Origin: Christensenella massiliensis
GTDB lineage: Bacteria > Bacillota > Clostridia > Christensenellales > Christensenellaceae
Assembly (NCBI GenBank): GCA_900155415.1
Contig: LT700187.1
Coordinates: 186,001-250,000, forward strand
Length of the DNA: 64,000 nt
Direction of reading: 5' to 3'
The notes under the pieces are model-generated. The model did no database searches, was not told the origin of the DNA, and saw only the letters and a program-made list of their open reading frames with translations. A program made the translations under genes and the position numbers. Shown here piece by piece: positions 1-64,000 of this stretch; within the stretch, counting starts at the first letter, position 1, and every line of letters begins with the position of its first letter.

Positions 1-659
1 CTGTCCAAGCCTTCACAGTATGCAGTGCTCCGCCCGCTTTGCAGATGTTCCCGCGCTACCATATCTGCAAGCTGGGCAATGCCGCCGCCGCTGCAAAAGC
101 CTTCCATAGAGCCCGCCTTTCCATAGCCGACCGGGCCGACTGCGCTTAGACGTATATGACCGCATTCGCCCGCCATATCGTTCGTTCCGCTGTACAGCCT
201 GCCGTCCAGTATCAATCCCGCTCCGCATCCGGTTCCAAAGGTAATAAAAATTGCATTGTTCGCGTTTTGCGCCGCGCCAAACCGCCATTCTGCCAGCGCC
301 CCCGCATTGGCATCGTTTTGTATTCGTACCGGCGCCCCAAAATGGCTCTCTATTCGTTCTGCAATAGGAATACGGTCCCATCCGGGCAAATTAGGCGGCG
401 AAAGTATTACGCCTCTTTTGGAATCGAGCGGGCCTCCGCAGCTGATTCCGGCCGCATCGATATCTTTGTGTGTCAAACCATTATTTTGCAGAATCGCTTC
501 CGCTTCTTCGAGCATCACGCTAATCGCGTCGTCTGCCCCGCTTGTATCCTTCGTCCCAAAAAAACTGCGCCCTAAAAAATCCACGCTTTGCCCTGACACC
601 CGGCCAAGCAGGACAGCACATTTCGTTCCTCCTATATCAAACCCTAAAATGTTTTTCAT
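1..659 (-). CDS. ROK-family sugar kinase, cut by the window edge
   Basis: ROK kinases phosphorylate hexoses or amino sugars with ATP in the cytoplasm. About 219 N-terminal residues are visible and the C-terminus lies outside the window. The phosphate-binding motif DIGGTK is at residues 8-13, the catalytic NDAN motif follows mid-protein, and then GTGCGAGL. The usual zinc motif CxCGxxGCxE is replaced by a GYGKAGSMEGFCSGG stretch, so this is the zinc-less variety. The ATG overlaps the stop of the upstream SIS gene (ATGA), which indicates translational coupling. Position at the end of a sugar-uptake operon suggests it phosphorylates the imported sugar or an intermediate. The substrate cannot be read from the sequence. 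Confidence 0.85.
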   Translation of the reverse strand, partial: MKNILGFDIGGTKCAVLLGRVSGQSVDFLGRSFFGTKDTSGADDAISVMLEEAEAILQNNGLTHKDIDAAGISCGGPLDSKRGVILSPPNLPGWDRIPIAERIESHFGAPVRIQNDANAGALAEWRFGAAQNANNAIFITFGTGCGAGLILDGRLYSGTNDMAGECGHIRLSAVGPVGYGKAGSMEGFCSGGGIAQLADMVAREHLQSGRSTAYCEGLD

Positions 660-1318
660 ATATCGTCTTTCTCCCAAAAATGGACCTCGATCATCCGGCA
701 CAACGCATGGTAAACAGGAAGATGCAGTTCTTGTATCAAATAGGTTTCCTTTTCCGGTACGCAGACCGCCGTGTCTCCGATCTCTTTCAGGCTTCCACCT
801 GTCTTACCTGTCAGACTGATGACTTTCATGCCTTTCGCTTTCGCTACTTCTGCTGCAAGCGTTACATTCTTCGCATTGCCGGAGGTTGAAATTCCAAGCA
901 GAACATCGTTTTTTCTTCCGTAACCATACACCTGCTGTGCAAATGTGAGCTCCGGGCTGACGTCGTTGGCAAACGCCGTACTGAGCGATGCATTCTCCAC
1001 CAACGCATAAACAGGAAGCGCCCCTTCCAGAAATTCCCCGTATCTTTGCGCCTCCTTCGGATAGAGCCGCGCAAACTCCTTTCGAAACGCCTCATCTGTT
1101 TTTCGCGGCAGGATAAACCGTTTCATCAATTCGCCGGCAATGTGCAGTGCGTCCGCCGCGCTCCCGCCGTTTCCGCAAACAAACAATCTTCCGTCACTTT
1201 CAAAACAGTTTATCAGTATCTCATAAGCTGCGAGAAGCTCTTGTTCATTCTCACGCAGTACAGGGTATCTTTGAAGCAGCTGGTCCAGTATATTCCGTAT
1301 AGATCCTTTCCTGCTCAT
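656..1318 (-). CDS. SIS-domain sugar-phosphate isomerase (GmhA-like)
   Basis: A 220-residue SIS protein of the phosphoheptose isomerase type. The signature GNGGSAADALH is in the first third and a second phosphosugar loop GISTSGNAKN lies mid-protein. Such proteins isomerise or bind phosphosugars; heptose synthesis is not expected in this Gram-positive host, so a catabolic role is more likely. An ATG at 1351 is in frame but overlaps the upstream gene by 32 bases. The ATG at 1318 is preferred: it has a GGAAGG site about 10 bases upstream and sits 1 base after the upstream stop. It is coupled to the ROK kinase by a 4-base overlap, so the two probably act on the same sugar. Confidence 0.8.
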   Translation of the reverse strand: MSRKGSIRNILDQLLQRYPVLRENEQELLAAYEILINCFESDGRLFVCGNGGSAADALHIAGELMKRFILPRKTDEAFRKEFARLYPKEAQRYGEFLEGALPVYALVENASLSTAFANDVSPELTFAQQVYGYGRKNDVLLGISTSGNAKNVTLAAEVAKAKGMKVISLTGKTGGSLKEIGDTAVCVPEKETYLIQELHLPVYHALCRMIEVHFWEKDDI

Positions 1319-1319
1319 T

Positions 1320-2453
1320 TCATTGTTTCCTTCCATATTTTCTTGCTGCATGAAACATCGTTACAATATTTTCCGGCGGAACATCGTCCTGTATGTTGTG
1401 CGCCGCCGCAAAAATATATCCTCCATCCCGATCCAATATCTCGACCGTTTGATGGACAGACTCATCAATCTGCGCCGCCGAGCCGAAATTCAGTAACTCC
1501 TGTGTATCGATCCCGCCATGGAATACGATCTGTTTTCCGTAATTCTGTTTCAGCCAAGAAGGAGACATTTCCTCCGAAACCGGCTGGATCGGATTTAATA
1601 TCTCAACGCCGATTTCGATCAGGTCACCGATGATCTTGTAGACGTTTCCGCACGAATGATGCAGAAAATACGCATCGGTATAACGTTTTGTATAGTCTAT
1701 TCTTTCTTTCAGATAAGGCTTGACCAGTTTTTGAAAGGTTTGCGGCGGCATAAAAAGATCACTCTGCATCGCAAAGTCATCTCCGCTCGAAGTATAGTGG
1801 ATATAGCCGCCCAATGCTCCATAGTAAAGATCGATCACCTTTTTCTGGTATTCCAGTATTTTATCGAACAGCTTTCTGACAAAGCCTTCATCAAGGAAAA
1901 GGCGCATCAGAAAATCGTCAAATCCGCATAACCAACAGCCTAATTCAAATATCCCGTAGACCGGATGCTCCGCGCAGACCACATATTCCCCGCTTTCCCA
2001 CAGCTTTTTTGCTTCCGCCGCCATAGCGCCGATGAGGCTTCGGTCTATACTTTCGGCGTCCGGGAAAAAATAAGAATCCAGATCATCTGCCGATGCTCCT
2101 TTCAGCGGCGGATCCACTATATCCCAATACGTTCCGGTAAATTTGCGCTTGATCCCCCATTCGTCAATATAAGTATCTTCCGTCAGAAACCGGAACTGCG
2201 AGTGTTCCGGATGCAAAATTTCGCCTACGGAGCGCGTATCAATATCCATACACTGCAAAATCCTCTCGTCGATTCGGCCGATTTTTCCAAAAAGATACCG
2301 TTCCTTCGGCCGATTCGTAAATCCAAACAAATTCATTAAATTTTCATGGCTTTTTCCTTCCAGTCCCGAAAGCGGATTCCCGCCTAAATCCAGTACCAGA
2401 TCCGACGGCTTTCTGTGCCGCATCGTTTCTCTGAAGTTTTCTATCCGTGACAT
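1320..2453 (-). CDS. Uroporphyrinogen decarboxylase-fold protein (URO-D/MtaA superfamily)
   Basis: A 377-residue protein of the URO-D superfamily, which includes haem-pathway decarboxylases and corrinoid methyltransferases such as MtaA. A HHSCGN motif (about residue 275) resembles the metal-binding His/Cys part of the methyltransferase branch, followed by a HGGIDTQ strand typical of the barrel. No haem genes are nearby, so a true uroporphyrinogen decarboxylase role is unlikely. The start at 2453 is chosen for the GGAG site about 5 bases upstream; an in-frame upstream start would add 15 basic residues. It lies inside a sugar transport operon with a second URO-D-like protein. The reaction is unknown. 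Confidence 0.75.
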   Translation of the reverse strand: MSRIENFRETMRHRKPSDLVLDLGGNPLSGLEGKSHENLMNLFGFTNRPKERYLFGKIGRIDERILQCMDIDTRSVGEILHPEHSQFRFLTEDTYIDEWGIKRKFTGTYWDIVDPPLKGASADDLDSYFFPDAESIDRSLIGAMAAEAKKLWESGEYVVCAEHPVYGIFELGCWLCGFDDFLMRLFLDEGFVRKLFDKILEYQKKVIDLYYGALGGYIHYTSSGDDFAMQSDLFMPPQTFQKLVKPYLKERIDYTKRYTDAYFLHHSCGNVYKIIGDLIEIGVEILNPIQPVSEEMSPSWLKQNYGKQIVFHGGIDTQELLNFGSAAQIDESVHQTVEILDRDGGYIFAAAHNIQDDVPPENIVTMFHAARKYGRKQ

Positions 2454-2549
2454 TTTTGCTCCATTTCTCTTTCTGCTTTTTCCGGAATTAAGGTACACAA
2501 AACCAATATGCGTTTCCCGCGCATATTTTTCCGATAGATGCTTTACTGT

Positions 2550-3767
2550 TTATTTTGTTTTATCGCTGCAATATTTTTCAAAATAGGCTTCGATCGCCAA
2601 GGCAACTGCGCCCAAGGCTTCCATTGGTTTTTCTATCGTTCCGGCAAGCACTTTTATATTTCTGCTTTTATCCATAAAAATATTCTTCATCATTGTTTCG
2701 CTTGTGCTTTGAACATACAGCGGAAACCTTCGTTCCAGTTCGCCTCCGAGTATGATCGCTCCCGGATTATAAATATTCACGACGTTCGCTAATCCGATCC
2801 CCAGCCAGCTGCCGACTCGTTTTAACACTTCTTCCGCAACGGGATCGCCCTGTCCGGCGGCATCCTCGATTGTCTGGAGGCCATAGCCTGCCCCCTCCGC
2901 GCTCCCATTCATCATCTTTTCACGCCTGTATTCTTTCAGCAGAGCGTTGATGGAGCAATAGCTTTCCAGACATCCCCTGTTTCCGCAATAGCAATCCCGT
3001 CCATTGAAATCAATGGACATGTGCCCAAGCTCTCCTGCGACTCCGCTGTTTCCAACGTCCAGTTTTCCGCCTTTTACCCGTCCCATGCCGATTCCATAAT
3101 CGGCAAAAATATATAAATAGTCGTCAAGGTTCTTGCCGATCCCATATTCCAATTCTCCCAGCGCGCCGAGCTTTGCTACGTTCTCCACGACTGTCGGCCA
3201 TTTGAAATGCCCCTTCTCCTTAAAAAAGTCCATCCTTTTTGTGGCCCAATAGGAAAACACATCGTCGCTTGCCTGTTCCGTATATTTAAAGCCCATACCG
3301 GGCGTTCCGATCCCAGAATAGGAGATATCATTTTCTGTCAGCCCGCTCATCCGCACAGCTTCTTCCATGCATTGCTCCAGCTGTGCCAATATTTTATCTT
3401 CTCCGCCCGAATAATCGATATCGCGCCGATAAGACGAGAGAATGTCTCCTGACATATTCGCAACAATGCTTTGTATGTTTTTTTGGATAACAGTTCCTAA
3501 AAAATATCTTCCATTCGGAACAATGCTTAAAAGATTCGGTTTTCGGCCGCCTGTGGAAACCCCTTTGCCGACTTCGCACACAAGACCATCCTGAATCAGT
3601 TCTTCCGATATGCGCATGACTGTCGGCATCGTAAGCTTCACTTCCCTTGATATCTCCGCGCGGGAAATCATCTCGCTTCTTTTGATCGTATTCAGGACAT
3701 TTTTCTTATTGATCGATTTAATAAGTCCTGAGCTTCCAACCACAATGTTGCTTTTTCTTTTTACCAT
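2550..3767 (-). CDS. ROK-family transcriptional repressor (NagC/XylR type)
   Basis: A 405-residue regulator: an N-terminal winged helix-turn-helix (about residues 15-75, ending in the conserved GGRKP) followed by a ROK sugar-sensing domain. Unlike the kinase at the window edge it keeps the structural zinc motif CYCGNRGCLE (about residues 258-267). Such proteins bind operators and release them when the sugar or its phosphate binds. It sits inside the operon, between the two URO-D-like genes, so it probably controls its own operon. A likely target is the AT-rich leader and promoter at 8791-9256. A 97-base gap separates it from the next gene. Confidence 0.85.
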   Translation of the reverse strand: MVKRKSNIVVGSSGLIKSINKKNVLNTIKRSEMISRAEISREVKLTMPTVMRISEELIQDGLVCEVGKGVSTGGRKPNLLSIVPNGRYFLGTVIQKNIQSIVANMSGDILSSYRRDIDYSGGEDKILAQLEQCMEEAVRMSGLTENDISYSGIGTPGMGFKYTEQASDDVFSYWATKRMDFFKEKGHFKWPTVVENVAKLGALGELEYGIGKNLDDYLYIFADYGIGMGRVKGGKLDVGNSGVAGELGHMSIDFNGRDCYCGNRGCLESYCSINALLKEYRREKMMNGSAEGAGYGLQTIEDAAGQGDPVAEEVLKRVGSWLGIGLANVVNIYNPGAIILGGELERRFPLYVQSTSETMMKNIFMDKSRNIKVLAGTIEKPMEALGAVALAIEAYFEKYCSDKTK

Positions 3768-3849
3768 ATCGTATTTTTCCGCCCATCGATATCATGATTC
3801 TATCCTCAGTATAGCACCTTTCGGCGCTTGTTTCATTATTATTTGAGTT

Positions 3850-5076
3850 TTATCCTTCCTCCACGATCTTCATCGCTGTTTTCTCCCAGCGGTCGATGTG
3901 CGACAGATGATAGGAGACCGTACTCACATCTTTCAGGATAATCTCCACAGGTGTTCCGTTTTCTTTTGCCGCGCAGATCGCTCCCCGAATATTTTTTTCC
4001 ACACATTCCTCGTCAAATTCCCCTGTCGCAATATAAGACGGATTACTCTTGAAAGACATTACATAATCTGCTCCCATGTGTTCCGCACTCTTGTTTGCGT
4101 CCGCCCACGGGCTGACGGATATCTTTCGCACATTACTCAGCTTCCGCACAATATCTATCTTATTCTCCAGCGGCTCACAGCATCCGTAATACAGAAGCCC
4201 GAATTTTTCATAAAGCGGCTTTACGAGCTCTATTTCAAACTCATTATGCATATCCGGCGAAACCGTTGAGAATATCTGCGCCATACCGAACGCCCATACA
4301 TTCTTTGCCATTGCTTTTTCCCCCTGTTGCTTTGGGAGGTCATCTGTATAGGCGCCCGTGCAATGGACATATTGTGCCTCTGGATCCAGAAGCCCCTGTT
4401 CTTCGCACTGAGTAAGCGTTGCCTCTGTCAGTTCTACAAATTTTCTGACGATATCCTTCACAAAATCCGGCCGGTCGATAATGTCCCACAGGATCGCTTC
4501 AGCAGGCTTCATCTGCGCGATCCTATCCCATACGCCCGCATGGATCTGTACGCCTGAGAACCGCACCGGGAGTATCCCGTCAAAAATTTCGCTGCACCGT
4601 TCAAAATGCTCCTCGTCCAGTTTATGGTCTACCCATATTTTATCTGCTTTCAGCATTTCCAGCTTTTCCGGCGTATCGATCTGATCTACATATTTATGGG
4701 AAACGATGTCGTTAGATTCGTCCGTTTGCCGCACATCCTCCATGATATGGATCCCATAATCGAGATTGTGTATTTCGTGCGGGATATCCAATCTGTTTTC
4801 CACCACCATATCGCATGGAAAATGCCGCCAGCGATAGAGCATTTGCAGCAATCCCGTTTCCACCGTCCGTAAAAACTCATCCTCACACCGGTTTTTCAGT
4901 TCATCGCTTTTGCCAAGCTCGTGCCATGGAAGCTGATCGATATATACCATTGGCCGGACTGGCTCAAGGTCATTATTTTTCCGCCACAATTCCTTCTTCT
5001 CATTCTGCACCGGCAAATGGGCGATCTCGGCGATCTTCTTTCCGAGCTCCTTTAATATTTTCGCATCATTGTTCAT
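3850..5076 (-). CDS. Second URO-D-superfamily protein, sugar-operon type
   Basis: A 408-residue URO-D-fold protein of a type often found beside sugar ABC transporters in Firmicutes. It carries a CHGCCEP-like motif (here YYGCCEPLENK, about residue 318) with adjacent cysteines, then KISVSPWAD. It is clearly diverged from the URO-D protein at 1320-2453, so the two are not a recent duplication. It follows the transporter genes by 43 bases and is presumably translated from the same mRNA. The known family includes methyl-transfer and decarboxylation enzymes; the reaction here is unknown. It may process a methylated or otherwise modified sugar, but that is inference. Confidence 0.72.
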   Translation of the reverse strand: MNNDAKILKELGKKIAEIAHLPVQNEKKELWRKNNDLEPVRPMVYIDQLPWHELGKSDELKNRCEDEFLRTVETGLLQMLYRWRHFPCDMVVENRLDIPHEIHNLDYGIHIMEDVRQTDESNDIVSHKYVDQIDTPEKLEMLKADKIWVDHKLDEEHFERCSEIFDGILPVRFSGVQIHAGVWDRIAQMKPAEAILWDIIDRPDFVKDIVRKFVELTEATLTQCEEQGLLDPEAQYVHCTGAYTDDLPKQQGEKAMAKNVWAFGMAQIFSTVSPDMHNEFEIELVKPLYEKFGLLYYGCCEPLENKIDIVRKLSNVRKISVSPWADANKSAEHMGADYVMSFKSNPSYIATGEFDEECVEKNIRGAICAAKENGTPVEIILKDVSTVSYHLSHIDRWEKTAMKIVEEG

Positions 5077-5119
5077 GCCTCACTACCCCACTTCTGTATA
5101 ATTTCACAAATGTCAAAGA

Positions 5120-6604
5120 TCAATGGATGGCTTTCTCCAGCAGCGCGGCTTCGGAAGCTTCTTCCCTGTTAAACTCTCCTGTGATTTTGCCACTCTTCAT
5201 GACATATACTCTATCGCACATTCCCAGTATTTCCGGAAGCTCGGACGAGACCATAATGATCGCGAGGCCCTGCCCGGCAAGATCGTTCATCAGCGAATAG
5301 ATCTCCGCTTTTGCTCCAACATCGATCCCCCGCGTTGGTTCGTCGATCACAAGTACTTTTAGATTTCTTTTCATAAGCCAGCGGGCAAGCAAGACCTTTT
5401 GCTGGTTTCCGCCCGAGAGCTTTGGAATAAGCTGGTTCATCGTGGGCGTTTTGATTTTCAGACGCTGTATCATATCCCGAACCACATCTTCCTCTCCCGT
5501 TCTTGAAATACTGATCCCTTTTGTCACTTGATTCAACGAAACGATCGTCATATTGCTTTTTACGCTCATATTCGGCAGGATACCGCCTTTTCTTCTATCC
5601 TCTACCACGAGGCCCATTCCCGATTCCCGGGCAATCAGCGGAGAATTCGGCGGTATTTCCTTTCCATCCAATACTACGCTGCCTTCTAACCGTTTATCCA
5701 TGCCGAGAAGCGCCATCGTCATTTCTGTGCGGCCCGCCCCCATCAATCCGGAGAAGCCTACGATTTCTCCGCGTCTCACATGGAATGAGATATCCGTCAC
5801 TTTCTCTGTTGTCAGTCCCTTTACGTCAAGCAGCACTTCCCCCAGATTTGCGTTACGGTCCGGGAAGATATCTTCCATCTTTCTGCCAACCATCATTTCG
5901 ATCAGCTGTTCTTCATTCAACTCTTCCGGATATTTCGTTCCTACGACTGCGCCGTCCTTAAATACTGTGATTCGGTCGGCGATCTCAAAAATCTCATCCA
6001 GCTTATGTGAAATATAGATGATAGAAACTCCTTTTTCCTTCAGCTGTGCGATGATCTTGAACAGGCTTTCCACTTCTTTCGGGCTCAACGCAGAAGTCGG
6101 TTCGTCCATAATAATAATTTTAGCCCCCAAGGAAAGCGACTTTGCGATCTCAACGAGCTGCTGTTCCGCAATACTGAGATACTGTACTTTTGTCCGCGGA
6201 CTGATCGAAAGCCCTACCATTTCCATATATTTTCGCGACTCGTCATAAAGCTTTTTCCACTGGACCCGGCCGCCCTTTGCGGGAAGACGTCCGAAAAAAA
6301 TATTTTCCGCCGCCGATAAACTTGATACAAGATTTAATTCCTGATAGATGACGCTGATTCCCTCTTTGATCGCGTCAAGGGGATGACATATCTTCGCTTC
6401 TTTCCCATTTATAAGATATTTTCCACGCGAGCGCTGATAGACTCCTGAAAGTATTTTGATCAGCGTCGATTTCCCCGCGCCGTTTTCACCGACCAGTGCA
6501 TGCACCTCTCCCGCATAGAGGTCGAAGCTGACTCCCTTCAGCGCATGTACGCCCGGAAAAATCATGTGCATATCCGCAATTTCAATGACAGGTGTATTTT
6601 TCAT
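5120..6604 (-). CDS. Sugar ABC transporter, fused double ATPase (RbsA type)
   Basis: A 494-residue protein with two ABC ATPase halves, as in ribose/xylose/galactose importers. The first half has Walker A GENGAGKST (about residue 38), a signature LSIAEQQLVEIA and Walker B IIIMDEPTSAL. The second half has a degenerate Walker A (GLMGAGRTE), signature LSGGNQQKVLLARW and Walker B LVIDEPTRGID. This asymmetry is normal for the family. Its start overlaps the end of the permease gene by 4 bases. It energises uptake together with the permease and binding protein encoded just upstream. Confidence 0.92.
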   Translation of the reverse strand: MKNTPVIEIADMHMIFPGVHALKGVSFDLYAGEVHALVGENGAGKSTLIKILSGVYQRSRGKYLINGKEAKICHPLDAIKEGISVIYQELNLVSSLSAAENIFFGRLPAKGGRVQWKKLYDESRKYMEMVGLSISPRTKVQYLSIAEQQLVEIAKSLSLGAKIIIMDEPTSALSPKEVESLFKIIAQLKEKGVSIIYISHKLDEIFEIADRITVFKDGAVVGTKYPEELNEEQLIEMMVGRKMEDIFPDRNANLGEVLLDVKGLTTEKVTDISFHVRRGEIVGFSGLMGAGRTEMTMALLGMDKRLEGSVVLDGKEIPPNSPLIARESGMGLVVEDRRKGGILPNMSVKSNMTIVSLNQVTKGISISRTGEEDVVRDMIQRLKIKTPTMNQLIPKLSGGNQQKVLLARWLMKRNLKVLVIDEPTRGIDVGAKAEIYSLMNDLAGQGLAIIMVSSELPEILGMCDRVYVMKSGKITGEFNREEASEAALLEKAIH

Positions 6605-7623
6605 GCCGCTATTCCCTCTTTTTTCAGATGGTCCTTCTGCTCCTGTACAATTTTCTTTGCCAGCCGCGCTTTACGAACTTCGTCAAGATAAACGGCCAGA
6701 ATAATCACGATACCTCTTGCGATATTCTGCCAGAAGGATGAAACGTCCAATAGGGTAAGTCCATTTTCCAATACCCCAAGGATCAGCATGCCGATAAACG
6801 CGCCTCCAATACCGCCAATCCCTCCGTTCAGTGAAACACCGCCCAAAATGATTGCGGCGATCACCGTCATTTCAAAACCGTCTCCGGCAGATGGCTGTGC
6901 CGATGACATCCGTGAGGCAAGCAATACGCCTGCAAGCATAGTGAGTACACCGCTGATGATATATACCGTGATCCTCATGCGGTCCACCGGCAGTCCGGCT
7001 AATTTCGACGCTTCCTGATTTCCCCCAATCGCATAGATATAGCGGCCGAATGTCGTATGCCGCAGGATATACCAGATCGCTACAAACAGTATTGCCATGA
7101 TGATAACACCATTCGGTATCGGCCCTACATAACCTGTACCCAAAGTTTGGAAATCCGGATAAGCTGCCTGTATGGAAACCGCGTCCGTAGTGACCATTGC
7201 TACCCCCCTCCAGATCGTCATCGTGCCAAGCGTTACGATCAGAGAATTCATTTTTCCTTTTGCCACTAAGAATCCGTTAAGCGCTCCAACACCGGCGCCT
7301 GCTGCAAGCGCCGCAAGAACGGCAAGTGCAATGCTGCCCGTTGCATTCAGCGTAACAACCGAGCAAAGGCCTGCGATCGCCTGCTGCGAACCGACCGAAA
7401 GATCGATCTCGCCAAGCAATATTACCATCGTAAGCCCGAATCCACAGACCGCCGTCAGAGATACCTGCCGGAGCATGTTCATAATATTCCGTTCCGATAA
7501 AAATACCTGCGATGTCAGCGACATAATGACGCACAGTACGATCAGCGCGATGACAAGGAAAAGAATATCAGAATCCTTTATTTTTGAAAATACACTTTTC
7601 GCTGTTGTTTTTTGGCTGTTCAT
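6601..7623 (-). CDS. Sugar ABC transporter permease (RbsC type)
   Basis: A 340-residue hydrophobic protein of the BPD_transp_2 family with about eight to ten membrane segments. It has the family GEIDLSVG motif near residue 71 and a glycine-rich GGVSLNGGIGGIGGAFIG stretch near residue 267 that contacts the ATPase. It forms the membrane channel of the importer. It lies 84 bases downstream of the binding-protein gene and overlaps the ATPase gene by 4 bases. The sugar is not deducible; related systems carry ribose, xylose, allose or inositol. Confidence 0.92.
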   Translation of the reverse strand: MNSQKTTAKSVFSKIKDSDILFLVIALIVLCVIMSLTSQVFLSERNIMNMLRQVSLTAVCGFGLTMVILLGEIDLSVGSQQAIAGLCSVVTLNATGSIALAVLAALAAGAGVGALNGFLVAKGKMNSLIVTLGTMTIWRGVAMVTTDAVSIQAAYPDFQTLGTGYVGPIPNGVIIMAILFVAIWYILRHTTFGRYIYAIGGNQEASKLAGLPVDRMRITVYIISGVLTMLAGVLLASRMSSAQPSAGDGFEMTVIAAIILGGVSLNGGIGGIGGAFIGMLILGVLENGLTLLDVSSFWQNIARGIVIILAVYLDEVRKARLAKKIVQEQKDHLKKEGIAA

Positions 7624-7707
7624 ATTTTCATTCCTTTCAGCGGGCTGTTGCCGATGCCGGAACAGCTATTGCCCGGCACCGGCAAGCCCCATTTCTATTG
7701 CGATTCT

Positions 7708-8790
7708 TTACTCTTCAATCAGCGCTTCGATCGCTTCAAAATTGGTGATATATTCCCCGTTTTCTTCCGTGTAATAATCCGAAAAATTGTCGAGTGTGAT
7801 AATCGTCGAACCAGACCATGTCCGTTCAGAAACCTCTCCTCCGTTCACGACTTCATAAGCCGTATCGACCAACCTCTGCCCCATGAAATCCGGGAACATT
7901 GCCACAGCAGCTTTATACGGTCCATCGGCAAGAAGCGCCGTACGGCCTGCAACGCCCTCGAAGCCAAAGCCGATCGCCGTCAGCTTGCTTTCATCAAGTC
8001 CCGCTTCCTTATAGGCCGCCATGCCGCCTGTCGTCGCGTTATCGTTGATTCCGAAAATCACATTGATCTCCGGATGTGCCGTGAGCGCATCCTGTGAAAC
8101 TTCAAGTGACGTCTCCTTCGCCCCTTGTCCATCTACTTCCTGCGCAATCTCATACTGGATACCTGATTCATCCAATGCTTCCTTGAAGCCCTGTACACGC
8201 TCCCTGCAATCTTCATTTTGCGGCATGCCTACTACTAATATCTTCGGATCAATATTGTTTTCCGTCGCGTATTCTGCCAGCCATTTTCCTGCCTGACGGC
8301 CACCTTCCACGCTGTCAATTCCAACTGTTGTTGTAGCTCCTTCCACTACGTTGGATTCGCAAATAACCGGTACCCCCTGCTCCTTGGCTGCATTAATGAC
8401 CGTTACAAGCGATTTTGCGTCAACCGGAGTAATCAAAAGCGCATCAACGCCAGATGTCAGCATATTCTCCAACTGCGTAACCTCTTTGCCCGCATCCATC
8501 GCAGCATCTGCCGTAACCAGTTCTATGCCAAGTTCTTCTGCCCGCTGCTGTGCGCCCTTTACAATGTTCTGATACCATTCATGAGACATATCGCTGGTAA
8601 CATAACCGAATTTCAGTGTTTTGCCGTCCGCTCCGTTTTCCTCCGAAGTTCCGTCAGAAGCAGCCTCCCCTGCCGCTTCCGACGGAGTCGACGTATCCGT
8701 ACCGTTACTTTCCTCCGCCGGAGCCGCAGAACATCCGAAAACCGTTACCATCAGAAGAACCGCTAAGACTAATACCAAGACTTTTTTCAT
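7708..8790 (-). CDS. Sugar-binding lipoprotein (RbsB/periplasmic-binding type I)
   Basis: A 360-residue solute-binding protein anchored as a lipoprotein: MKKVLVLVLAVLLMV signal and lipobox VFGC (Cys 20), then a Ser/Glu-rich linker and the Peripla_BP_4 fold. Residues such as NDNATTGG and GVDALLITPVDAKS match the ribose-binding family. The ATG at 8790 has GGGAGGG about 7 bases upstream; an in-frame upstream start at 8805 would weaken the signal peptide. It is the first gene of the operon and is probably the most strongly expressed, as usual for binding proteins. Confidence 0.92.
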   Translation of the reverse strand: MKKVLVLVLAVLLMVTVFGCSAAPAEESNGTDTSTPSEAAGEAASDGTSEENGADGKTLKFGYVTSDMSHEWYQNIVKGAQQRAEELGIELVTADAAMDAGKEVTQLENMLTSGVDALLITPVDAKSLVTVINAAKEQGVPVICESNVVEGATTTVGIDSVEGGRQAGKWLAEYATENNIDPKILVVGMPQNEDCRERVQGFKEALDESGIQYEIAQEVDGQGAKETSLEVSQDALTAHPEINVIFGINDNATTGGMAAYKEAGLDESKLTAIGFGFEGVAGRTALLADGPYKAAVAMFPDFMGQRLVDTAYEVVNGGEVSERTWSGSTIITLDNFSDYYTEENGEYITNFEAIEALIEE

Positions 8791-9227
8791 AATTTTCCCT
8801 CCCACATGTTATTTTTTCTGACACTGAGCTGTGTCTTATATTGATTAACCGGCTTCGCCGGTATCATCCGTTCGTTCCCGTTTCTCAAAAAAGCATCACG
8901 AAATACACCTATACAGGCCTGATTTTCAATTATTGTCTGCTTTGCGTGCGAAGGACCTCCATGCCTCAGATGCGTATATTGGTTTATTCCGGCATTTTTT
9001 TGATAGATTTTTGACCAGAGATATTGTCCAATATTATTACTGATAGATAAGTGTTTTGACATGCTTTTTAGGCATGTTTTTTTGTGGTCAAAAATCTATA
9101 ATTTATAATTCAATATAAATATTTAAGGACTTATTTCCTTTCAAATTTTATTTTTCACTTGCTTTTTTGAATTTGTAAGCTTTGTTTCACTTTACTTTTT
9201 AATATTACATAACTAAGTTGTATCTTA
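8791..9227 (-). promoter_or_regulatory. Long AT-rich 5' leader of the sugar operon
   Basis: About 430 bases separate the promoter at 9228-9256 from the binding-protein start. The leader holds three short hairpins: ACATGC/GCATGT with a T-run on the plus side (9059-9084), ACCGGC-GAA-GCCGGT (about 8846-8861), and GACAC/GTGTC (8820-8835) just before the ribosome site. No riboswitch class was recognised and no convincing leader gene is present. It may hold operators for the ROK repressor of the operon or an mRNA-level control element. Confidence 0.4.
9059..9084. repeat. Palindrome with T-run in the sugar-operon leader
   Basis: ACATGC and GCATGT are separated by 7 bases and followed on the plus strand by seven or more Ts. 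On the minus (transcribed) strand the T-run precedes the stem, so it is not a terminator for the operon. It could be a repressor operator or terminate plus-strand read-through. The dyad is read directly; the function is inference. Confidence 0.4.
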
Positions 9228-9256
9228 ATAATATCCTATACATTTTTAAATGTCAA
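9228..9256 (-). promoter_or_regulatory. Sigma-A promoter of the sugar operon
   Basis: On the minus strand TTGACA (9256-9251) and TATTAT (9233-9228) are separated by exactly 17 bases. The -35 is consensus and the -10 differs at one base. It points at the binding-protein gene; transcription should begin near 9221. It is the only good promoter seen upstream of the eight-gene operon. Confidence 0.75.
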
Positions 9257-9419
9257 TCATTTTTTGTAAAAAAATAGTATTGGTTTAAATATTCTATGCT
9301 GAATAAAAATATTATAAAGAGAATAATCCAATCGAAATGTGCCTGTTTTCTGAAAAATAGACGCCTTGACAGGCGGGAGACTATATCATACGCTTTTTAT
9401 TTTGCTATTGCCCTCAGAC

Positions 9420-9447
9420 AAAAAAGCCCTGAGTTCAGGGCTTTTTT
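9420..9447 (-). terminator. Rho-independent terminator after the L,D-transpeptidase gene
   Basis: A near-perfect stem AAAAAAGCCCTGA / TCAGGGCTTTTTT with a 2-base centre lies 36 bases beyond the transpeptidase stop. Read on the minus strand it ends in a T-run. The symmetry means it could also stop plus-strand transcription. Confidence 0.85.
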
Positions 9448-9482
9448 GCTGATATATGTGTTTCCGGGCACCGCAGCTTCCA

Positions 9483-10550
9483 TCAATCCTGCGACCCTTG
9501 CACAAAGGGTATATCGTGCGCTACATCCTCTATGCTCCAATTATCCGTATTTGGGATATCCTGCGGTTCGATATCCGGCCGTTCCTCCGGCAGCGCGGCA
9601 AGCACAAGCCGCTCACGGATAGAAGCCGTCACATCATCGTCCGGGTCGCCGTCTCGAACGACACATTCCGTTCCCGGTGCAATATTGAACCAGATCCATT
9701 TTGCATCCGGAACTGTCAGACGAATACAGCCATGGGAATCTGCTGTTCCGAGCTTTTCCCATACCTCCTCAATATAGGTAGAGGTATCAAATTCCTCATA
9801 TAGGATCGTATGGAAATAGATCGCGCCGCGTATCTGCGACCAATACTGTCCGTACGTTTTATCCCGTGCAAACTGGCTGAAGCGTACGCGGTAATTGTCC
9901 ATTTTAAATGTACCCTTGGGCGTGCAGTCGTCTTTCCCTGTAGAGCACAGCATATATCTTACCGGAACCGTATACTCTCCATTCTCATCCTTCGTATAAA
10001 CCATTGTGACCTGATGCTCGATATCTACGATGATTTTGTAGGTTCCCGGCTCCGGATATCCCTCCGGATATTGATCGCGCGTGCCGTCGTCGCTCATGAC
10101 CAATTCTTCAAAGCTCATTCCTACCGTAGGGGCAAGCAGCGAAAAGGGTTCACATTCCGCTGCATTTCCGGAATAAAGAAGCTCCTGTGTTTCTTCCCCC
10201 GCGATCCCATCCGCCTGCAATCCATTTTGGCGCTGGAATGTCACGACTGCGGCGCGTGTCAGCGAGCCATAATAATCCGTTGCTTTGTCCTGCGCAAGAT
10301 ATCCAAGCTCCATCAGCGCTTCCTGAAGCTTCCGTACCATTTCTCCCTGCGCCCCTTCCCGAAGTTCCGTATAGGGCGTAGGCGTCGGAGACGGAGCCGC
10401 CGTGGCTTCCGGCTCTTTTGTCCTCTCGGGTGACGCGGACGGCCTCGGCGCTTCAGACGGCGCGGGTCCGCTCTCCCCCGCGCATCCCGCAGCAAAAACT
10501 GAGAAGCAGATCAGTGCGACAGCGAAACAGGTTACCTTTTTCAGGCTCAT
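9483..10550 (-). CDS. L,D-transpeptidase lipoprotein with peptidoglycan-binding domain
   Basis: A 355-residue exported enzyme that cross-links or modifies peptidoglycan by 3-3 or protein-peptide bonds. Order: lipoprotein signal with lipobox FAAGC (Cys 23), a Pro/Ser/Thr-rich linker to about residue 60, a PG_binding_1 repeat (about 65-125, with FQRQNGLQADGIAGEET), then a YkuD catalytic domain with SHGCIRL (catalytic Cys about residue 277). The C-terminal tail is acidic. The ATG has GGGGAGG upstream. It lies 40 bases after argH in the same direction and shares its terminator, though a functional link to arginine synthesis is not apparent. The amidase at 43120-44145 has the same lipoprotein-linker-PGB plan. 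Confidence 0.88.
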   Translation of the reverse strand: MSLKKVTCFAVALICFSVFAAGCAGESGPAPSEAPRPSASPERTKEPEATAAPSPTPTPYTELREGAQGEMVRKLQEALMELGYLAQDKATDYYGSLTRAAVVTFQRQNGLQADGIAGEETQELLYSGNAAECEPFSLLAPTVGMSFEELVMSDDGTRDQYPEGYPEPGTYKIIVDIEHQVTMVYTKDENGEYTVPVRYMLCSTGKDDCTPKGTFKMDNYRVRFSQFARDKTYGQYWSQIRGAIYFHTILYEEFDTSTYIEEVWEKLGTADSHGCIRLTVPDAKWIWFNIAPGTECVVRDGDPDDDVTASIRERLVLAALPEERPDIEPQDIPNTDNWSIEDVAHDIPFVQGSQD

Positions 10551-10590
10551 TCTTTTTTCCTCCCCATCCTGTTCATCTCACACGGCCTCC

Positions 10591-11970
10591 TCATAAGTCT
10601 CCAAGCAGCATTTTGGCCTGCCGTATATGCTCGCGTACCATATCCGGAGCCGGGCCTCCCGGTACGCTGCGCGTATTGACGCATGTTTCGAGACTGATCG
10701 CATCATAAATGTCCTCCCGCGCGTCTGGTGCAAACTGTCTGATCTCATCCAGCGAAAGCTCGTCGAGCGCTTTTCCGTGCTGCTCACAATATAAAACCAG
10801 ATGCCCTACCACTGCGTGCGCATCCCGGAACGCCATTCCGTTTTTCACAAAATAGTCCGCTGCATCCGTAGCGTTCGTAAAACCAAGTCCTGCGCCCGCT
10901 CTCAGACGCTCTTTGTTCCATTCCGCCGTCTTCAGCATACCATTCATCACTTCAAGGCATGCTTTTAAGGTATCTGCCGCGTCGAAAGCACATTCCTTGT
11001 CCTCCTGCATATCTTTGTTATAAGCGAGCGGCAGCCCTTTCATAACTGTCAGCAGGGTCATCAGATCGCCATATACTCTGCCCGTTTTCCCACGGATGAG
11101 CTCCGCCATATCGGGGTTTTTCTTCTGTGGCATGATGCTCGAGCCGGTGGAATAGGCGTCCGAAAGCCGGAGCGTTCCATATTCGTTCGTAGAGAACAAA
11201 ATGATCTCCTCGCACAGCCGCGAAAGATGCATCATGCAGACTGACGCCGCTGACAGGTATTCGATCGCAAAATCGCGGTCCGAAACGGCGTCGAGGCTGT
11301 TACGCGTGATACCGGACATACCAAGCTCCCTTGCCGCCATTTCCCTGTCGATCGGATAGGTGGTCGCGCATAGTGCACCTGCGCCGAGCGGCAGAATATC
11401 GGTACGTTTTTTACAGTCTGCAAAGCGTTGGATGTCCCGGTAGAACATTTCAAAATATGCCATCATATAGTGTCCGAGCGTCGTCGGCTGCGCCTTTTGC
11501 AAATGCGTATACGCTGTCATGATAGTATCCGTATTTTCCTCCGCGATGTCCACAAGCGTACTGCAAAGCTGCGTCAGCTTCCCAATCGTCTCGTCTGCCA
11601 TACGTTTCATATATAATCTGAAATCCGTAGCGACCTGATCGTTCCGGCTGCGGCCCGTATGCAGCTTCTTGCCCGTGTCGCCAATCCTTTCCGTCAGCAG
11701 CCGCTCCACATTCATGTGGATATCCTCATCGTGCACCGAAAATTCCACCCGGCCGGCATCGATATCTTCAAGAATAGATTTCAGCCCTTCTACGATCTGC
11801 TCTGCATCCTCTATTGGAATGATCCTCTGTGCACCAAGCATTTTTGCATGTGCAATGCTGCCCATGATATCCTCGCGGTACATGCGGCTGTCAAAGCCGA
11901 TCGAGGACTGGAAGCCCTCTGCAAATTCGTCCGTACTCTGTTCAAACCGTCCGCCCCATAATTTAGCCAT
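10591..11970 (-). CDS. argH: Argininosuccinate lyase
   Basis: A 459-residue cytoplasmic enzyme that splits argininosuccinate into arginine and fumarate, the last step of arginine synthesis. The fumarase/aspartase superfamily signature GSSIMPQKKNPD is at about residues 281-292, with the catalytic serine in the flexible loop. Length matches bacterial ArgH (about 460). Fumarate released here could feed the fumarate reductase encoded in this window, although no argG or other arg gene is present. It is followed by the L,D-transpeptidase gene. Confidence 0.95.
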   Translation of the reverse strand: MAKLWGGRFEQSTDEFAEGFQSSIGFDSRMYREDIMGSIAHAKMLGAQRIIPIEDAEQIVEGLKSILEDIDAGRVEFSVHDEDIHMNVERLLTERIGDTGKKLHTGRSRNDQVATDFRLYMKRMADETIGKLTQLCSTLVDIAEENTDTIMTAYTHLQKAQPTTLGHYMMAYFEMFYRDIQRFADCKKRTDILPLGAGALCATTYPIDREMAARELGMSGITRNSLDAVSDRDFAIEYLSAASVCMMHLSRLCEEIILFSTNEYGTLRLSDAYSTGSSIMPQKKNPDMAELIRGKTGRVYGDLMTLLTVMKGLPLAYNKDMQEDKECAFDAADTLKACLEVMNGMLKTAEWNKERLRAGAGLGFTNATDAADYFVKNGMAFRDAHAVVGHLVLYCEQHGKALDELSLDEIRQFAPDAREDIYDAISLETCVNTRSVPGGPAPDMVREHIRQAKMLLGDL

Positions 11971-12123
11971 GAATGATCACTCCCGCTCTCTTGATTAATA
12001 TGGTTTATTATAACATAAAATGCTCCTATGGTATAGAAAAGCCCTTTCTTATCCATCATGCCATATATATCTTCCTGCTTCACGTTTTTGATCAATGTTC
12101 ATGGCAAGGTATAAATATTAATC

Positions 12124-12149
12124 AAAAAAGCCGCTTTCAGCGGCTTTTT
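12124..12149 (-). terminator. Terminator after the DUF308 gene
   Basis: Stem AAAAAGCCGCT / AGCGGCTTTTT with a short loop, 15 bases beyond the stop of the membrane protein gene. It ends the presumed hydrolase-proA-DUF308 transcript. Confidence 0.85.
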
Positions 12150-12163
12150 GTTTTGTCCTGCCA

Positions 12164-12775
12164 TCAGTGTTTTCGTGCGATCTTACCGGAAACCGCCTCT
12201 GCCAAAAGCGCGGTCCCTGCCACGATCAGATAAACGCCGAGTACGATCGCAACCGAAACAAGACCGGTAAATGGAAGAAATACCATCAGTATACCGACTG
12301 CTGCATTCAATATGCCGCTTGTTAGAAGCCAGCCCGTATCTTTCGCATCCATTTTTTTGAATCTTCCGTATGAAAAAAATCCCATGATACCCCTATATAG
12401 CGCAAAAAATCCAAGTACAGTCGTGAATATCCCCATCATGGTGATTTGACTGGCCACATCTCCCATAGAAAACGCTACGATCACCGCTCCCATGAGAATA
12501 AATATCACACCACTCGCAAGGGTAGCCTCATTGCGGAAAGACTGCTCTGTCCGAAAAAAGGCTATCACTTCGTATATCCCCATGAGTAAAACGCCTATGG
12601 CGACCGTGTAGTTGACCGCAAAGCTTACGCTTTCCGGCATAATCAGCAGCCATATACCAAGAACGATCATACAGCACGCTATCACGCAGCCCATGATCTT
12701 ATGCTGCCGAACTCTTTTTAAAAATAACTTTTCCGCTTCCGGCTCTAAATCCGGTATCAAAGTTTCATTATCCAT
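12164..12775 (-). CDS. HdeD/DUF308-family membrane protein
   Basis: A 203-residue protein with about six membrane segments in the repeated DUF308 pattern (hydrophobic stretches from about residue 28 to 195). Family members include HdeD, linked to acid stress in enterobacteria, but the biochemical role is unknown. The ATG at 12775 has TAGGAGG about 10 bases upstream and is preferred over the in-frame ATG at 12811, which lies inside proA. It begins 14 bases after proA ends. It is a hitch-hiker in this operon; no functional tie to proline synthesis is visible. Confidence 0.75.
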   Translation of the reverse strand: MDNETLIPDLEPEAEKLFLKRVRQHKIMGCVIACCMIVLGIWLLIMPESVSFAVNYTVAIGVLLMGIYEVIAFFRTEQSFRNEATLASGVIFILMGAVIVAFSMGDVASQITMMGIFTTVLGFFALYRGIMGFFSYGRFKKMDAKDTGWLLTSGILNAAVGILMVFLPFTGLVSVAIVLGVYLIVAGTALLAEAVSGKIARKH

Positions 12776-12788
12776 TTTGTCGTACCTC

Positions 12789-14030
12789 CTACCGTATCTG
12801 TCCGTCTCCATCGATCACATATTTTGTCGTGGTAAGCTCCGCAAGCCCCATCGGTCCGCGCGCGTGGAGCTTTTGCGTAGAAATACCGATCTCCGCGCCA
12901 TAGCCGAATTCAAATCCATCAGTGAAACGAGTGGAGGCGTTCACATATACTGCCGCCGCATCTACATCCGCCTTAAAGCGCTCTGCATTGCGGTAATCGT
13001 TTGTCACGATTGCTTCCGAATGCCCTGTTCCATGAAGATTGATATGCTCGATCGCCGCGTCTACATCGTCCACGACCTTTACGGAAATAATATAGTCGAG
13101 ATACTCCGTATCATAATCTTCAGGAGCGGCTGCCGCTGCGCCGTATTTCCGGCACATTTCATCCCCGCGTATTTCCACCCCTTTATCTTTTAGGGCGCGG
13201 AACACTTTGGGTAAAAATTCCGCCGCGACCTCCCTATGTACAAGCAGGCTTTCCGCCGCATTGCACACTGCCGGGCGGGAGGTTTTCGCATTGACCGTGA
13301 TAGAGACCGCCATATCGAGATCTGCCGTTTTGTCCACATAAATATGGCAGTTTCCTACTCCCGTCTGGATAACGGGAATCGTGGCGTTCTGTACCACCGA
13401 CCGGATCAGCCCGCCGCCCCCGCGCGGAATGAGCACGTCAATCAAATCGTTCAGCTTCATCATTTCGGCAACAGCCTCCCGTGACGTATCTGTAATAAGG
13501 CCAACTGCCCCTTTCGGCATGCCTGCCGCCTCGCCTGCGCGTATCAGAATATCCGCGATCGCCGTGTTGGAATGGATCGCCTCGCTTCCCCCCTTTAAAA
13601 CGACGGCGTTCGACGTTTTGAGGCACAGGCCGACCGCATCCGCCGTAACATTCGGGCGCGCTTCATAAATGATGCCAATCACGCCCATCGGCACACGCTG
13701 CTTCGCGATCAAAAGCCCGTTCGGGCGTTTCGTCGCATGAATGATCTCGCCGATCGGGTCGGGCAGCTCCGCAACGTCCCGAAGTCCCTGCGCCATTGCC
13801 TGTATCCTCTTTTTATCGAGCGCCAGACGGTCAATGAGCGCAGGCGTCCTGCCTTTTTCGCGTGCCGCATCTACATCAAGCGCATTTTGCTTCATGATCT
13901 CTTCCGTATGGGACAGGAGTCCCGCCGCCATTGCCTCGAGTATCCTGTTCTTTTCTATTGTATTCAGACGGTTCATCGCTGATTTTGCGGCTTTTGCCGC
14001 TTCCGCTACCTGTATTACCTTTCCCATCAT
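12789..14030 (-). CDS. proA: Gamma-glutamyl phosphate reductase
   Basis: A 413-residue NADPH-dependent enzyme that reduces glutamyl-5-phosphate to glutamate semialdehyde in proline synthesis. It has the aldehyde dehydrogenase-like fold with GVIGIIYEARPNVT near residue 110 and the catalytic cysteine in RPAVCNAAES (about residue 254). Two adjacent ATGs (14030 and 14027) follow an AAAAGGGGTG site; the first is used. proB is not next to it in this window. It is followed closely by the DUF308 gene and preceded by the MBL-fold hydrolase gene. Confidence 0.95.
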   Translation of the reverse strand: MMGKVIQVAEAAKAAKSAMNRLNTIEKNRILEAMAAGLLSHTEEIMKQNALDVDAAREKGRTPALIDRLALDKKRIQAMAQGLRDVAELPDPIGEIIHATKRPNGLLIAKQRVPMGVIGIIYEARPNVTADAVGLCLKTSNAVVLKGGSEAIHSNTAIADILIRAGEAAGMPKGAVGLITDTSREAVAEMMKLNDLIDVLIPRGGGGLIRSVVQNATIPVIQTGVGNCHIYVDKTADLDMAVSITVNAKTSRPAVCNAAESLLVHREVAAEFLPKVFRALKDKGVEIRGDEMCRKYGAAAAAPEDYDTEYLDYIISVKVVDDVDAAIEHINLHGTGHSEAIVTNDYRNAERFKADVDAAAVYVNASTRFTDGFEFGYGAEIGISTQKLHARGPMGLAELTTTKYVIDGDGQIR

Positions 14031-14104
14031 AGACACCCCTTTTCCGTTTTTTTCAGTATAACACAATGCTCCCGGCCGATACAAGCACGCCGGCAGCTAC
14101 GCTT

Positions 14105-14842
14105 TTATTGTTCCTTCTTCTCAAAAAGGACTGTTTGACCCCGTGTAAGCGGCATAATCATCCGCCCGCGGAAAGGAGCCAGTATCCTTGATGTCCGCAA
14201 TGCATGCGCCGCTTTCGCTCCTGCACTGCCATAATGCATGGGAATCACCATTTTTGCACCCACATGCTCCATAAAATATTCGATCCCGAGCAGCATGCTC
14301 TCCTCCAGCCGGGGATCGACGGGGATAAACGCGATATCGATGCGTTTTCCCTGTAAACGTCCGATCTCCGCTTGATAGGCACGGGCCATCTCCGCGTTCC
14401 ATTGCGGAGCTTCCCCTTCCCAGTGCCACCAGTTGAGATCGCCCGCATGATAGACTGTAAGCCCGTCCGTCTCTACAAGGAACGCAACCCCTTCGTCCGT
14501 AGACCGCAGCGTTTCTATCGTCATCCCGTCAAGCGTATAGGTCTCATGCGGAGCAGCCATGAGCGCGCCTGCATGCGGAGCAATATCGTCAGAAAGTATA
14601 TAGCGGATATCTGCTATCTTCTCTTCCCAATTGAAAACCGCAGGATCATAGTGGTCTCCGTGGGCATGGGAAACAAATACGGCGACCTGCTCGTCCGCAA
14701 GCTCCTCCGGAGCGATCACGCCGCCCGCAAGTCCCTGTCTTCCATTCCCCGGCCTCTGGTTCCAGCAGTCGAAAATCAAAAACCGGTGTTTCTCCCTTAC
14801 GGCGAAGCCGCTGTTGTCAAGATAGGTGATCTGCGCCTGCAT
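14105..14842 (-). CDS. MBL-fold metal-dependent hydrolase
   Basis: A 245-residue metallo-beta-lactamase-fold protein. The metal motif HAHGDHYD is at about residues 59-66, with later metal-ligand candidates YHAGDLNWWHW (about 131) and a conserved IPMHYG near the C-terminus. It resembles UPF0173-type or UlaG-like hydrolases; the substrate is unknown. The ATG has AAGGAGG 9 bases upstream. It probably heads a short operon with proA and the DUF308 gene. Acting on a lactone, phosphodiester or RNA cannot be distinguished here. Confidence 0.78.
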   Translation of the reverse strand: MQAQITYLDNSGFAVREKHRFLIFDCWNQRPGNGRQGLAGGVIAPEELADEQVAVFVSHAHGDHYDPAVFNWEEKIADIRYILSDDIAPHAGALMAAPHETYTLDGMTIETLRSTDEGVAFLVETDGLTVYHAGDLNWWHWEGEAPQWNAEMARAYQAEIGRLQGKRIDIAFIPVDPRLEESMLLGIEYFMEHVGAKMVIPMHYGSAGAKAAHALRTSRILAPFRGRMIMPLTRGQTVLFEKKEQ

Positions 14843-14883
14843 AGACTGTTTCCTCCTTATGTCTCCTATTTATCATGATAACC

Positions 14884-14911
14884 AAAAAACCGTCCTTGCC
14901 GGACGGTTTTT
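14884..14911 (-). terminator. Terminator of the mdh-fum-hdr-flx-frd operon
   Basis: Stem AAAAAACCGTCC / GGACGGTTTTT with loop TTGC, 6 bases after the frdA-like stop. On the minus strand it ends in a T-run. It closes the long operon that begins near 26600. Confidence 0.88.
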
Positions 14912-14917
14912 GATTTT

Positions 14918-16534
14918 TTATTTTTCTGCCTGCCATTTTGCGCGGCCATGCGTATAGGTCGGCAGAAGCAGAGGCGATACCTTATCGCTTACGATACCGG
15001 CCTCCTCCATTTCTTTTGCATAGGCTTCTATATGCCGGAGCGTCAGCTTGCCGTTCTTTACGGTTTTCGCTTTAGCCGAAGCATTCTGCCCCGCGTTCCG
15101 ACCGAACACGATCACGTCCAGCAGAGAATTGCCCATCAACCGGTTCCGGCCGTGTATCCCTCCTACAGCCTCGCCCGCAACGAACAGGTTCTCTACACCG
15201 CTCTGGCCGTCCACCGTGATATCGATCCCGCCGTTCTGATAATGCAGCGTCGGATAGACGAGGATCGGTACCTTGCGCATGTCGATATCGTATTTCAGAT
15301 ACATACGGAGCATCGCCGGGATACGCTTTTCAAGCGTGCCCTCTCCGTGGATCATATCGATCATCGGCGTGTCGAGCCATACGCCGCAGCCCTCCGGCGT
15401 TTCCACGCCCTTTCCACGCGCCTTGCATTCGCGAATGATAGAAGCGGCCGCAACGTCGCGCGTTTCCAGCGGATGCATGAACGCCTCGCCCTCCGAGTTG
15501 ATGAGCATCGCGCCGAGCGAACGCACTTTTTCCGTCACGAGCGCACCGAATATCTGTTCCGGAAACGCTACGCCCGTCGGATGGTATTGCAGGGTGTCCG
15601 CATATAGAAGCTTCGCTCCCACACGATAGGCAAGAATAAGCCCATCCGCCGTTGCCCCATAATGGTTTGAAGTCGGGAAGCCCTGATAGTGCAGCCGTCC
15701 CGCGCCGCCCGTCGCGAGTATAACGGTCTTTGCGCGTGCGATCCGGTATTCACCCGTTTCCATGTTCTGCAAAACGGCGCCTGCCGCCCTGCCGTCCTCG
15801 TCCAAAATCAGCTCTACCGCCGCCGTAAAATCAACGACGGGAATTCCACGGTTCCACACCTCGTCACGCAGTACGCGCATGATTTCCGCACCTGAATAGT
15901 CTCGCGCAGCGTGCATGCGCTTGCGGGATGTACCGCCGCCGTGCGTCGTGATCATCGTGCCGTCCGGCGCTTTATCGAACATCACGCCGAGGTCGTTGAG
16001 CCATTTGACTGCCCCCGGCCCCTCTGTCACAAGCTTTTTCAGCAGCTCCGGTTTATTGGCATAGTGTCCGCCGCCAAGCGCGTCAAGATAGTGGATCGCC
16101 GGGGAATCGTTTGCCTTATCGGCCGCCTGTATACCGCCCTCCGCCATCATGGTGTTCGCATCGCCAATGCGCAGCTTGGTCACGACCATCACGTTCGCGC
16201 CGCCGTTATGCGCTTCGATCGCTGCGGACGCACCCGCGCCGCCGCCGCCGATGATCAGCACGTCCACATCATAGTCAGGACGCTCAAGGTCGAACTCCAA
16301 CCCTTGGACGCGGCTGTTCGCCTGAAGCAGCGCCGCAAGCTCTTTCGGCACCTTATCTCCCTTATTCGGCCCGATCTGAAGAACATCAAAGCTGTCCATC
16401 TTATAATCCGGATGGAATTCTTCAAGCAGCCTATCCTTTTCGTCGGCGGTCATCCTCCTCGGTTCCATGCCGATCCTCTGTGCTCTCGTCGCCTCGACTT
16501 TCTTTGCCGAAGCAAGCATTTCCGGTGTAAACAT
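14918..16534 (-). CDS. Soluble fumarate reductase flavoprotein subunit (FrdA/TfrA-like)
   Basis: A 538-residue FAD flavoprotein predicted to reduce fumarate to succinate. The N-terminal GGGGAGAS dinucleotide fold starts near residue 95. Four catalytic positions known from FrdA/SdhA are kept: His in QYHPTG, Arg in LETRDVA, His in TLHYQNGG and Arg in GRNRLMGNS. The histidine that binds FAD covalently in membrane FrdA/SdhA (SHTxxAEGG) is asparagine here (ANTMMAEGG), so FAD should be non-covalent. There is no Tat signal or membrane anchor gene. An 80-residue N-terminal extension precedes the FAD fold. It is the last gene of the operon, 12 bases after the iron-sulfur subunit. Confidence 0.85.
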   Translation of the reverse strand: MFTPEMLASAKKVEATRAQRIGMEPRRMTADEKDRLLEEFHPDYKMDSFDVLQIGPNKGDKVPKELAALLQANSRVQGLEFDLERPDYDVDVLIIGGGGAGASAAIEAHNGGANVMVVTKLRIGDANTMMAEGGIQAADKANDSPAIHYLDALGGGHYANKPELLKKLVTEGPGAVKWLNDLGVMFDKAPDGTMITTHGGGTSRKRMHAARDYSGAEIMRVLRDEVWNRGIPVVDFTAAVELILDEDGRAAGAVLQNMETGEYRIARAKTVILATGGAGRLHYQGFPTSNHYGATADGLILAYRVGAKLLYADTLQYHPTGVAFPEQIFGALVTEKVRSLGAMLINSEGEAFMHPLETRDVAAASIIRECKARGKGVETPEGCGVWLDTPMIDMIHGEGTLEKRIPAMLRMYLKYDIDMRKVPILVYPTLHYQNGGIDITVDGQSGVENLFVAGEAVGGIHGRNRLMGNSLLDVIVFGRNAGQNASAKAKTVKNGKLTLRHIEAYAKEMEEAGIVSDKVSPLLLPTYTHGRAKWQAEK

Positions 16535-16546
16535 GTATCCGCCTCC

Positions 16547-17251
16547 TTAATCTTCGTCCGTCGGCGCCGTCGCCGTATCGCTCTCGATTTCCCTATGGTT
16601 GTAGAGTTCCTTCAGCTCCTCGATGGGCTTTGCCGCCACATCCTCCAAAAGCTGTGTAAAATCTCCGTGCTCAATATCGCGTACGCGCTGCGTCAAGTGC
16701 TTCGCTTCGGGCGCGATATATTTTCCGGTCAGCCGCCGGGCGAGCAGGGCTACCTGCGGGTGAGATATTTCCGCCGGGCAGCGCGCACTGCACGCTCCGC
16801 ACATTACGCAGTCAAACGAAAGCTCCGCGCATTTCTCATATTCCCCGCGCTGGGCGTGTGCGATATACTGCATGACCTTCAAATCCTGTGTGCAGGCCTT
16901 TGTGCAGGCGTTGCACCCAATACATTTATAAATTTCCGGATAAAGCTGCATCATGATCTGCTCGTCCGGGCGTACCTCTTCCATATCGTAAAGCGGCTTT
17001 ACGATCGGAAAATACGGCAATGTCGCAACATACATCCCATCCTCCACCGTCGTCTGGCACGCAAGGCAGAATTTGAGCGTATTGTCTCCTTTGATGCGGT
17101 AGATCGTCGTACACGCGCCGCAGAAGCCGTTGCGGCAGCCACACCCGCGCACCAGCTTATATCCTGCGTATTCCATCGCACCCATGATCGTAAGGCCCGC
17201 TGGAACGCTGTATTTCTTTCCAAACAGGAAGACGTTCACCATTTTCTCCAT
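16547..17251 (-). CDS. Fumarate reductase iron-sulfur subunit (FrdB/TfrB N-terminal type)
   Basis: A 234-residue electron-transfer subunit. The N-terminal [2Fe-2S] domain has CGCRNGFCGAC (about residues 33-43) and a later CLAC. The C-terminal half has two full [4Fe-4S] motifs, CIGCNACTKAC and CVMCGACSARCP, rather than the [3Fe-4S] site usual in membrane FrdB. It matches the front part of methanogen TfrB but lacks the fused CCG domains; in this operon those domains are the separate HdrB and HdrC proteins. The start is uncertain: ATG at 17251 is used, with ATG at 17242 as alternative. A TTG at 17275 is less likely. Confidence 0.83.
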   Translation of the reverse strand: MEKMVNVFLFGKKYSVPAGLTIMGAMEYAGYKLVRGCGCRNGFCGACTTIYRIKGDNTLKFCLACQTTVEDGMYVATLPYFPIVKPLYDMEEVRPDEQIMMQLYPEIYKCIGCNACTKACTQDLKVMQYIAHAQRGEYEKCAELSFDCVMCGACSARCPAEISHPQVALLARRLTGKYIAPEAKHLTQRVRDIEHGDFTQLLEDVAAKPIEELKELYNHREIESDTATAPTDED

Positions 17252-17275
17252 AACCTTCTCTGTCTCTCCTCTCAA

Positions 17276-18109
17276 TCAGTATTCGTCCGGCAGCTCTTCA
17301 AGCTCGTCACAGCGGAAAACCGGGCCGTCCTTGCATACATATTTGGAGCCGATGTTGCAGCGTCCGCATTTACCGACTCCGCATTTCATTCGCAGCTCCA
17401 TCGTCGTATAGACCTGCTTTTTATCAAAACCGAGCTCTGAAAGCGCGCCCAGAACGAATTTGATCATGATCGGCGGTCCGCATACGAGCGCCGTTTTATC
17501 CGTAGAAAAGCCGAGCTCCTTCACATAATTCGGAACAAAGCCGACGTGCCCGTCCCAGCCTTCCTGCTCCCTGTCGATCGTAAGATATACGTTCACGCCT
17601 TCCGTGTTCGCCCACTCGTTTCTGATTTCGTCGAAATCCACTAAATCGTCTTTGGAGCGCGAGCCGTAAACGATATCTATCTTCCCATAATTTTCACGGT
17701 AATGCCGTACATAATTGATGACCGACCGAAGCGGCGCAAGGCCGATCCCCCCCGCAATGAACAGCAGATCCTTTCCCTTGAGCTCCGTTTCCACCGGAAA
17801 CGCATTGCCATACGGCCCGCGTATCGTGATCTGCTGCCCTACGTCCATCTGGTGCAGCCAGTCTGTCAGACAACCGCATTTTTTGATGCTGAATTCCATA
17901 TATTCCGTATTGGTAGGCGAGGAAGTGATGGAAAACATCGCCTCTCCCACCCCCGGAATGGAAAGCATCGCGCACTGTCCGGGCATGTGCTGAAAGACAA
18001 CGCCGCCCTCCGGCGCCACTGCGCGGAACGTTTTTACGTCCGGCGTATCCTTTCTGATATCCGTAATGACCCCGATCTTTGGGATCAATGTGTCCTGTCT
18101 CATACTCAT
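17276..18109 (-). CDS. flxA: FAD/NAD(P)-binding subunit FlxA (AsrB/PyrK-like)
   Basis: A 277-residue ferredoxin-NADP reductase-fold protein. FAD contacts lie in RGPYGNAFP (about 96-104) and the NAD(H) site in GGIGLAPLRS (about 121). The C-terminus has a cysteine cluster CGVGKCGRCNIG...C (about 246-262) like the [2Fe-2S] site of PyrK. In known FlxABCD-HdrABC complexes this subunit takes electrons from NADH. It follows the FlxB gene with a 3-base gap. It is the expected NADH entry point for the complex. Confidence 0.85.
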   Translation of the reverse strand: MSMRQDTLIPKIGVITDIRKDTPDVKTFRAVAPEGGVVFQHMPGQCAMLSIPGVGEAMFSITSSPTNTEYMEFSIKKCGCLTDWLHQMDVGQQITIRGPYGNAFPVETELKGKDLLFIAGGIGLAPLRSVINYVRHYRENYGKIDIVYGSRSKDDLVDFDEIRNEWANTEGVNVYLTIDREQEGWDGHVGFVPNYVKELGFSTDKTALVCGPPIMIKFVLGALSELGFDKKQVYTTMELRMKCGVGKCGRCNIGSKYVCKDGPVFRCDELEELPDEY

Positions 18110-18112
18110 CTC

Positions 18113-19138
18113 TTACTTTCTCGCCTCCGCTCCCAAAGCCTTTGCCACTTTCACGATGTTCATGGAAATCGGGCATTTCGCAACACAGCGTCCGCATCCT
18201 ACGCACGAATACATCCCGTCGTTGTTCGCCGGAAAATATACGAGCTTGTGCATGAACCGCTGACGAAAGCGTTCTACCTGACTTTTGCGCGGATTTCCGT
18301 GCGCCATACGCGTAAAGTCCGAATACATGCAGGAATCCCAGCACCGGTAACGCCTGATCTCCTTTCCGGTATCAAAATCCCGGATATCGTAGCATTGGCA
18401 GGTCGGGCATATATAAGTACATGTTCCGCAGCCGAGACACGCGCGAGAAAGCTCCGCCCACTGCTCAGAGCCAAACAGCTTTTCCGTCGCGTTTCCGTCG
18501 ATCCCCGTCAAATCGAGGTCCTTTAGGGGAAGCCTTTCCATGGTTTCTTCAAGCGCACGGACCGCCGGCTCGATCTCTGCGTCGTTCGCCTCCTCCAAAG
18601 GCGTGAGGCCTGCCAAAAATGCCTCTCCTTTTTCTGTGACCGCTTTCAGATAGAGAAAGCCGCCTGATAGCCATGTGGAAACGTCTCCTCCCGGCTGTGC
18701 GGGATCGATCCCAAACACGGAACAAAAGCAGGTTTCCTCCGGCGCAGTGCACGCAAGTGTGATCACGACGCCATTTTCCCGCCGCGCCCGGTAATACGTA
18801 TCTACCGGCTCGGAAAGAAATACCCGGTCCAAAACCTCCATCGCGCGGGCATCGCACGCACGTACCCCGAAAACGGCAAACGGTTCATCCGGCGTGTCCG
18901 GCGCATCGATCTCTATCTCTTTTCCCTTCATTTTGAAAGCGACAATATCTTCGCTCTGCGGGAAAAACAGGTCTTTCGGAGATTTCACGGTATGAAGGGC
19001 GTCAATGTCCACATCAGCGCCTTCCTGCCATCTTCCGAAATTGACCGCTCCTCTTTTCTTCAAAGGGAGATATAATGCCCGCTCTGCAGCCATTGCGGAA
19101 TAAAACTCCGAAATGCGGTCCATCGCTATTTTCTGCAT
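18113..19138 (-). CDS. flxB: FlxB-type 4Fe-4S protein (AsrA-like)
   Basis: A 341-residue iron-sulfur protein like anaerobic sulfite reductase subunit A. Two [4Fe-4S] motifs lie in the C-terminal half: CLGCGTCTYICPTCQC and CVGCGRCVAKCP, with extra cysteines between (RCWDSCMY). The N-terminal 200 residues match the AsrA-type domain with ACDARAMEVLD. It relays electrons between FlxA and the rest of the Flx-Hdr complex. The ATG at 19138 overlaps the upstream stop (TGATG) and follows GGAGGG by about 10 bases. Confidence 0.8.
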   Translation of the reverse strand: MQKIAMDRISEFYSAMAAERALYLPLKKRGAVNFGRWQEGADVDIDALHTVKSPKDLFFPQSEDIVAFKMKGKEIEIDAPDTPDEPFAVFGVRACDARAMEVLDRVFLSEPVDTYYRARRENGVVITLACTAPEETCFCSVFGIDPAQPGGDVSTWLSGGFLYLKAVTEKGEAFLAGLTPLEEANDAEIEPAVRALEETMERLPLKDLDLTGIDGNATEKLFGSEQWAELSRACLGCGTCTYICPTCQCYDIRDFDTGKEIRRYRCWDSCMYSDFTRMAHGNPRKSQVERFRQRFMHKLVYFPANNDGMYSCVGCGRCVAKCPISMNIVKVAKALGAEARK

Positions 19139-20115
19139 CAATTCTTCCCTCCTTCCATTTTGCCCGGTTCCACGTCGTCCTGCGTATAGCTTACGAGAGG
19201 CCACGGAGAGCTGTCGTCCGCCCCCGCCTGATATTCGCCGTAATTTTCATTGATATCTTTTATGAATTTGCGGTTCAAAAGATGCAGCGGTATTCCCTGC
19301 GGACATACGCGGCTGCACTCTCCACAGTCTGTGCACCGCCCCGCCACATGGAACGCGCGGATAATATGGAACATATTTTCTTCAAACGTATCTACATTCG
19401 CTTTGCTGCTGACGCCCGACGCATCGTTGTCGAACACGCACTTCAGACAGGAGCATGCGGGGCATACGTTCCGGCACGCATTGCAGCGTATGCATTTGGA
19501 AAGCTCGCTGCGCCAAAACTCAAACCGTTCGTCCGGCGTCATCTGCATAAGCTTTTCCACCATGCCAAAACGGTCGTGCTTGCGCAGCTCTACCGGCGCC
19601 GGATCTTCGACCGTATCGTCCGCCGCCATATATTCCGGTCCCTTGCAGGACAGGCAGCGTTCCAGCAAGACGTCGTTTAATTCGCATTCCTTTTCTCCGT
19701 ACATCGTCTGCACGGTCAGCCTGCCGCCGTCCTCAGCGATGCTTTCGATCCCTTTGATGCCTTTCACATTCAGCTTTTCCACATCTGCTATGCCGTGGCA
19801 CGGAACTCCCAGCACATAGACCTTCTCCCGGTCGATCCGGTGCTCCTTTATGAGCTGGTTGAAGCTATACGTATCGCAGGGCTTCAAAAGTGCCAGTACT
19901 CTGCCCTCTTTTTTACTTTCCGCAATGAGATATTTGCTCAGATTCGCGCCGCAAAAGCTGTTGTACACGAGGCGGTCAATATCCTCTTCCGTAAAAACAG
20001 CCGGCGTGTTGTCATAGCAATATTCGCCTTTTTCCCAACCGAGCACCCTGTCTACCGTACCGTCCGCAAGCAGGGCGCGCGCCTTTTCCTTGATTGCCTT
20101 TTCTACCGCTTGCAT
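19138..20115 (-). CDS. flxC: FlxC-type 4Fe-4S protein
   Basis: A 325-residue iron-sulfur protein. A Cys-containing N-terminal domain (LALLKPCDTYSFNQLI; GVPCHG; RCLSCKGPEY) resembles the FrhB/AsrA-like group. The C-terminal half has CIRCNACRNVCPACSC and CTDCGECSRVCPQG cluster motifs. It overlaps flxD by 13 bases and flxB by 1 base, a tightly coupled set. It is paralogous in layout to FlxB. Assignment as FlxC rests on this neighbourhood plus the twin-cluster plan; the exact subunit letter could be exchanged with flxB. Confidence 0.72.
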   Translation of the reverse strand: MQAVEKAIKEKARALLADGTVDRVLGWEKGEYCYDNTPAVFTEEDIDRLVYNSFCGANLSKYLIAESKKEGRVLALLKPCDTYSFNQLIKEHRIDREKVYVLGVPCHGIADVEKLNVKGIKGIESIAEDGGRLTVQTMYGEKECELNDVLLERCLSCKGPEYMAADDTVEDPAPVELRKHDRFGMVEKLMQMTPDERFEFWRSELSKCIRCNACRNVCPACSCLKCVFDNDASGVSSKANVDTFEENMFHIIRAFHVAGRCTDCGECSRVCPQGIPLHLLNRKFIKDINENYGEYQAGADDSSPWPLVSYTQDDVEPGKMEGGKN

Positions 20116-20552
20116 CTCAGGTCCTCCAGTCTCTTGTTCTCACCCAAATGATAAATCGTTTCTACAAATTCGTTCATGACCTGCGCGAAACGCTGTCCTT
20201 CCGCAGCAGACACCCATTCCACCCGCGTACGCCCCTTTTCGATGCCGAGGTATTCCAGCATGCTGAATAAAAGCGCCATGCGGCGGCGCGCATAATAATT
20301 CCCCGTCGAATAGTGACAGTCGCCCGGATGGCACCCGTTGATGATCACACCATCCGCGCCGCGCTGGAACGCCCGCAGGATAAACAGCGGATTCACCCTG
20401 CATGAGCAAGGCACGCGGATGATTTTCACATTCGCCGGATAATTGAGGCGGCTCGTTCCTGCGAGGTCCGCGCCGGCATAACTGCACCAGTTGCAGCAGA
20501 ATGCGACGATCAAAGGCTTAAACTCGCCCGTTTCCTGCTTTTCTATCTGCAT
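20103..20552 (-). CDS. flxD: MvhD-like hydrogenase/Hdr delta subunit (FlxD)
   Basis: A 149-residue MvhD-family protein that bridges HdrA to a partner electron donor. Conserved cysteines: FCCNWCSYAGAD (about residues 16-27), RVPCSCRV (about 44) and GCHPGDCHY (about 74-82), the [2Fe-2S] MvhD pattern. Start ATG at 20552 has a GGAGGTGG site 7 bases upstream and overlaps the hdrA stop by 10 bases. In methanogens MvhD links hydrogenase to HdrA; here the partner would be FlxA-C, because no hydrogenase gene is present. Confidence 0.88.
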   Translation of the reverse strand: MQIEKQETGEFKPLIVAFCCNWCSYAGADLAGTSRLNYPANVKIIRVPCSCRVNPLFILRAFQRGADGVIINGCHPGDCHYSTGNYYARRRMALLFSMLEYLGIEKGRTRVEWVSAAEGQRFAQVMNEFVETIYHLGENKRLEDLRCKR

Positions 20553-22537
20553 ATCGCGTCCACCTCCGCCATGATTTGTTGATTGGTAAAGCCCTTGAGG
20601 TCCATTGCTCCGGACGGGCACGTTACTGTGCACGCGCCGCAACCCTGACATACGGCCTCATTGACCTGCGCCACTCTGCGCGTCTCGCGCACGCCGTGGT
20701 CGTTGATTTCTTTTTCCACATATTCGATCGCGCCGTACGGGCACACATTTTGGCAGGCCGAGCAGCCGTTGCACAAAAGCTCGTTGCTCCCTGCCACGCA
20801 CGGGTTGCACGTCAACTTGTCCTTGGCAAGCAGGCCGATCACCTTTGATGCCGCGGCGCCCGCCTGCGCCACCGTTTCCGGGATATCCTTCGGCCCCTGA
20901 CATACGCCCGACAGGAACACGCCCGCCGTCGGGCTTTCCACCGGCCTCAGCTTGGGATGCGCCTCCGTGAAAAAGTCGTTGGTATCCATGCTCGCCGTCA
21001 GCATCGTTGCCAGCGGCCGTGCGCTCTTATCCGGCTCGATCGCCGCCGCGAGGATCACCATGTCCGCATCGATATGCATCTGCGTACCGCTGATAAGGTC
21101 GGACGCCTGCACCTTGAGCACGCCGTCCTCCTCCGCGACCTTCCCGACCATGCCCTTGACATAATTCACGCCATACTGCTCCACTGCGCGGCGCTGGAAC
21201 TCATCGAAATTTTTGCCCGGCGTCCGTACGTCGATATAGAATACATAAACTTCTGTATCCGGATATTTTTCCCGTACAAGCATCGCGTGCTTTGCGGTAT
21301 ACATGCAGCATATTTTGGAACAATACGGCTTTCCGCAGTCTGTCGTATCGCGCGATCCTACGCATTGCACGAACACCAGCGTTTTCGGATGCTTGCCGTC
21401 CGACGGACGGAGCAATACGCCTTTCGTCGGCCCTGCCGCATTCATCAGCCGCTCAAATTCAAGACTCGTCACTACGTCCGGGTTATCCGCATAGCCAAAC
21501 TCGTCAAAATTCTCCAGTGAGATCGGGTTGAAGCCTGTTGCAGCAATGATCGCTCCATACTGCTGCGTAATGATCTCATCCTGCTGCTCGAAATCGATCG
21601 CATGCGACGGACAACTCTTTTCGCACAGTCCGCATTTTCCCGTTTTGTAATGGATGCATGCTTCATGGTCGATCACAGGTATATTAGGCACTGCCTGTGC
21701 AAACGGCACATAGATCGCTCCGCGCGTATTCAGCCCCATATTGAATTCGCTCTTTGCTTTCCGGGACGGGCACTTTTCCGTGCACACACCGCAGCCTGTA
21801 CACAGGTCTTCCTTTACATTCCGCGCTTTTTTGCGGATATCCACCGTAAAGTTACCCACAAAGCCGGATATCTTTTCCACCTCGCTGTAGGTATACAGAT
21901 GTATTTTTTCATGCTGTGCAGCGTCCACCATTTTAGGCGTGAGGATGCAGGCTGCACAGTCGAGCGTTGGAAACGTCTTGTCGAGCTGCGCCATTTTTCC
22001 GCCAATAGTCGGCGACTTTTCGACAATATCTACCTCGTAACCTGCGTCTGCAATATCGAGCGCCGTCTGAATGCCCGCAATACCGCCGCCGATCACGAGC
22101 GCCCGTTTTACGACGGGACTCTCCCCTGCCGTCAGGGGCGCGTTCAAATTCAGCTTGGCGATCGCCGCCTTTGCCAGTATGATCGCCTTTTCCGTGCCCT
22201 CAGCCTTATCTTTATGGATCCACGAGCACTGTTCACGGATATTTGCGATCTCGACCATATACGGATTCAGTCCCGCTGCCGCTGCCGTCTTGCGAAACGT
22301 CGCTTCATGCATCCGCGGCGAGCATGAGCAGACCACAACGCCCGTAAGCCCGTGCTCTTTGATGGCATCCTGGATCTTCGTCTGCCCGACCTCAGAACAC
22401 ATATATTGGTAATCCGTCGCGAGAACGACCCCCGGTTCGTTTTTGACTGCTTCCGCGACCGCCGCGACATCGACCGTCGCAGCGATATTGCTTCCGCACC
22501 AGCAAACGAAAACTCCTATTCTCTGCAAATAAATCAC
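20543..22537 (-). CDS. hdrA: Heterodisulfide reductase-like subunit A (HdrA)
   Basis: A 664-residue FAD and multi-cluster protein, the site of flavin-based bifurcation in Hdr complexes. FAD fold GGGIAGIQTALDIADAG is at about residues 150-166, with IGGKM after it. Four ferredoxin motifs are visible: CTGCGVCTEKCP, CGLCEKSCP, CNGCSACQNVCP and CQGCGACTVTCP. An N-terminal cysteine motif CWCGSN also fits the family. The predicted start is GTG at 22537 with AAGGAG very close; a downstream TTG (22528) or ATT cannot be excluded. A 132-base spacer separates it from hdrC, the only large gap in this part of the operon apart from fumC-hdrB. Confidence 0.9.
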   Translation of the reverse strand: MIYLQRIGVFVCWCGSNIAATVDVAAVAEAVKNEPGVVLATDYQYMCSEVGQTKIQDAIKEHGLTGVVVCSCSPRMHEATFRKTAAAAGLNPYMVEIANIREQCSWIHKDKAEGTEKAIILAKAAIAKLNLNAPLTAGESPVVKRALVIGGGIAGIQTALDIADAGYEVDIVEKSPTIGGKMAQLDKTFPTLDCAACILTPKMVDAAQHEKIHLYTYSEVEKISGFVGNFTVDIRKKARNVKEDLCTGCGVCTEKCPSRKAKSEFNMGLNTRGAIYVPFAQAVPNIPVIDHEACIHYKTGKCGLCEKSCPSHAIDFEQQDEIITQQYGAIIAATGFNPISLENFDEFGYADNPDVVTSLEFERLMNAAGPTKGVLLRPSDGKHPKTLVFVQCVGSRDTTDCGKPYCSKICCMYTAKHAMLVREKYPDTEVYVFYIDVRTPGKNFDEFQRRAVEQYGVNYVKGMVGKVAEEDGVLKVQASDLISGTQMHIDADMVILAAAIEPDKSARPLATMLTASMDTNDFFTEAHPKLRPVESPTAGVFLSGVCQGPKDIPETVAQAGAAASKVIGLLAKDKLTCNPCVAGSNELLCNGCSACQNVCPYGAIEYVEKEINDHGVRETRRVAQVNEAVCQGCGACTVTCPSGAMDLKGFTNQQIMAEVDAICR

Positions 22538-22547
22538 TACTCCTTTA

Positions 22548-22643
22548 TCAGCTGATCAGCAGTTCATCGTTTGGGCGCCTGCCCGAAATCCTGACAGGCA
22601 CTTTGCCAAACGCCGAAAAGCCTAACCGTTTCTTTCCTTTCAT
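22548..22643 (-). CDS. Possible 31-residue small protein between hdrC and hdrA
   Basis: An ATG at 22643 opens a 31-codon frame ending TGA just before the hdrA ribosome site. The peptide starts MKGKKRLGF and ends ELLIS; it is basic at the front and has no cysteines or membrane segment. A weak AGGA lies 7 bases upstream, inside a hairpin (22644-22668). It could be a real small protein, a leader peptide that sets hdrA translation, or chance. Conservation in related operons would decide. Confidence 0.22.
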   Translation of the reverse strand: MKGKKRLGFSAFGKVPVRISGRRPNDELLIS

Positions 22644-22668
22644 ACGGCAGTCCTGTCATAACTGCCGT
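22644..22668 (-). other. Intercistronic hairpin after hdrC
   Basis: ACGGCAGT / ACTGCCGT, 8 pairs, 9-base loop, one base after the hdrC stop and without a T-run. It is not a terminator. It may stabilise or mark a processing point between hdrBC and hdrA-flx transcripts. Confidence 0.5.
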
Positions 22669-22669
22669 C

Positions 22670-23062
22670 TTACTTCCCATATTTTCTGAACGCGCTGGTG
22701 ATCGCCTGCTGCGGTATATTTTCATCCAGCTTTCCCGGAATCTCCTGCGCATTCAGATGATTGTTCCCTTTTTCGCGGATCACGAGCAATCGTACCGCCT
22801 CAATGAGCTTCGCCGGCTCCACGCCGCGCGGGCAGCGTTCCATGCACGCAAAGCAGGAAAGGCACTGCCATAAAGACTCCGACCGCATCAGCGGCTCAAT
22901 ATTCCCCTTCTTCACCATCGAGACGAATTGATGCGGGTGATATTCCATTTCGTCATAGGCAGGGCACGTTCCCGAGCATTTTCCGCATGTCATGCATTTG
23001 CCCGGATCGACGCCGCTCATTCTGAGCACCTGTTCCTTGAGGTCCTTCTGCGCCTCCGTCAC
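22670..23062 (-). CDS. hdrC: Heterodisulfide reductase-like subunit C (HdrC)
   Basis: A 130-residue protein with two [4Fe-4S] motifs, CMTCGKCSGTCP (about residues 23-34) and CLSCFACMERCP (about 68-79). HdrC passes electrons between HdrA and HdrB. It starts at a GTG that overlaps the hdrB stop (GTGA). The length is shorter than methanogen HdrC (about 180) but normal for bacterial Hdr/Flx loci. Confidence 0.88.
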   Translation of the reverse strand: MTEAQKDLKEQVLRMSGVDPGKCMTCGKCSGTCPAYDEMEYHPHQFVSMVKKGNIEPLMRSESLWQCLSCFACMERCPRGVEPAKLIEAVRLLVIREKGNNHLNAQEIPGKLDENIPQQAITSAFRKYGK

Positions 23063-23859
23063 TGCGCTCCGCCTCCTTTCTTAAGCCCCAGCGCCTCTGC
23101 AAGCAATTCCGTGAAATAATAGACCGAAACGCCTGTCTCAGCGCTGTTTTCCTCTAAATTATACATGCAAAGCGGACACGCCGTCACAACAGCCTCCGCT
23201 CCATGCTTTTCTGCCGACCGCAAAACGTTTCCGCTTTTCTTTTTCGGCGCCTCCTTGTCTTCCACGACTACATATCCGCCGCAGCACTCGTTGCGGTAAG
23301 GATATTTTACCGGAGTCGCGCCAATCGCGGCAATAAAATCCTCCAAGATCGACGGATTTTCCGGGTTGTCAAACTGCATCTCCTTTGCAGGCCGCAGCAG
23401 CAGACAGCCGTAATATGCCCCGATCTTTCTTCCCTTAAGCGGGGCTGTCACCTTTTTCTTCAGCTCGCTCCAGCCTACGCGGTCGCGCAGCATCTCAAGA
23501 TAATGCAGTACGGTCGTCTCGCCCGCATACTCTTCCTCAAGCTGCAGATAACGGTTCACCTTTCCGCGCATATCACTGTTTGACTGCATGTCGCCGTTTA
23601 CGCGCTTTATTACATGATGACAGGCGGAGCAAAGCGTAACCAGCTCGCCGCCTTCTTTTTTCGCGTCCGCAAGCGCCCGCACCGCCGACAGCTTCGTCGC
23701 GATCTCGTCGCTCGCCATCGGATAGACCGCGCCGCAGCACTGCCATTCCGGCAGCTCACAGAGGTCTATCCCCAGCGCCTGCGCGGACTCCCGCGCATAT
23801 CGATCCAGCTCTTTTGCCTTTGTTTTCAAAGTGCAGCCCGGATAATAACTAAATTTCAT
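23059..23859 (-). CDS. hdrB: Heterodisulfide reductase-like subunit B (HdrB)
   Basis: A 266-residue protein with two complete CCG domains, the ligands of the non-cubane [4Fe-4S] clusters. First set: YPGC (Cys 9), QCCG (about 41-42) and CSAC (about 78-81). Second set: YYGC (about 153), ECCGG (about 193-194) and CPLC (about 234-237). In methanogens HdrB reduces the CoM-CoB disulfide; this host is not expected to have those thiols. Here it may hand electrons to the fumarate reductase subunits of the same operon. It follows fumC after 133 bases. Confidence 0.88.
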   Translation of the reverse strand: MKFSYYPGCTLKTKAKELDRYARESAQALGIDLCELPEWQCCGAVYPMASDEIATKLSAVRALADAKKEGGELVTLCSACHHVIKRVNGDMQSNSDMRGKVNRYLQLEEEYAGETTVLHYLEMLRDRVGWSELKKKVTAPLKGRKIGAYYGCLLLRPAKEMQFDNPENPSILEDFIAAIGATPVKYPYRNECCGGYVVVEDKEAPKKKSGNVLRSAEKHGAEAVVTACPLCMYNLEENSAETGVSVYYFTELLAEALGLKKGGGAQ

Positions 23860-23927
23860 GTTGCCTCCAAACTCTATCGCTCGCCCCGTCGGGCAGGTTA
23901 ATCAATTCGAGCCAGCCTCCCTTTATC

Positions 23928-23984
23928 GGCAGAGCCTGCATCGTCATAAGGCAGATTTTCCGCCCTATACCATAAAGCTCTGCC
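23928..23984 (-). other. Structured spacer between fumC and hdrB
   Basis: GCTCTGCC pairs with GGCAGAGC (8 pairs) around an inner hairpin GGCGGA-AAA-TCTGCC. No T-run follows, so read-through into hdrB is expected. Such a structure could give the mdh-fumC and hdr-flx-frd parts different mRNA stability. Confidence 0.4.
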
Positions 23985-23992
23985 GTTCCCGG

Positions 23993-25357
23993 TCATACCA
24001 TTTCTTCCGGGTGGAACACCTCGTCAAACTTCTCCGGCGTCAGGAAGCCGAGCGCCACACAGGCTTCTTTCAGGGAAATATTTTCCCGAAAGGCCTTTTT
24101 GGCTGTTTTTGCAGCATTGTCATAGCCGATATATGGGTTGAGTGCCGTCACCAGCATCAGTGAATTGTGCAGGTTGTGGGCCATTTTCTCCCGATTGGCT
24201 TTAATGCCTGCCGCGCAGTTTTTATTGAACGACGCGATCCCGTCTGCAAGAAGCCGCACGGATTGCAGAAAATTATAAATGAGCACCGGCATGAACACAT
24301 TCAGCTCAAAATTCCCCTGCGAGGCCGCCATTCCGACCGCAACGTCGTTTGCCATCACCTGCACGGCCACCATCGTCATGGCTTCGCATTGGGTCGGATT
24401 TACCTTACCCGGCATAATAGAGCTTCCCGGCTCATTTTCCGGGATAAATATCTCACCGAGCCCGCAGCGCGGACCGCTCGCCAGCCACCGTACATCGTTC
24501 GCGATCTTCATCAAATTCGCCGCCAGCGCTTTGAGCGCGCCGTGTGCAAATACCAGATCGTCTTTCGACGTAAGCGCATGAAACTTGTTCTCTGCCGTCA
24601 CAAAATCTTTTCCGGTGAGAATCCCTACCTGCTTCGCGATCTCCTCTGCAAACCCCTCGGGCGCATTCAGGCCGGTTCCTACTGCCGTGCCGCCGAGCGC
24701 AAGCTCCCTAAGACCGGGCAGCGCCGCTTTCAGCATTTCCCTCGTCTTTTCGAGCATATTACGCCAACCGCTGATCTCCTGTGAAAATGCGATGGGCGTT
24801 GCATCCTGCAAATGGGTACGTCCGCTTTTTACAATGCCTTCGTTTTCTTTTTCAAGGCGCTTCATCGTTTTGATCAGCGCATCCATCTGCGGCATCAGCT
24901 TGTCTTCTATCCCAAGCACCGCGGCAATATGCATTGCCGTAGGGAACGTATCGTTCGAGCTCTGCGATTTGTTCACGTCGTCGTTCGGATGCAGCAGCTT
25001 TTCTCCTGCGATCTCGTTCCCGCGGTTTGCGATCACCTCGTTCGCGTTCATATTGGACTGCGTACCGCTGCCTGTCTGCCAGACCACAAGCGGAAAATGC
25101 TCGTTCAGCTTCCCTGCGATCACCTCATCGCACGCCGCCGCAATCGCGTCTTTCTTTTCCGCGCTGATTTTGCCAAGGTTAAAATTCGCGATCGCCGCCG
25201 CTTTCTTCAGTATCCCGAACGCATGCGTGATCTCGCGCGGCATCACCTCGCCGCCGATTTCAAAATTCTGTAAACTGCGCTGCGTCTGCGCCGCCCAATA
25301 TTTATCCGCCGGAACTTTCATTTCTCCCATCGAGTCCCGTTCGATACGGTATTCCAT
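23993..25357 (-). CDS. fumC: Class II fumarase
   Basis: A 454-residue oxygen-stable fumarase that interconverts malate and fumarate. The superfamily signature [16 protein letters not shown] is at about residues 314-329 and the substrate-site [11 protein letters not shown] near 186. Length is normal. It begins 14 bases after the dehydrogenase gene with GGAGGG upstream. With the upstream dehydrogenase and downstream fumarate reductase it makes a reductive C4 branch: malate to fumarate to succinate. An aspartase identity is unlikely from the FumC-like N-terminus and length. Confidence 0.92.
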
Positions 25358-25371
25358 ATAGTTCCCTCCAA

Positions 25372-26319
25372 TCAGATATTGACCTGTTTGATAACGCCTT
25401 TAAGGACGTCCGCACTGTGCTGGAGCTTCTCGAGTTCCTGTTCCGTCATTGCGGGAAGCACGTTGCCGCAAATTCCGTCCGGCCCAAAAATAAACGGGAT
25501 CGAGAGGCATACGTCGTCAATTCCATATTCCCCGTGCAGCATGGAGGATACCGTCATAACGCGGTTTGAGCTTCCGAACAGGCAGTCTACGATATGACAT
25601 ACCGAAATGGCGATCGCATAGAACGTCGCGCCCTTGCGTTCGATGATCTTACCGCCGGATGTGCGGATATACTGCTCGATCTCATCCGGATTGATCTTTG
25701 CCTTGATACGTCCCGCAAAATTGAAGCCTCCCTTGTCGTCCAAAATCTCTACGCTGCCTACGCGCGCCGTAGACCACGGCACGAAAGAGCTGTCGCCATG
25801 CTCGCCCATAACATAGGCATGGATGCTCTTCTGGCTGAGCCCGAGGTATTCCGCAAGACGCGAACGCAGGCGGGCCGTATCGAGGATCGTTCCCGAGCCA
25901 ATGATCCGGCTTTCCGGCAGCCCTGATACCTTGCAGAACGTGTAGGTCAGCACATCCACCGGGTTGCTGACAAGAATATATATCGCATCCGGAGCATATT
26001 TGACGATCTCCGGCGTGATCTCACGGATCACGTTTACATTCGTCTGCGCAAGGTCGATACGGGACTGTCCGGCTTTCCGCGGTACGCCCGAAGTGATGAC
26101 CACCACATCGGAGTCCTTTGCATCCTCATAGGTGCCCGCATAAATCGAGATCGGCGAACAAAACGGCGTGCCCTGCCGGATATCCATCGCCTCTCCCAGC
26201 GCTTTCTCGGTATTGACGTCGATCATGACGATCTCGGAAGCAAGCCCGTTTACCGCCATCGTATACGTGATCGTGGAGCCAACGCTTCCTGCGCCGATTA
26301 TCGTTACTTTCCTGCTCAT
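25372..26319 (-). CDS. mdh: Malate dehydrogenase built on a lactate dehydrogenase framework
   Basis: A 315-residue NAD-dependent 2-hydroxyacid dehydrogenase: GAGSVGS NAD motif (residues 9-15), catalytic His in MGEHGDS (about 177), active-site SNPVDVLTY. Overall it looks like L-lactate dehydrogenase (GEHGDS, KGATFY near residue 231). But the residue that decides the substrate, Gln102 in LDH numbering, is Arg here (residue 81, in [10 protein letters not shown]; codon at 26077-26079). That change is known to turn LDH into malate dehydrogenase, and fumC follows directly. Malate/oxaloacetate is therefore the likelier substrate; lactate activity is not excluded. It is the first gene of the operon, with AGGAGG upstream. 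Confidence 0.78.
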
Positions 26320-26598
26320 ACTACATCCTCCTAAAATATCGCTGCATACTGCAAACCTAAATGGCCGCCGGCCAAATTTCCCGTTTCAAAAAAAGCAGGC
26401 ATTCCGCACATCAGTTACCCAAGGTGCGTACGCCCTCTCTTTTTGATATTCGATACGAGCCCTTATCCGTGCTTTTCCATGCGCCATACAGTCATACCCA
26501 GAACGCAGTCTTCCGCGCTCCTTTTTGTACCTGCATCTCCCACTTCTCAGCCTGCGGATCAGGCGTTCCCCATACGCATCATCCATCAAAAACAAAGT

Positions 26599-26635
26599 TT
26601 GTGTATATTTTAACAAATTATGATGCCCTTGTAAA
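26599..26635 (-). promoter_or_regulatory. Promoter of the mdh-frd operon with a Rex-like dyad
   Basis: On the minus strand TTTACA (26635-26630) and TAAAAT (26612-26607) are 17 bases apart, a good sigma-A promoter. The 18-base dyad TTGTGTATATTTTAACAA (26599-26616, plus strand) covers the -10. It matches the clostridial Rex pattern TTGTTAA-N4-TTAACAA in 12 of 14 half-site positions. Rex senses NADH/NAD and controls fermentation genes, which fits. The leader to mdh is about 280 bases and holds no convincing gene. The promoter is seen; Rex control is inference. Confidence 0.6.
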
Positions 26636-26751
26636 TACTTCCGCATCAACAAAGGCATAAAGTTCATGGTTTTTTAACGCATCATTGTCTTTTTTTTCAC
26701 AAGTTTACAGTCCGCGCGTAACCTCTCCCTTTATTTTAACATTCTGCTGAT

Positions 26752-26787
26752 AAAGAAAAAGGCCAATAAGAGTTGGCCCTTTTCTTT
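26752..26787 (-). terminator. Terminator after etfA
   Basis: Stem AAAGAAAAAGGCCAA / TTGGCCCTTTTCTTT with a 6-base loop and one mismatch. One arm overlaps the etfA stop codon. It ends the sucD-rpoN-bcd-etfBA transcript just before the promoter region of the next operon. Confidence 0.82.
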
Positions 26788-27811
26788 ATGCCTCGTTCTT
26801 GGCGGAGATGGCCTGCTTCACCTGCTCTGTAAAAAGCGGCAATATTTTCGTTACGTCTCCTACTACGCCATAATCCGCCACTTCGAAGATCGGTGCATAT
26901 TCATCCTTGTTGATCGCAATGATGATATCCGAGTCCTCCATGCCCGCAAGATGCTGGATCGCCCCCGAAATACCGCAGGCAATGTAAAGATTCGGACGAA
27001 CTGTCTTGCCCGTCTGGCCGACCTGCCTGTCCTTTTCCACCCAGCCCGCGTCCACGCACGCACGCGAAGAACTTACCGTCGCGCCGTTTCCAAACGCGGC
27101 CGCAAGGTCCTCCAAAAGCTTGAAGTTTTCCGGGCAGCCCATGCCCCGTCCGCCCGAAACGAGCACCTTTGCATCCTGAATATCCATCTTATCGCTGACT
27201 TTTTTCACGATGTCGAGTATCTCTACATTGAAGCTTTCCTGCGGAATATCCACTTTATAATTCTCCACCTTCGCGGAAGAAGCCTCCGCCGGATGAATGC
27301 GCTGCATCACGCCGGGGCGTACCGTAGCCATCTGCGGCCGGAATTCCGGGCAGATGATCGTCGCCATGATGTTTCCGCCAAACGCAGGACGCGTCATGCG
27401 CAGATTCTTTGTTTCCGGATCGATCTCAAGTCCCGTACAATCTGCCGTAAGGCCGGTATGCACGCGCGCAGATACGCGCGGCGCAAGATCGCGGCCGATC
27501 GCCGTCGCTCCATAAAGCACCACTTCCGGCTTTTTCTCCCGTATGATCTGCGTCAGAACATGAGCGTACGGCTCCGTCATATAAACTTTCAGCCCCGGAT
27601 CGTCCGCGAGGATCACATTGTCCGCGCCATAACGTCCGAGCTTTTTTGCCATGTCCCCGATTTCTGAACCAAGGACGACCGCCGTCACCTCTGTTCCGAG
27701 GTCTTTTGCAAGCTCTCTCGCCTTGCCGACCAGCTCGAGCGATACGCCCGCAAGCTTGCCGTCCTCCTGCTGTGCGAATACGAATACGCCTTTATAATCC
27801 TGTATATTCAT
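26786..27811 (-). CDS. etfA: Electron transfer flavoprotein alpha subunit
   Basis: A 341-residue EtfA. The C-terminal FAD domain has [10 protein letters not shown] (about residues 221-230), [19 protein letters not shown] (about 264-282) and the end-domain [12 protein letters not shown]. It works with EtfB and butyryl-CoA dehydrogenase in clostridia to couple crotonyl-CoA reduction by NADH to ferredoxin reduction. The ATG at 27811 is used; an in-frame GTG at 27832 overlaps the etfB stop and would add 7 residues. Last gene of its operon. Confidence 0.93.
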
Positions 27812-27828
27812 TGTATCACCACTTTCCG

Positions 27829-28611
27829 TCACAGTACGAACTTACTGCGGAGCGAGTCCATCAGGAATTCCACGGAATCCTGAACATCTGTATTCACGAC
27901 TGTACCCGCCGCCTTAAGAGGCTTCGTAAAGGAACGCCATACCCGCGTGGGCGATCCCTTAAGGCCAATGTTCGTCCGGTCTACGTCAAGGTCCTCCAGC
28001 GTCCAGACCGCAACCTCTTTTTCGCGGTACGCATCCCATATCCCCATCGGCGTCATATACCGCGGCTCATTCAGCTCCGCCAGCGCCGTTATGAGGCACG
28101 GCATTTTTGCTTTCAAAATATGGTACCGGTCCTCGTACTGCCGTTTTACGATGATGCTGTCTCCTTCCACCTCCAGTTCTTCCGCATAGCTGATATTCGG
28201 AAGATGAAGGTGCTCGGCAATCTGCGGCCCGACCTGTGCCGTATCGCCGTCAATCGCCTGCCGTCCTGTGATAATCAAATCAAACGGCAGCTTTTTGAGC
28301 GCTGATGCAAGCGTTGAAGATGTCGCCCATGTATCCGCCCCGCCGAATGCCCGGTCGGTCACGAGGATCGCTTCATCCGCTCCCATTGCAAGCGCTTCGC
28401 GCAGAGCGAGGTCCGCCTGCGGCGGCCCCATGGAGATCACGCTGACCTTTGCTCCCGTTTTATCCTTGATCCTCAGGGCTGCTTCAAGGCCTGCCTTATC
28501 GTCCGGATTGATAATGGAGGGAACTCCCTCGCGAATGAGCGTGCCCGTTTTCGGATCGAGCTTTACTTCATTCGTATCCGGTACCTGCTTGATACAAACA
28601 ACTATATTCAC
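27829..28611 (-). CDS. etfB: Electron transfer flavoprotein beta subunit
   Basis: A 260-residue EtfB with the family start CIKQVPDTNEVKLD and the EtfB signature region (about residues 120-175) including TGRQAIDGDTAQVGP. In the bifurcating Bcd-EtfAB complex this subunit carries the second flavin near the NADH site. It lies 18 bases after bcd and is coupled to etfA. Order bcd-etfB-etfA is the usual clostridial one. Confidence 0.93.
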   Translation of the reverse strand: MNIVVCIKQVPDTNEVKLDPKTGTLIREGVPSIINPDDKAGLEAALRIKDKTGAKVSVISMGPPQADLALREALAMGADEAILVTDRAFGGADTWATSSTLASALKKLPFDLIITGRQAIDGDTAQVGPQIAEHLHLPNISYAEELEVEGDSIIVKRQYEDRYHILKAKMPCLITALAELNEPRYMTPMGIWDAYREKEVAVWTLEDLDVDRTNIGLKGSPTRVWRSFTKPLKAAGTVVNTDVQDSVEFLMDSLRSKFVL

Positions 28612-28629
28612 TCTCTTTTCCCTCCTGCC

Positions 28630-29769
28630 TTACTTCAGCACCGCACCGGAAATAACCATGCGCTGCACTTCGCTGGTGCCCTCATATATCTCGGTGATCT
28701 TCGCGTCGCGCATCATGCGCTCTACGGGATATTCCCGCGTATATCCATAACCGCCCATGAGCTGAACGCATTTTGTCGTCACTTCCATCGCCGTCTCCGC
28801 GGCTACGAGCTTTGCAGTCGCCGATTCCACCGAGAACCGATCCATCGTATCTTTGGCGAGCGCCGCCCGGTAAACGAGCAGCTGCGCTGCGTCGATACGC
28901 GCCTTGAGGTCTGCAAGCACAAACTGTGTGTTCTGGAATTTGGAAAGAGGCCGCCCAAACTGCTTTCGTTCTTTCACATAGGCCACCGTCTCATTGAATG
29001 CGCCTTCGGCAATTCCCAGTGCCTGCGCAGCGATCCCGATACGGCCGCCGTCGAGCGTCGCCATCGCGATCTTGAAGCCCTGTCCTTCCTTGCCGAGCAG
29101 ATTTTCTTTCGGCACGATGCAGTTTTCCATGATGAGCTCCGCCGTCGCGCTGCCGCGTATCCCCATTTTCAGTTCCTTTTTCCCTACGGAAAAGCCCGGA
29201 AAATCTTTTTCGACGATAAACGCCGAAATACCGTGATTTCCTTTGGATTTATCCGTCATGGCAAAAATAATGTACGTATCCGCATAACCGGCGTTCGTAA
29301 TAAATATCTTTGTGCCGTTTAAAACATAATGATCGCCTTCCAGAACCGCTTTTGTCTGCTGGCCGGAAGCATCCGTCCCCGCCCCTGCCTCTGTCAGGCC
29401 GAACGCGCCGATATGTTCGCCCTTCGCGAGCGGCACGAGATATTTTTGTTTCTGTTCCTCCGTCCCGAATTTTTTGATCGGATCGGAGCCTAAAGAGGTG
29501 TGCGCCGACACAATTACGCCCGTTGTCGCGCACGCTTTGGAAAGCTCTTCCACACACAGCACGTATGCCAGCGTGTCGCAGCCCTGCCCGCCGTATTCCT
29601 TGGGGAAGGGTATGCCTAAAAAGCCGTATCTTTTCAGCTTTTCCACCGTCTCGACCGGAAAGCGCTCCTGTTCGTCCAATTCTTCCGCGAGCGGTTTCAC
29701 TTCATTTTCAGCAAAGTCCCGAAAGAGGGTCCTTAGCATTTGATGTTCCTTGCTTAATGTGAAATCCAT
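28630..29769 (-). CDS. bcd: Butyryl-CoA (short-chain acyl-CoA) dehydrogenase
   Basis: A 379-residue acyl-CoA dehydrogenase, FAD-dependent. The catalytic glutamate lies in IYEGTSEVQRMVI near the C-terminus (about residue 365) and FAD-binding segments AFGLTEAGAGTD and ITNAGYADTYIIFA mid-protein. With EtfAB it reduces crotonyl-CoA to butyryl-CoA, the last reduction of the pathway encoded here. crt, hbd and thl are absent, consistent with crotonyl-CoA coming from 4-hydroxybutyryl-CoA instead of acetoacetyl-CoA. rpoN lies 82 bases upstream. Confidence 0.92.
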   Translation of the reverse strand: MDFTLSKEHQMLRTLFRDFAENEVKPLAEELDEQERFPVETVEKLKRYGFLGIPFPKEYGGQGCDTLAYVLCVEELSKACATTGVIVSAHTSLGSDPIKKFGTEEQKQKYLVPLAKGEHIGAFGLTEAGAGTDASGQQTKAVLEGDHYVLNGTKIFITNAGYADTYIIFAMTDKSKGNHGISAFIVEKDFPGFSVGKKELKMGIRGSATAELIMENCIVPKENLLGKEGQGFKIAMATLDGGRIGIAAQALGIAEGAFNETVAYVKERKQFGRPLSKFQNTQFVLADLKARIDAAQLLVYRAALAKDTMDRFSVESATAKLVAAETAMEVTTKCVQLMGGYGYTREYPVERMMRDAKITEIYEGTSEVQRMVISGAVLK

Positions 29770-29851
29770 ATCGTTCTCCTAATGTTTTGCCCCCGTCTCT
29801 GCCGCGGGCAGCCTATACGGCGCGCGCATCCTGCCGGACCGCCGCGCTTCT

Positions 29852-31120
29852 TCATATTTTTTCCTTGTTCCTGCGGTAGGAAGACGCGATCCCCATCTCC
29901 CTGCGGTATTTTGCGACCGTCCGCCGTGCGATCTCGATGCCGCAGCTTTTGATGCGCTCCGCGACCGCGTTATCCGGAAGCCCCGGCTCCGCCGCAAGCA
30001 GCTTGCGGATATTCCGTTTAATATAATCCCCGCTCACCTGCTTTTCCGCGCCTGTGATGCCGCGTGAGAAAAGTTTTTTGAGAGGAAGCACCTCCATATC
30101 ATAAATCAAATGCTTCCCCGCCACTGCTCTGCTGACCGTCGATACATGCACGCCGAGCCCGTCCGCGATATCTGCCATTTTCAAAGGCTCAAGTGCCGCA
30201 CCGTTCAAAAAATAACCGCTCTGCGCGAGCACGATCTTTTCCGCCGTCCGCCGCAGCATGGTCTTCCACAGGTCCACCGACTGCACAAGCCTCTTTGCAG
30301 CAGTCCGCCGTTCCCGAAGATAAGCTGCTGCCCGGCTGTCGGCTCCATCTATCTGATACGAGACATCAACCGCCGGCCGTATGAGCCGCCTTTCGTCCAG
30401 ATATACACGGAGCGTATCTCCAGTCTTCTCAACAACGATCTCGGGATACACATACTGTGCCGCAGCTTCCTGCGTCACATTCGATACGCCCGGCTTAAGA
30501 GAGCGAAGGAACGTGCAATATTTTTTCGCTTTTGCAGCCGATATTCCAAGCGCGGAAGCGATCGCCGCATATTTTCTGCGTGCGAGCTCGTCTAAATAGT
30601 TCCTTGCGATCCTGTAGAGCGCTTCGTCTTTCTGTCCGCAGCGTTCAAGCTGCAGGCACAAGCATTCGGAAAGGCTGCGCGCCCCTACGCCCGCAGGTTC
30701 AAGCGCTTGTACCGCCGCAAGCGCCCGCGCTGCCTGAGCATCGCTTACCCGGCATAGCTTCGCAATGTCCGCAAGCGGCTCTACGAAATATCCCCGCGAA
30801 TCCAATGCTGCAATGATCTCTTTTGCAGCGCGCAGGCTGCCTGCATCGAGCCGCCTGAAGTCAAGCTGCTCTGCAAGCCGCTCTGCAAGCGTTCCGGAAG
30901 CAGGCTTCTCCCACTCCGTCTGCCGGTATGCCGTACCGGGATATAGCTCCCGCTCCTGCCACTGCGGCTCCCGGACCTCGAGCATAGGATTCTCAAGGGC
31001 CTGCTCCCGAACATACTCATTCAATTCCCATGCATTTTTCGGAAGCAGGAACAGCGCCTGCTGCATTTGCTGCGATACTGCCTGCGACTGTACCTGCTTC
31101 GTTTCAACCGAAAGCTGCAT
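29852..31120 (-). CDS. rpoN: RNA polymerase sigma-54 factor
   Basis: A 422-residue sigma-54. Region I is Gln-rich (QSQAVSQQMQQALFLL, residues 12-27), the core-binding and helix-turn-helix parts follow, and the C-terminal RpoN box ARRTVAKYRREMGI (about residues 398-411) recognises the -24 element. It lies between sucD and bcd in the same direction, with 13 bases to sucD, so it is probably co-transcribed with butyrate genes. That placement is unusual. It matches the sigma-54 activator at 39874-41316 and the -24/-12 promoter of abfD in this window. Confidence 0.93.
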   Translation of the reverse strand: MQLSVETKQVQSQAVSQQMQQALFLLPKNAWELNEYVREQALENPMLEVREPQWQERELYPGTAYRQTEWEKPASGTLAERLAEQLDFRRLDAGSLRAAKEIIAALDSRGYFVEPLADIAKLCRVSDAQAARALAAVQALEPAGVGARSLSECLCLQLERCGQKDEALYRIARNYLDELARRKYAAIASALGISAAKAKKYCTFLRSLKPGVSNVTQEAAAQYVYPEIVVEKTGDTLRVYLDERRLIRPAVDVSYQIDGADSRAAAYLRERRTAAKRLVQSVDLWKTMLRRTAEKIVLAQSGYFLNGAALEPLKMADIADGLGVHVSTVSRAVAGKHLIYDMEVLPLKKLFSRGITGAEKQVSGDYIKRNIRKLLAAEPGLPDNAVAERIKSCGIEIARRTVAKYRREMGIASSYRRNKEKI

Positions 31121-31133
31121 GTCTTATTTTCCT

Positions 31134-32492
31134 TTATGCCCAGATCTCTTCGTCTGTCGGGATCTTCTTATCCTTATTGTAAAGGCCGATCTGCGAAATA
31201 TTGATCAGGTGCGTGTAGTTGAGGTTCTCGGAAATACTGTTGTTGCCCCACGAACCGCAGCCGAGCGTCGTCGTCGGCGAGAATCCGTTCGTAAGCGCGC
31301 CGCCCGCCGTTGTCGAAGACGGCTGATTCACAACGATACGGCTGACCGGCATATATTCGCCCACCATACGCACATGCTCCATATCATTCGAATGGATCGA
31401 GCAGGTGTGCCCCTTGCCCTCGTAGCAAAGGTTCTCGTAAGCCGCGCTCATCGCATCTTCAAACGTATCGTATGCGATCGCGATCATGAACGGGCACATT
31501 TTCTCCTTGCACAGCAGGTCAGCCTTACCGCGTCCGCGCGCCTTGAGAAGCACGACCTTCGTTCCCTCCGGCACTTCTACGCCCGCGAGGGATGCGATCT
31601 TTTGTACGCTTTGTCCTACGACGTTCTTGTTGATCACCCCGTCCGGGAAAATCGTCTTAGCAAATTTTTCTACCGTTTCCGCGTCGTCGATATAATACGC
31701 GCCGTTCTTCTCGAAGGCTTTGATGACCGTATCATATTCATCCTGCGGGATCATTACACACTGCTCGCCCGAGCAGATGATGCCGTTGTCGAATTTGCGG
31801 CCCGCAATGATCATGGAAGCCGCCGCGTCGTAATCGATTCCGCGGTCGATAATGACCTGAACGTTGCCCGGTCCAACGCCGAGCGCCGGTTTTCCGCTCG
31901 AATATGCAGATTTCACCATCCCTGCACCGCCTGTCGCCACAACGACGTCCGCCGTTTTCATGACCTCCTGCGTCATATCGAGCGAAGGATGCTCGATCGT
32001 CTGGATCAGATCTTCCGGAAGTCCCAGCTTTTTCAGCTCCGCCCGGAAAAGGTCTACCACATATTTATTGAGGTCGCTCGTGCGCGGATGCGGCGCAATT
32101 ACAATGGCATTTTTTCCCTTGAGCGCAAACATCGCATTGCACATAGGTGTGACGACCGGATTTGTGACAGGTGTTACCGCCCCAACGACTCCTTTCGGCT
32201 TCGCCACCTTGATGATGCCCGTTTCCTTGTTTTCCTCAATGATGCCATAGGACTTTTTCCCCTTCAGGCTGTTCCAGATGCACTTCGATTTGCCTTGGCA
32301 TTTCGCGATCTTATCCTCCACGACGCCCATGCCGGATTCTTCCACCGCACGTTTGCCGAGTTCCTCCGCACGATCGTAAACGACCTTTCCGATCGCCTTC
32401 ACCGCTGCGTCGACCTGTTCCTGCGTGGCATTCTTCTCGTATTCGGCCTGCGCCTTATGCGCACGCTCGAAAATTTCCGCAATTGTTGCCAT
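31134..32492 (-). CDS. sucD: CoA-acylating succinate semialdehyde dehydrogenase
   Basis: A 452-residue aldehyde dehydrogenase of the CoA-acylating branch. The catalytic cysteine lies in NGIICSGEQC (about residue 243). The Gly-rich nucleotide region GGAGMVKSAYSSGKPALGVGPGN (about 182) is typical of this branch. It converts succinyl-CoA and NAD(P)H into succinate semialdehyde. Its neighbours (succinyl-CoA transferase across the promoter region, 4-hydroxybutyrate dehydrogenase nearby) favour succinyl-CoA over acetyl-CoA. It opens the operon sucD-rpoN-bcd-etfBA; ribosome site AGGAGG. Confidence 0.9.
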   Translation of the reverse strand: MATIAEIFERAHKAQAEYEKNATQEQVDAAVKAIGKVVYDRAEELGKRAVEESGMGVVEDKIAKCQGKSKCIWNSLKGKKSYGIIEENKETGIIKVAKPKGVVGAVTPVTNPVVTPMCNAMFALKGKNAIVIAPHPRTSDLNKYVVDLFRAELKKLGLPEDLIQTIEHPSLDMTQEVMKTADVVVATGGAGMVKSAYSSGKPALGVGPGNVQVIIDRGIDYDAAASMIIAGRKFDNGIICSGEQCVMIPQDEYDTVIKAFEKNGAYYIDDAETVEKFAKTIFPDGVINKNVVGQSVQKIASLAGVEVPEGTKVVLLKARGRGKADLLCKEKMCPFMIAIAYDTFEDAMSAAYENLCYEGKGHTCSIHSNDMEHVRMVGEYMPVSRIVVNQPSSTTAGGALTNGFSPTTTLGCGSWGNNSISENLNYTHLINISQIGLYNKDKKIPTDEEIWA

Positions 32493-32607
32493 TTCTACAT
32501 CCTCCTAAATTTTTTTATTTCATTAATTTTATATACAGTTTTACCTTTACTATTATAGAGGTTTTTCCAAAAAATTCATAGTAAAGTAAGTAAAAAAAGT
32601 TATTTTT

Positions 32608-32620
32608 ATCACAAAGTGAT
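32608..32620. promoter_or_regulatory. 13-base perfect dyad between sucD and cat1
   Basis: ATCAC-AAA-GTGAT sits in the AT-rich 247-base gap between the divergent sucD and cat1 genes. It is a plausible operator for a regulator acting on both promoters. A -10-like TATAAT for sucD lies at 32557-32552 with a poor -35. The regulator is unknown. Confidence 0.35.
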
Positions 32621-32671
32621 TCCTAAGTTTTGAAACGGATTTTGGGGGATGCAAAAAGGCGGGCGGCAGTG

Positions 32672-32701
32672 TATAATATAGAATTGTGATAATTGTAACA
32701 T
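32672..32701 (+). promoter_or_regulatory. Promoter and Rex-like dyad of cat1
   Basis: A consensus TATAAT lies at 32672-32677 with a poor -35. At 32684-32701, over the expected start point, TTGTGATAATTGTAACAT matches the Rex pattern in 10 of 14 half-site positions. A further GCGCA-CTGGC-TGCGC hairpin (32703-32717) lies in the leader. The -10 is seen; Rex control is inference. Confidence 0.4.
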
Positions 32702-32739
32702 TGCGCACTGGCTGCGCGCCTGAAACGGAGGGGAATGTT

Positions 32740-34206
32740 ATGCACGAAAGAATCAAATGTGAAAAATATCTCAGCAAGGTCATGAGTGCGGATGAGGCTG
32801 CAAAGCTCATCTATCCAAACGCAGTCATCGGCATGAGCGGCTTCACGCCCGCCGGCCATGCCAAGGCAGTGCCGCTCGCGATCGCACGCCGTGCGGAAGC
32901 GACCGGCGAGCAGCTGAACCTTACAGTAATGACGGGGGCTTCCGTCGGCGATGAGATCGACGGCGCTCTTACGCGCAGCGGGGCCATGAAGCGCCGCACG
33001 CCCTATCAGACGAATTCCACCGTCAGGAATGCGATCAACGCGGGGGAGATCGATTATTTTGATGTTCATTTAAGTCAGGTGGCCGTATGGGCAAAAAACG
33101 GCTTTTTCGGGGATATCGACTTTGCCATCGTTGAGATCTCCGGTATCGACGAGGAAGGGCATCTGATTCCCTCCACGTCCATCGGCGCGGCCAATACCTA
33201 TATTGAATGTGCGAAACACGTTATTTTGGAGGTCAATACGACGCAGCCTGAATCGCTGCGCGGCATTCACGATGTGTATACTGTAGAACGCGTCCCGAAT
33301 TCAAAGCCGATCCCGATCATCCATGCAGACGACCGGGTCGGCACGGACTATTATCCGTGCGATTTCGATAAGATCGCAGCGATCGTCTATTCCGATATCC
33401 CAGACCATGGACGCGCTGTGCAGCCGGTAGACGATATCTCCCAAAAAATCGCAGATAATATCATCGAGCTCATTACCAAGGAAACGCAGGCCGGACGGCT
33501 GCCTGTGCCGCTTCCTCCGCTCCAGTCGGGCGTGGGCGGCGTTGCGAACGCCGTGCTCGCCGGCCTCAAGGCATCCGATTTTACAGACCTCAAGGTCTAT
33601 TCCGAGGTCCTGCAGGACGCTGTGTTCGACTTGATCGACGCAGGCAAGATCTCCTTTGCGTCCGGTACGTCTCTTACGGTATCTCCGGACTTTGAGGAGC
33701 ATTACAAAGCGAATTTTGAAAATTACAGGGATAAGATCATGCTGCGGCCGCAGGAGATCAGCAACCATCCCGAGGTCATCCGCCGGCTCGGCGTGATCGC
33801 CATGAATACGGCGATCGAGGCCGATATCTTCGGTAATGTCAATTCCTCGCACATCAATGGAACGCGCATCATGAACGGGATCGGCGGCAGCGGTGATTTT
33901 GCCCAGAACGCGGGGCTTTCTATCTTCATGACGCCGTCCACCGCGAAAAACGGCACGCTTTCCTGCATCGTTCCGTTCGTCACGCATGTAGATCATACAG
34001 AGCATGATATCCATTTTCTCGTAACGGAATACGGCTATGCGGACCTGCGGTGCACTACGCCGCTCGAGCGCGCCCGGAAAATCATCGATATCTGTGCGCA
34101 CCCGGATTTCCGGCCCCAGCTTCATGACTATCTCGACCGCGCCTGCGCGCAGTGTGCGCACAAGCATACGCCGCAGCTTTTAAGCGAGGTTTTCCAAGGG
34201 AAGTAA
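32740..34206 (+). CDS. cat1: Succinyl-CoA:acetate-type CoA-transferase
   Basis: A 488-residue acetyl-CoA hydrolase/transferase family protein, close in plan to Clostridium kluyveri Cat1. The catalytic glutamate lies in VYSEVLQDAVFDL (about residue 287), and GVGGVANAVLAGL precedes it. It should activate succinate to succinyl-CoA with acetyl-CoA or butyryl-CoA as donor. Start ATG at 32740 has GGAGGGG 8 bases upstream; an in-frame ATT-led extension was discarded. It is the only plus-strand gene of the butyrate region and is divergent from sucD, its next-step enzyme. Confidence 0.85.
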   Translation: MHERIKCEKYLSKVMSADEAAKLIYPNAVIGMSGFTPAGHAKAVPLAIARRAEATGEQLNLTVMTGASVGDEIDGALTRSGAMKRRTPYQTNSTVRNAINAGEIDYFDVHLSQVAVWAKNGFFGDIDFAIVEISGIDEEGHLIPSTSIGAANTYIECAKHVILEVNTTQPESLRGIHDVYTVERVPNSKPIPIIHADDRVGTDYYPCDFDKIAAIVYSDIPDHGRAVQPVDDISQKIADNIIELITKETQAGRLPVPLPPLQSGVGGVANAVLAGLKASDFTDLKVYSEVLQDAVFDLIDAGKISFASGTSLTVSPDFEEHYKANFENYRDKIMLRPQEISNHPEVIRRLGVIAMNTAIEADIFGNVNSSHINGTRIMNGIGGSGDFAQNAGLSIFMTPSTAKNGTLSCIVPFVTHVDHTEHDIHFLVTEYGYADLRCTTPLERARKIIDICAHPDFRPQLHDYLDRACAQCAHKHTPQLLSEVFQGK

Positions 34207-34214
34207 ACTGCAAT

Positions 34215-34248
34215 AAAAAAGGCATGGTTCACCACCCATGCCTTTTTT
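34215..34248. terminator. Bidirectional terminator between cat1 and the response regulator gene
   Basis: Stem AAAAAAGGCATGG / CCATGCCTTTTTT with an 8-base loop lies between convergent genes, with A- and T-runs on both sides. It can terminate cat1 (plus) and the abfD-to-regulator operon (minus). Confidence 0.87.
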
Positions 34249-34268
34249 ATTGCCATTATAAGCCTTTT

Positions 34269-34946
34269 TTACGCAAATACACCCGGATTGCAGCGGTACA
34301 GCGCGCACGGGCGTCCGCCCGTTTGGTAATTAACAGCCTCTGTAACCTCTCCGGCCTGCCGGAGATAGGAAAGGTACCGCTGTACCGTGATACGCGAAAG
34401 ATTGACCGTTCCCACGATATCCTCACAGGAAAAGCTCGTATCCGGTCTGCTCGATAGGACCGCGCGTATCGTATTCAGGGTTTTTTTCTGCAGGCCTTTG
34501 GGAAGCTCCGGCGCCTTTCCCATGCTGCCGTAAAGCGTATCCGCCTCCTCCTGCGTAAGCACCTCCCTGCCCGCGAGGTCCATGCGCCGCAAAAAACGCT
34601 CGACAGCCTGCTCAAAACGGCTCGTATCAAACGGGTCTACAAGGCAATCCGCCACACCAAGCCGCAGCACGCGCCGCAGCGTTTCGCAGTCCCCCTCTGC
34701 AATATAGGCTGTCACTTCACTGCGCGCTCCTAATATCCGCAGCTGCTTCAGCAGGGAAAGACCAAGCTCCGGCTTCCGGCATAGATCAAGCAGGATCAGA
34801 TCTGCCGGATGCGCGAGAAAATAATCCGCCGATATCCCCTCTTCAAGCGGGATCATTTCCGTAATGAACTCACAGCCGCCGATCGTATCCGCCATCGGTG
34901 TATGCAGTCTTCTAAGACCATGTTTCAAAACCGTCATACGATACAT
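34269..34946 (-). CDS. MalR/CitB-like response regulator with degenerate receiver
   Basis: A 225-residue regulator: receiver-like N-terminus, then a winged-helix C-terminus of the CitB/DcuR/MalR kind (SCEDIVGTVNLSRITVQRYLSYL, ending YQTGGRPCALYR). The phospho-acceptor Asp is kept (LILLDLCRK) but the N-terminal acidic pair is missing and the conserved Lys of the KPF motif is Asp (LVDPF). Phosphorylation in the normal way is therefore doubtful. ATG at 34946 has GAGGAG upstream; a TTG at 34964 is in frame. It is the last gene of the abfD operon. C4-dicarboxylate or citrate genes are usual targets of the family. No histidine kinase is near. Confidence 0.75.
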   Translation of the reverse strand: MYRMTVLKHGLRRLHTPMADTIGGCEFITEMIPLEEGISADYFLAHPADLILLDLCRKPELGLSLLKQLRILGARSEVTAYIAEGDCETLRRVLRLGVADCLVDPFDTSRFEQAVERFLRRMDLAGREVLTQEEADTLYGSMGKAPELPKGLQKKTLNTIRAVLSSRPDTSFSCEDIVGTVNLSRITVQRYLSYLRQAGEVTEAVNYQTGGRPCALYRCNPGVFA

Positions 34947-34975
34947 ATCTGCGTTTCTCCTCAAGCCTTCATCAA

Positions 34976-36088
34976 TCAGTACAGTTTCTTGTATATTTCG
35001 TATACCTTATCACGCGAAAGCTCCACATAGTTGTTCGCCATGAGCCTCCCCTGCTTTTCCATCACGTTATCCGTAAACGTTTCGAGTTCTTCTTCCTTCA
35101 CGCCATATTCGTGAAGCGGTTTGCACTGGATGATTTTGTTCAGCAGTTTTTCCAGCTCGTCATACACCACATCTTCGCCGCAGCCGAGAATGTCTGCAAT
35201 AAAGCGGTTCATTTTTCTGATCTTCCCGTTCGGATCGATCTCCATGTATGCCTTGAATACGCCGATCAGCAGGCAGTAGTTTGCCTCGCCGTGCGGCACA
35301 TGATACGTTCCACCAAGCGGATAGCTCATGGCATGCACCGCTGCGCAGCCTGCATTGCCGAACGCGATGCCCGCATAGTTGCTTGCAAGCAGAAAATCCT
35401 TCAGGAGCGGAATGCGCGCGTCTTCTCCATTCTTTGCGATCTCTTTATAACCGTTCAAAATCATTTCGATCGCCTGATAGCCGAACATCTCCGTGTAAGA
35501 AGTCGCCTTAGGCGAAAGGCTGGATTCAAGAGCGTGGATCAGCGCGTCGATCGAACTCGTTGCAAAAAATTTAAAGGGCAAACCTTTCAAAAGCTCAGGG
35601 ACCAGCACGGCGCTGTCTGCATACATCTCATCCACCGCAAGGCCGAGTTTGGTGTGGCGGCTCTTCAGCTCGAGGATCGCAATATTCGTTACTTCGCTTC
35701 CTGTTCCGCAGGTCGTAGGTACGAGCACCAGCTCTTTATCCTTGACGATCTCCACCTTTCTGTCATAAAGGTCTAAGATCGGGCTCACGTTCTTGAGCGC
35801 AAAAATTTTGGAAATATCGATGATCGTACCGCCGCCGATCGCGATGATACGTTTGTAGTCGCCTTTCATATCGGCATACATCGCTTCCGCCATCTCGTCG
35901 GACGGTTCACCCGCGCCGTATTTCTCCTGATACAGCACGTCCGCTTTAATATCGAGTCCGCCGAAATACGGCTCGAAAATATACTGGTTGGTGATGATAA
36001 GGTCGCCCTCTCCGATCTGATATGCCTCGCAAAATTCCTTGCAGGTGTCAAACGAGAATATTTCCGGTTTGATCGATAATTCTTTCAT
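34976..36088 (-). CDS. 4hbD: 4-Hydroxybutyrate dehydrogenase (iron-type alcohol dehydrogenase)
   Basis: A 370-residue Fe-ADH family enzyme that reduces succinate semialdehyde to 4-hydroxybutyrate with NADH. Cofactor motif AIGGGTIIDISK is at about residues 83-94 and PTTCGTGSEVTN near 124. Metal ligands are Asp/His in SSIDALIHALES and His residues in AAVHAMSYPLGGTYHVPHGE. Spacing to cat2 is 14 bases. Sequence alone does not fix the substrate; the flanking cat2, sucD and abfD genes do. Confidence 0.9.
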   Translation of the reverse strand: MKELSIKPEIFSFDTCKEFCEAYQIGEGDLIITNQYIFEPYFGGLDIKADVLYQEKYGAGEPSDEMAEAMYADMKGDYKRIIAIGGGTIIDISKIFALKNVSPILDLYDRKVEIVKDKELVLVPTTCGTGSEVTNIAILELKSRHTKLGLAVDEMYADSAVLVPELLKGLPFKFFATSSIDALIHALESSLSPKATSYTEMFGYQAIEMILNGYKEIAKNGEDARIPLLKDFLLASNYAGIAFGNAGCAAVHAMSYPLGGTYHVPHGEANYCLLIGVFKAYMEIDPNGKIRKMNRFIADILGCGEDVVYDELEKLLNKIIQCKPLHEYGVKEEELETFTDNVMEKQGRLMANNYVELSRDKVYEIYKKLY

Positions 36089-36102
36089 AGTCTTTCTCCT
36101 CC

Positions 36103-37410
36103 TCAGTCCTGATCCTCATATTTACACTTAAATTTATTTTCAAAAAATTCGATCAGCTGCGGCCGGAAATCCGGGTGCGCTATGCGGATCAGCCGTACCG
36201 CACGCTCGCGCAGGGTGATGCCCCGCAGGTCCGCAACGCCGTATTCCGTTACCACGAACTGCACGTCATAGCGCGAAGTCGTAACGGCTGCGCCCTCGTC
36301 GATCACCGGAACGATCTTGGATATTTTTCCTTTTGCCGTGGAGGGCATTGCCATGATGCTGCGGCCGCCCTTGCTCATCGAAGCCCCGCGCACAAAGTCT
36401 ACCTGTCCACCCACGCCGCTGATCTGCTTGTGCCCGACGGAGGTGGAAACGACCTGCCCCATCAGGTCGACCTGCACGCAGGAGTTGATGGATACCATAT
36501 TGTCGTTCTGTGCGATCACCACCGGGTCGTTGACATAATCCACCGGATATACGCCTACTGCCGGATTGTCGTCCAGATAGTCATACAAACGGCGCGTTCC
36601 CATTGCAAAGGTCAGGATGCTTTTGCCGGGGTGCAGCGTTTTCTTCTTATTGGTGATGACGCCCGCTTCCACGAGCTCCACCACGCCGTCCGAGATCATT
36701 TCGCTGTGTATCCCGAGATCTTTTTTATCTTTCAGGAACAGCAGCACCGCGTCCGGGATCGCGCCGATTCCCAGCTGGAGGCAGTCGCCGTCATGGATCA
36801 GGGAAGCGCAGTTGCGGCCGATCGCTTCCTCTACGTCTGTAATTTTCGGATTCGGAAGCTCGATGATCGGCTCGTCGAATTCCACGAAATCGCTGATCTC
36901 GCTTACATGCACAAAGGAATCCCCGTGCGTGCGCGGCATGAATTGATTCACCTGCGCAATAACCACCTCAGCCTGCTTTACTGCTTCCATCGTATAGTCG
37001 ACGGATATTCCAAGACTCACATATCCGTGCTCGTCCGGCGGGGTCACCGTTACGAGCGCAACGTCCGGCTTGCAGTTTGTACGCAGCAGCTCCGGCTCCT
37101 TTGAGAAGTACACCGGCGTGATATCCGCGCGTCCTTCCGCGCAGGCCGCGCGTGTCGTTCCGCCGAGGAAAAATGCGTTGTGGCGAAAATGTTTTTCCAT
37201 TCCCGGCGCGCAGTAGAGCGATTTTCCCATAGAGACCATGTGGATGATCTCTACGTTTTCATACGCCTCCGCGTTCGCCACCATCGCGTCCGTCACATGA
37301 ACCGGCTCGCCCGTCGCGTGCGCGATGACCACACGGTCGCCTGATTTGATTTTTTTGACCGCTTCTTCCGCAGTCGTCAGTCTCGACTGATAAATCTCTT
37401 TCCAACCCAT
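36103..37410 (-). CDS. cat2: 4-Hydroxybutyrate CoA-transferase
   Basis: A 435-residue CoA-transferase of the AbfT/Cat2 branch. The catalytic glutamate is in LGIHSEMISDGVVEL (about residue 235), with GIGAIPDAVL before it and GVGGQVDFVRGA after. It moves CoA from acetyl-CoA or butyryl-CoA to 4-hydroxybutyrate. It is only distantly similar to the cat1 product, which handles succinate. ATG follows AAGGAG. Gene order abfD - two small genes - cat2 - 4hbD supports the assignment. Confidence 0.92.
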   Translation of the reverse strand: MGWKEIYQSRLTTAEEAVKKIKSGDRVVIAHATGEPVHVTDAMVANAEAYENVEIIHMVSMGKSLYCAPGMEKHFRHNAFFLGGTTRAACAEGRADITPVYFSKEPELLRTNCKPDVALVTVTPPDEHGYVSLGISVDYTMEAVKQAEVVIAQVNQFMPRTHGDSFVHVSEISDFVEFDEPIIELPNPKITDVEEAIGRNCASLIHDGDCLQLGIGAIPDAVLLFLKDKKDLGIHSEMISDGVVELVEAGVITNKKKTLHPGKSILTFAMGTRRLYDYLDDNPAVGVYPVDYVNDPVVIAQNDNMVSINSCVQVDLMGQVVSTSVGHKQISGVGGQVDFVRGASMSKGGRSIMAMPSTAKGKISKIVPVIDEGAAVTTSRYDVQFVVTEYGVADLRGITLRERAVRLIRIAHPDFRPQLIEFFENKFKCKYEDQD

Positions 37411-37426
37411 TTGAGCTTATCTCCTT

Positions 37427-37687
37427 TTATAATTGTTTCAGCCGCTCCAGAAGCTCCTCATAAGCGTCCCCGCTCGTCAAAAGCATTCTTCCGTGCTTTC
37501 CCGTAATGCCGTCCGCATCCGCGCAGGCGCTCGTGCAGCCGCATACGATTACTGCATAATCCAGTTCGGCTCCCGGCACAGCGGATACGATTTCCGCCCC
37601 CGGCATATCCCCCCGCAGGCGCCGCACGATATCCGTCCTGTCATAACGCGGATTGCAGCCCCCGCAATATTTAATTCCGATCTTCAC
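37427..37687 (-). CDS. Small cysteine-rich protein of the 4-hydroxybutyrate operon
   Basis: An 86-residue protein starting at GTG (37687), overlapping the NifU-like gene by 17 bases. It opens MKIGIKYCGGCNPRYDR, with Cys 8 and Cys 11, and has CGCTSACAD mid-protein (Cys 49, 51, 55). Five cysteines in CxxC-type spacing suggest metal or cluster binding. I do not recognise the family. Its place between the NifU-like gene and cat2 suggests a helper role for the Fe-S dehydratase AbfD, such as cluster loading or repair. Confidence 0.7.
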   Translation of the reverse strand: MKIGIKYCGGCNPRYDRTDIVRRLRGDMPGAEIVSAVPGAELDYAVIVCGCTSACADADGITGKHGRMLLTSGDAYEELLERLKQL

Positions 37688-37988
37688 GTTTTTCTCTTCT
37701 CTGTCTCAAGATTTCTTTTGCCATGCTCCACGTTTCGTCGCTCACGCCCGTCACAAGTACGACCTCTTTTATTTCAGGTATTTCATTTTGTACTTCCGAT
37801 GCGACCACCGACTCAAGCGTAAGAGAAGCGGAGGGGCAGCCCGCGCATTTTCCCAAAAAGCGGACCTTCAGAATTCCGTCCTCAAGCGATACGACCTCAA
37901 TATTCCCCTCATGTCCGCCGAGCTCCGGGCGCACCTTTTCTTCCAGTACCCGTTCCACCTTTTTCAGCAGCTCTGTCTGCATCATCAT
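37671..37988 (-). CDS. NifU C-terminal-domain protein (Fe-S scaffold/carrier)
   Basis: A 105-residue NifU/NfuA-type domain with the cluster motif GKCAGCPSASLTL (Cys 49 and 52). Such proteins hold and deliver Fe-S clusters. Three consecutive ATGs open the frame (37988, 37985, 37982). It lies between abfD, whose enzyme needs a [4Fe-4S] cluster, and the cysteine-rich small protein. A dedicated cluster-delivery role for AbfD is a reasonable inference. No nifS or iscS is nearby. Confidence 0.85.
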   Translation of the reverse strand: MMMQTELLKKVERVLEEKVRPELGGHEGNIEVVSLEDGILKVRFLGKCAGCPSASLTLESVVASEVQNEIPEIKEVVLVTGVSDETWSMAKEILRQRREKREDRN

Positions 37989-38057
37989 TTCCCCATCTCT
38001 GCATACAGGCCGCGGCTCGGGCAGAAGCCCCGTCCGCGGCCAACGTATGCAGCAAAA

Positions 38058-39506
38058 TTACTCCTTGATATGTGCGATTTTTTTCGCGAGCTCTTTCTTC
38101 ATCGCAAGGTTGCCCTGCCGCGCGATCATGATGCGCTGCGCCTGCGGGCTGCCCGCGCCGTGCATGGATTCCGTGCGGTAGCCTACCGCCGCCGTCCCGA
38201 GCGCGAGGTTTTCAATGAGGCGCAGAATTCTCAGGCGGTTCTCCGTGGAAACGCCCTCTACGCCTTTCAGATATTTCTCAACATATTTGCCGAGCTTCGG
38301 ATCGCGGAAGTCCTTTTCCGACGGAGCCGTCACCATGATGCCGCCCGCAATGTCTTCCGCGAGACGGACGATCTCGTACGGGAAACGCGTCACGTTCTGC
38401 TTGCACACATTGGCGAGCAGCAGATCGATGATATAGTTCCCGGATTCCGTTTTATGTCCCTCCGCCGAACACGCGATGCCGCACGCATACAGCGTCTCGT
38501 TGAGGTGCGTCATCTCGATCAGCTTATCCTTGATATGCGAAGCGCGCGCCGCGCCGTTGTAGTCTGCCGCGACCGCCGCCGCGCCGATCAGCACATCGCC
38601 CACGCCGACCTTGCAGCCGCCGTAGCTCTGACGGTGATAGCCCGCGAAACGCTCGACCAGCATACCCGCGAATTCCGTTTCCCCGTTGAGGAAAATGCGG
38701 TCGTTCGGAACGAATACATCGTCGAAGATCGTCAGCGCTTCTACACCGCCGAATTCCGAGTTCCCTACATCAAGCTCACTGCCCTCCAGCTTACGCGTAT
38801 CACAGGACTGGCGGCCGATGATCATAAAGAGTCCAGGCGTATCCAACGGTACCGCAAAGGACACCGCATAATCCTTGTCCTCCGGTTTCATGGATACCGT
38901 AGGCATCACGATCACCTCGTGAGAATTGAGCATTCCCGTCTGATGTGCCTTTGCTCCGCGCACGACGATACCGTCCGGGCGGCGCTCCACTACGTGCAGA
39001 TACATATCCGGATCAGGCTGCGCATGCGGTGCGAGCGAACGGTCTCCCTTCGGGTCCGTCATAGCGCCGTCCACTGTGAGGTCGTTATCCTGACAGTAAC
39101 GCATAAATTTCAAAAAGTTCTCGTGGTAATTCGTTCCATACGCTTTATCGGTCTCGAACGTTGTGCTGTAGATCGCGTTGAACGCGTCCATACCTACGCA
39201 GCGCTGGAAGCAGGCCGCCGTCTGCTGTCCAAGCAGCCTCTGCATTTTTACTTTCTTGATGAGGTCGTCCGTGTTGCGGTGGATATTCGTAAAGCGGTTG
39301 ATCTTCCTCCCGTCCTCCAGCGTGACCGTCATCAAATCCTCATATTCCGGCATCTGCGCCAGATCGTACGTCATGCGGACCGAATTAAGAGAGGGCCGCA
39401 GGATCGGATCGTCCACCGGGCTTTCGATCTTTTCCCCGAACATATAAACTTCCATTTTGATCTTGCGAATACTTTCGATGTATTCTTCGCCTGTCATGAG
39501 TGCCAT
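38058..39506 (-). CDS. abfD: 4-Hydroxybutyryl-CoA dehydratase / vinylacetyl-CoA isomerase
   Basis: A 482-residue FAD and [4Fe-4S] enzyme that turns 4-hydroxybutyryl-CoA into crotonyl-CoA by a ketyl-radical route. All four cluster ligands known from Clostridium aminobutyricum are visible: Cys 99 and Cys 103 (CFQRC) and His 291 and Cys 298 (HRQSYGGC). The oxygen-sensitive mechanism marks a strict anaerobe. Start ATG at 39506 follows AAAGGGAG; an in-frame 39-residue extension upstream overlaps the sigma-54 promoter and was discarded. It is the first gene of the operon abfD - nifU-like - small protein - cat2 - 4hbD - regulator. Confidence 0.95.
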   Translation of the reverse strand: MALMTGEEYIESIRKIKMEVYMFGEKIESPVDDPILRPSLNSVRMTYDLAQMPEYEDLMTVTLEDGRKINRFTNIHRNTDDLIKKVKMQRLLGQQTAACFQRCVGMDAFNAIYSTTFETDKAYGTNYHENFLKFMRYCQDNDLTVDGAMTDPKGDRSLAPHAQPDPDMYLHVVERRPDGIVVRGAKAHQTGMLNSHEVIVMPTVSMKPEDKDYAVSFAVPLDTPGLFMIIGRQSCDTRKLEGSELDVGNSEFGGVEALTIFDDVFVPNDRIFLNGETEFAGMLVERFAGYHRQSYGGCKVGVGDVLIGAAAVAADYNGAARASHIKDKLIEMTHLNETLYACGIACSAEGHKTESGNYIIDLLLANVCKQNVTRFPYEIVRLAEDIAGGIMVTAPSEKDFRDPKLGKYVEKYLKGVEGVSTENRLRILRLIENLALGTAAVGYRTESMHGAGSPQAQRIMIARQGNLAMKKELAKKIAHIKE

Positions 39507-39577
39507 TTTTCTTTCTCCCTTTCCATTCTTATATTCCTTTCCGGCCCATGCCGGTTTACTTCCTCTATTATTATACA

Positions 39578-39594
39578 TGCAATTATCGTGCCAA
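39578..39594 (-). promoter_or_regulatory. Sigma-54 (-24/-12) promoter of abfD
   Basis: On the minus strand TTGGCACGATAATTGCA (39594-39578) matches every defined position of the consensus YTGGCACGrNNNTTGCW, with GG and GC 10 bases apart. The start point should be near 39568, giving a leader of about 60 bases. rpoN and an AAA activator are encoded in the same region. This is the only such site found in front of a catabolic gene here. Confidence 0.9.
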
Positions 39595-39796
39595 GCGATA
39601 AAAAAATGTGAATTTTTTCTCAAATTTTAAATTTTTTTTATTTTGCTGCCAATAAAGCCTGTCCAAATCAATGAAAACATCTTTTTTCTTCACATATTCT
39701 GTAAAAAATTCCTGTTTCTGTTCATCCCCGATTCTCTTCATCCCCATTCTGATTCTCCCGGTTTTTGAAAACGTTTTATTTTTGCAACGAATTTGT

Positions 39797-39813
39797 CTGG
39801 CATAAAAATTGCA
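39797..39813 (+). promoter_or_regulatory. Second sigma-54-like promoter, plus strand
   Basis: CTGGCATAAAAATTGCA has TGGCA and TTGCA with the proper GG-N10-GC spacing; it departs from consensus at C to T and G to A just after TGGCA. It points away from abfD, into the 3' end of the activator gene, and no plus-strand gene follows. If used it would make an antisense transcript, probably short because of the hairpin at 39819-39848. Confidence 0.4.
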
Positions 39814-39818
39814 TATGC

Positions 39819-39848
39819 AAAAAAGAACGCTTTTTCGCGCTCTTTTTC
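39819..39848. terminator. Terminator after the sigma-54 activator gene
   Basis: Arms AAAAAGAACGC and GCGCTCTTTTT pair with one mismatch around a 6-base loop, with T-runs on both strands. On the minus strand it lies 26 bases beyond the activator stop. On the plus strand it would stop a transcript from the site at 39797. Confidence 0.7.
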
Positions 39849-39873
39849 TACCGTTTTATTTTTGCAACATGTT

Positions 39874-41316
39874 TTATTTTTGCAACGACCCGTATTTTTC
39901 GCGATACTTCTTCCTTTTGCGCACGAAAGTCGCAGCGTCCATGCCGAGGCTTTTTGCCGCCGCGCGCACATTTCCTGCTTTCTGGTAGGCGCGCTCGATA
40001 TAATCCAGTTCGAGGCGTTCAGTTACCGCCTTCAGGTCCACTTCTCCGTACTCCTGCGGAAGTCCGGCCGCGGGCGGCGTATGCAGAAAGAAATTTCCCG
40101 CCGATATATCCTCCGTACTGCTCATGACCATCGCGCGCTCCACCACATTTTTCAATTCGCGCACATTGCCCGGCCAGCGGTACTCCAAAAGTGCATCCCG
40201 ACCGGAAGCGGTCAGATATTTATTCATATTATACCTGCGGTTCAGCTCTCCCAGAAAACGCTCGGCAAGCGGTATGATATCTTTCTTTCTCTCTCTGAGG
40301 GGCGGGATCGTTACAGGAAATACGTTCAGGCGGTAATAGAGATCTGCACGGAACGTCTTTTCCCGCAGCATTTCCTGCAAATTGCGGTTCGTTGCGGCGA
40401 TCACGCGCACGTCCACCTTAAGCGGCTTATTCGAACCGATCCGCTCGATCTCCTGCTCCTGCAAAACACGCAGCAGCTTTACCTGCATATCGAGCGGGAG
40501 CTCTCCTACTTCATCCAAAAAAATCGTTCCCTTATCCGCGACCTCAAAAAGGCCCATTTTCCCTTCCCGGTTCGCTCCCGTAAACGCTCCGCGTTCATAG
40601 CCGAACAACTCGCTTTCGATCAGAGACGGCGGGATCGCGCCGCAGTTCACTTTGATAAATCGTTCCTTGCTCCGGCTGCTGTTGCGGTAAATATAGGAAG
40701 CGATCCGGTCCTTGCCCGTTCCGGTCTCTCCCATAAGAAGAACGGTAGTATCCAATCTGCTTACACGCCCGAGCAGCCGCATCACCGAAAGCATCTCCGG
40801 GTCATGCACCACAAGCTCGCCGTCCCCGATGATCTGGCGCCTCATCGCCTCAAGCTCAGATGCATTTTTTTCGGAGGTCTCTTCATTTCTCTTCAGCCTG
40901 TCCTTCAGCTCGTGAAGCTCCGTCACGTCCCGCACGTTCGTGATGACCATAACGACCTCTCCCGATTCGTCAAGCGTCGGCGTGCTGGTGATGACTGCGC
41001 GTTTTCCCGTCTTGAATTCCTGCTCCAGCGTTACAGGCTCGCGGGATGCGATCGCCATCAGGGTTCCCGATACATTGATGATATCGCCCTTAACGAGGTC
41101 ACGCATATTTTTCCCAAGCACGTCCTCTCGCCTGAGGCCCGAAATGATCTCATAGGATTCATTGACCATGAGCGTATTTGCGTTCCCATCCGTAATATAG
41201 ATCCCGTCGTAAGACCCTCCGATCACCACGTCGAGAATGCTTTTTGCTTTTGAAAGATCAGTCAGGAGCTCTGTCGCTCCGCCTTTTTCATAATAGGCCG
41301 GAACTCTCTTTTTCAT
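39874..41316 (-). CDS. Sigma-54-dependent activator with PAS sensor
   Basis: A 480-residue bacterial enhancer-binding protein. Order: PAS domain (about residues 25-135, with GSYDGIYITDGNANTLMVN), a short coiled segment, AAA+ domain with Walker A GETGTGKD (about 195), the sigma-54 contact loop GAFTGA (about 245) and Walker B TIFLDEVGEL, then a C-terminal Fis-type helix-turn-helix (NVRAAAKSLGMDAATFVRKR). It lacks a receiver, so control is by ligand at the PAS domain. ATG at 41316 has AAGGAGAGG upstream. It is divergent in role but not in direction from abfD, its likely target: the -24/-12 site and three repeats lie just downstream of its stop. It is probably transcribed with the regulator gene at 41342. 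Confidence 0.92.
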   Translation of the reverse strand: MKKRVPAYYEKGGATELLTDLSKAKSILDVVIGGSYDGIYITDGNANTLMVNESYEIISGLRREDVLGKNMRDLVKGDIINVSGTLMAIASREPVTLEQEFKTGKRAVITSTPTLDESGEVVMVITNVRDVTELHELKDRLKRNEETSEKNASELEAMRRQIIGDGELVVHDPEMLSVMRLLGRVSRLDTTVLLMGETGTGKDRIASYIYRNSSRSKERFIKVNCGAIPPSLIESELFGYERGAFTGANREGKMGLFEVADKGTIFLDEVGELPLDMQVKLLRVLQEQEIERIGSNKPLKVDVRVIAATNRNLQEMLREKTFRADLYYRLNVFPVTIPPLRERKKDIIPLAERFLGELNRRYNMNKYLTASGRDALLEYRWPGNVRELKNVVERAMVMSSTEDISAGNFFLHTPPAAGLPQEYGEVDLKAVTERLELDYIERAYQKAGNVRAAAKSLGMDAATFVRKRKKYREKYGSLQK

Positions 41317-41341
41317 AAACCTCTCCTTCCGGCGCCGCCCA

Positions 41342-42007
41342 TCATGGCAGCCGGTATACGGTACAGGGATGCCCGCCCGTTTGATAATCGATATCTCCGA
41401 CGATACGCCCTGCGTCCGCAAGCTGTTTTAAATACCGCCGTGCCGTAACAGCGGAAAACCCGAGCGCTGCTGCGATCTCCTTGGCAGTAAACCGTCCTGT
41501 ACAAGAATTCTGAAAGTATTCCATGATACGTTTCTCCCATCCGCTTCCTCCGCCCGCAGCCGCTCCATGCGCATGAAGCAGATGATCGACCGCCTCCTGA
41601 TCCGTCGTTTTAAGTCCTTCGGCGATACGCGCACGCTGCGCATACCGGTCGAGACATTCCCGGAACCGTTCGTAAGTAAACGGCTTCATCAAAAAATCAG
41701 CCGCTCCCAGCCGGAGCGCGCTCACAAAGCGCTCTCCCGTCCGTGCCGCCGTTACCGGTATCACGTCTGCAGCTATATCCTGTTTCAAAAGCTCTTTCAT
41801 GAATTCTTCCCCGGAAAAATCGGGCATACAAAGCTCGAGGAGGATGAGGTCTACCTGCTCTCCGCGCAAAAAACACAGTGCCTTTCGGCCGTCCGTGAAT
41901 TCTCCTGCTACGGTGAACCGGGGGTCACGCTCCAGATATTCCCGGCTGATATACGATGCCATGGGATCGTTATCCACGATCACGGTCCTGTATCGTCTTT
42001 TCTCCAT
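41342..42007 (-). CDS. MalR/CitB-type response regulator with Asp-to-Glu phospho-site
   Basis: A 221-residue receiver plus winged-helix regulator, paralogous to that at 34269-34946 (both end YQTGGxPC..YR). The receiver keeps the acidic pair (VIVDNDP), the Thr (PVTAAR) and the Lys (LMKPF). The phospho-acceptor Asp is Glu: LILLELCMP, codon GAG near 41833. Glu at this site can mimic the phosphorylated state, so the protein may be always on. No histidine kinase gene is near. The promoter lies so close that the mRNA may lack a leader. Next gene in the same direction is the sigma-54 activator, 25 bases on. Confidence 0.8.
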   Translation of the reverse strand: MEKRRYRTVIVDNDPMASYISREYLERDPRFTVAGEFTDGRKALCFLRGEQVDLILLELCMPDFSGEEFMKELLKQDIAADVIPVTAARTGERFVSALRLGAADFLMKPFTYERFRECLDRYAQRARIAEGLKTTDQEAVDHLLHAHGAAAGGGSGWEKRIMEYFQNSCTGRFTAKEIAAALGFSAVTARRYLKQLADAGRIVGDIDYQTGGHPCTVYRLP

Positions 42008-42013
42008 ATGTCA

Positions 42014-42042
42014 ATTGTATGAAATTTTAAAAGCTGTGTCAA
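42014..42042 (-). promoter_or_regulatory. Sigma-A promoter directly abutting the regulator start codon
   Basis: TTGACA (42042-42037) and TACAAT (42019-42014) on the minus strand are 17 bases apart. Only 6 bases separate the -10 from the ATG at 42007, so transcription would start at or next to the start codon. No Shine-Dalgarno sequence is present. The -35 overlaps the end of the EamA gene. Confidence 0.7.
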
Positions 42043-43013
42043 TGAAGCCCCTTTTCCGCCGCCTCCGCTGCGGGAGCCTGCTTTCCGCGCGCGAAGAGCA
42101 AGCCGGGCAGAATATTGACGAGTGACCCGGCCAAGATCAGGACGATCCCCCAGACCATATTATACGGGATCGCTTCATGCAACACAAAAAATGCGAGAAC
42201 AGCTGCCAGAACCGGTTTGAAAAAGAAGATCAGCGACGCCGTGTTCGCAGACGTTTTCTCCATCGCAGTGAAGTAAGATGCATAGCCGATTCCGGTCGTT
42301 CCAATATAGACATAGAGCACGAGCCAAAGGTTATCCATGCTGTATCCGGTCAGGAACGGAATATTGGCGAACGCGTCGAGCCCGCATGCCGTCATCGCTT
42401 CGGCAAACGGCGGGATATGGCTGAACCCGGCAAACGCAAGGAGCTCTGCAGCTCCGAACAGAAAGCTCATACAGGTGACCGCTGCTCCTCCGTATTTCGC
42501 ACATTTGCGCTTTCCAAGCACGCCATACAGGGCGAATGTCAATACAGAAAGCAGCGTCAGAATGATCCCGTTCGGTTCTGTCTGCATGTGGAAAGGATTG
42601 ATGATAAAGACGATGCCGAAAACCTCCAGCGCGATCGCAATAAGATTTCTGCGGCAGATCACTTCATGCAGCAGCAGCGCTGCAAACAGCATCACAAAAG
42701 CCGGATTACAGCTGAACAGCGTCGCAACGACCGACGCATTGGCGTCCATGATCGCAAGCTGATAAAACGTCATGCTGACGGCGATCCCGAGAAGTCCTAA
42801 AAGTGCAAAAAAACGAAAATCCCGCGCTTCTATCCGCGCGCCTCTCGTTTTTACCGCGCGCACCGCAAACGGGAGCAGAAAAATCCCGCCCGCCAGAAAC
42901 CGCGTCATCGTGAGCTGCATGGGATTAAAATCTCCGGCTATCTCCTTGAGCACGATCTCAAGCGTACTGAACAATATCGTTGCGGCGGCAATATAAAGCC
43001 AGCCCTTTTTCAC
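42039..43013 (-). CDS. EamA/DMT-family transporter
   Basis: A 324-residue membrane protein with ten predicted segments in two EamA repeats (about residues 5-135 and 150-295). Members of the drug/metabolite transporter superfamily export amino acids, nucleosides or other small metabolites. The GTG at 43013 is favoured by an AGGAAGG site; an in-frame TTG at 43037 is the alternative. It ends 31 bases before the regulator gene. The substrate is unknown. Confidence 0.82.
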   Translation of the reverse strand: MKKGWLYIAAATILFSTLEIVLKEIAGDFNPMQLTMTRFLAGGIFLLPFAVRAVKTRGARIEARDFRFFALLGLLGIAVSMTFYQLAIMDANASVVATLFSCNPAFVMLFAALLLHEVICRRNLIAIALEVFGIVFIINPFHMQTEPNGIILTLLSVLTFALYGVLGKRKCAKYGGAAVTCMSFLFGAAELLAFAGFSHIPPFAEAMTACGLDAFANIPFLTGYSMDNLWLVLYVYIGTTGIGYASYFTAMEKTSANTASLIFFFKPVLAAVLAFFVLHEAIPYNMVWGIVLILAGSLVNILPGLLFARGKQAPAAEAAEKGLH

Positions 43014-43119
43014 AAAAACGACTTCCTTCCTTTCCAAACTCCACGCTCTATCATACGCCGGAACGGAAAAGAAGTAAAGGGCAGCCTATATGCCGCGCAC
43101 ATTCCATCTCTATTTTCTC

Positions 43120-44145
43120 TCATTCGAAACAGCGCAGAATACCGGTCAAAAGGCCTTGCGCGCATTTTTCCTGATATTCCTCTGAAATAAGCAGCGCTTC
43201 TTCTTCACCGTTCGACAGGCATCCCATCTCGATATTGCACACCGGTACCGTGCTCCAGTTAAACCCGGTTTGGTCGTCCCGCGCAATGACTCCGCGGCCG
43301 CGTGCGTCCGTTGCCTCCAAATAGGCGGCAAAAATTTCCTCACCTGCGGCGCGGCTCTGTGTTTCGATCTCTTTTGTATACTCGCCGGCCGGAACGAGCA
43401 TCATTGCTCCGCGCACCGAAGCGTCGTCCACTCCGTCGCAATGAAGCCGAAGCGCAAGGTCTACACCCGCATCGTTCATGATCCGGGCACGCTCCTGATT
43501 AGAGATATCTACATCTGCCGTTTCGTGTGTCATCACTACCTCTGCTCCGTTTTCCTCAAGAAGCGCACGCAGCTTCAGCGCCACCGCAAGATTGACCTGA
43601 TATTCCGGCGTACCGGTATTCTTCCCCGCCGTTCCGGAGGTCACCTTATTTTTTGTTACCGCCGAGCCGGGCGCAGCAGCCTCTTGCTCAGAGTTTCCCT
43701 GTTTTTGGTGCCCGGGATCAAGACCGATCCTTATGCCTGCAAGCGGCAGAGCGCATTCCTTTGCGTCATCCGCATAAATGCGCGCCAGCGTCTCTTCTCC
43801 GGCAATTCCGTCTTCAGAAAGCCCGTTTTGCCGCTGAAAAAGGCGAACCGCACGTTCGGTCGCCGGGCCGAATTTCTCCGTATATTCCTCAATATCCAGA
43901 TACCCAAGCTCTCCCAGCCGCTGCTGGAGCTGCCGGACAGCCTCGTTTTGCATTCCGCTTTTCAAGACCGGCATTGGCGTCGGCGTCGGAGCAGGTGTAG
44001 GAGCAGCCGCATCCTGAGATGGTTTTGTGTTTTCCGCCGCCTCCTTTCTTTCAGGCTGGCGTACCGTTTCTTCTGTATTTTGCGCGCAGGCTGCAAGGCT
44101 CAGGCAAAACACAGCGCACAGCAATATAACAAAAAATTTTTTCAT
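43120..44145 (-). CDS. N-acetylmuramoyl-L-alanine amidase lipoprotein with PG-binding domain
   Basis: A 341-residue exported peptidoglycan hydrolase. Order: lipoprotein signal with lipobox LAAC (Cys 20), a Pro/Thr/Ala linker (about 35-60), a PG_binding_1 domain (about 62-122, RLFQRQNGLSEDGIAGEET), then an Amidase_3 zinc domain. Zinc and catalytic residues: His in GLDPGHQ, Glu in EYQVNLAVA, His in LRLHCDG and Glu in CNIEMGCLSN. The same lipoprotein-linker-PGB plan occurs in the L,D-transpeptidase at 9483, which suggests duplication of the front half with different catalytic domains. Confidence 0.9.
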   Translation of the reverse strand: MKKFFVILLCAVFCLSLAACAQNTEETVRQPERKEAAENTKPSQDAAAPTPAPTPTPMPVLKSGMQNEAVRQLQQRLGELGYLDIEEYTEKFGPATERAVRLFQRQNGLSEDGIAGEETLARIYADDAKECALPLAGIRIGLDPGHQKQGNSEQEAAAPGSAVTKNKVTSGTAGKNTGTPEYQVNLAVALKLRALLEENGAEVVMTHETADVDISNQERARIMNDAGVDLALRLHCDGVDDASVRGAMMLVPAGEYTKEIETQSRAAGEEIFAAYLEATDARGRGVIARDDQTGFNWSTVPVCNIEMGCLSNGEEEALLISEEYQEKCAQGLLTGILRCFE

Positions 44146-44250
44146 TCTTTCCTATCCTTTCTTCTACCGTCATTATAGCCGTACCGGACGCAATACACAA
44201 TCCCGCTCCGCCGTGTTATAATAAAAGCGGCACTAACAACGGAGGTATTT

Positions 44251-45006
44251 ATGAAAGCACTCATTACAGGAGCAAGCTCGGGGATCGGGCGCGATATCGC
44301 TCTTGAGCTTGCAAAACGCGGTTATGACCTTATCGTCTGCGCACGGCGAAGAGATCGGCTGTCAGCATTGAAAGAAGAGGTCAAAACAAACGTGCGCATC
44401 ATCACAGCAGATCTTTCCGTTCGCGAGGAATGTCTGCGTCTTTACAGCGAAACGCGCGGCGAGGATATCGATGTCCTCGTCAATAACGCCGGATACGGTG
44501 TTTTCGGCGCATTTAACGAAACAGACCTTACGCGCGAACTCAATATGCTCGACGTCAACATCGTTTCCGTACATATCCTGACCAAGCTGTTTCTGAAAGA
44601 TTTTATTCGGAAAGACCGGGGATATATCCTTAATGTCGCTTCTTCAGCCGGTTTTATGCCCGGCCCCCTGTTCGCAGCCTATTATGCCTCCAAAGCATAC
44701 GTTCTGCGGCTCACGCAGGGTATCCGCGAAGAATTGAAAAAAACAGGCTGCGGCGTATCCGTCAGCGCGTTATGTCCCGGCCCTGTCGACACGGAATTCA
44801 ACGATACGGCCGGCGTCCGGTTTTCCGTAGGAGGATTGTCTTCAGCTTGCGTTGCAGCCTACGCTGTCAAAAAGATGTTCGCAGGCAAAACGGTAATCGT
44901 TCCCGGCGCGCTGATGAAAGCCGCGCGTTTCTTTGCGAAGCTCCTTCCGGATAGTCTCGTTGCTAAAGCCGCTTACTCTATCCAAAGGGGAAAGCAAGGA
45001 AAATAA
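44251..45006 (+). CDS. Short-chain dehydrogenase/reductase (DltE-like)
   Basis: A 251-residue classical SDR. Cofactor motif TGASSGIG is at residues 7-14, NNAG near 88 and the catalytic YYASK near 154. Arg residues after the second strand (CARRRDR) favour NADP(H). A TATAAT-like element lies 29 bases before the ATG and GGAGG gives the ribosome site. It is followed by a second SDR in the same direction. The substrate is unknown. Confidence 0.85.
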   Translation: MKALITGASSGIGRDIALELAKRGYDLIVCARRRDRLSALKEEVKTNVRIITADLSVREECLRLYSETRGEDIDVLVNNAGYGVFGAFNETDLTRELNMLDVNIVSVHILTKLFLKDFIRKDRGYILNVASSAGFMPGPLFAAYYASKAYVLRLTQGIREELKKTGCGVSVSALCPGPVDTEFNDTAGVRFSVGGLSSACVAAYAVKKMFAGKTVIVPGALMKAARFFAKLLPDSLVAKAAYSIQRGKQGK

Positions 45007-45063
45007 CGTTTGTTTTTTCTTCTTCCGTTTATGAATAAAGCAAGCCTAAGGGAGGAACAAAAC

Positions 45064-45825
45064 GTGAAGATCGGTATCGTAACGGGCGCTTCGTCCGGGA
45101 TGGGAAAAGAATTTGCAGTGCAGCTTGCGGCCTCTGAAAGGCTCGACGAGATATGGGTGGTCGCCCGCCGGGCAGACCGCCTCGAGGAGCTGGCTCAGGA
45201 GCTGAAAACACCCCTGCGTATTTTCGCGCTCGATCTTACGCACTCCGAAAGTATCGATACGCTCAAACAGGCTTTTTCAGAGAGCGCTCCCTCCGTCCAT
45301 TGGCTTATAAACGCCTCCGGCTTCGCCAAATTCGGCGATTTCAGCACCGTCAGCGAAACGGATTCTCTTGCGATGATCGACCTTGACGTGCGCGCGCTCG
45401 TCTGGATAACGCTCGCCGCCATTCCCTATATGGAGCCCGGCGGACACATTTTGGAGGTCGCGTCTACTGCGGCGTTTCAGCCGCTTCCGGATATGAATAT
45501 CTACGCTGCCGCAAAGGCCTTTGTTTTGAGTTATTCCCGCGCACTCAACCGCGAACTCGGGAAGCGCGGCGTGACTGTGACCGCCGTATGTCCCGGCTGG
45601 ACAAAAACAGAGTTTTTTGATGTCGCACGGCAAAATGCGGATGCAGGTGCGGTCAAAAATTTTTTCTTCCCCTCACAGCCGGAAAACGTCGTCAGGCGCG
45701 CTATCCGCGATGCGAAAAGGGGACGCGATGTTTCTGTCTACGGTATTTTCAATAAGCTCCATCTTTTTTTCGCAAAGCTGCTTCCGGCCAGTTCAGTCAT
45801 GACGCTGTGGGACGCCATGAAATAG
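45064..45825 (+). CDS. Short-chain dehydrogenase/reductase
   Basis: A 253-residue SDR with TGASSGMG (residues 7-14) and catalytic YAAAK (about 150). VARRADR after strand 2 favours NADP(H). It is a diverged paralogue of the preceding SDR. The GTG at 45064 follows GGGAGGA by 7 bases and places the first strand correctly; an ATT-led frame upstream adds 18 unrelated residues. It converges on the LuxR-type gene with a 9-base gap and no obvious terminator. Confidence 0.83.
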   Translation: MKIGIVTGASSGMGKEFAVQLAASERLDEIWVVARRADRLEELAQELKTPLRIFALDLTHSESIDTLKQAFSESAPSVHWLINASGFAKFGDFSTVSETDSLAMIDLDVRALVWITLAAIPYMEPGGHILEVASTAAFQPLPDMNIYAAAKAFVLSYSRALNRELGKRGVTVTAVCPGWTKTEFFDVARQNADAGAVKNFFFPSQPENVVRRAIRDAKRGRDVSVYGIFNKLHLFFAKLLPASSVMTLWDAMK

Positions 45826-45834
45826 GCCGCCTTT

Positions 45835-48309
45835 TTATTCCTGTCCTGCGAGCCGCTCGGACGTCTCGCTCCGCTCGCGGAACCGTTTGATCGCGCACAT
45901 GCGGTTCGTCGCGTCCAGCTTTTGGTAAATATTTTGGATATGCCGCTTTACTGTATTGGGTGAAATGCACAACTGGTCTGCGATCTCTTTCTGACTTTTG
46001 CCTGCTTCCAGCAGCAATATCACCTCGATCTCCCGGGCAGAGAGCCCCGTCGCATTTTCGATGCGGTTCCCGCTTCCCTTTTCACAAAGCTCAAGCAGCC
46101 TTCCTGCGAACGGCTTATCCATATCGAGCAGTCCGCTTTTCAGCATGGGCAGAAGCCATTCTGCATTTTCTGCAAATGGCATGACGATACTGTCCTGCCG
46201 TGCAATATCGATCGCCTTCTGCAGCTCCTTTATGCCCTCCATCATGCCATAAATATGATATTTCGCCACCGAGCGGTGGATGTGGTTGTGGATATATCCC
46301 AATTGATTGCAAAACGTCTCGAACCGTTTTTCGAGCGTCTCCGTCAGTACTTCGAGCTGCATATAATCGCCCGTCAGCAATACCGCCTTTCCATACACGA
46401 TATAATTGAACGCCATCCCCTGCGTTTTGGAGGTATAGGCCGTCATATCCCCGTTGCGCAGCCAGCCCGGTATTTTTTCCGCCTGCCCGAGACAGGCATA
46501 GATATATCCGGTACAATTATCTATAGTATTGGCAACGATCGGATTAAGCTCCGATTTCGTCATATCGCCAAGCTCCCGCAGGACAGCCTGAAGCTCGTCT
46601 GTGCGGTTCTTTTGTATAAGAAGCCGTGCCAATGTGAGGCGCGCGCAGATAGCGATCGAGCTTTGTTCCCATAGATTTGCCTGATAGAGCGCTTTCTTAG
46701 CGGGCAGCTCCGCCTGCTCGAGTTCACCTGTCTCAAGCGCGTATTCCGCCCTTGCCAAGCTGCGGCAGCCCATCCCGCAGCCGTCCGTTGCGTCGATATG
46801 GCTCTGGAAACCGTCTACAAGGACATCAACCGTCCTTCGGAACTCTCCCGGCGTCCGGTAATAAGCGTATGTGAAATGCGGCGTTCCATACGTCAGCACG
46901 CTCTTTCGGTTACGTATCATGGACGTTTTCCCCTCCAACAGGCGCAGCGATTTTCTGGAGCATTCGATCACTTTTTCCGCATCGTTGAATGCAACGGCCG
47001 TAGATACCATCGCACTCTCTGCCAATATTTGGTTCCGCGTATAATCCGGGTGATCATGACTGCGGAAATATTCCTCAAATTCCCGCAGCATCTCCGCTCC
47101 TTTCTCTTGGTCGTTTAAGATCACCAGCCAGATATATTTCAGCGTCGCAAGAGGATAAGCATGCTTTTGCTCCTCCGTTGCATTCCGGAATACCCGCGCG
47201 ATCAGTTTCCTATCGATCGAATTGATTTTCCGTATGTCGGTACGTTCCAGCTCTCCGAATATCTTCTCATGGTTTCCTGCCATCATCCAATATTTGAACG
47301 CCAAAACGTGGTCCTCCTGCTCAGAATACCACTCTCCCGCACGTTCGATCAGCCGCCCGGCATTCAACTTTCTCGTCTGCCGCTCTTCCCGCAAAAAATC
47401 GAGAAATATCTGATGAAATCGATACCAGCCCTCATCGTCTAATATGATAAACGCATTTTCCGCACACAGCCGGTTAAGTCTGTTTACCGCTTCCCCGTCC
47501 TCAAACAGATATACTGCCTGTTCAGCCGTCAGCCTATCGAAAAAGGAAAGCTTCAGCAAAAAATCCTGCATAGGAGCATCATATTTATCAAAAAACGACG
47601 ATTTCAGCATAGCGTGGATCGAATGATGAAATTCCGGATTGATGTTGCGCGAAAAACTGGTCACCATCAAATAGATGGCGGCGATCCATCCGCTTGCATA
47701 CGAGCGTATCTTTTGCTTCTCCGCTTCGCCGCCGCGAAACCCGATCAATTCAAAATAATTTTCCAGCTCCTCCTCCGTAAAAGAAAGCTCCCTCGCGTCT
47801 ATACTGCAGCAGAAGCCCTTGAGTTTCAGTTCCTCAATATGTATCTCCGGGACCTTCCGGCCCACAAGAACGATATGGAGCCACGGGATACGCGCTAAAA
47901 CGAGCTGCTCTAAAAACAGGTCTATCTGCGCGTTCTCGATCAGATAATAATCGTCGATCACCACGGTAAGCCCCTGTTCCGGCTTCTTGCTCCCGATCAG
48001 GTCTATTATTCTGGATATCTGCACGCTGTCGTTCGGAAAACCCAGCTCCTGAAGCGAATCTGCAAAATCCGCCGAGATCTGCCGGACTCCTTTTACCAGC
48101 AAAAACCAGAAATATTCGCTCGCCGCGATTCGTATGGACTCCGTCATGGCAAGCCAGATATACGGAATTTCCCGCGCATTCAGAAAAGTCCTGACTGCGG
48201 TCGTTTTTCCGAACCCCATAGGCGCAGTCACCACCGTAAGCGGGAACTGCCGCAGCTCATTTAATTTTTCATCCAGCCTTTTTCTTTTTAAAATTTTAAT
48301 ATGTGCCAT
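45835..48309 (-). CDS. MalT-type LuxR-family regulator (large ATP-binding activator)
   Basis: An 824-residue LAL/MalT-like regulator. N-terminal NTPase domain with Walker A APMGFGKTT (about residues 29-37) and Walker B LTVVIDDYY (about 115), a long helical TPR-like middle, and a C-terminal LuxR helix-turn-helix (LSAREIEVILLLEAGKSQKEI..., about 757-810). Such proteins are activated by ATP plus an inducer bound to the middle part. ATG at 48309 is chosen; an in-frame GTG at 48363 would add 18 basic residues. It lies among SDR and NTF2-like genes and probably controls them. Confidence 0.87.
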   Translation of the reverse strand: MAHIKILKRKRLDEKLNELRQFPLTVVTAPMGFGKTTAVRTFLNAREIPYIWLAMTESIRIAASEYFWFLLVKGVRQISADFADSLQELGFPNDSVQISRIIDLIGSKKPEQGLTVVIDDYYLIENAQIDLFLEQLVLARIPWLHIVLVGRKVPEIHIEELKLKGFCCSIDARELSFTEEELENYFELIGFRGGEAEKQKIRSYASGWIAAIYLMVTSFSRNINPEFHHSIHAMLKSSFFDKYDAPMQDFLLKLSFFDRLTAEQAVYLFEDGEAVNRLNRLCAENAFIILDDEGWYRFHQIFLDFLREERQTRKLNAGRLIERAGEWYSEQEDHVLAFKYWMMAGNHEKIFGELERTDIRKINSIDRKLIARVFRNATEEQKHAYPLATLKYIWLVILNDQEKGAEMLREFEEYFRSHDHPDYTRNQILAESAMVSTAVAFNDAEKVIECSRKSLRLLEGKTSMIRNRKSVLTYGTPHFTYAYYRTPGEFRRTVDVLVDGFQSHIDATDGCGMGCRSLARAEYALETGELEQAELPAKKALYQANLWEQSSIAICARLTLARLLIQKNRTDELQAVLRELGDMTKSELNPIVANTIDNCTGYIYACLGQAEKIPGWLRNGDMTAYTSKTQGMAFNYIVYGKAVLLTGDYMQLEVLTETLEKRFETFCNQLGYIHNHIHRSVAKYHIYGMMEGIKELQKAIDIARQDSIVMPFAENAEWLLPMLKSGLLDMDKPFAGRLLELCEKGSGNRIENATGLSAREIEVILLLEAGKSQKEIADQLCISPNTVKRHIQNIYQKLDATNRMCAIKRFRERSETSERLAGQE

Positions 48310-48537
48310 AGGACCGACCCGTCTTACCTCATGACGTATTTTTTTTATTGTACCATAGATCACGTTCTTCCGTCATGACCGTTTCCTGTTCCATCACACA
48401 AAAATACCACTTCTTTTTTCTGTTCCTCCCGAAAATATTCTTTTTAGGTGATGCCCGGCCTTTCCTGTATATGATACAATTTGTAACAATGATAAGGTTC
48501 ATTATCTATCCAACATTCAGCAGAAAGGGTGAAATTC

Positions 48538-49098
48538 ATGAAAGAGATCATAAACGGCGCCATGTGCAAAATGCCTGACGCTCCCTGCAATACTCTCGAA
48601 GAGAAGATCCAGCGATTGCTGGATATCGAAGAGATCAAAACGATTCCGTTTCATTACGCCAATTATTGCGATAAGCTCGACGCGGAGAGCATCTCGTCCA
48701 TCTTCACGGAGGACGGCGTCTACTGGAGCGCAGCTCTGGGGCCGATCAAGGGCCGCAAAGCTATTTCCGATTACTTCGGCGCAGCTTACCAGCACGAAAA
48801 ATCCGCAACACACCTGATGGGCAACCAGCAGGTATGGTTCGAGACAAACGACAAAGCAGTCCTGCATACCTATTTCCATTCATGGAGCACGTTCAAGGAC
48901 TATCCCGTAACGGGGGACCGGTACACCTACGGCAGATATGAGATCAAGGCCGTCCGTGACGCCGACGGAGAGTGGCGCGCGACGGATATGCATATCGTAT
49001 GCGCGGGTCAGACCGGAACAGGCGGAGCATGGGGCGAGCATTTCGACCGTCCGTGGCCGCCGGAGCCAAAATTCGGCTGTCCGGAAGAAAAGAAATAA
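48538..49098 (+). CDS. NTF2-like (SnoaL/scytalone dehydratase-fold) protein
   Basis: A 186-residue protein of the NTF2-like superfamily, a cone-shaped fold used by dehydratases, isomerases and binding proteins. Tyr/Asp in HYANYCDKLD (about residues 38-46) and His in SATHLMGNQQ (about 90) occupy positions used in catalysis by scytalone dehydratase and the bile-acid dehydratase BaiE. The similarity to BaiE is at fold level only. ATG at 48540-48538 has AAAGGG 8 bases upstream. It lies between the LuxR-type gene and an SDR gene, consistent with a small catabolic cluster. Confidence 0.72.
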   Translation: MKEIINGAMCKMPDAPCNTLEEKIQRLLDIEEIKTIPFHYANYCDKLDAESISSIFTEDGVYWSAALGPIKGRKAISDYFGAAYQHEKSATHLMGNQQVWFETNDKAVLHTYFHSWSTFKDYPVTGDRYTYGRYEIKAVRDADGEWRATDMHIVCAGQTGTGGAWGEHFDRPWPPEPKFGCPEEKK

Positions 49099-49109
49099 GC
49101 TGTCAATGC

Positions 49110-49149
49110 AAAAAAGAGGCCGTATGCAAAACATTCGGCCTCTTTTTTC
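49110..49149. terminator. Terminator after the NTF2-like gene
   Basis: Stem AAAAAAGAGGCCG / CGGCCTCTTTTTT with a 13-base loop, 12 bases after the stop. Symmetric A/T runs make it able to end the convergent SDR transcript as well. Confidence 0.85.
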
Positions 49150-49208
49150 CTCTTACGTCACCCTTTCTGCCAGAAGAAACAGAAAAGGGAGCGCCGCTCC
49201 CTCCCGTC

Positions 49209-50051
49209 TTATAAAATAGGATCTGCCGGAAGAAGCGGCGTTGCGTAATCCTCACTGCCCTTTTGTCCAAAGTCGACGGCAAGATCTATCCCGCTGATAT
49301 AGCTCGCCATATTGCTGTTCATGAATACGATCGGCATCGCCATCTCCTCCGGCTGCGCAAAACGCAGCTTACTCTTTCCTTTCATCTGGTCGTGCGACAT
49401 AACGCTTTCCCATTCGGCAGTCAGCTGTGTCTGCGTAGCACCCGGGCAGATGATGTTAATGCGTATTCCCTGCAGCGCAAGCCGCTGCGTCATATATTTT
49501 ACATAAAAATTCATCATACGCTTAGAGAAATAATAACCTTTTAGTCCCGCCATATCCCCATAACCTTTTTGCTCCGCTTTTGCCGCCGCTTCATCAAGAC
49601 AGGCTACCGAGGCTTCCCAATCTGCCGCTTCTACGATTGCACGGTATTCTTCAATGGTCGTCCGCCAGCCTTTTCCGCCCCGCGAACCCATGAACGCGAT
49701 CGCTCCGCCCTTTTTCATACGTGGAAGTACATATTGCTCCGTCATATATTTATGTCCGATAAAATTGATCATACAGGTCGTTTTAAAATCTGTTTTCACA
49801 CCGGATACGCCTGCAATTCCAAAAAAGCAGTCGATCACATCCGGGATCTGCGCAAATGCCTGATCGATCGATTCTCTATCCGCTATATTCGTTTGGATAG
49901 ACCGCTCGACCGGCAGCGTAATCTCCGCGACATCCATCGCATAGACCTTTGCCCCAAGCTCAAGCAGCATTTCACAGGCCGCTCTTCCCATTCCGGACGC
50001 TGCGCCCGTCACTACACATATTTTTCCTGCATATCCAAAATAATCTTTCAT
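49209..50051 (-). CDS. Short-chain dehydrogenase related to 3-alpha-hydroxysteroid dehydrogenases
   Basis: A 280-residue SDR with TGAASGMG (about residues 12-19), an Asp after strand 2 (YAMDVAE) that favours NAD(H), catalytic YYFSK (about 175-179), and ICPGATQTQL after it. The shortened middle, the insert around 125-165 and the FFGIAGVSG segment recall the 3-alpha-HSD subclass rather than BaiA. Steroid, bile acid or terpenoid alcohols are candidate substrates; none is proven. ATG at 50051 follows GAGGAG by 7 bases. Confidence 0.78.
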   Translation of the reverse strand: MKDYFGYAGKICVVTGAASGMGRAACEMLLELGAKVYAMDVAEITLPVERSIQTNIADRESIDQAFAQIPDVIDCFFGIAGVSGVKTDFKTTCMINFIGHKYMTEQYVLPRMKKGGAIAFMGSRGGKGWRTTIEEYRAIVEAADWEASVACLDEAAAKAEQKGYGDMAGLKGYYFSKRMMNFYVKYMTQRLALQGIRINIICPGATQTQLTAEWESVMSHDQMKGKSKLRFAQPEEMAMPIVFMNSNMASYISGIDLAVDFGQKGSEDYATPLLPADPIL

Positions 50052-50297
50052 GCCGATTCTCCTCGTCTTCATTCTTTATAGCATCATTATAATCAATCGG
50101 CTGCAAAATTGAATCACACAAAATTACCATTCACGTTCTTTCGTTTACAATCAAAATGATCCTGCGGCGCTTTTCACTGTACATCCTGCTATAATATCGC
50201 GCACCGCATTCATGACCTGCCCGGCCGCTCGTTGAAGAGCTTATCGCCGCTGCAGATCATATCTCTGATTTTTAAAACATCCCGCATACGGTTCTCC

Positions 50298-50360
50298 TCA
50301 TGTTCCTGCGTCCGCTTCACATACCCGTTGCAGCATTTTCACTCCCGCTTTCGCTTCCAC
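50298..50360 (-). pseudogene. Remnant of an integrase N-terminus
   Basis: GTG at 50360 opens VEAKAGVK, similar to the MEAKMVLK start of the integrase at 58808, and the upstream hairpin and ribosome site are also alike. The frame stops after 20 codons. The region 50052-50297 shows no other gene. I read it as the last trace of an older element at the same site. Confidence 0.45.
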
Positions 50361-50535
50361 AACAAAAAACCTCCTAATATTCTGCCTTGATACAAAACAT
50401 TAAGAGGTTCTGACCGTACGTCATGACTCAAATGCCGCAAAATGTATACCGAACATCGCTAACTGCCGCGTATATCTCGTCATTCACACCGTACTATATA
50501 GAATAACACAGTTCAAAAAACGCTTTGCAACCGCC
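50358..50535. repeat. Left copy of a ~180-base imperfect direct repeat
   Basis: This stretch resembles 58806-58985 in order and in detail: an AAAAAACCTCCT ribosome-site block, ATTAAGA.GGTT making a stem with it, then a GTATRCCGAACRTCGC block. The right copy is the leader of the intact integrase gene. Many substitutions separate the two, so they are not a recent duplication. Confidence 0.6.
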
Positions 50536-50590
50536 TTTTTATTCTTCGTCCGGCAAGTCCGCGTTGTGGTAAACGTTCTGCACGTCGTTG
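50536..50590. repeat. attL: duplicated 3' end of yebC
   Basis: 55 bases match 58986-59040 (yebC 3' end) with four mismatches; exact blocks of 17 (50549-50565) and 22 bases (50567-50588). On the minus strand it still encodes [16 protein letters not shown] and a stop, and the substitutions inside that segment are synonymous. It marks the left end of an 8.45-kb insertion. Confidence 0.85.
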
Positions 50591-50850
50591 GGAACCTGTT
50601 CTAACAGATGTATACGATGGTAGACTCGGCGGTCGTTGGGTGCTTCATCAGCGAACATGTACTTTCCACTGTCGGTGCGTCTTATTATTCCCTAACCAAT
50701 ATTTTTATCTGCGTCGCGCTTGGCGGCGGGATTGGCGTATCGGTTATCGTCAGCCGCTATTTTGGAGCAAAAAATTTTGTCCTCTGCTCTGCATCAAGAA
50801 CCGTTGTTGTCTGGAATTTTAATATCAGGTATGCCCTTATTCAATTATAG
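50590..50850 (+). pseudogene. MATE efflux pump remnant
   Basis: Frame-aligned sequence reads GNLF-stop-QMYTMVDSAVVG, then ALGGGIGVSVIVSRYFGAK, which is the N-terminal quarter of a MATE-family transporter. A TAA replaces a Gln codon at 50602-50604 and the reading frame leaves the family after about residue 60. No start codon or ribosome site lies upstream, because the attL copy abuts it. It is a dead fragment, GC-richer than the rest of the element. Confidence 0.72.
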
Positions 50851-51125
50851 ATGCTATTTTATCATCTGGATATTATTATATCAACTCCTCAAGCGTATTG
50901 TAAAGGTCTGGGTTATGACATACAACACAAAATTTTATGTAAAGGAATATATCTGCTAAACCTCTTTTTCCATACAATAAATCAGCAGGAAATGTTTATT
51001 GCGCCCCGCCGCTTCATCTTATTGCCTATTATTGTTTATATGCCTATCGCATGGTAAAATATAAAGGCAGGGATACATAAGCGGGCGGTTAGCCACACTT
51101 CCCTATTTAGGGCTAGAGAGTGGTG

Positions 51126-51203
51126 ATGCCAATGGAATATTTGGTGATATTAACGGTCATATTGATTGTTGTATACAAAATCGTTTCAGAAGCAAAAAAA
51201 TAA
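51126..51203 (+). CDS. 25-residue hydrophobic peptide, putative type I (holin-like) toxin
   Basis: ATG at 51126 (or 51132) opens a 25-codon peptide: MPMEYLVI start, one membrane segment of Ile/Val/Leu/Thr, and a charged SEAKK end. GAGAGTGGTG gives a ribosome site. It resembles the Hol_Tox group of membrane-acting toxins in size, charge and flanking repeats. A terminator-like stem (51198-51230) overlaps its stop. An antisense RNA antidote would be expected, but no promoter for it was identified. It is too short for ordinary gene calling. Confidence 0.55.
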   Translation: MPMEYLVILTVILIVVYKIVSEAKK

Positions 51204-51230
51204 CCGCCCCGTCCAAAGTAGCGGTTATTT
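51198..51230 (+). terminator. Terminator of the small toxin-like gene
   Basis: AAATAACCGC / GCGGTTATTT stem with a 13-base loop; the left arm contains the stop codon and TTTTGT follows the right arm. Confidence 0.6.
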
Positions 51231-51325
51231 TGTAACAACTATGTAGGGCTAACCGCTTTGCGGTTGTATCCCTGCTTTTATTATAAACCATTTTTGCCAA
51301 GAGTCAAATAAATTTGCTTGTCTAT

Positions 51326-51820
51326 TTAAAAATTATCACAACGACTTCCAGAGATATATTTTTCGATTATCTCTCTTGCAGTTTGAATAGTCGCTATTAC
51401 CGATTTCCCCGCTAACATCGATTGATAGGCCTTTCGTTGGTTTTCAAATTTGATATTAGATTTAACGTCAGCCTCTTTCCATTCGATATAAGAGTTGCTA
51501 CCAAACCGAAAAGGAAAAGAAAAGGGAAAAGTTGAACTGCTAACCCTCTTGTGAATACTAATATATTCTTTGTTATGCTTCAATTCATTGCAAATAAACC
51601 TAAAAGCCTGCATAATCTTTTTTTCTTCTTCAAGCATGTTATTATTGTCTGGCGCTATTCTGCCCCATAAATCCATCATCGAGTGTATTAAAATTCCTAA
51701 TTTATGATGTACTTCTTTTGAAAGCGAAACACCATTTGAATTACTACAACTTCTATTGATAGTGTCTATTGCTTCTTGGTAACTTATTTCAAAGCTATAC
51801 AAAAAATCTTGCTTGCTCAT
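51326..51820 (-). CDS. Hypothetical protein of the element
   Basis: A 164-residue soluble protein, not recognised. It is helical and Lys-rich with RFICNELKHNKEY near residues 73-85. A NxxKH helix of this sort occurs in some HEPN-domain RNases and immunity proteins, but the fit is weak. GAAAGG lies 6 bases before the ATG. It ends 32 bases after the resolvase gene begins downstream on the same strand, so the two may be co-transcribed. Confidence 0.6.
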   Translation of the reverse strand: MSKQDFLYSFEISYQEAIDTINRSCSNSNGVSLSKEVHHKLGILIHSMMDLWGRIAPDNNNMLEEEKKIMQAFRFICNELKHNKEYISIHKRVSSSTFPFSFPFRFGSNSYIEWKEADVKSNIKFENQRKAYQSMLAGKSVIATIQTAREIIEKYISGSRCDNF

Positions 51821-51851
51821 AATTTGCCTTTCATACTTGTATCATATACCA

Positions 51852-52460
51852 CTATTGCGCTTCATACCGCTTCACCAATTTATAGAACGTGCAACGTTTC
51901 AACCCTAATTTATCCATCGCCTTGACCGCTGTTATAGCCCCCTCTTTCCATTCTTTGTATACTTCTTTCCAATTATCGGGATAAGTGGCTTTTGGTCTGC
52001 CTAACACCCTTCCTTTCGCCTTTGCCGCCGCTATGCCTTGCGCCTGTCTTACCTTGATGCTTTCCCGTTCCTTCTGCGCCACATAAGAAAGTATTTGTAA
52101 CGTTAAATCAGCAACAAAACGGCTGTCTATCGTTTCCCCTGTTGTCCGTGTATCCAAAAGAGGCATATCCAACACTTTAATATCCGCTCCTACATCTTCC
52201 GTGATATGTTTCCATTGCCCTTGTATTTCAGTATAATTGCGTCCCAATCGGTCAATGGATTGGATAACAAGTAAATCCCCTTTGCGGAGCGTATTTATCA
52301 TTGTATTATAAGCAGGACGGTCAAAGGATTTCCCGCTTATTTTATCTGTGTAAATATCCCTGTCATGTACGCCAAACTCCTTTAATGCCGCAATCTGCCG
52401 TTCCGCATTTTGGTCTTTAGAAGATACTCTCGCATATCCGTGTATTCTCATTTCACACAT
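51852..52460 (-). CDS. Serine recombinase (resolvase/invertase family)
   Basis: A 202-residue small serine recombinase. Catalytic Ser in YARVSSKDQNAERQ (about residue 13), Arg motif SIDRLGRNY (about 70) and a C-terminal helix-turn-helix (AITAVKAMDKLGLKRCTFYKLVKRY). It resembles Tn3-type resolvases of Gram-positive mobile elements. ATG at 52460 has AAGGACGG upstream; ATG at 52451 has none. The promoter and probable binding repeats lie directly upstream. It may resolve multimers of the excised element or be left from a transposon. Confidence 0.88.
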   Translation of the reverse strand: MCEMRIHGYARVSSKDQNAERQIAALKEFGVHDRDIYTDKISGKSFDRPAYNTMINTLRKGDLLVIQSIDRLGRNYTEIQGQWKHITEDVGADIKVLDMPLLDTRTTGETIDSRFVADLTLQILSYVAQKERESIKVRQAQGIAAAKAKGRVLGRPKATYPDNWKEVYKEWKEGAITAVKAMDKLGLKRCTFYKLVKRYEAQ

Positions 52461-52490
52461 TGTAGACCACCGTCCTTGTTTGATACCGGA

Positions 52491-52548
52491 ATTATATCGG
52501 GTATATCTCTAAATGTCAATATGTTTACAGATATATCTTTAAATTATT
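52491..52548 (-). promoter_or_regulatory. Resolvase promoter with probable res/operator repeats
   Basis: A fully consensus sigma-A promoter: TTGACA (52519-52514) and TATAAT (52496-52491), 17 bases apart. TATATCTCTAAAT lies between the two boxes and TATATCTTTAAAT (from about 52531) just upstream. A further dyad AAAGGTATACCTTT is at about 52606-52619. Repeats of this kind over a resolvase promoter usually form the res site and autoregulate the gene. Confidence 0.6.
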
Positions 52549-53073
52549 TTTTATAATTTAAAGACGGTTATTTCCTACGATTCAGTCCTCTTTTTTCTTA
52601 TCTGTAAAGGTATACCTTTATAGACATAAATCAATCAGATATAGCATTGTCGTCTCATATAACCTCCTCAGAACAGATTTATGATACAAGCCATCAAAAG
52701 CATCACATGCCTGTCAAAACATCTTAAAACGCAAAATACACATTCACAGGCAAAATCAAAAAAATGATTTTGCTTCCGTATAAATATAAGCATAAAAAAT
52801 GCCTATAAATTATATAGACATTTTCTTTTACTTTATACCGTAAAAAAATGTTATACGGCATTGTTATTATAAGGGAAAAGCGGGAATATATCACTTAAAT
52901 ATCATTATCAAATCTTCATAGTCCAGTTGAATTAACACTATATATGACTTGTTTATGTGTAAACCTTCATATTCTAACTGGTCTATCAATTCTTATCTGG
53001 AAAGTGTCTCTAAAATCCTTTTTATTGTCTTTTTCCCTGTGTGATTTTGCAATCTGCTGTTGTATCGAATTAA
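52549..53073. other. AT-rich gap in the element
   Basis: About 525 bases without a supportable gene. Beyond the dyad near 52606 it holds short AT-rich hairpins, for example GCAAAATCA / TGATTTTGC around 52762-52786. It may contain part of res or a replication/transfer site, but nothing definite is seen. Confidence 0.4.
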
Positions 53074-53772
53074 TTATATAGCATCATCAGATTCTTGCAT
53101 TTTTTCCTTCACCTGTTGTTCAATTTCAGGTTTTAATACCTTAAGTTGCCCATAAGAACTTTCAAACTGGCTGGATAAATCTTTTACGGCAGAATTAAAT
53201 GTTAACAACGAACCACTAGGATTTTTAGATTGGTCATAAATTTGTATATATATTCCGTATATTTCTACTAACGATGCATAGGCTTCTGTATAATCGCTTG
53301 TAGGATTCTGTAAGGCAATCATATTTTCATCAATAGTAGATTTTAAATTATCAATTTCAGAATCTGGTTCTTTACCATTTTCTAAATCTTGCAGAAAGTT
53401 TTGAATCACCTCGTTAAAATCCGCACCATTATCAATAGCTGTTCCCCATAATTCCGATATCAAAGAACACTGATATTGTGAAAGAAAGCAATCAATATAT
53501 ATTGAGGCCGCAGTAGTGCTAAATAATTCGCCATATAAATCTTGGCATTCTTTTACTTTATCCGCAGAATCTTGATAATCCTGTATTTCAGAAAAAGCAA
53601 CTTCCGCTTCCCCATACTTTTTGGAATCCATCAATGCTAATGCATCATTATACTTAGTTTGTAATTGAAAATTATGTACAAAAAATACTAAAGCTACAGC
53701 TACAGCTGCTATAATTGCAATTATCGCAATCATTTTTTTGTTGTTCCGCTTTACATTCTGTTCTTCTACCAT
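53074..53772 (-). CDS. Membrane-anchored hypothetical protein
   Basis: A 232-residue protein, not recognised. A basic N-terminus (VKRNNKK) precedes one membrane segment (IAIIAIIAAVAVALVFFV, about residues 14-31), and the rest is outside and acidic. Residues 35-75 (YNDALALMDSKKYGEAEVAFSEI) look like one TPR repeat. GGGGGA lies 9 bases before the ATG at 53772. It may form a cell-surface unit with the next membrane protein upstream. No plasmid-transfer motif is visible. Confidence 0.65.
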   Translation of the reverse strand: MVEEQNVKRNNKKMIAIIAIIAAVAVALVFFVHNFQLQTKYNDALALMDSKKYGEAEVAFSEIQDYQDSADKVKECQDLYGELFSTTAASIYIDCFLSQYQCSLISELWGTAIDNGADFNEVIQNFLQDLENGKEPDSEIDNLKSTIDENMIALQNPTSDYTEAYASLVEIYGIYIQIYDQSKNPSGSLLTFNSAVKDLSSQFESSYGQLKVLKPEIEQQVKEKMQESDDAI

Positions 53773-53835
53773 TATTAAATCCCCCATTTTTTAATTGATG
53801 CGAATACTACTATACTACTTACGTATTTCCCGCCG

Positions 53836-54099
53836 TTATTTGTCATACGTCCGCATATTAGAATTTTCTACTAATTGTGCAAATCCCAAAATCAAACTTT
53901 CAACTGCTTCTCTAATGACAAGTAGTATAATACCTGTAATCAATATTGGTAGACTCGTAATCAAAAGACTAAAATCAAATACGATACTCACCGCTCCTAT
54001 AATTGTTTCGATGATGCCAAATAGCAACATTACCATATTTACGGTCATTGCCGCACCCTTGATTCTTTTCACTAACTTTTCTCTGTTCTGGTTTTCCAT
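53836..54099 (-). CDS. Small two-helix membrane protein
   Basis: An 87-residue protein with two hydrophobic segments (about residues 17-40 and 44-66) joined by a short turn and flanked by charged ends (MENQNREKLVKRIKG; NSNMRTYDK). Not recognised. It lies 63 bases upstream of the membrane-anchored protein in the same direction and 55 bases after the 254-residue gene, so three genes could share an mRNA. Confidence 0.6.
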   Translation of the reverse strand: MENQNREKLVKRIKGAAMTVNMVMLLFGIIETIIGAVSIVFDFSLLITSLPILITGIILLVIREAVESLILGFAQLVENSNMRTYDK

Positions 54100-54153
54100 A
54101 ATAATCTCCCCTCATTTCTTTATTATTTAAAAAATTTATTCTAAAATAAATTT

Positions 54154-54918
54154 TTAATTGATAGATTTATAATGGTATGATGTCCCTATATTCTTATTAA
54201 CTACCGTGCCAATTCTAACCGCAAATAAGTAAAGCATATTTCTGATATCCTGTATTCCCTGTAATTGAACATCCCGGCAGTCATCCCTATAAACCCTTTT
54301 TAATATATAGGATTTTTCGTCCGTTCCCGATAAAACGGCTATTTTCTTATTTAATGCCGAAAATATTCCGTTCATCGCATTGGAAATATATTTATCAAGC
54401 GAACCATTTTCTTCCCTTTGTATATGCAACCGTATCACCTGTGCATCCGCGCGGCGCGTTGCCAATGTTAAAATAATTTCATTTGGATATAATTCTTTGA
54501 TAATCCCCTTAAGCGTTCGGGCAGGCGCAGGCGGTAAGATGCTTTCGTCTACTGTTGTTTCATAAATGCGCCGCGCGTCCGTTTCCAATCGGACACCTAA
54601 TATATCGTCAAAATCAAATAGCAGAAAGTCATAAGCGCGGCTTTCATCTTCAAGGGCATTGGTTTGCAGTAAATCACCCGAATAAAAAAACAAAATTATT
54701 TTCCGGTGGATATCATCAACGGCTATCCCTTCCATGCGTGGTAAATCAATTACATTACACGAATCCCATTTCACCCAATTTCTGTGGCGGTTCAAATTGA
54801 CTGTCTTTTGTAATTCAAAACCATATTGCGGGGCAATATTATTTGCCCGCAATTCTTCCAACAGAAATTGAATCTGCATATTATTCCATTCGCAGTAATC
54901 AAAAATACTTTGCTTCAT
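54154..54918 (-). CDS. Hypothetical cytoplasmic protein
   Basis: A 254-residue protein, not recognised. It is mixed alpha/beta without membrane segments or cysteine clusters. Segments include DDIHRKIILFFYSGDLL and EIILTLATRRADAQVIRLHIQ. It heads the three-gene minus-strand group (54918 to 53074) and is divergent from the XRE regulator gene, which may control it. A role in element maintenance or host defence cannot be told from sequence. Confidence 0.6.
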   Translation of the reverse strand: MKQSIFDYCEWNNMQIQFLLEELRANNIAPQYGFELQKTVNLNRHRNWVKWDSCNVIDLPRMEGIAVDDIHRKIILFFYSGDLLQTNALEDESRAYDFLLFDFDDILGVRLETDARRIYETTVDESILPPAPARTLKGIIKELYPNEIILTLATRRADAQVIRLHIQREENGSLDKYISNAMNGIFSALNKKIAVLSGTDEKSYILKRVYRDDCRDVQLQGIQDIRNMLYLFAVRIGTVVNKNIGTSYHYKSIN

Positions 54919-55052
54919 AGTATATTATAAACCTCTTTTTGATAATTAAATTATAAATGGCATATTCTGTTAAGTCAATTCAAAACATCTTTTAGATAAT
55001 GCAATATTTTATTTGATTATATAACATCAAAATAATCAGAAAGGATATTGCC

Positions 55053-55349
55053 ATGATAATCAAAGATAAAATTGCTAACCGCATCAAAATGCTTCGGGAA
55101 AAATATGATATGACACAGGCAGGATTAGCCAAACAATTAGAAATAACCCGCGCTTCCGTGAACGCTTGGGAAATGGGCGTTTCCTGTCCTACCGTGCAAT
55201 ATGTGATTGCTATAGCTGATTTATTCCATGTTTCTACCGATTATTTGCTTGGGCTAGAAACGAATATGTTGATTGATGCAGATGGCTTATCCGATAAAGA
55301 AATTGGCATGTTGACTGAATTGGCTGAATATTTCCGCAGTCAAAAATAA
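55053..55349 (+). CDS. XRE-family helix-turn-helix regulator
   Basis: A 98-residue phage-type repressor: helix-turn-helix at about residues 8-62 (KMLREKYDMTQAGLAKQLEITRASVNAWEMG) and a short helical C-terminus. AGAAAGGA gives the ribosome site. It is the only plus-strand complete protein gene in the right half of the element and stands between divergent or convergent minus-strand genes. It probably controls the element's own genes. Confidence 0.85.
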   Translation: MIIKDKIANRIKMLREKYDMTQAGLAKQLEITRASVNAWEMGVSCPTVQYVIAIADLFHVSTDYLLGLETNMLIDADGLSDKEIGMLTELAEYFRSQK

Positions 55350-55399
55350 AATGCGTACTAAAAAACTGCACCTTATTATATATAGAAAAATGCAGAATT

Positions 55400-56896
55400 T
55401 TAGTTCTTCCGTCTTATCGTCCAATATGTTTGTCTTTTTTTTGTTTCGGGATTTTTCCCTTGCTTACTTACAATTTCATAACTTTCGTCTAATTTGATTT
55501 TTTTAAGATAATTATTGATTCCCTTTAACTTATTGCATCGGCTGTCTTTTTTTAATCTATATAATCCATTTTTAAAAAATTGTGATAATTCTTTTTGTTC
55601 TTCTTTCCATAATATTTTGTCAATTAAACTTTCTAATTTTTCAGCAGTATCTATAGAATTAAATTCATCTTCCAAGCACCTGAATATTTTGAACGAAATC
55701 CCCAGTTCATCACATAGGCGTTCAACAAACGCCGTTCGCCCATGTCCGACAATATCTTCAAAAAATTCTATATCATAGCGTATTTTATAATAAACGCTAT
55801 CCAGTATTAAAAATGGTTTTTCCCCAATATCTTTGTATTTGTCTGTAAATACAAAGCCTTCTTTAAAAAATATTTCATTATATGCCGTTGCAAAATCCGC
55901 AATATCACTTTCCTGATAATCTAACATAGTCTTTAATTTTTTCTTGTATTCCGTTAATAATCCATGATACATTTGCGGGTCAATCTTGATATACAGGTTG
56001 ATTTTATCATCTGCATGAAGAAACCGTTTTCTTCCAATACATTGTTTCACCGTAATCCAATCCGGGTAATCGCAAATAATATGTTTTACCTGTAAATCTT
56101 CAATATTGATACCATTATCCAAAGCGCTTGTCGTAAGTAGTATTTGCGGTTCAAATTTGTTATTTTCAATAAGATAATCACGCTTTTCCGCATCTACATT
56201 TTTTCTAAAATTATCATTGGATTCCGCGCACACGAACATACAGCGTTCATTATACTTTTCTTTTAATTCTAATAACCTGTTTGTCTTTCTGCCAAAATAT
56301 ATAACCTTTTCGTCCATAGGTATTGAATCAATTTTTCTTTCAATTGCTTCATCATTGGAATAATAATATGCTTTTTCTATCTGGGGAGGTTTTTTGACGA
56401 CAAATATATTTTCATCTTGAAATGGTACATACCGTTGTAAAATCGGCGGCGTTGCCGTCATAAAAATAGCGGGAATCACCAACAAATGACATATTGTTTG
56501 AAGCATTACGTTGGGAGCCGTCCCCGCCCAACTATCAGTAAAAAAGTAATGCGCTTCATCACAAACTACCATATCATATTGTTCGTTGATTGCCTTCGCT
56601 AATTCATCCTGTCTGATGTCTGCCCACGGAATATCGCGGTAATCGTATTCCTTTTTTTGGTAATTAAATAATGTAAAAACATCTTGCTTATCGACGATTT
56701 CTAGTTCTATCTGCTTCTTTAGAAGATTGCGGTTTGATAGGTAAAGTATCTTCCAGCCATGTTCCCGTGCATATTCATATAGTTCATTTAATACGAATGA
56801 CGTTTTCCCTGTGCCGCAATCCGCATTTAGCAATATTTTTATATTGCCCTGCCAATGTTCGATTGCTTCCTTTGGTATTTTTTCCGATATCCACAT
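55400..56896 (-). CDS. Superfamily 2 DEAD/DEAH-type helicase of the element
   Basis: A 498-residue helicase-like ATPase. Walker A in NADCGTGKTSF (about residues 28-38), DEAH box VVCDEAHYF (about 110), motif III MTATPP (about 146) and motif VI QCIGRKR (about 285). The C-terminal 200 residues are charged and not recognised. GGAAAGG precedes the ATG. Similar proteins occur on integrative elements and phages, often in replication. No primase or Rep partner is seen, so it may itself start replication or serve defence. Confidence 0.75.
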   Translation of the reverse strand: MWISEKIPKEAIEHWQGNIKILLNADCGTGKTSFVLNELYEYAREHGWKILYLSNRNLLKKQIELEIVDKQDVFTLFNYQKKEYDYRDIPWADIRQDELAKAINEQYDMVVCDEAHYFFTDSWAGTAPNVMLQTICHLLVIPAIFMTATPPILQRYVPFQDENIFVVKKPPQIEKAYYYSNDEAIERKIDSIPMDEKVIYFGRKTNRLLELKEKYNERCMFVCAESNDNFRKNVDAEKRDYLIENNKFEPQILLTTSALDNGINIEDLQVKHIICDYPDWITVKQCIGRKRFLHADDKINLYIKIDPQMYHGLLTEYKKKLKTMLDYQESDIADFATAYNEIFFKEGFVFTDKYKDIGEKPFLILDSVYYKIRYDIEFFEDIVGHGRTAFVERLCDELGISFKIFRCLEDEFNSIDTAEKLESLIDKILWKEEQKELSQFFKNGLYRLKKDSRCNKLKGINNYLKKIKLDESYEIVSKQGKNPETKKRQTYWTIRRKN

Positions 56897-57263
56897 TTCA
56901 ATTTTTCCTTTCCGAAGGGTACAGAAAATAGACCTTCGTTCAAAAAAATTTACACTGTGTACCCTTCTATATATATTTATTTTTACTTTTGGGGTTTACT
57001 TACATCTTGACTTGATAATATTTTTCCTTGTACTTTAACTTTGCTATATCTAATATTGTTAATTATTATTTACCGTTTATACATTTATTCATCTATCTAC
57101 CTTCTTTCTTGTTTTTAGGCGCACAAATATAAATGAATAAAAATTCATTATATTATACATTATATGCCCATTCTTTTTTTTATTTGAATTATTGGTTACG
57201 GCTGTAACCTTGCTTCTAAAATGCCATAGACAAAAGGAACGTCCTTTGCCCTGCCTTGTTTGG

Positions 57264-57292
57264 ATTATTCCAGAAAACACATATGATGTCAA
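57264..57292 (-). promoter_or_regulatory. Promoter facing the helicase gene
   Basis: TTGACA (57292-57287) and AATAAT (57269-57264) on the minus strand with 17 bases between. It gives a leader of about 360 bases to the helicase start, carrying two of the palindromes. Confidence 0.5.
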
Positions 57293-57610
57293 GGGATTTG
57301 CGTTCTATGTGCCTGCTGTTTCCACCCTGTATCAACGTATTTTCGCTTGCGCGTATATTTATTTATATATGTTTATATGCTTATTTCATGCTATAATCAC
57401 CCCTTTCCAGAAAAAAACGTACACAAAGCATAATACACCATACCCCTTTATCTAATAAGGGGCTGCAATGCACCTGTTTACCCTACTATTCTGTTTTACC
57501 ATGCATGGATTTTGGGCTGCCCGGATATCCATTACATAAACAGCCCGCTTCTGCTTCCAGAAAGCAAAAAGCGAATGAATTATTTCCGCTTCACCCGCTC
57601 TCTACGTATA

Positions 57611-57639
57611 AATATAACATATAAATGCATATTTGTCAA
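57611..57639 (-). promoter_or_regulatory. Promoter in the non-coding region, possible small RNA
   Basis: TTGACA (57639-57634) and TATATT (57616-57611), 17 bases apart, minus strand. No protein gene follows closely; the first structure downstream is the CCCC/GGGG stem near 57445-57465. A short RNA of about 150 bases is possible. Confidence 0.4.
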
Positions 57640-57902
57640 GCATTTTGCATAATATGATGTTATCCACCCCCACATGATTAGCGCATTTCGTTGCTTTATC
57701 CCTATGAAATCCGCATAAATAAAGGATTTAGGGGCTAGTTTCGCGCTTACAATCGACCTTGCGTTTTGATTTAGCCCCCCATTTTTATACTATTCTCCCT
57801 ATCACTTCACTACAATATCATCCAAAATTGTAATTTTTCGCTATCATATTCTTGCCCTGCCTTTCTCTGTACTGTCTGGCGCATGTTTTAACTTCTACCA
57901 CT

Positions 57903-58808
57903 TTACAGGTTCATCAACGGGCTTGTATAAATACTATTTACTACAATATCTTTATCTTTTATAGAATCAAGGTATATTTGTGTTATCTTCACATGTTTAT
58001 GTCCCAGCAGTCGCGACAATGAATATAAATCCAATCCGTTCTTTAACTGTTCCTGTGCAAACCAATGACGGCAAGTGTGAGGCGAACATCGAATGTCATC
58101 CGATACTTTCGCCTGTTTCCCTGCAAATTTTACAATGCGTTCCACCGCTTCAGGTGTCAGCGGCTTTCCTGTCCTGCTCAGAAAATAATTGGTCGGTGTC
58201 ATTATCTTATCGCGAAAATAAGCATATCTTGCCGCAGTATAACGCAACAATATTTTTTCCAGATATGGGCTTTTTCCAACGGAACGTTCCTTATTTCCTT
58301 TTCCCCATACCGTTATGTAATTATCCTTTACTGCATTACTTTGAAGGTTACACAATTCACTGCAACGGATTCCGGTATCAAATAACATCGCCAGTATCGC
58401 CCTGTTCCGTACTTTAAGAAAATCACAGCCGTTGTATGCCTTTATCATCAACGCTACTTCTTTATGGGTAAACGTCTTAATAATCGGCTTGTTCTGCTTT
58501 CCCCAACGCACTTTTTCCATCGGATTTACCTGTATGTATTCTTCTTGCTTTAAATACTTGAAAAACGACCTGAATGTTTTAATTAATCCGTTTGTATAGG
58601 TTGTCTTGCGCCCATTCTTTTGCAAGAACATCAAAAACGCCTTTATATGTAAATGTGTGATTTCCTCAATTTGGATAATCCCGTATTCCCGCTCAATAAA
58701 ATTTAAAAGATAAGTATTATTATTTCGATATCCCTTAATTGTCTTTGCTGATAATTTGCGCATCTCGCAATCCAAAATAAATTCTTTCAATACCATTTTT
58801 GCTTCCAT
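57903..58808 (-). CDS. int: Tyrosine recombinase / integrase
   Basis: A 301-residue phage-type integrase. N-terminal SAM-like DNA-binding domain (about residues 1-95), then the catalytic domain: Arg in TGIRCSEL (about 150), HTCRHWF (His and Arg about 245-248) and the Tyr nucleophile in HVKITQIYL (about 280). ATG at 58808 sits behind AGGAGG that lies in a hairpin. It is next to the yebC 3' end, where it should act, and is the integrase of the 8.45-kb element. Confidence 0.92.
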   Translation of the reverse strand: MEAKMVLKEFILDCEMRKLSAKTIKGYRNNNTYLLNFIEREYGIIQIEEITHLHIKAFLMFLQKNGRKTTYTNGLIKTFRSFFKYLKQEEYIQVNPMEKVRWGKQNKPIIKTFTHKEVALMIKAYNGCDFLKVRNRAILAMLFDTGIRCSELCNLQSNAVKDNYITVWGKGNKERSVGKSPYLEKILLRYTAARYAYFRDKIMTPTNYFLSRTGKPLTPEAVERIVKFAGKQAKVSDDIRCSPHTCRHWFAQEQLKNGLDLYSLSRLLGHKHVKITQIYLDSIKDKDIVVNSIYTSPLMNL

Positions 58809-58985
58809 AATAAAAAACCTCCTCATTTCTTGTAGACATACAAGATATTAAGAAGGTTTTATTGAACACCGTAGTTCAGTAAGTACCAACCGTATGCCGA
58901 ACGTCGCCACCCGTTGGCGGTATATCATAACCCATGCTGTACTACTTGCGTATCATACAGCTTGAAACCCGCATAGTTATGCCGT
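58806..58985. repeat. Right copy of the ~180-base repeat; integrase leader
   Basis: Counterpart of 50358-50535. It holds the integrase ribosome site, which can pair with AACCTTCTT upstream in the mRNA around an inner palindrome CTTGTA-GACA-TACAAG. The likely effect is to restrain integrase translation. It extends to the yebC stop. Confidence 0.6.
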
Positions 58986-59040
58986 TTTTTACTCTTCATC
59001 CGGCAAGTCCGCGTTATGGTAAACGTTCTGCACGTCGTCG
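58986..59040. repeat. attR: 3' end of intact yebC
   Basis: Right-hand copy of the 55-base core also seen at 50536-50590, offset 8,450 bases. It forms the last codons of the intact yebC. Its codons are slightly AT-richer than the left copy (CAT, GAT against CAC, GAC), so this end may have come in with the element. Confidence 0.85.
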
Positions 59041-59720
59041 TTGTCCTCGAGCATGTCCAGCATTTTTTCAAACTTCACCTGCTGCTCCTCGTCAAGGGCC
59101 GTCGTCGTCTGGGGAACCATATCGATCTCCGCGGACAGGAATTCGTATCCTTGTCCTTCCAATGCTTCACGCACAGCTGAAAAGTCTTCCGGCGCGGTCG
59201 TGATCTCGTATGCGCCGTCCTCTGCCGAAAAATCCTCCGCGCCCGCTTCAAGCGCCGCTTCCATCACGGCTTCTTCGCCGCCCGCTTCTGCATCGATCAC
59301 GATAACACCTTTCTTATCGAACAGGAACGACACGCTTCCGTTCGTTCCAAGCGAACCGCCGAATTTATCGAACGCATGCCGTACTTCGCCGACCGTCCGG
59401 TTCTTGTTGTCCGTCATGGTCTCCACGATCACCGCAACGCCGCCTATTCCATACCCTTCATAGGTCAGCTCTTCATAATTGATATTACCGAGCTCTCCTG
59501 ATGCTTTTTTGATGGAGCGCGTGATATTGTCGTTCGGCATATTATTTGCCTTTGCCTTTGCGATCACGTCGCGCAGACGCGAGTTGCTCGCAGGATCGGG
59601 GCCTCCCAGCTTTACCGCTACCGCGAGCTCGCGTCCTATTTTCGTAAACACCTTGCCGCGCGCGGCGTCTGCTTTTCCTTTCTTATTCTTGATCGTCGAC
59701 CATTTAGAATGTCCTGACAT
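58989..59720 (-). CDS. yebC: YebC/PmpR-family protein
   Basis: A 243-residue member of the YebC family, which covers DNA-binding regulators and, as shown more recently, a factor helping ribosomes at proline-rich stretches. The family start [23 protein letters not shown] is intact and the protein ends DLPDEE. ATG at 59720 follows GAGGTGA. The 3' end serves as integration site of the element to its left, and the gene remains whole. Its neighbour PBP1A is divergent. Confidence 0.93.
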
Positions 59721-59944
59721 AAAATTCACCTCAATCAATCTCAATATGCAGGGAAATTCCCTTTTTATCACCTTAATGATAGTATCATAACTTCGCTTTC
59801 TTGTAAACGCCGCACCCGGAAAGCTGTGAATAATTTGTGAAAATCATTTATCCCCGCGCGGTTTTATGCTAAAATAATAAGGTATATACTTCGGTATATT
59901 TTTAGAAACAGAGCATTTTTCAGCGCTGCGGAGGTAATAGATCC

Positions 59945-62893
59945 ATGACTCCTAAAAAAGGATTTCAAGATATCATAAAAAAATTTGGTGAAAAAATCGC
60001 CGGAATCGGTTCGCGCATCAAAGGCTTCTTTACACTCAACGATGCGGAGAAAGAGGCAGAAGCCGTTTCAAAAAAGCGTCTTTCTTCAAAGCCGCTCCCG
60101 AAAAGTGCAAATAAAAAGGCCTCCGATACCCCAACGGAAGAGACCGTTATTTTTACGGATGATATGACAAAGCGTTTTTCGTCCGATTCCGTCAAAAAAA
60201 AGGCCTTTGCCAAAAAGCTTCCTGAAAAAGAGTTTACCCAGCCGGTTCCTGTCGCCGGAAAGCGCTCTATTTTTAAACCACGCGATAAAAAGCCAAATTT
60301 CGTTCTCGGTGTCGTTCTCACCACGATCAAACTGTCTTTCGTGGCTATTATCGTGGTGATCGCTATTGGCTTCGGTTCCGTCTTAGGCGTTGCCAATGCA
60401 TATCTCGGCAGTACGCCTGAACTCGATGTCTCCAAAATAGAAAATCAGAGCGAAAATACAATTATTTATGACTCAAAGCATAATTATCTCGCGACCTATA
60501 CCGGTCTTGAAAACCGGGAATGGGCAAACCTTGAGGAAATCCCAAAGGACCTCCAGAATGCGGTCATCGCAGTAGAGGATATCCGTTTCTATCAGCATAA
60601 CGGAGTAGATTTCCGCCGGCTGCTCGGCTCCTTTATCTCTAACCTTACGTCCAGTTCAACGCAAGGCGGCAGTACGATCACCCAGCAGCTTGTCAAAAAT
60701 GAGCTGCTTACAAACGAGCGTTCCTATAAACGTAAGCTTCAGGAGGCCTATCTTGCCATGGAGCTTGAACAAACCTACAGCAAGGACGAAATTCTGGAAG
60801 CATATCTCAACGCGATCCCGCTCGGCGGAACCGTTTATGGCGTAAAAGCGGCGGCGAAAGACTATTTTGGCAAGGAGCTTTCCGATCTTACCCTGCGCCA
60901 GATGATCTGTATCGCCTCTATCACTCAGAACCCTACAAAATATAATCCGCGCCGGAGCACCTACACAGTGACGGAAAATCTTCCCGCGCTCATCAACCGT
61001 ATGAATATCGTGGCCGAACGTATGTATTGGAGCGGTTATATCACGGAAGAGCAATATAATGAGGTGTATGTTCCCGCGAAAGAATATCTCGCGGATGAAT
61101 GCCTTGAACTGAACGAGGACGGCGAGTGGCAGTTGAAAGAGGATGCAGACATGGTGCTGCGGGACGGATATCTCGATACTTGGAAAACCGAAATGAGCAT
61201 TTTGGAGACCTCGCCGGCGAATTCCGTCTATCCTTATCCTCATTTCATCGAATATATGATCTATGATGTGCAGAACTTCATGATGGATCAGCAGGGCCTC
61301 GAGCATACGGACGCCAACCGCCAAATGGTGGATAAGGAGCTGCGTTCGGGCGGCTACCGGATTTATGCAACGATCGATACGACCATTCAGCAAAAGGTGC
61401 AGGATACTCTCGCCACCTGGGAAAACTATCCCGAAATGGAAGCTACCACCGAAACTGATTCAAACGGCGAAACGATCACCACACCCCAGCCGCAGACCGC
61501 AGCCGTCGTTGTTGAAAATTCTTCCGGTCAGCTCAAGGCGATCATCGGTTCCCGGGAAGAGCCGAATCAGATGCTTACTTTTAACCGTGCATACGAGGGC
61601 AAAAAAGAGGTCGGCTCCTCCATCAAGCCTCTTGCCGTCTATGGTCCCGCTTTTGAGCTCGGCTACGGGATCACTTCTTATGTGCCGAATATCGATAACG
61701 ACATCCAAGGTTGGATTATCAATGAGGAGGGCGACTTCGGTCATCCCAAACTAACGGGAAACGATGAGCCGATCACCATCAAAGAAGCAATCGTAAAATC
61801 ACGGAATGTAGCGGCAGCGCAAACCATCACAAACTATGTAGGGGTTGACGCCTCCGTGGAATATCTTCATAAGCTCGGCGTGTCCGACGCGAGCCTCGAG
61901 GGTACAAAAACGCCCTCCGGCCTTTCGATGGGCGGCTCCAATATCACGCCGATCGAAATGGCAGGCGGCTATGCGACCATTGCGCGCGGCGGGGAATATA
62001 AACAGCCCATCTCGTTCACACAGGTACTCGATTCGGATGGGAATGTCGTGATCGACGCGGAAGCGGAACGCGAAGTGCATGAAGCCTTTTCCCCCGCCAC
62101 CTGTTATATGCTCACGGAAGCGCTTACGGAAGCAACCAGCTCCGGTACAGGATGGCGCGCAAAGCTTGACGGCATGACCACCGCCGGTAAAACGGGAACG
62201 AATGCCAAAAATGAGGGAGTCTATTTCGCGGGTTATACGCCCTATTACACCTCTACCTTATGGCTCGGACACGATCAGAATGAGCATCTACCCGGTGATG
62301 CCGCAGGGCTAAGCGCGCCGATTTGGAAATCTTATATGCAAAAGATTCACGAAAATCTGGAAGATAAAGAGATCATCGCCGGGACTGATGCCGATTATGG
62401 CATCGTAGAAGTGACCGTATGTAAATATTCGAACAAACGTCCGGGCAGCGGCTGTACGCCGGTAACAGCGCGTATGCCGGAAAACAGCCCCCTCTTAACT
62501 GAAGAATGCGATGTGTGCGTATCTGTATCAAACGAGCCCATCAAGATGTGCGGAGAATCGAATATGCGCTTTGTGGAAGGCAAATGCCCGGAGGAAAAGG
62601 CTTGGTATCTGGATAATACGACCTATACTTTTGCCGAGGATTCGCCCTATTACGGCTGGCGGGGCGGCGGAAATCTTTCCGCTACTGCACCGACCCTCGA
62701 TGAAAACGGCAATGTCGTTTCTGCCGGGAACGATCCGACGCAGGACTGCAATCTGCCGCATCTTCCTACAGCTTCACCGAGTCCGGCGGTTCCGGCTCCT
62801 TCCTCTGTGCCGTCGTCTGCGCCGTCTACAGAGCCTTCTCCAAGCGCGACGCCGGTTCCTTCACCAAGCCTGCCGCCCGATCTTGAGGAATAA
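59945..62893 (+). CDS. Class A penicillin-binding protein (PBP1A type)
   Basis: A 982-residue bifunctional murein synthase. A basic, Lys-rich cytoplasmic front of about 115 residues, one membrane segment (about 120-145), glycosyltransferase domain (VIAVEDIRFYQHNGVD near 200; QGGSTITQQLVKN near 237), then transpeptidase with SSIKP (catalytic Ser about 558), SRN (about 618) and KTGT (about 750). The tail from about residue 935 is Pro/Ser/Thr-rich, as in many Firmicutes PBPs. A GGAGGT site lies 11 bases upstream. A UUCG hairpin with a T-run (59883-59903) lies in the leader and could attenuate transcription. Confidence 0.93.
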   Translation: MTPKKGFQDIIKKFGEKIAGIGSRIKGFFTLNDAEKEAEAVSKKRLSSKPLPKSANKKASDTPTEETVIFTDDMTKRFSSDSVKKKAFAKKLPEKEFTQPVPVAGKRSIFKPRDKKPNFVLGVVLTTIKLSFVAIIVVIAIGFGSVLGVANAYLGSTPELDVSKIENQSENTIIYDSKHNYLATYTGLENREWANLEEIPKDLQNAVIAVEDIRFYQHNGVDFRRLLGSFISNLTSSSTQGGSTITQQLVKNELLTNERSYKRKLQEAYLAMELEQTYSKDEILEAYLNAIPLGGTVYGVKAAAKDYFGKELSDLTLRQMICIASITQNPTKYNPRRSTYTVTENLPALINRMNIVAERMYWSGYITEEQYNEVYVPAKEYLADECLELNEDGEWQLKEDADMVLRDGYLDTWKTEMSILETSPANSVYPYPHFIEYMIYDVQNFMMDQQGLEHTDANRQMVDKELRSGGYRIYATIDTTIQQKVQDTLATWENYPEMEATTETDSNGETITTPQPQTAAVVVENSSGQLKAIIGSREEPNQMLTFNRAYEGKKEVGSSIKPLAVYGPAFELGYGITSYVPNIDNDIQGWIINEEGDFGHPKLTGNDEPITIKEAIVKSRNVAAAQTITNYVGVDASVEYLHKLGVSDASLEGTKTPSGLSMGGSNITPIEMAGGYATIARGGEYKQPISFTQVLDSDGNVVIDAEAEREVHEAFSPATCYMLTEALTEATSSGTGWRAKLDGMTTAGKTGTNAKNEGVYFAGYTPYYTSTLWLGHDQNEHLPGDAAGLSAPIWKSYMQKIHENLEDKEIIAGTDADYGIVEVTVCKYSNKRPGSGCTPVTARMPENSPLLTEECDVCVSVSNEPIKMCGESNMRFVEGKCPEEKAWYLDNTTYTFAEDSPYYGWRGGGNLSATAPTLDENGNVVSAGNDPTQDCNLPHLPTASPSPAVPAPSSVPSSAPSTEPSPSATPVPSPSLPPDLEE

Positions 62894-62909
62894 AATAAAA
62901 ACATCAGAT

Positions 62910-62947
62910 AAAAAACCTGCTTCTGGTCGATAAAAGCAGGTTTTTTA
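62910..62947 (+). terminator. Terminator after the PBP gene
   Basis: Stem AAAAAACCTGCTT / AAGCAGGTTTTTT with a short loop, 17 bases after the stop. Confidence 0.88.
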
Positions 62948-63001
62948 CTGTTCCGCAAACTCTCTTCCCCTGCCGGTGGGTTTCCTTATGCATATCAATT
63001 C

Positions 63002-63032
63002 AAAAAAAGAACCGCGGTGCGGTTCTTTTTTT
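63002..63032 (-). terminator. Terminator after the 2-oxoacid oxidoreductase operon
   Basis: Stem AAAAAAAGAACCGC / GCGGTTCTTTTTTT with a 3-base centre, 37 bases beyond the gamma-subunit stop on the minus strand. Confidence 0.88.
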
Positions 63033-63068
63033 ATCAGGCATTTTTTATTTTTTGTTTCACCGGCAATC

Positions 63069-63605
63069 TTACCGTGCCGCCTGCGCGCCCATCTCCAATG
63101 CTTTCTCATTCATGGGGATCAAATGTGCTTTCTTTTCTCCCATAATTTTTGCGAGGCATTCTATGATCGTCTTATTATCTACGATATGCGCGCATTCATT
63201 ATATGCCCCAAGCATCACCATGTTTGCCGCCTTGATGCTGCCCGCTTTCTCCGCAAGGGAATTGGCCGGCACCTTTACCACCTTGATGTCGGTGCGCGTA
63301 GGCTCGATCTCGATCAGATCGGAATCGATCAGCAAAAGTCCGCCCGGCTTCAGATTCTTCTCATATTTTTCAAGGGAAGGACGGTTCATGACCAACACGC
63401 AGTCCGCCTCCACTACAACAGGAGAACCAACTTCCTCATCAGATACGACTACGTTACAGTTGGCTGTACCGCCGCGCATTTCCGGTCCATAGGACGGGAG
63501 CCACGAAACATTTTTTCCCTCATTCATTCCCGCGTATGCAATGATCTGCCCGGCGAGCAATACGCCCTGTCCGCCGAAGCCTGCCAATATAATCTGTTCC
63601 GTCAT
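63069..63605 (-). CDS. 2-Oxoacid:ferredoxin oxidoreductase gamma subunit
   Basis: A 178-residue gamma-domain protein with FGGQGVLLAGQ at residues 10-20 and SYGPEMRGGTANC near 38. The enzyme oxidatively decarboxylates a 2-oxoacid to an acyl-CoA and reduces ferredoxin. The separate short gamma chain fits KorC or VorC. If the substrate is 2-oxoglutarate the product, succinyl-CoA, would enter the 4-hydroxybutyrate pathway of this window. It starts 2 bases after the beta subunit. Confidence 0.88.
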   Translation of the reverse strand: MTEQIILAGFGGQGVLLAGQIIAYAGMNEGKNVSWLPSYGPEMRGGTANCNVVVSDEEVGSPVVVEADCVLVMNRPSLEKYEKNLKPGGLLLIDSDLIEIEPTRTDIKVVKVPANSLAEKAGSIKAANMVMLGAYNECAHIVDNKTIIECLAKIMGEKKAHLIPMNEKALEMGAQAAR

Positions 63606-63607
63606 GC

Positions 63608-64000
63608 TTATCTGCCCTCCTTCGTCACGCCCAGAGGATAGTGCGGAATCATATTCTCCTCAAGCCATTTCAATGCCTCGACCGGCGAAAGCCCCCAGTT
63701 TGTCGGGCAGGTAGACAGGATTTCTACCATCGAGAAGCCTTTTCCTTCCATCTGATACTGGAACGCCTTTTTGATCGCTTTTTTCGTTTTGTTGATGTTG
63801 GGAACGTCGTGCACCGAGGTCCGCTCGATATAATACGCTCCGTCCAGCGTGCCAAGCAGCTCCGCCATGCGTACGGGCATTCCCTGCGTTTCCGCGTTTC
63901 TGCCGTAAGGCGAGGTCGTCGTCACCTGCCCCACCAGCGTGGTCGGCGCCATCTGACCGCCCGTCATGCCGTAGATCGCATTGTTTACAAAAATGGTCGT
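63608..64000 (-). CDS. 2-Oxoacid:ferredoxin oxidoreductase beta subunit, cut by the window edge
   Basis: The last 130 residues of a thiamine diphosphate-binding beta subunit. The family motif NNAIYGMTGGQ lies at the window edge, followed by APTTLVGQVTTTSPYGR and CPTNWG. The N-terminus and the alpha subunit lie beyond 64000. The GGQMAPTT motif occurs in 2-oxoglutarate and 2-ketoisovalerate oxidoreductases and does not decide between them. Confidence 0.88.
   Translation of the reverse strand, partial: TTIFVNNAIYGMTGGQMAPTTLVGQVTTTSPYGRNAETQGMPVRMAELLGTLDGAYYIERTSVHDVPNINKTKKAIKKAFQYQMEGKGFSMVEILSTCPTNWGLSPVEALKWLEENMIPHYPLGVTKEGR

Follow-up and report, generated by a model that had tools for sequence, protein, structure and literature searches.

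The stretch of DNA analysed here (64,000 nucleotides of Christensenella massiliensis contig LT700187.1, called the window below) contains an operon that probably encodes the branch from oxaloacetate to succinate, in which a soluble fumarate reductase, independent of quinone, would serve as high-potential exit for a Flx-Hdr bifurcation complex. That FrdAB and Flx-Hdr form a functional unit, as the first-pass annotation had proposed, is well supported in the class Clostridia by co-occurrence in 53 out of 53 genomes, conserved gene order and correlated divergence of FrdA. NADH as the input and ferredoxin as the output are suggested by homologous parts and feasible energetics; the physical complex, the electron route, bifurcation and the direction of the reaction we infer. 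The genes and signals of the operon are as follows.

26607..26635, minus strand: candidate sigma-70-like extended -10 promoter upstream of mdh (consensus match only)
25372..26319, minus strand: mdh, putative malate dehydrogenase with the scaffold of an L-lactate dehydrogenase; Arg81 occupies the substrate-specificity position (family models, PDB relatives, alignment)
23993..25357, minus strand: fumC, class II fumarase (Pfam)
23059..23859, minus strand: hdrB, two CCG domains, two non-cubane clusters expected (domain matches, cysteine alignment)
22670..23062, minus strand: hdrC, ferredoxin-like subunit (family matches)
20543..22537, minus strand: hdrA, FAD and ferredoxin motifs, putative bifurcating subunit (family matches, solved relatives)
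20103..20552, minus strand: flxD, electron transfer subunit of the MvhD/FlpD type; likely start 20552 within an ORF open to 20651 (family match, start inspection)
19138..20115, minus strand: flxC, Fe-S subunit, distant relative of FdhB of methanogen complexes (family and solved-structure matches)
18113..19138, minus strand: flxB, Fe-S subunit, sulfhydrogenase beta relative; ORF open to 19204, likely start 19138 (family and solved-structure matches)
17276..18109, minus strand: flxA, FAD/NAD(H)-binding subunit, putative NADH entry (family matches)
16547..17275, minus strand: frdB, one [2Fe-2S] and two [4Fe-4S] motifs; likely start 17251 (family matches, alignment)
14918..16534, minus strand: frdA, fumarate reductase flavoprotein, N-terminal extension of ~90 residues, Asn127 replacing the covalent-FAD His (family matches, alignment)
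14885..14911, minus strand: hairpin and T-run, probable operon terminator (11 pairs, directly behind frdA)

The ORF table and family matches give eleven same-strand ORFs in the order mdh-fumC-hdrBCA-flxDCBA-frdBA. The gene number, order and coordinates of the first-pass annotation were thus confirmed, and the expected families were matched in profile scans (for fumC, Pfam only; for mdh, NCBIfam and PDB sequences only). Because this gene order is found again in many other genomes, the arrangement is more than chance. Neighboring genes overlap by up to 13 bp or are separated by up to 133 bp. A purine-rich, ribosome-binding-site-like stretch was seen by eye before each of the chosen starts (11/11), revised starts being preferred for flxD (about 20552), flxB (19138) and frdB (probably 17251). 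The terminator that had been claimed for the end of the operon is the 11-pair hairpin with T-run at 14911-14885, which has the most pairs among the 16 terminator-like matches in the region, a class not above shuffles as a whole (mean 14.4). Sigma-70-like matches in the region showed no excess (12, with 10.3 in shuffles). The mdh leader, searched for regulatory RNA, gave a single Rfam match at 20.4 bits against a gathering score of 55, and no repeats. Sigma-54 control of the frd operon was rejected, no sigma-54 match being present in this leader.

Residue alignments left out 18 short loci, five duplicates of named loci and any frame shorter than a set length; the sequences counted may still include near-identical genomes. 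The catalytic residues of FrdA (His318, Glu335, Arg338, His431 and Arg465) are kept in 120 of 120 aligned sequences, the window included. The position of the covalent-FAD His, present in E. coli FrdA and SdhA, is occupied by Asn in all 120. FrdB has 12 cysteines invariant in 124/124 sequences, in patterns from whose motifs one [2Fe-2S] and two [4Fe-4S] clusters are predicted. Subunit B of complex II carries [2Fe-2S], [4Fe-4S] and [3Fe-4S] clusters; FrdAB lacks the flavoprotein His and, going by its motifs, this cluster set. Two further FrdB cysteines are specific to Clostridia-type sequences (Cys149 in 86/86, Cys70 in 80/86). The earlier statement that there is no anchor subunit holds for the operon, among whose genes none was found. 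UbiA was detected in 0/6 Christensenella genomes and in 14/14 control genomes, and this fumarate reductase probably operates without quinone.

For the Flx-Hdr part, all features of FlxABCD-HdrABC were found: FAD- and NAD-binding domains in FlxA, an FlxD of the MvhD type, FAD-type and ferredoxin matches in HdrA, a ferredoxin-type HdrC, and two CCG domains in HdrB (Pfam), whose ten CCG cysteines are invariant in 81/81 aligned sequences, the window included. What had been read into FlxA and HdrB therefore stands; for HdrA, the family scan bears out the FAD and ferredoxin matches, and the "four ferredoxin motifs" are a reading of the sequence. Solved-structure matches of FrdA, FrdB, FlxC, HdrA, HdrB and FlxB included no Frd-Hdr or Flx-Hdr complex.

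The product of mdh scores above NCBIfam cut-offs for L-lactate dehydrogenase and, by 3 bits, above that of one malate-dehydrogenase subfamily model; its best solved relatives (PDB sequences) are lactate dehydrogenases. Arg at position 102 of lactate dehydrogenase marks malate dehydrogenase specificity. Because Arg occupies the substrate-specificity position in 40/40 aligned operon sequences, the window included, malate dehydrogenase still appears the better call.

We searched 391 genomes of the class for FrdB and FlxC, a co-occurrence check that the first-pass annotation had suggested for frdAB and flx-hdr. FrdB was found in 53 genomes and FlxC in 57; all 53 genomes with FrdB also have FlxC, and in 51 of them the two share a contig, with a spacing of 1.87-2.05 kb in 50 and of 5.7 kb in the remaining one. 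Since FrdB is present in 35 of the 222 genera sampled, its distribution is not that of one clone; within the family, it was found in 11/18 genomes, several of the seven others being incomplete. Among the best 80 loci from at least 569 relatives (at least 598 stretches), which are the nearest ones and not a random sample, flxA is the nearest window-gene homologue upstream of frdB in 78 named loci, the two remaining loci start within 200 bases upstream of frdB, and the whole 11-gene order occurs in 33. These locus strings count homologues of window genes only, so inserted foreign genes would not show. A common operon and co-occurrence would be expected of proteins in one pathway just as of proteins in one complex.

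Pairwise distances of FrdA in the 32 loci holding all eleven genes correlate with those of FlxB (0.76), FlxC (0.70) and HdrA (0.67), as raw values without significance test or species-tree control. On the same terms, the correlation is 0.53 for mdh, as high as for HdrB (0.52) and FlxA (0.51), and only 0.18 for fumC of the same operon; for FrdB, it is low (HdrA 0.38, FlxC 0.31). In a quick-search tree (no bootstrap, long-branch warnings), Synergistota/Planctomycetota and spirochaete rows fell among Clostridia, at forks that are not starred (93; 94 and 87) and with MAG labels that may be wrong. A fusion of FrdB to an Hdr/Flx part was sought and none was found, the candidate L150 being open sequence before FrdB that overlaps flxA.

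Outside the class, in the same phylum, FrdAB also lies beside other partners or none. Among 38 other same-phylum loci, FrdB has no adjoining Hdr/Flx homologue in 17; 5 of the 38 genomes have no HdrB match, and among same-phylum genomes with FrdB a FlxC-like match is present in 35/39 and lacking in 4/39; FrdAB can therefore draw electrons elsewhere. In 5/38 loci, hdrC-hdrB directly precede frdB with no hdrA or flx seen nearby, one of them (L046) being a 3.8-kb contig cut on both sides. In five genomes of the phylum HdrB is only distant, with a FlxC-like match 2.5-3.3 kb from it. Conversely, FlxC-like proteins occur in 138/398 phylum genomes, and since 103 of these have no FrdB, Flx-Hdr is not tied to fumarate everywhere.

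The unlinked loci and the genomes without HdrB favor a reading in which the operon encodes two enzymes that share a pathway and not a complex: Flx-Hdr would reduce a disulfide or other carrier together with ferredoxin, and FrdAB would be fed by a separate soluble donor, e.g., reduced ferredoxin. Hdr/flox of Desulfovibrio alaskensis has likewise been proposed to feed the sulfite pathway via a DsrC-like carrier (PMC4215793, in its passages on this system). We consider separate enzymes rather unlikely, though worth serious weight. Against them stands FlxC in every sampled FrdB genome of the class, as well as the presence of a single HdrB-type protein: a genome profile search found CCG matches in only one frame, HdrB, and the domain scan gave no CCG domain in FrdB itself. 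Because of this single CCG frame, a relay by diffusible thiols, which would require a second site of the HdrB type, is unlikely.

With Frd as the exit of Flx-Hdr, the preferred reading, oxaloacetate would be converted to malate, fumarate and succinate in a reductive C4 branch. Electrons from NADH would enter at FlxA and pass through FlxB/FlxC and FlxD to the FAD of HdrA, where one electron would drop via HdrC/HdrB and FrdB to the FAD of FrdA and reduce fumarate, and the other would rise to ferredoxin. The sum would be 2 NADH + fumarate + 2 Fd(ox) -> 2 NAD+ + succinate + 2 Fd(red), for which arithmetic from standard potentials gives -33 to -53 kJ/mol. Rnf would convert reduced ferredoxin to an ion gradient; an RnfD-type gene was found in 6/6 Christensenella genomes. 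Biochemical proof of a Frd-Hdr/Flx complex was not found in the open-access literature.

By the same arithmetic, NADH -> fumarate alone yields -68 kJ/mol at standard state, which would also drive a non-bifurcating NADH:fumarate oxidoreductase, i.e., a Flx-Hdr-Frd complex sending all electrons to fumarate and losing the energy as heat. This we hold improbable: HdrA retains its FAD motif and ferredoxin-type clusters and has as best solved relatives HdrA of methanogen heterodisulfide/ferredoxin reductases, simple transfer would hardly need so many Fe-S subunits, and an Rnf-type gene is available to use the ferredoxin.

Enzymes of this kind are reversible in principle, and the complex might in vivo oxidize succinate with NAD+ and reduced ferredoxin. 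In E. coli, mutants whose FAD is not covalently bound still reduce fumarate but no longer oxidize succinate, so the Asn invariant in FrdA argues against this direction. The linkage to mdh and fumC also fits reductive flow, as do the malic enzyme, fumarase or pyruvate carboxylase genes linked in examples from other same-phylum loci (nine proteins were searched; one of them, L040:1-300, an arbitrary 100-residue stretch with a malic enzyme match, is not used). Reverse operation is thus very unlikely. That FrdA is L-aspartate oxidase or another NadB-like enzyme was rejected as having virtually no chance: FrdA is as close to E. coli NadB (31% identity) as to E. coli FrdA (31%) and SdhA (32%), but NadA was found in 0/6 genus genomes and in 12/14 controls, FrdA has HPTG where E. 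coli NadB has HPTA, and FrdB is dedicated and encoded in an mdh-fumC context.

In Christensenella, the frd operon lies directly downstream of bcd-etfBA, with 4-hydroxybutyrate-pathway genes further upstream:

26786..27832, minus strand: etfA (ORF and family match)
27829..28611, minus strand: etfB (ORF and family match)
28630..29769, minus strand: acyl-CoA dehydrogenase, bcd or acryloyl-CoA-reductase type (family match)
29852..31120, minus strand: rpoN, sigma-54 (family match)
31134..32492, minus strand: CoA-acylating aldehyde dehydrogenase, probable succinate-semialdehyde dehydrogenase, sucD (specificity from context)
32686..34206, plus strand: succinyl-CoA:acetate CoA-transferase, cat1 type (above cut-offs of TIGR03458 and NF053853)
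34976..36088, minus strand: iron-type alcohol dehydrogenase, probable 4-hydroxybutyrate dehydrogenase (specificity from context)
36103..37410, minus strand: CoA-transferase, probable 4-hydroxybutyrate CoA-transferase (specificity from context)
38058..39506, minus strand: abfD, 4-hydroxybutyryl-CoA dehydratase (solved chain 1u8v, E 7e-237, which carries the name gamma-aminobutyrate metabolism dehydratase/isomerase)
39578..39593, minus strand: perfect match to the sigma-54 -24/-12 consensus in front of abfD (0 mismatches; identical in a second species)

The site before abfD is the sole exact sigma-54 consensus in the window, where sigma-54 site matches number 21 against a shuffle mean of 28.6. 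Judged from gene content, about 25 kb hold a candidate oxaloacetate-to-butyryl-CoA gene set, through which Christensenella succinate would probably pass via the adjacent 4-hydroxybutyrate genes to crotonyl-CoA and butyryl-CoA. A wider reading, which we put forward tentatively as somewhat less probable than not, takes the island at ~14.9-39.6 kb as a complete route with two NADH-bifurcating machines in series (Flx-Hdr-Frd and Etf-Bcd) and succinate as intermediate, and fumarate, class-wide, as the long-missing natural acceptor of bacterial Flx-Hdr via FrdAB. The route would run oxaloacetate -> malate -> fumarate -> succinate -> succinyl-CoA -> 4-hydroxybutyrate -> crotonyl-CoA -> butyryl-CoA, with ferredoxin for Rnf charged twice, by Flx-Hdr-Frd at the fumarate step and by Etf-Bcd at the crotonyl-CoA step. 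Reports on Christensenella cultures, in their passages on products, give acetate, butyrate and H2 and do not mention succinate, the named assay covering C1-C8 fatty acids. Succinate as an intermediate and not a product would fit these products.

A 2014 study stated, in its passages on Hdr/flox, that no biochemical study of the complex had ever been made and that the redox partners needed identifying (PMC4215793). The near-perfect pairing of Flx with FrdAB in Clostridia names fumarate as a candidate acceptor, and Christensenella is a cultivated genus in which this can be tested. If true, fumarate reduction in quinone-free gut anaerobes would be an energy-conserving cytosolic step, and forming succinate or butyrate from C4 acids would conserve more energy than a plain NADH-fumarate reductase allows. 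No NCBIfam model was above cut-off among those listed for frdA (25 of 50) or frdB (22); for this reason, and because mdh scores as lactate dehydrogenase, such pathways may be under-counted in gut metagenomes.

Methanogen TfrAB is a soluble FrdA-type flavoprotein wired to HdrB/HdrC-like parts, with CoM-SH and CoB-SH as donors and the CCG domains on TfrB. The first-pass description of a "split TfrAB-like" complex is only roughly right, as FrdB lacks CCG and has two [4Fe-4S] motifs of its own, scores are far below the TfrA and TfrB cut-offs (332.5 of 718 bits for FrdA, 38.7 of 385 bits for FrdB), and 5 of 38 other same-phylum genomes with FrdB gave no match to HdrB. Bcd-EtfAB, encoded directly upstream in Christensenella, follows the same energetic logic, splitting NADH electrons between a C4 acceptor and ferredoxin, but with different flavoprotein machinery.

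For Desulfovibrio FlxABCD-HdrABC, the reference is reportedly Ramos 2015. As described in the relevant passages of PMC4215793, this system shares all seven subunit types, the NADH donor and HdrA as putative bifurcating unit; what differs from Christensenella is the acceptor, proposed to be a disulfide of the DsrC type or the sulfite pathway, and the fumarate reductase, which there is an independent menaquinol enzyme. A Flx-Hdr + TfrAB complex has been suggested for reverse-TCA bacteria in PMC6315080, whose passages on the korABCD-tfrAB-flxABCD-hdrABC clusters of tubeworm symbionts and Thioflavicoccus describe Frd-type genes interspersed with flx-hdr and suggest a direct complex; these clusters, likened here by gene content and not sequence, differ in their carbon-fixation context and interspersed kor genes.

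The claim that no complex of this make-up had been described proved wrong. The "succinate operon" of Pseudoclostridium thermosuccinogenes (fumarase, Flx-Hdr and fumarate reductase) has been proposed to be electron-bifurcating in PMC7282089, where, in the passages concerned, coupling of fumarate reduction to ferredoxin reduction is likewise an assumption and the operon rises about 4-fold when CO2 is limiting, an increase that is not significant for all subunits. The Christensenella operon agrees with it in composition and order, the two features compared: both have, in one operon, a fumarase gene, a Flx-Hdr block and two frd genes. Going by its locus tags, the Flx-Hdr block of P. thermosuccinogenes would comprise seven genes. 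By gene list, and not protein sequence, the Christensenella operon differs in the mdh added in front, in the 4-hydroxybutyrate/butyrate genes next door and in what follows frdA, which in P. thermosuccinogenes is a putative succinate-transporter gene. The arrangement is thus not unprecedented; what is new includes the co-occurrence counts in 391 class genomes and the adjoining candidate butyrate-route genes.

The eleven genes that the first-pass annotation had described were all found at the following position, in this order and on this strand, and a consensus-type promoter-like match was located in front of them:

14918..26319, minus strand: operon mdh-fumC-hdrB-hdrC-hdrA-flxD-flxC-flxB-flxA-frdB-frdA
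26635-26607, upstream of mdh: promoter-like match

The gene families are backed by Pfam and NCBIfam and the gene junctions are tight; starts were revised for three genes (flxD, ~20552; flxB, 19138; frdB, probably 17251). An 11-pair hairpin with a T-run is present at the operon end, where a terminator had been claimed. In this region, the numbers of promoter-like and of terminator-like matches do not exceed those in shuffled sequence. The source genome is a single contig of 2,560,186 bases, and its FrdB shares 96% identity with the Christensenella intestinihominis protein and 90% with that of C. hongkongensis. The order Christensenellales is assigned to the class Clostridia in the accessible part of PMC13106387.

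One set of 391 Clostridia genomes was scanned for FrdB and FlxC; co-occurrence of frdAB with the flx-hdr genes had been proposed as a check. FrdB was detected in 53 genomes and FlxC in 57, with both present in all 53. Of the four genomes with FlxC only, one is a bin of 62% completeness and the other three have weak, partial matches. Counted by genus, the sole correction for relatedness in these counts, FrdB occurs in 35 of 222 genera; in the family, it occurs in 11 of 18 genomes. The frdB and flxC genes lie on one contig in 51 of the 53 genomes and are 1.87-2.05 kb apart in 50 of these; the exception, genome G668, has a spacing of 5.7 kb, with frdB-frdA preceding hdrBCA-flxDCBA.

Among the nearest 80 of at least 569 relatives, from which the named loci are drawn, 33 carry all eleven genes in order; the rest are affected by contig ends, miss mdh or fumC or, in two cases, have mdh behind frdA. 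The nearest window-gene homologue before frdB is flxA in 78 of the 80, and the remaining two loci begin less than 200 bases before frdB. FrdA distances (32 loci) correlate with those of FlxB (0.76), FlxC (0.70) and HdrA (0.67), as opposed to 0.18 for fumC; the value for mdh (0.53) is as high as those for HdrB (0.52) and FlxA (0.51). FrdB distances correlate weakly (HdrA, 0.38; FlxC, 0.31; 32 loci).

The coupling has limits in the phylum Bacillota, where full-length FrdB was found in 39 of 398 genomes, including the source. At the 38 other loci, a complete flx-hdr set lies beside frdBA in 5; an hdr/flxD set with a long HdrA-like protein in 11 (two cut by contig ends); hdrC-hdrB directly before frdB in 5 (one on a 3.8-kb contig); and no Hdr/Flx homologue in 17. 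Seven of these 17 genomes encode hdrBCA-flxDCBA at another site, in one case cut off ahead of flxA. In five more, no HdrB match exceeds 37% identity; these matches probably belong to more distant Flx-Hdr sets, since a FlxC-like match lies 2.5-3.3 kb from each. The last five have no HdrB match; one (G130) has FlxC-like matches, and the other four have neither. Conversely, FlxC-like matches occur in 138 of the 398 genomes, 103 of them without FrdB.

Unlinked frdBA genes have other neighbors, such as malic enzyme and fumarase (locus L034) or pyruvate carboxylase (L062). A NapC/NirT-type cytochrome adjoins frdBA at L067 and FMN-binding/ferredoxin proteins adjoin it at L043, which suggests that FrdAB receives respiratory input elsewhere in the phylum. 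Very long HdrA-like proteins adjoin frdBA at L038:12125-16609 and L047:12535-15747, the former with a glutamate-synthase-small-subunit-like domain; such proteins may be an alternative electron entry for FrdAB. FrdAB thus resembles a catalytic module that can be fed by electron inputs of several kinds, and throughout the Clostridia sample the version found is that with Flx-Hdr.

The full eleven-gene order was also retrieved from four spirochaete-labelled loci, and hdrB-to-frdA in the same order, with no mdh-fumC in front, from two Synergistaceae-labelled and two Planctomycetaceae-labelled loci; one more Planctomycetota-labelled contig, which is cut, carries part of the operon. The loci concerned, with Treponema/Spirochaetes, Synergistaceae and Planctomycetota labels, are L154, L161, L163, L171, L121, L155, L104, L114 and L150. 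In a quick tree, their FrdA proteins nest among those of Clostridia, at forks that carry no star. Provided that the labels are correct, this suggests that the genes of the set were transferred together; transfer of the whole operon and mislabelled bins are both possible.

FrdA is roughly as far from E. coli FrdA (31% identity) as from E. coli SdhA (32%) and NadB (31%). A role as NadB in NAD synthesis was rejected because NadA is absent from all six Christensenella genomes. UbiA is likewise absent from all six and present in 14 of 14 control genomes, and therefore a quinone route is not expected. The catalytic residues His318, Glu335, Arg338, His431 and Arg465 are invariant in 120 aligned sequences, all of which have Asn in the column of the covalent-FAD His of E. 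coli FrdA and SdhA. Some 90 residues precede the FAD motif, and frdA alone among 18 FAD_binding_2 matches in the source genome spans the full model. The cysteine patterns of FrdB fit one [2Fe-2S] and two [4Fe-4S] clusters, and 12 of its cysteines are unchanged in all 124 aligned sequences, whereas the iron-sulfur subunit of complex II carries a [3Fe-4S] cluster. The likeness to methanogen TfrAB proposed earlier does not extend to FrdB itself, which has no CCG domain and scores 38.7 of the 385 bits needed for TfrB.

The mdh product scores above NCBIfam cut-offs for L-lactate dehydrogenase (LDH), its closest solved structures are LDHs, and it exceeds one malate-dehydrogenase subfamily model by 3 bits. 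All 40 aligned operon sequences, that of the window included, have Arg at LDH position 102, the position that distinguishes lactate from malate as substrate, and the earlier reading as malate dehydrogenase stands.

A diffusible thiol relay from Flx-Hdr to FrdAB would lack its second half, since the source genome encodes a single HdrB-type protein and FrdB has no CCG domain. The simplest route would therefore be direct transfer of electrons via HdrC/HdrB to FrdB, and the hdrC-hdrB-frdB neighborhoods point the same way. No solved structure of a Flx-Hdr-Frd-type complex is among the sequence matches to solved structures. Arithmetic on standard potentials gives ca. -33 to -53 kJ/mol for the summed reaction, with ferredoxin at -500 to -400 mV. 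An Rnf-type membrane subunit and a pyruvate-carboxylase/oxaloacetate-decarboxylase-type carboxylase domain are encoded in all six Christensenella genomes, the carboxylase being a possible source of oxaloacetate. Electron bifurcation by the putative complex is proposed.

Directly upstream of the operon, at 26786-39623, lie candidate genes for conversion of succinate to butyryl-CoA via 4-hydroxybutyrate. From mdh outward, they are etfA, etfB, acyl-CoA dehydrogenase, rpoN and CoA-acylating aldehyde dehydrogenase, followed by succinyl-CoA:acetate CoA-transferase, iron alcohol dehydrogenase, a second CoA-transferase and abfD; all share the strand of the operon except succinyl-CoA:acetate CoA-transferase (plus). 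The assignment of AbfD is firm because it matches solved chain 1u8v (gamma-aminobutyrate metabolism dehydratase/isomerase) with E 7e-237; from gene context, we infer the aldehyde and alcohol dehydrogenase specificities. The acyl-CoA dehydrogenase (28630-29769) scores best to acryloyl-CoA reductase AcrC (536 of 640 bits), and its substrate could therefore be either crotonyl- or acryloyl-CoA. Two divergently oriented sigma-54-type sites lie in the gap that separates abfD from a sigma-54 activator gene. The one before abfD (39578-39593) matches the consensus exactly and is unchanged in the Christensenella genome G400; the other (39798-39813) has one mismatch. The gene cluster also contains rpoN.

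All six Christensenella genomes have bcd-etfBA upstream of mdh and a sucD homologue further up. A 4-hydroxybutyrate dehydrogenase homologue is present in four and was not found within the stretch examined in G401 and G402; abfD is present in the source and G400, the stretches of two others ending before it. Between etfA and mdh, G401 has a LysR-type regulator gene and two short ORFs for membrane proteins, by eye chromate-transporter-like (L231:14129-16237). Near the operons of 15 other Clostridia genomes (13-20 kb examined), no etfA, bcd, sucD or abfD homologues were found; one weak alcohol-dehydrogenase match and one cat1-like gene were. The literature agrees in part: the accessible text of PMC13106387 credits Christensenella with a complete succinate-semialdehyde pathway, and that of PMC7002349 gives acetate, butyrate and H2 as products of three species, succinate not being mentioned there. 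Flow from C4 acids to butyrate would fit this gene set.

The operon is real and conserved, and of a kind already proposed. The earlier claim that no complex of this make-up had been described does not hold: the accessible portion of PMC7282089, which cites a 2019 preprint, reports the same type in P. thermosuccinogenes, with assumed coupling of succinate formation to ferredoxin reduction. PMC9044749 reports a CRISPRi tool for that organism. We found no biochemical proof of Flx-Hdr-Frd coupling in our searches of open-access literature. For symbionts, the available part of PMC6315080 suggests that Flx-Hdr forms a complex directly with TfrAB and Kor, and a Desulfovibrio alaskensis paper of 2014 ties fumarate reduction to Hdr-Flox and Rnf in its title. 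Relative to these proposals, as far as their accessible text goes, what is new is the comparative support for the operon and, in Christensenella, its metabolic setting.
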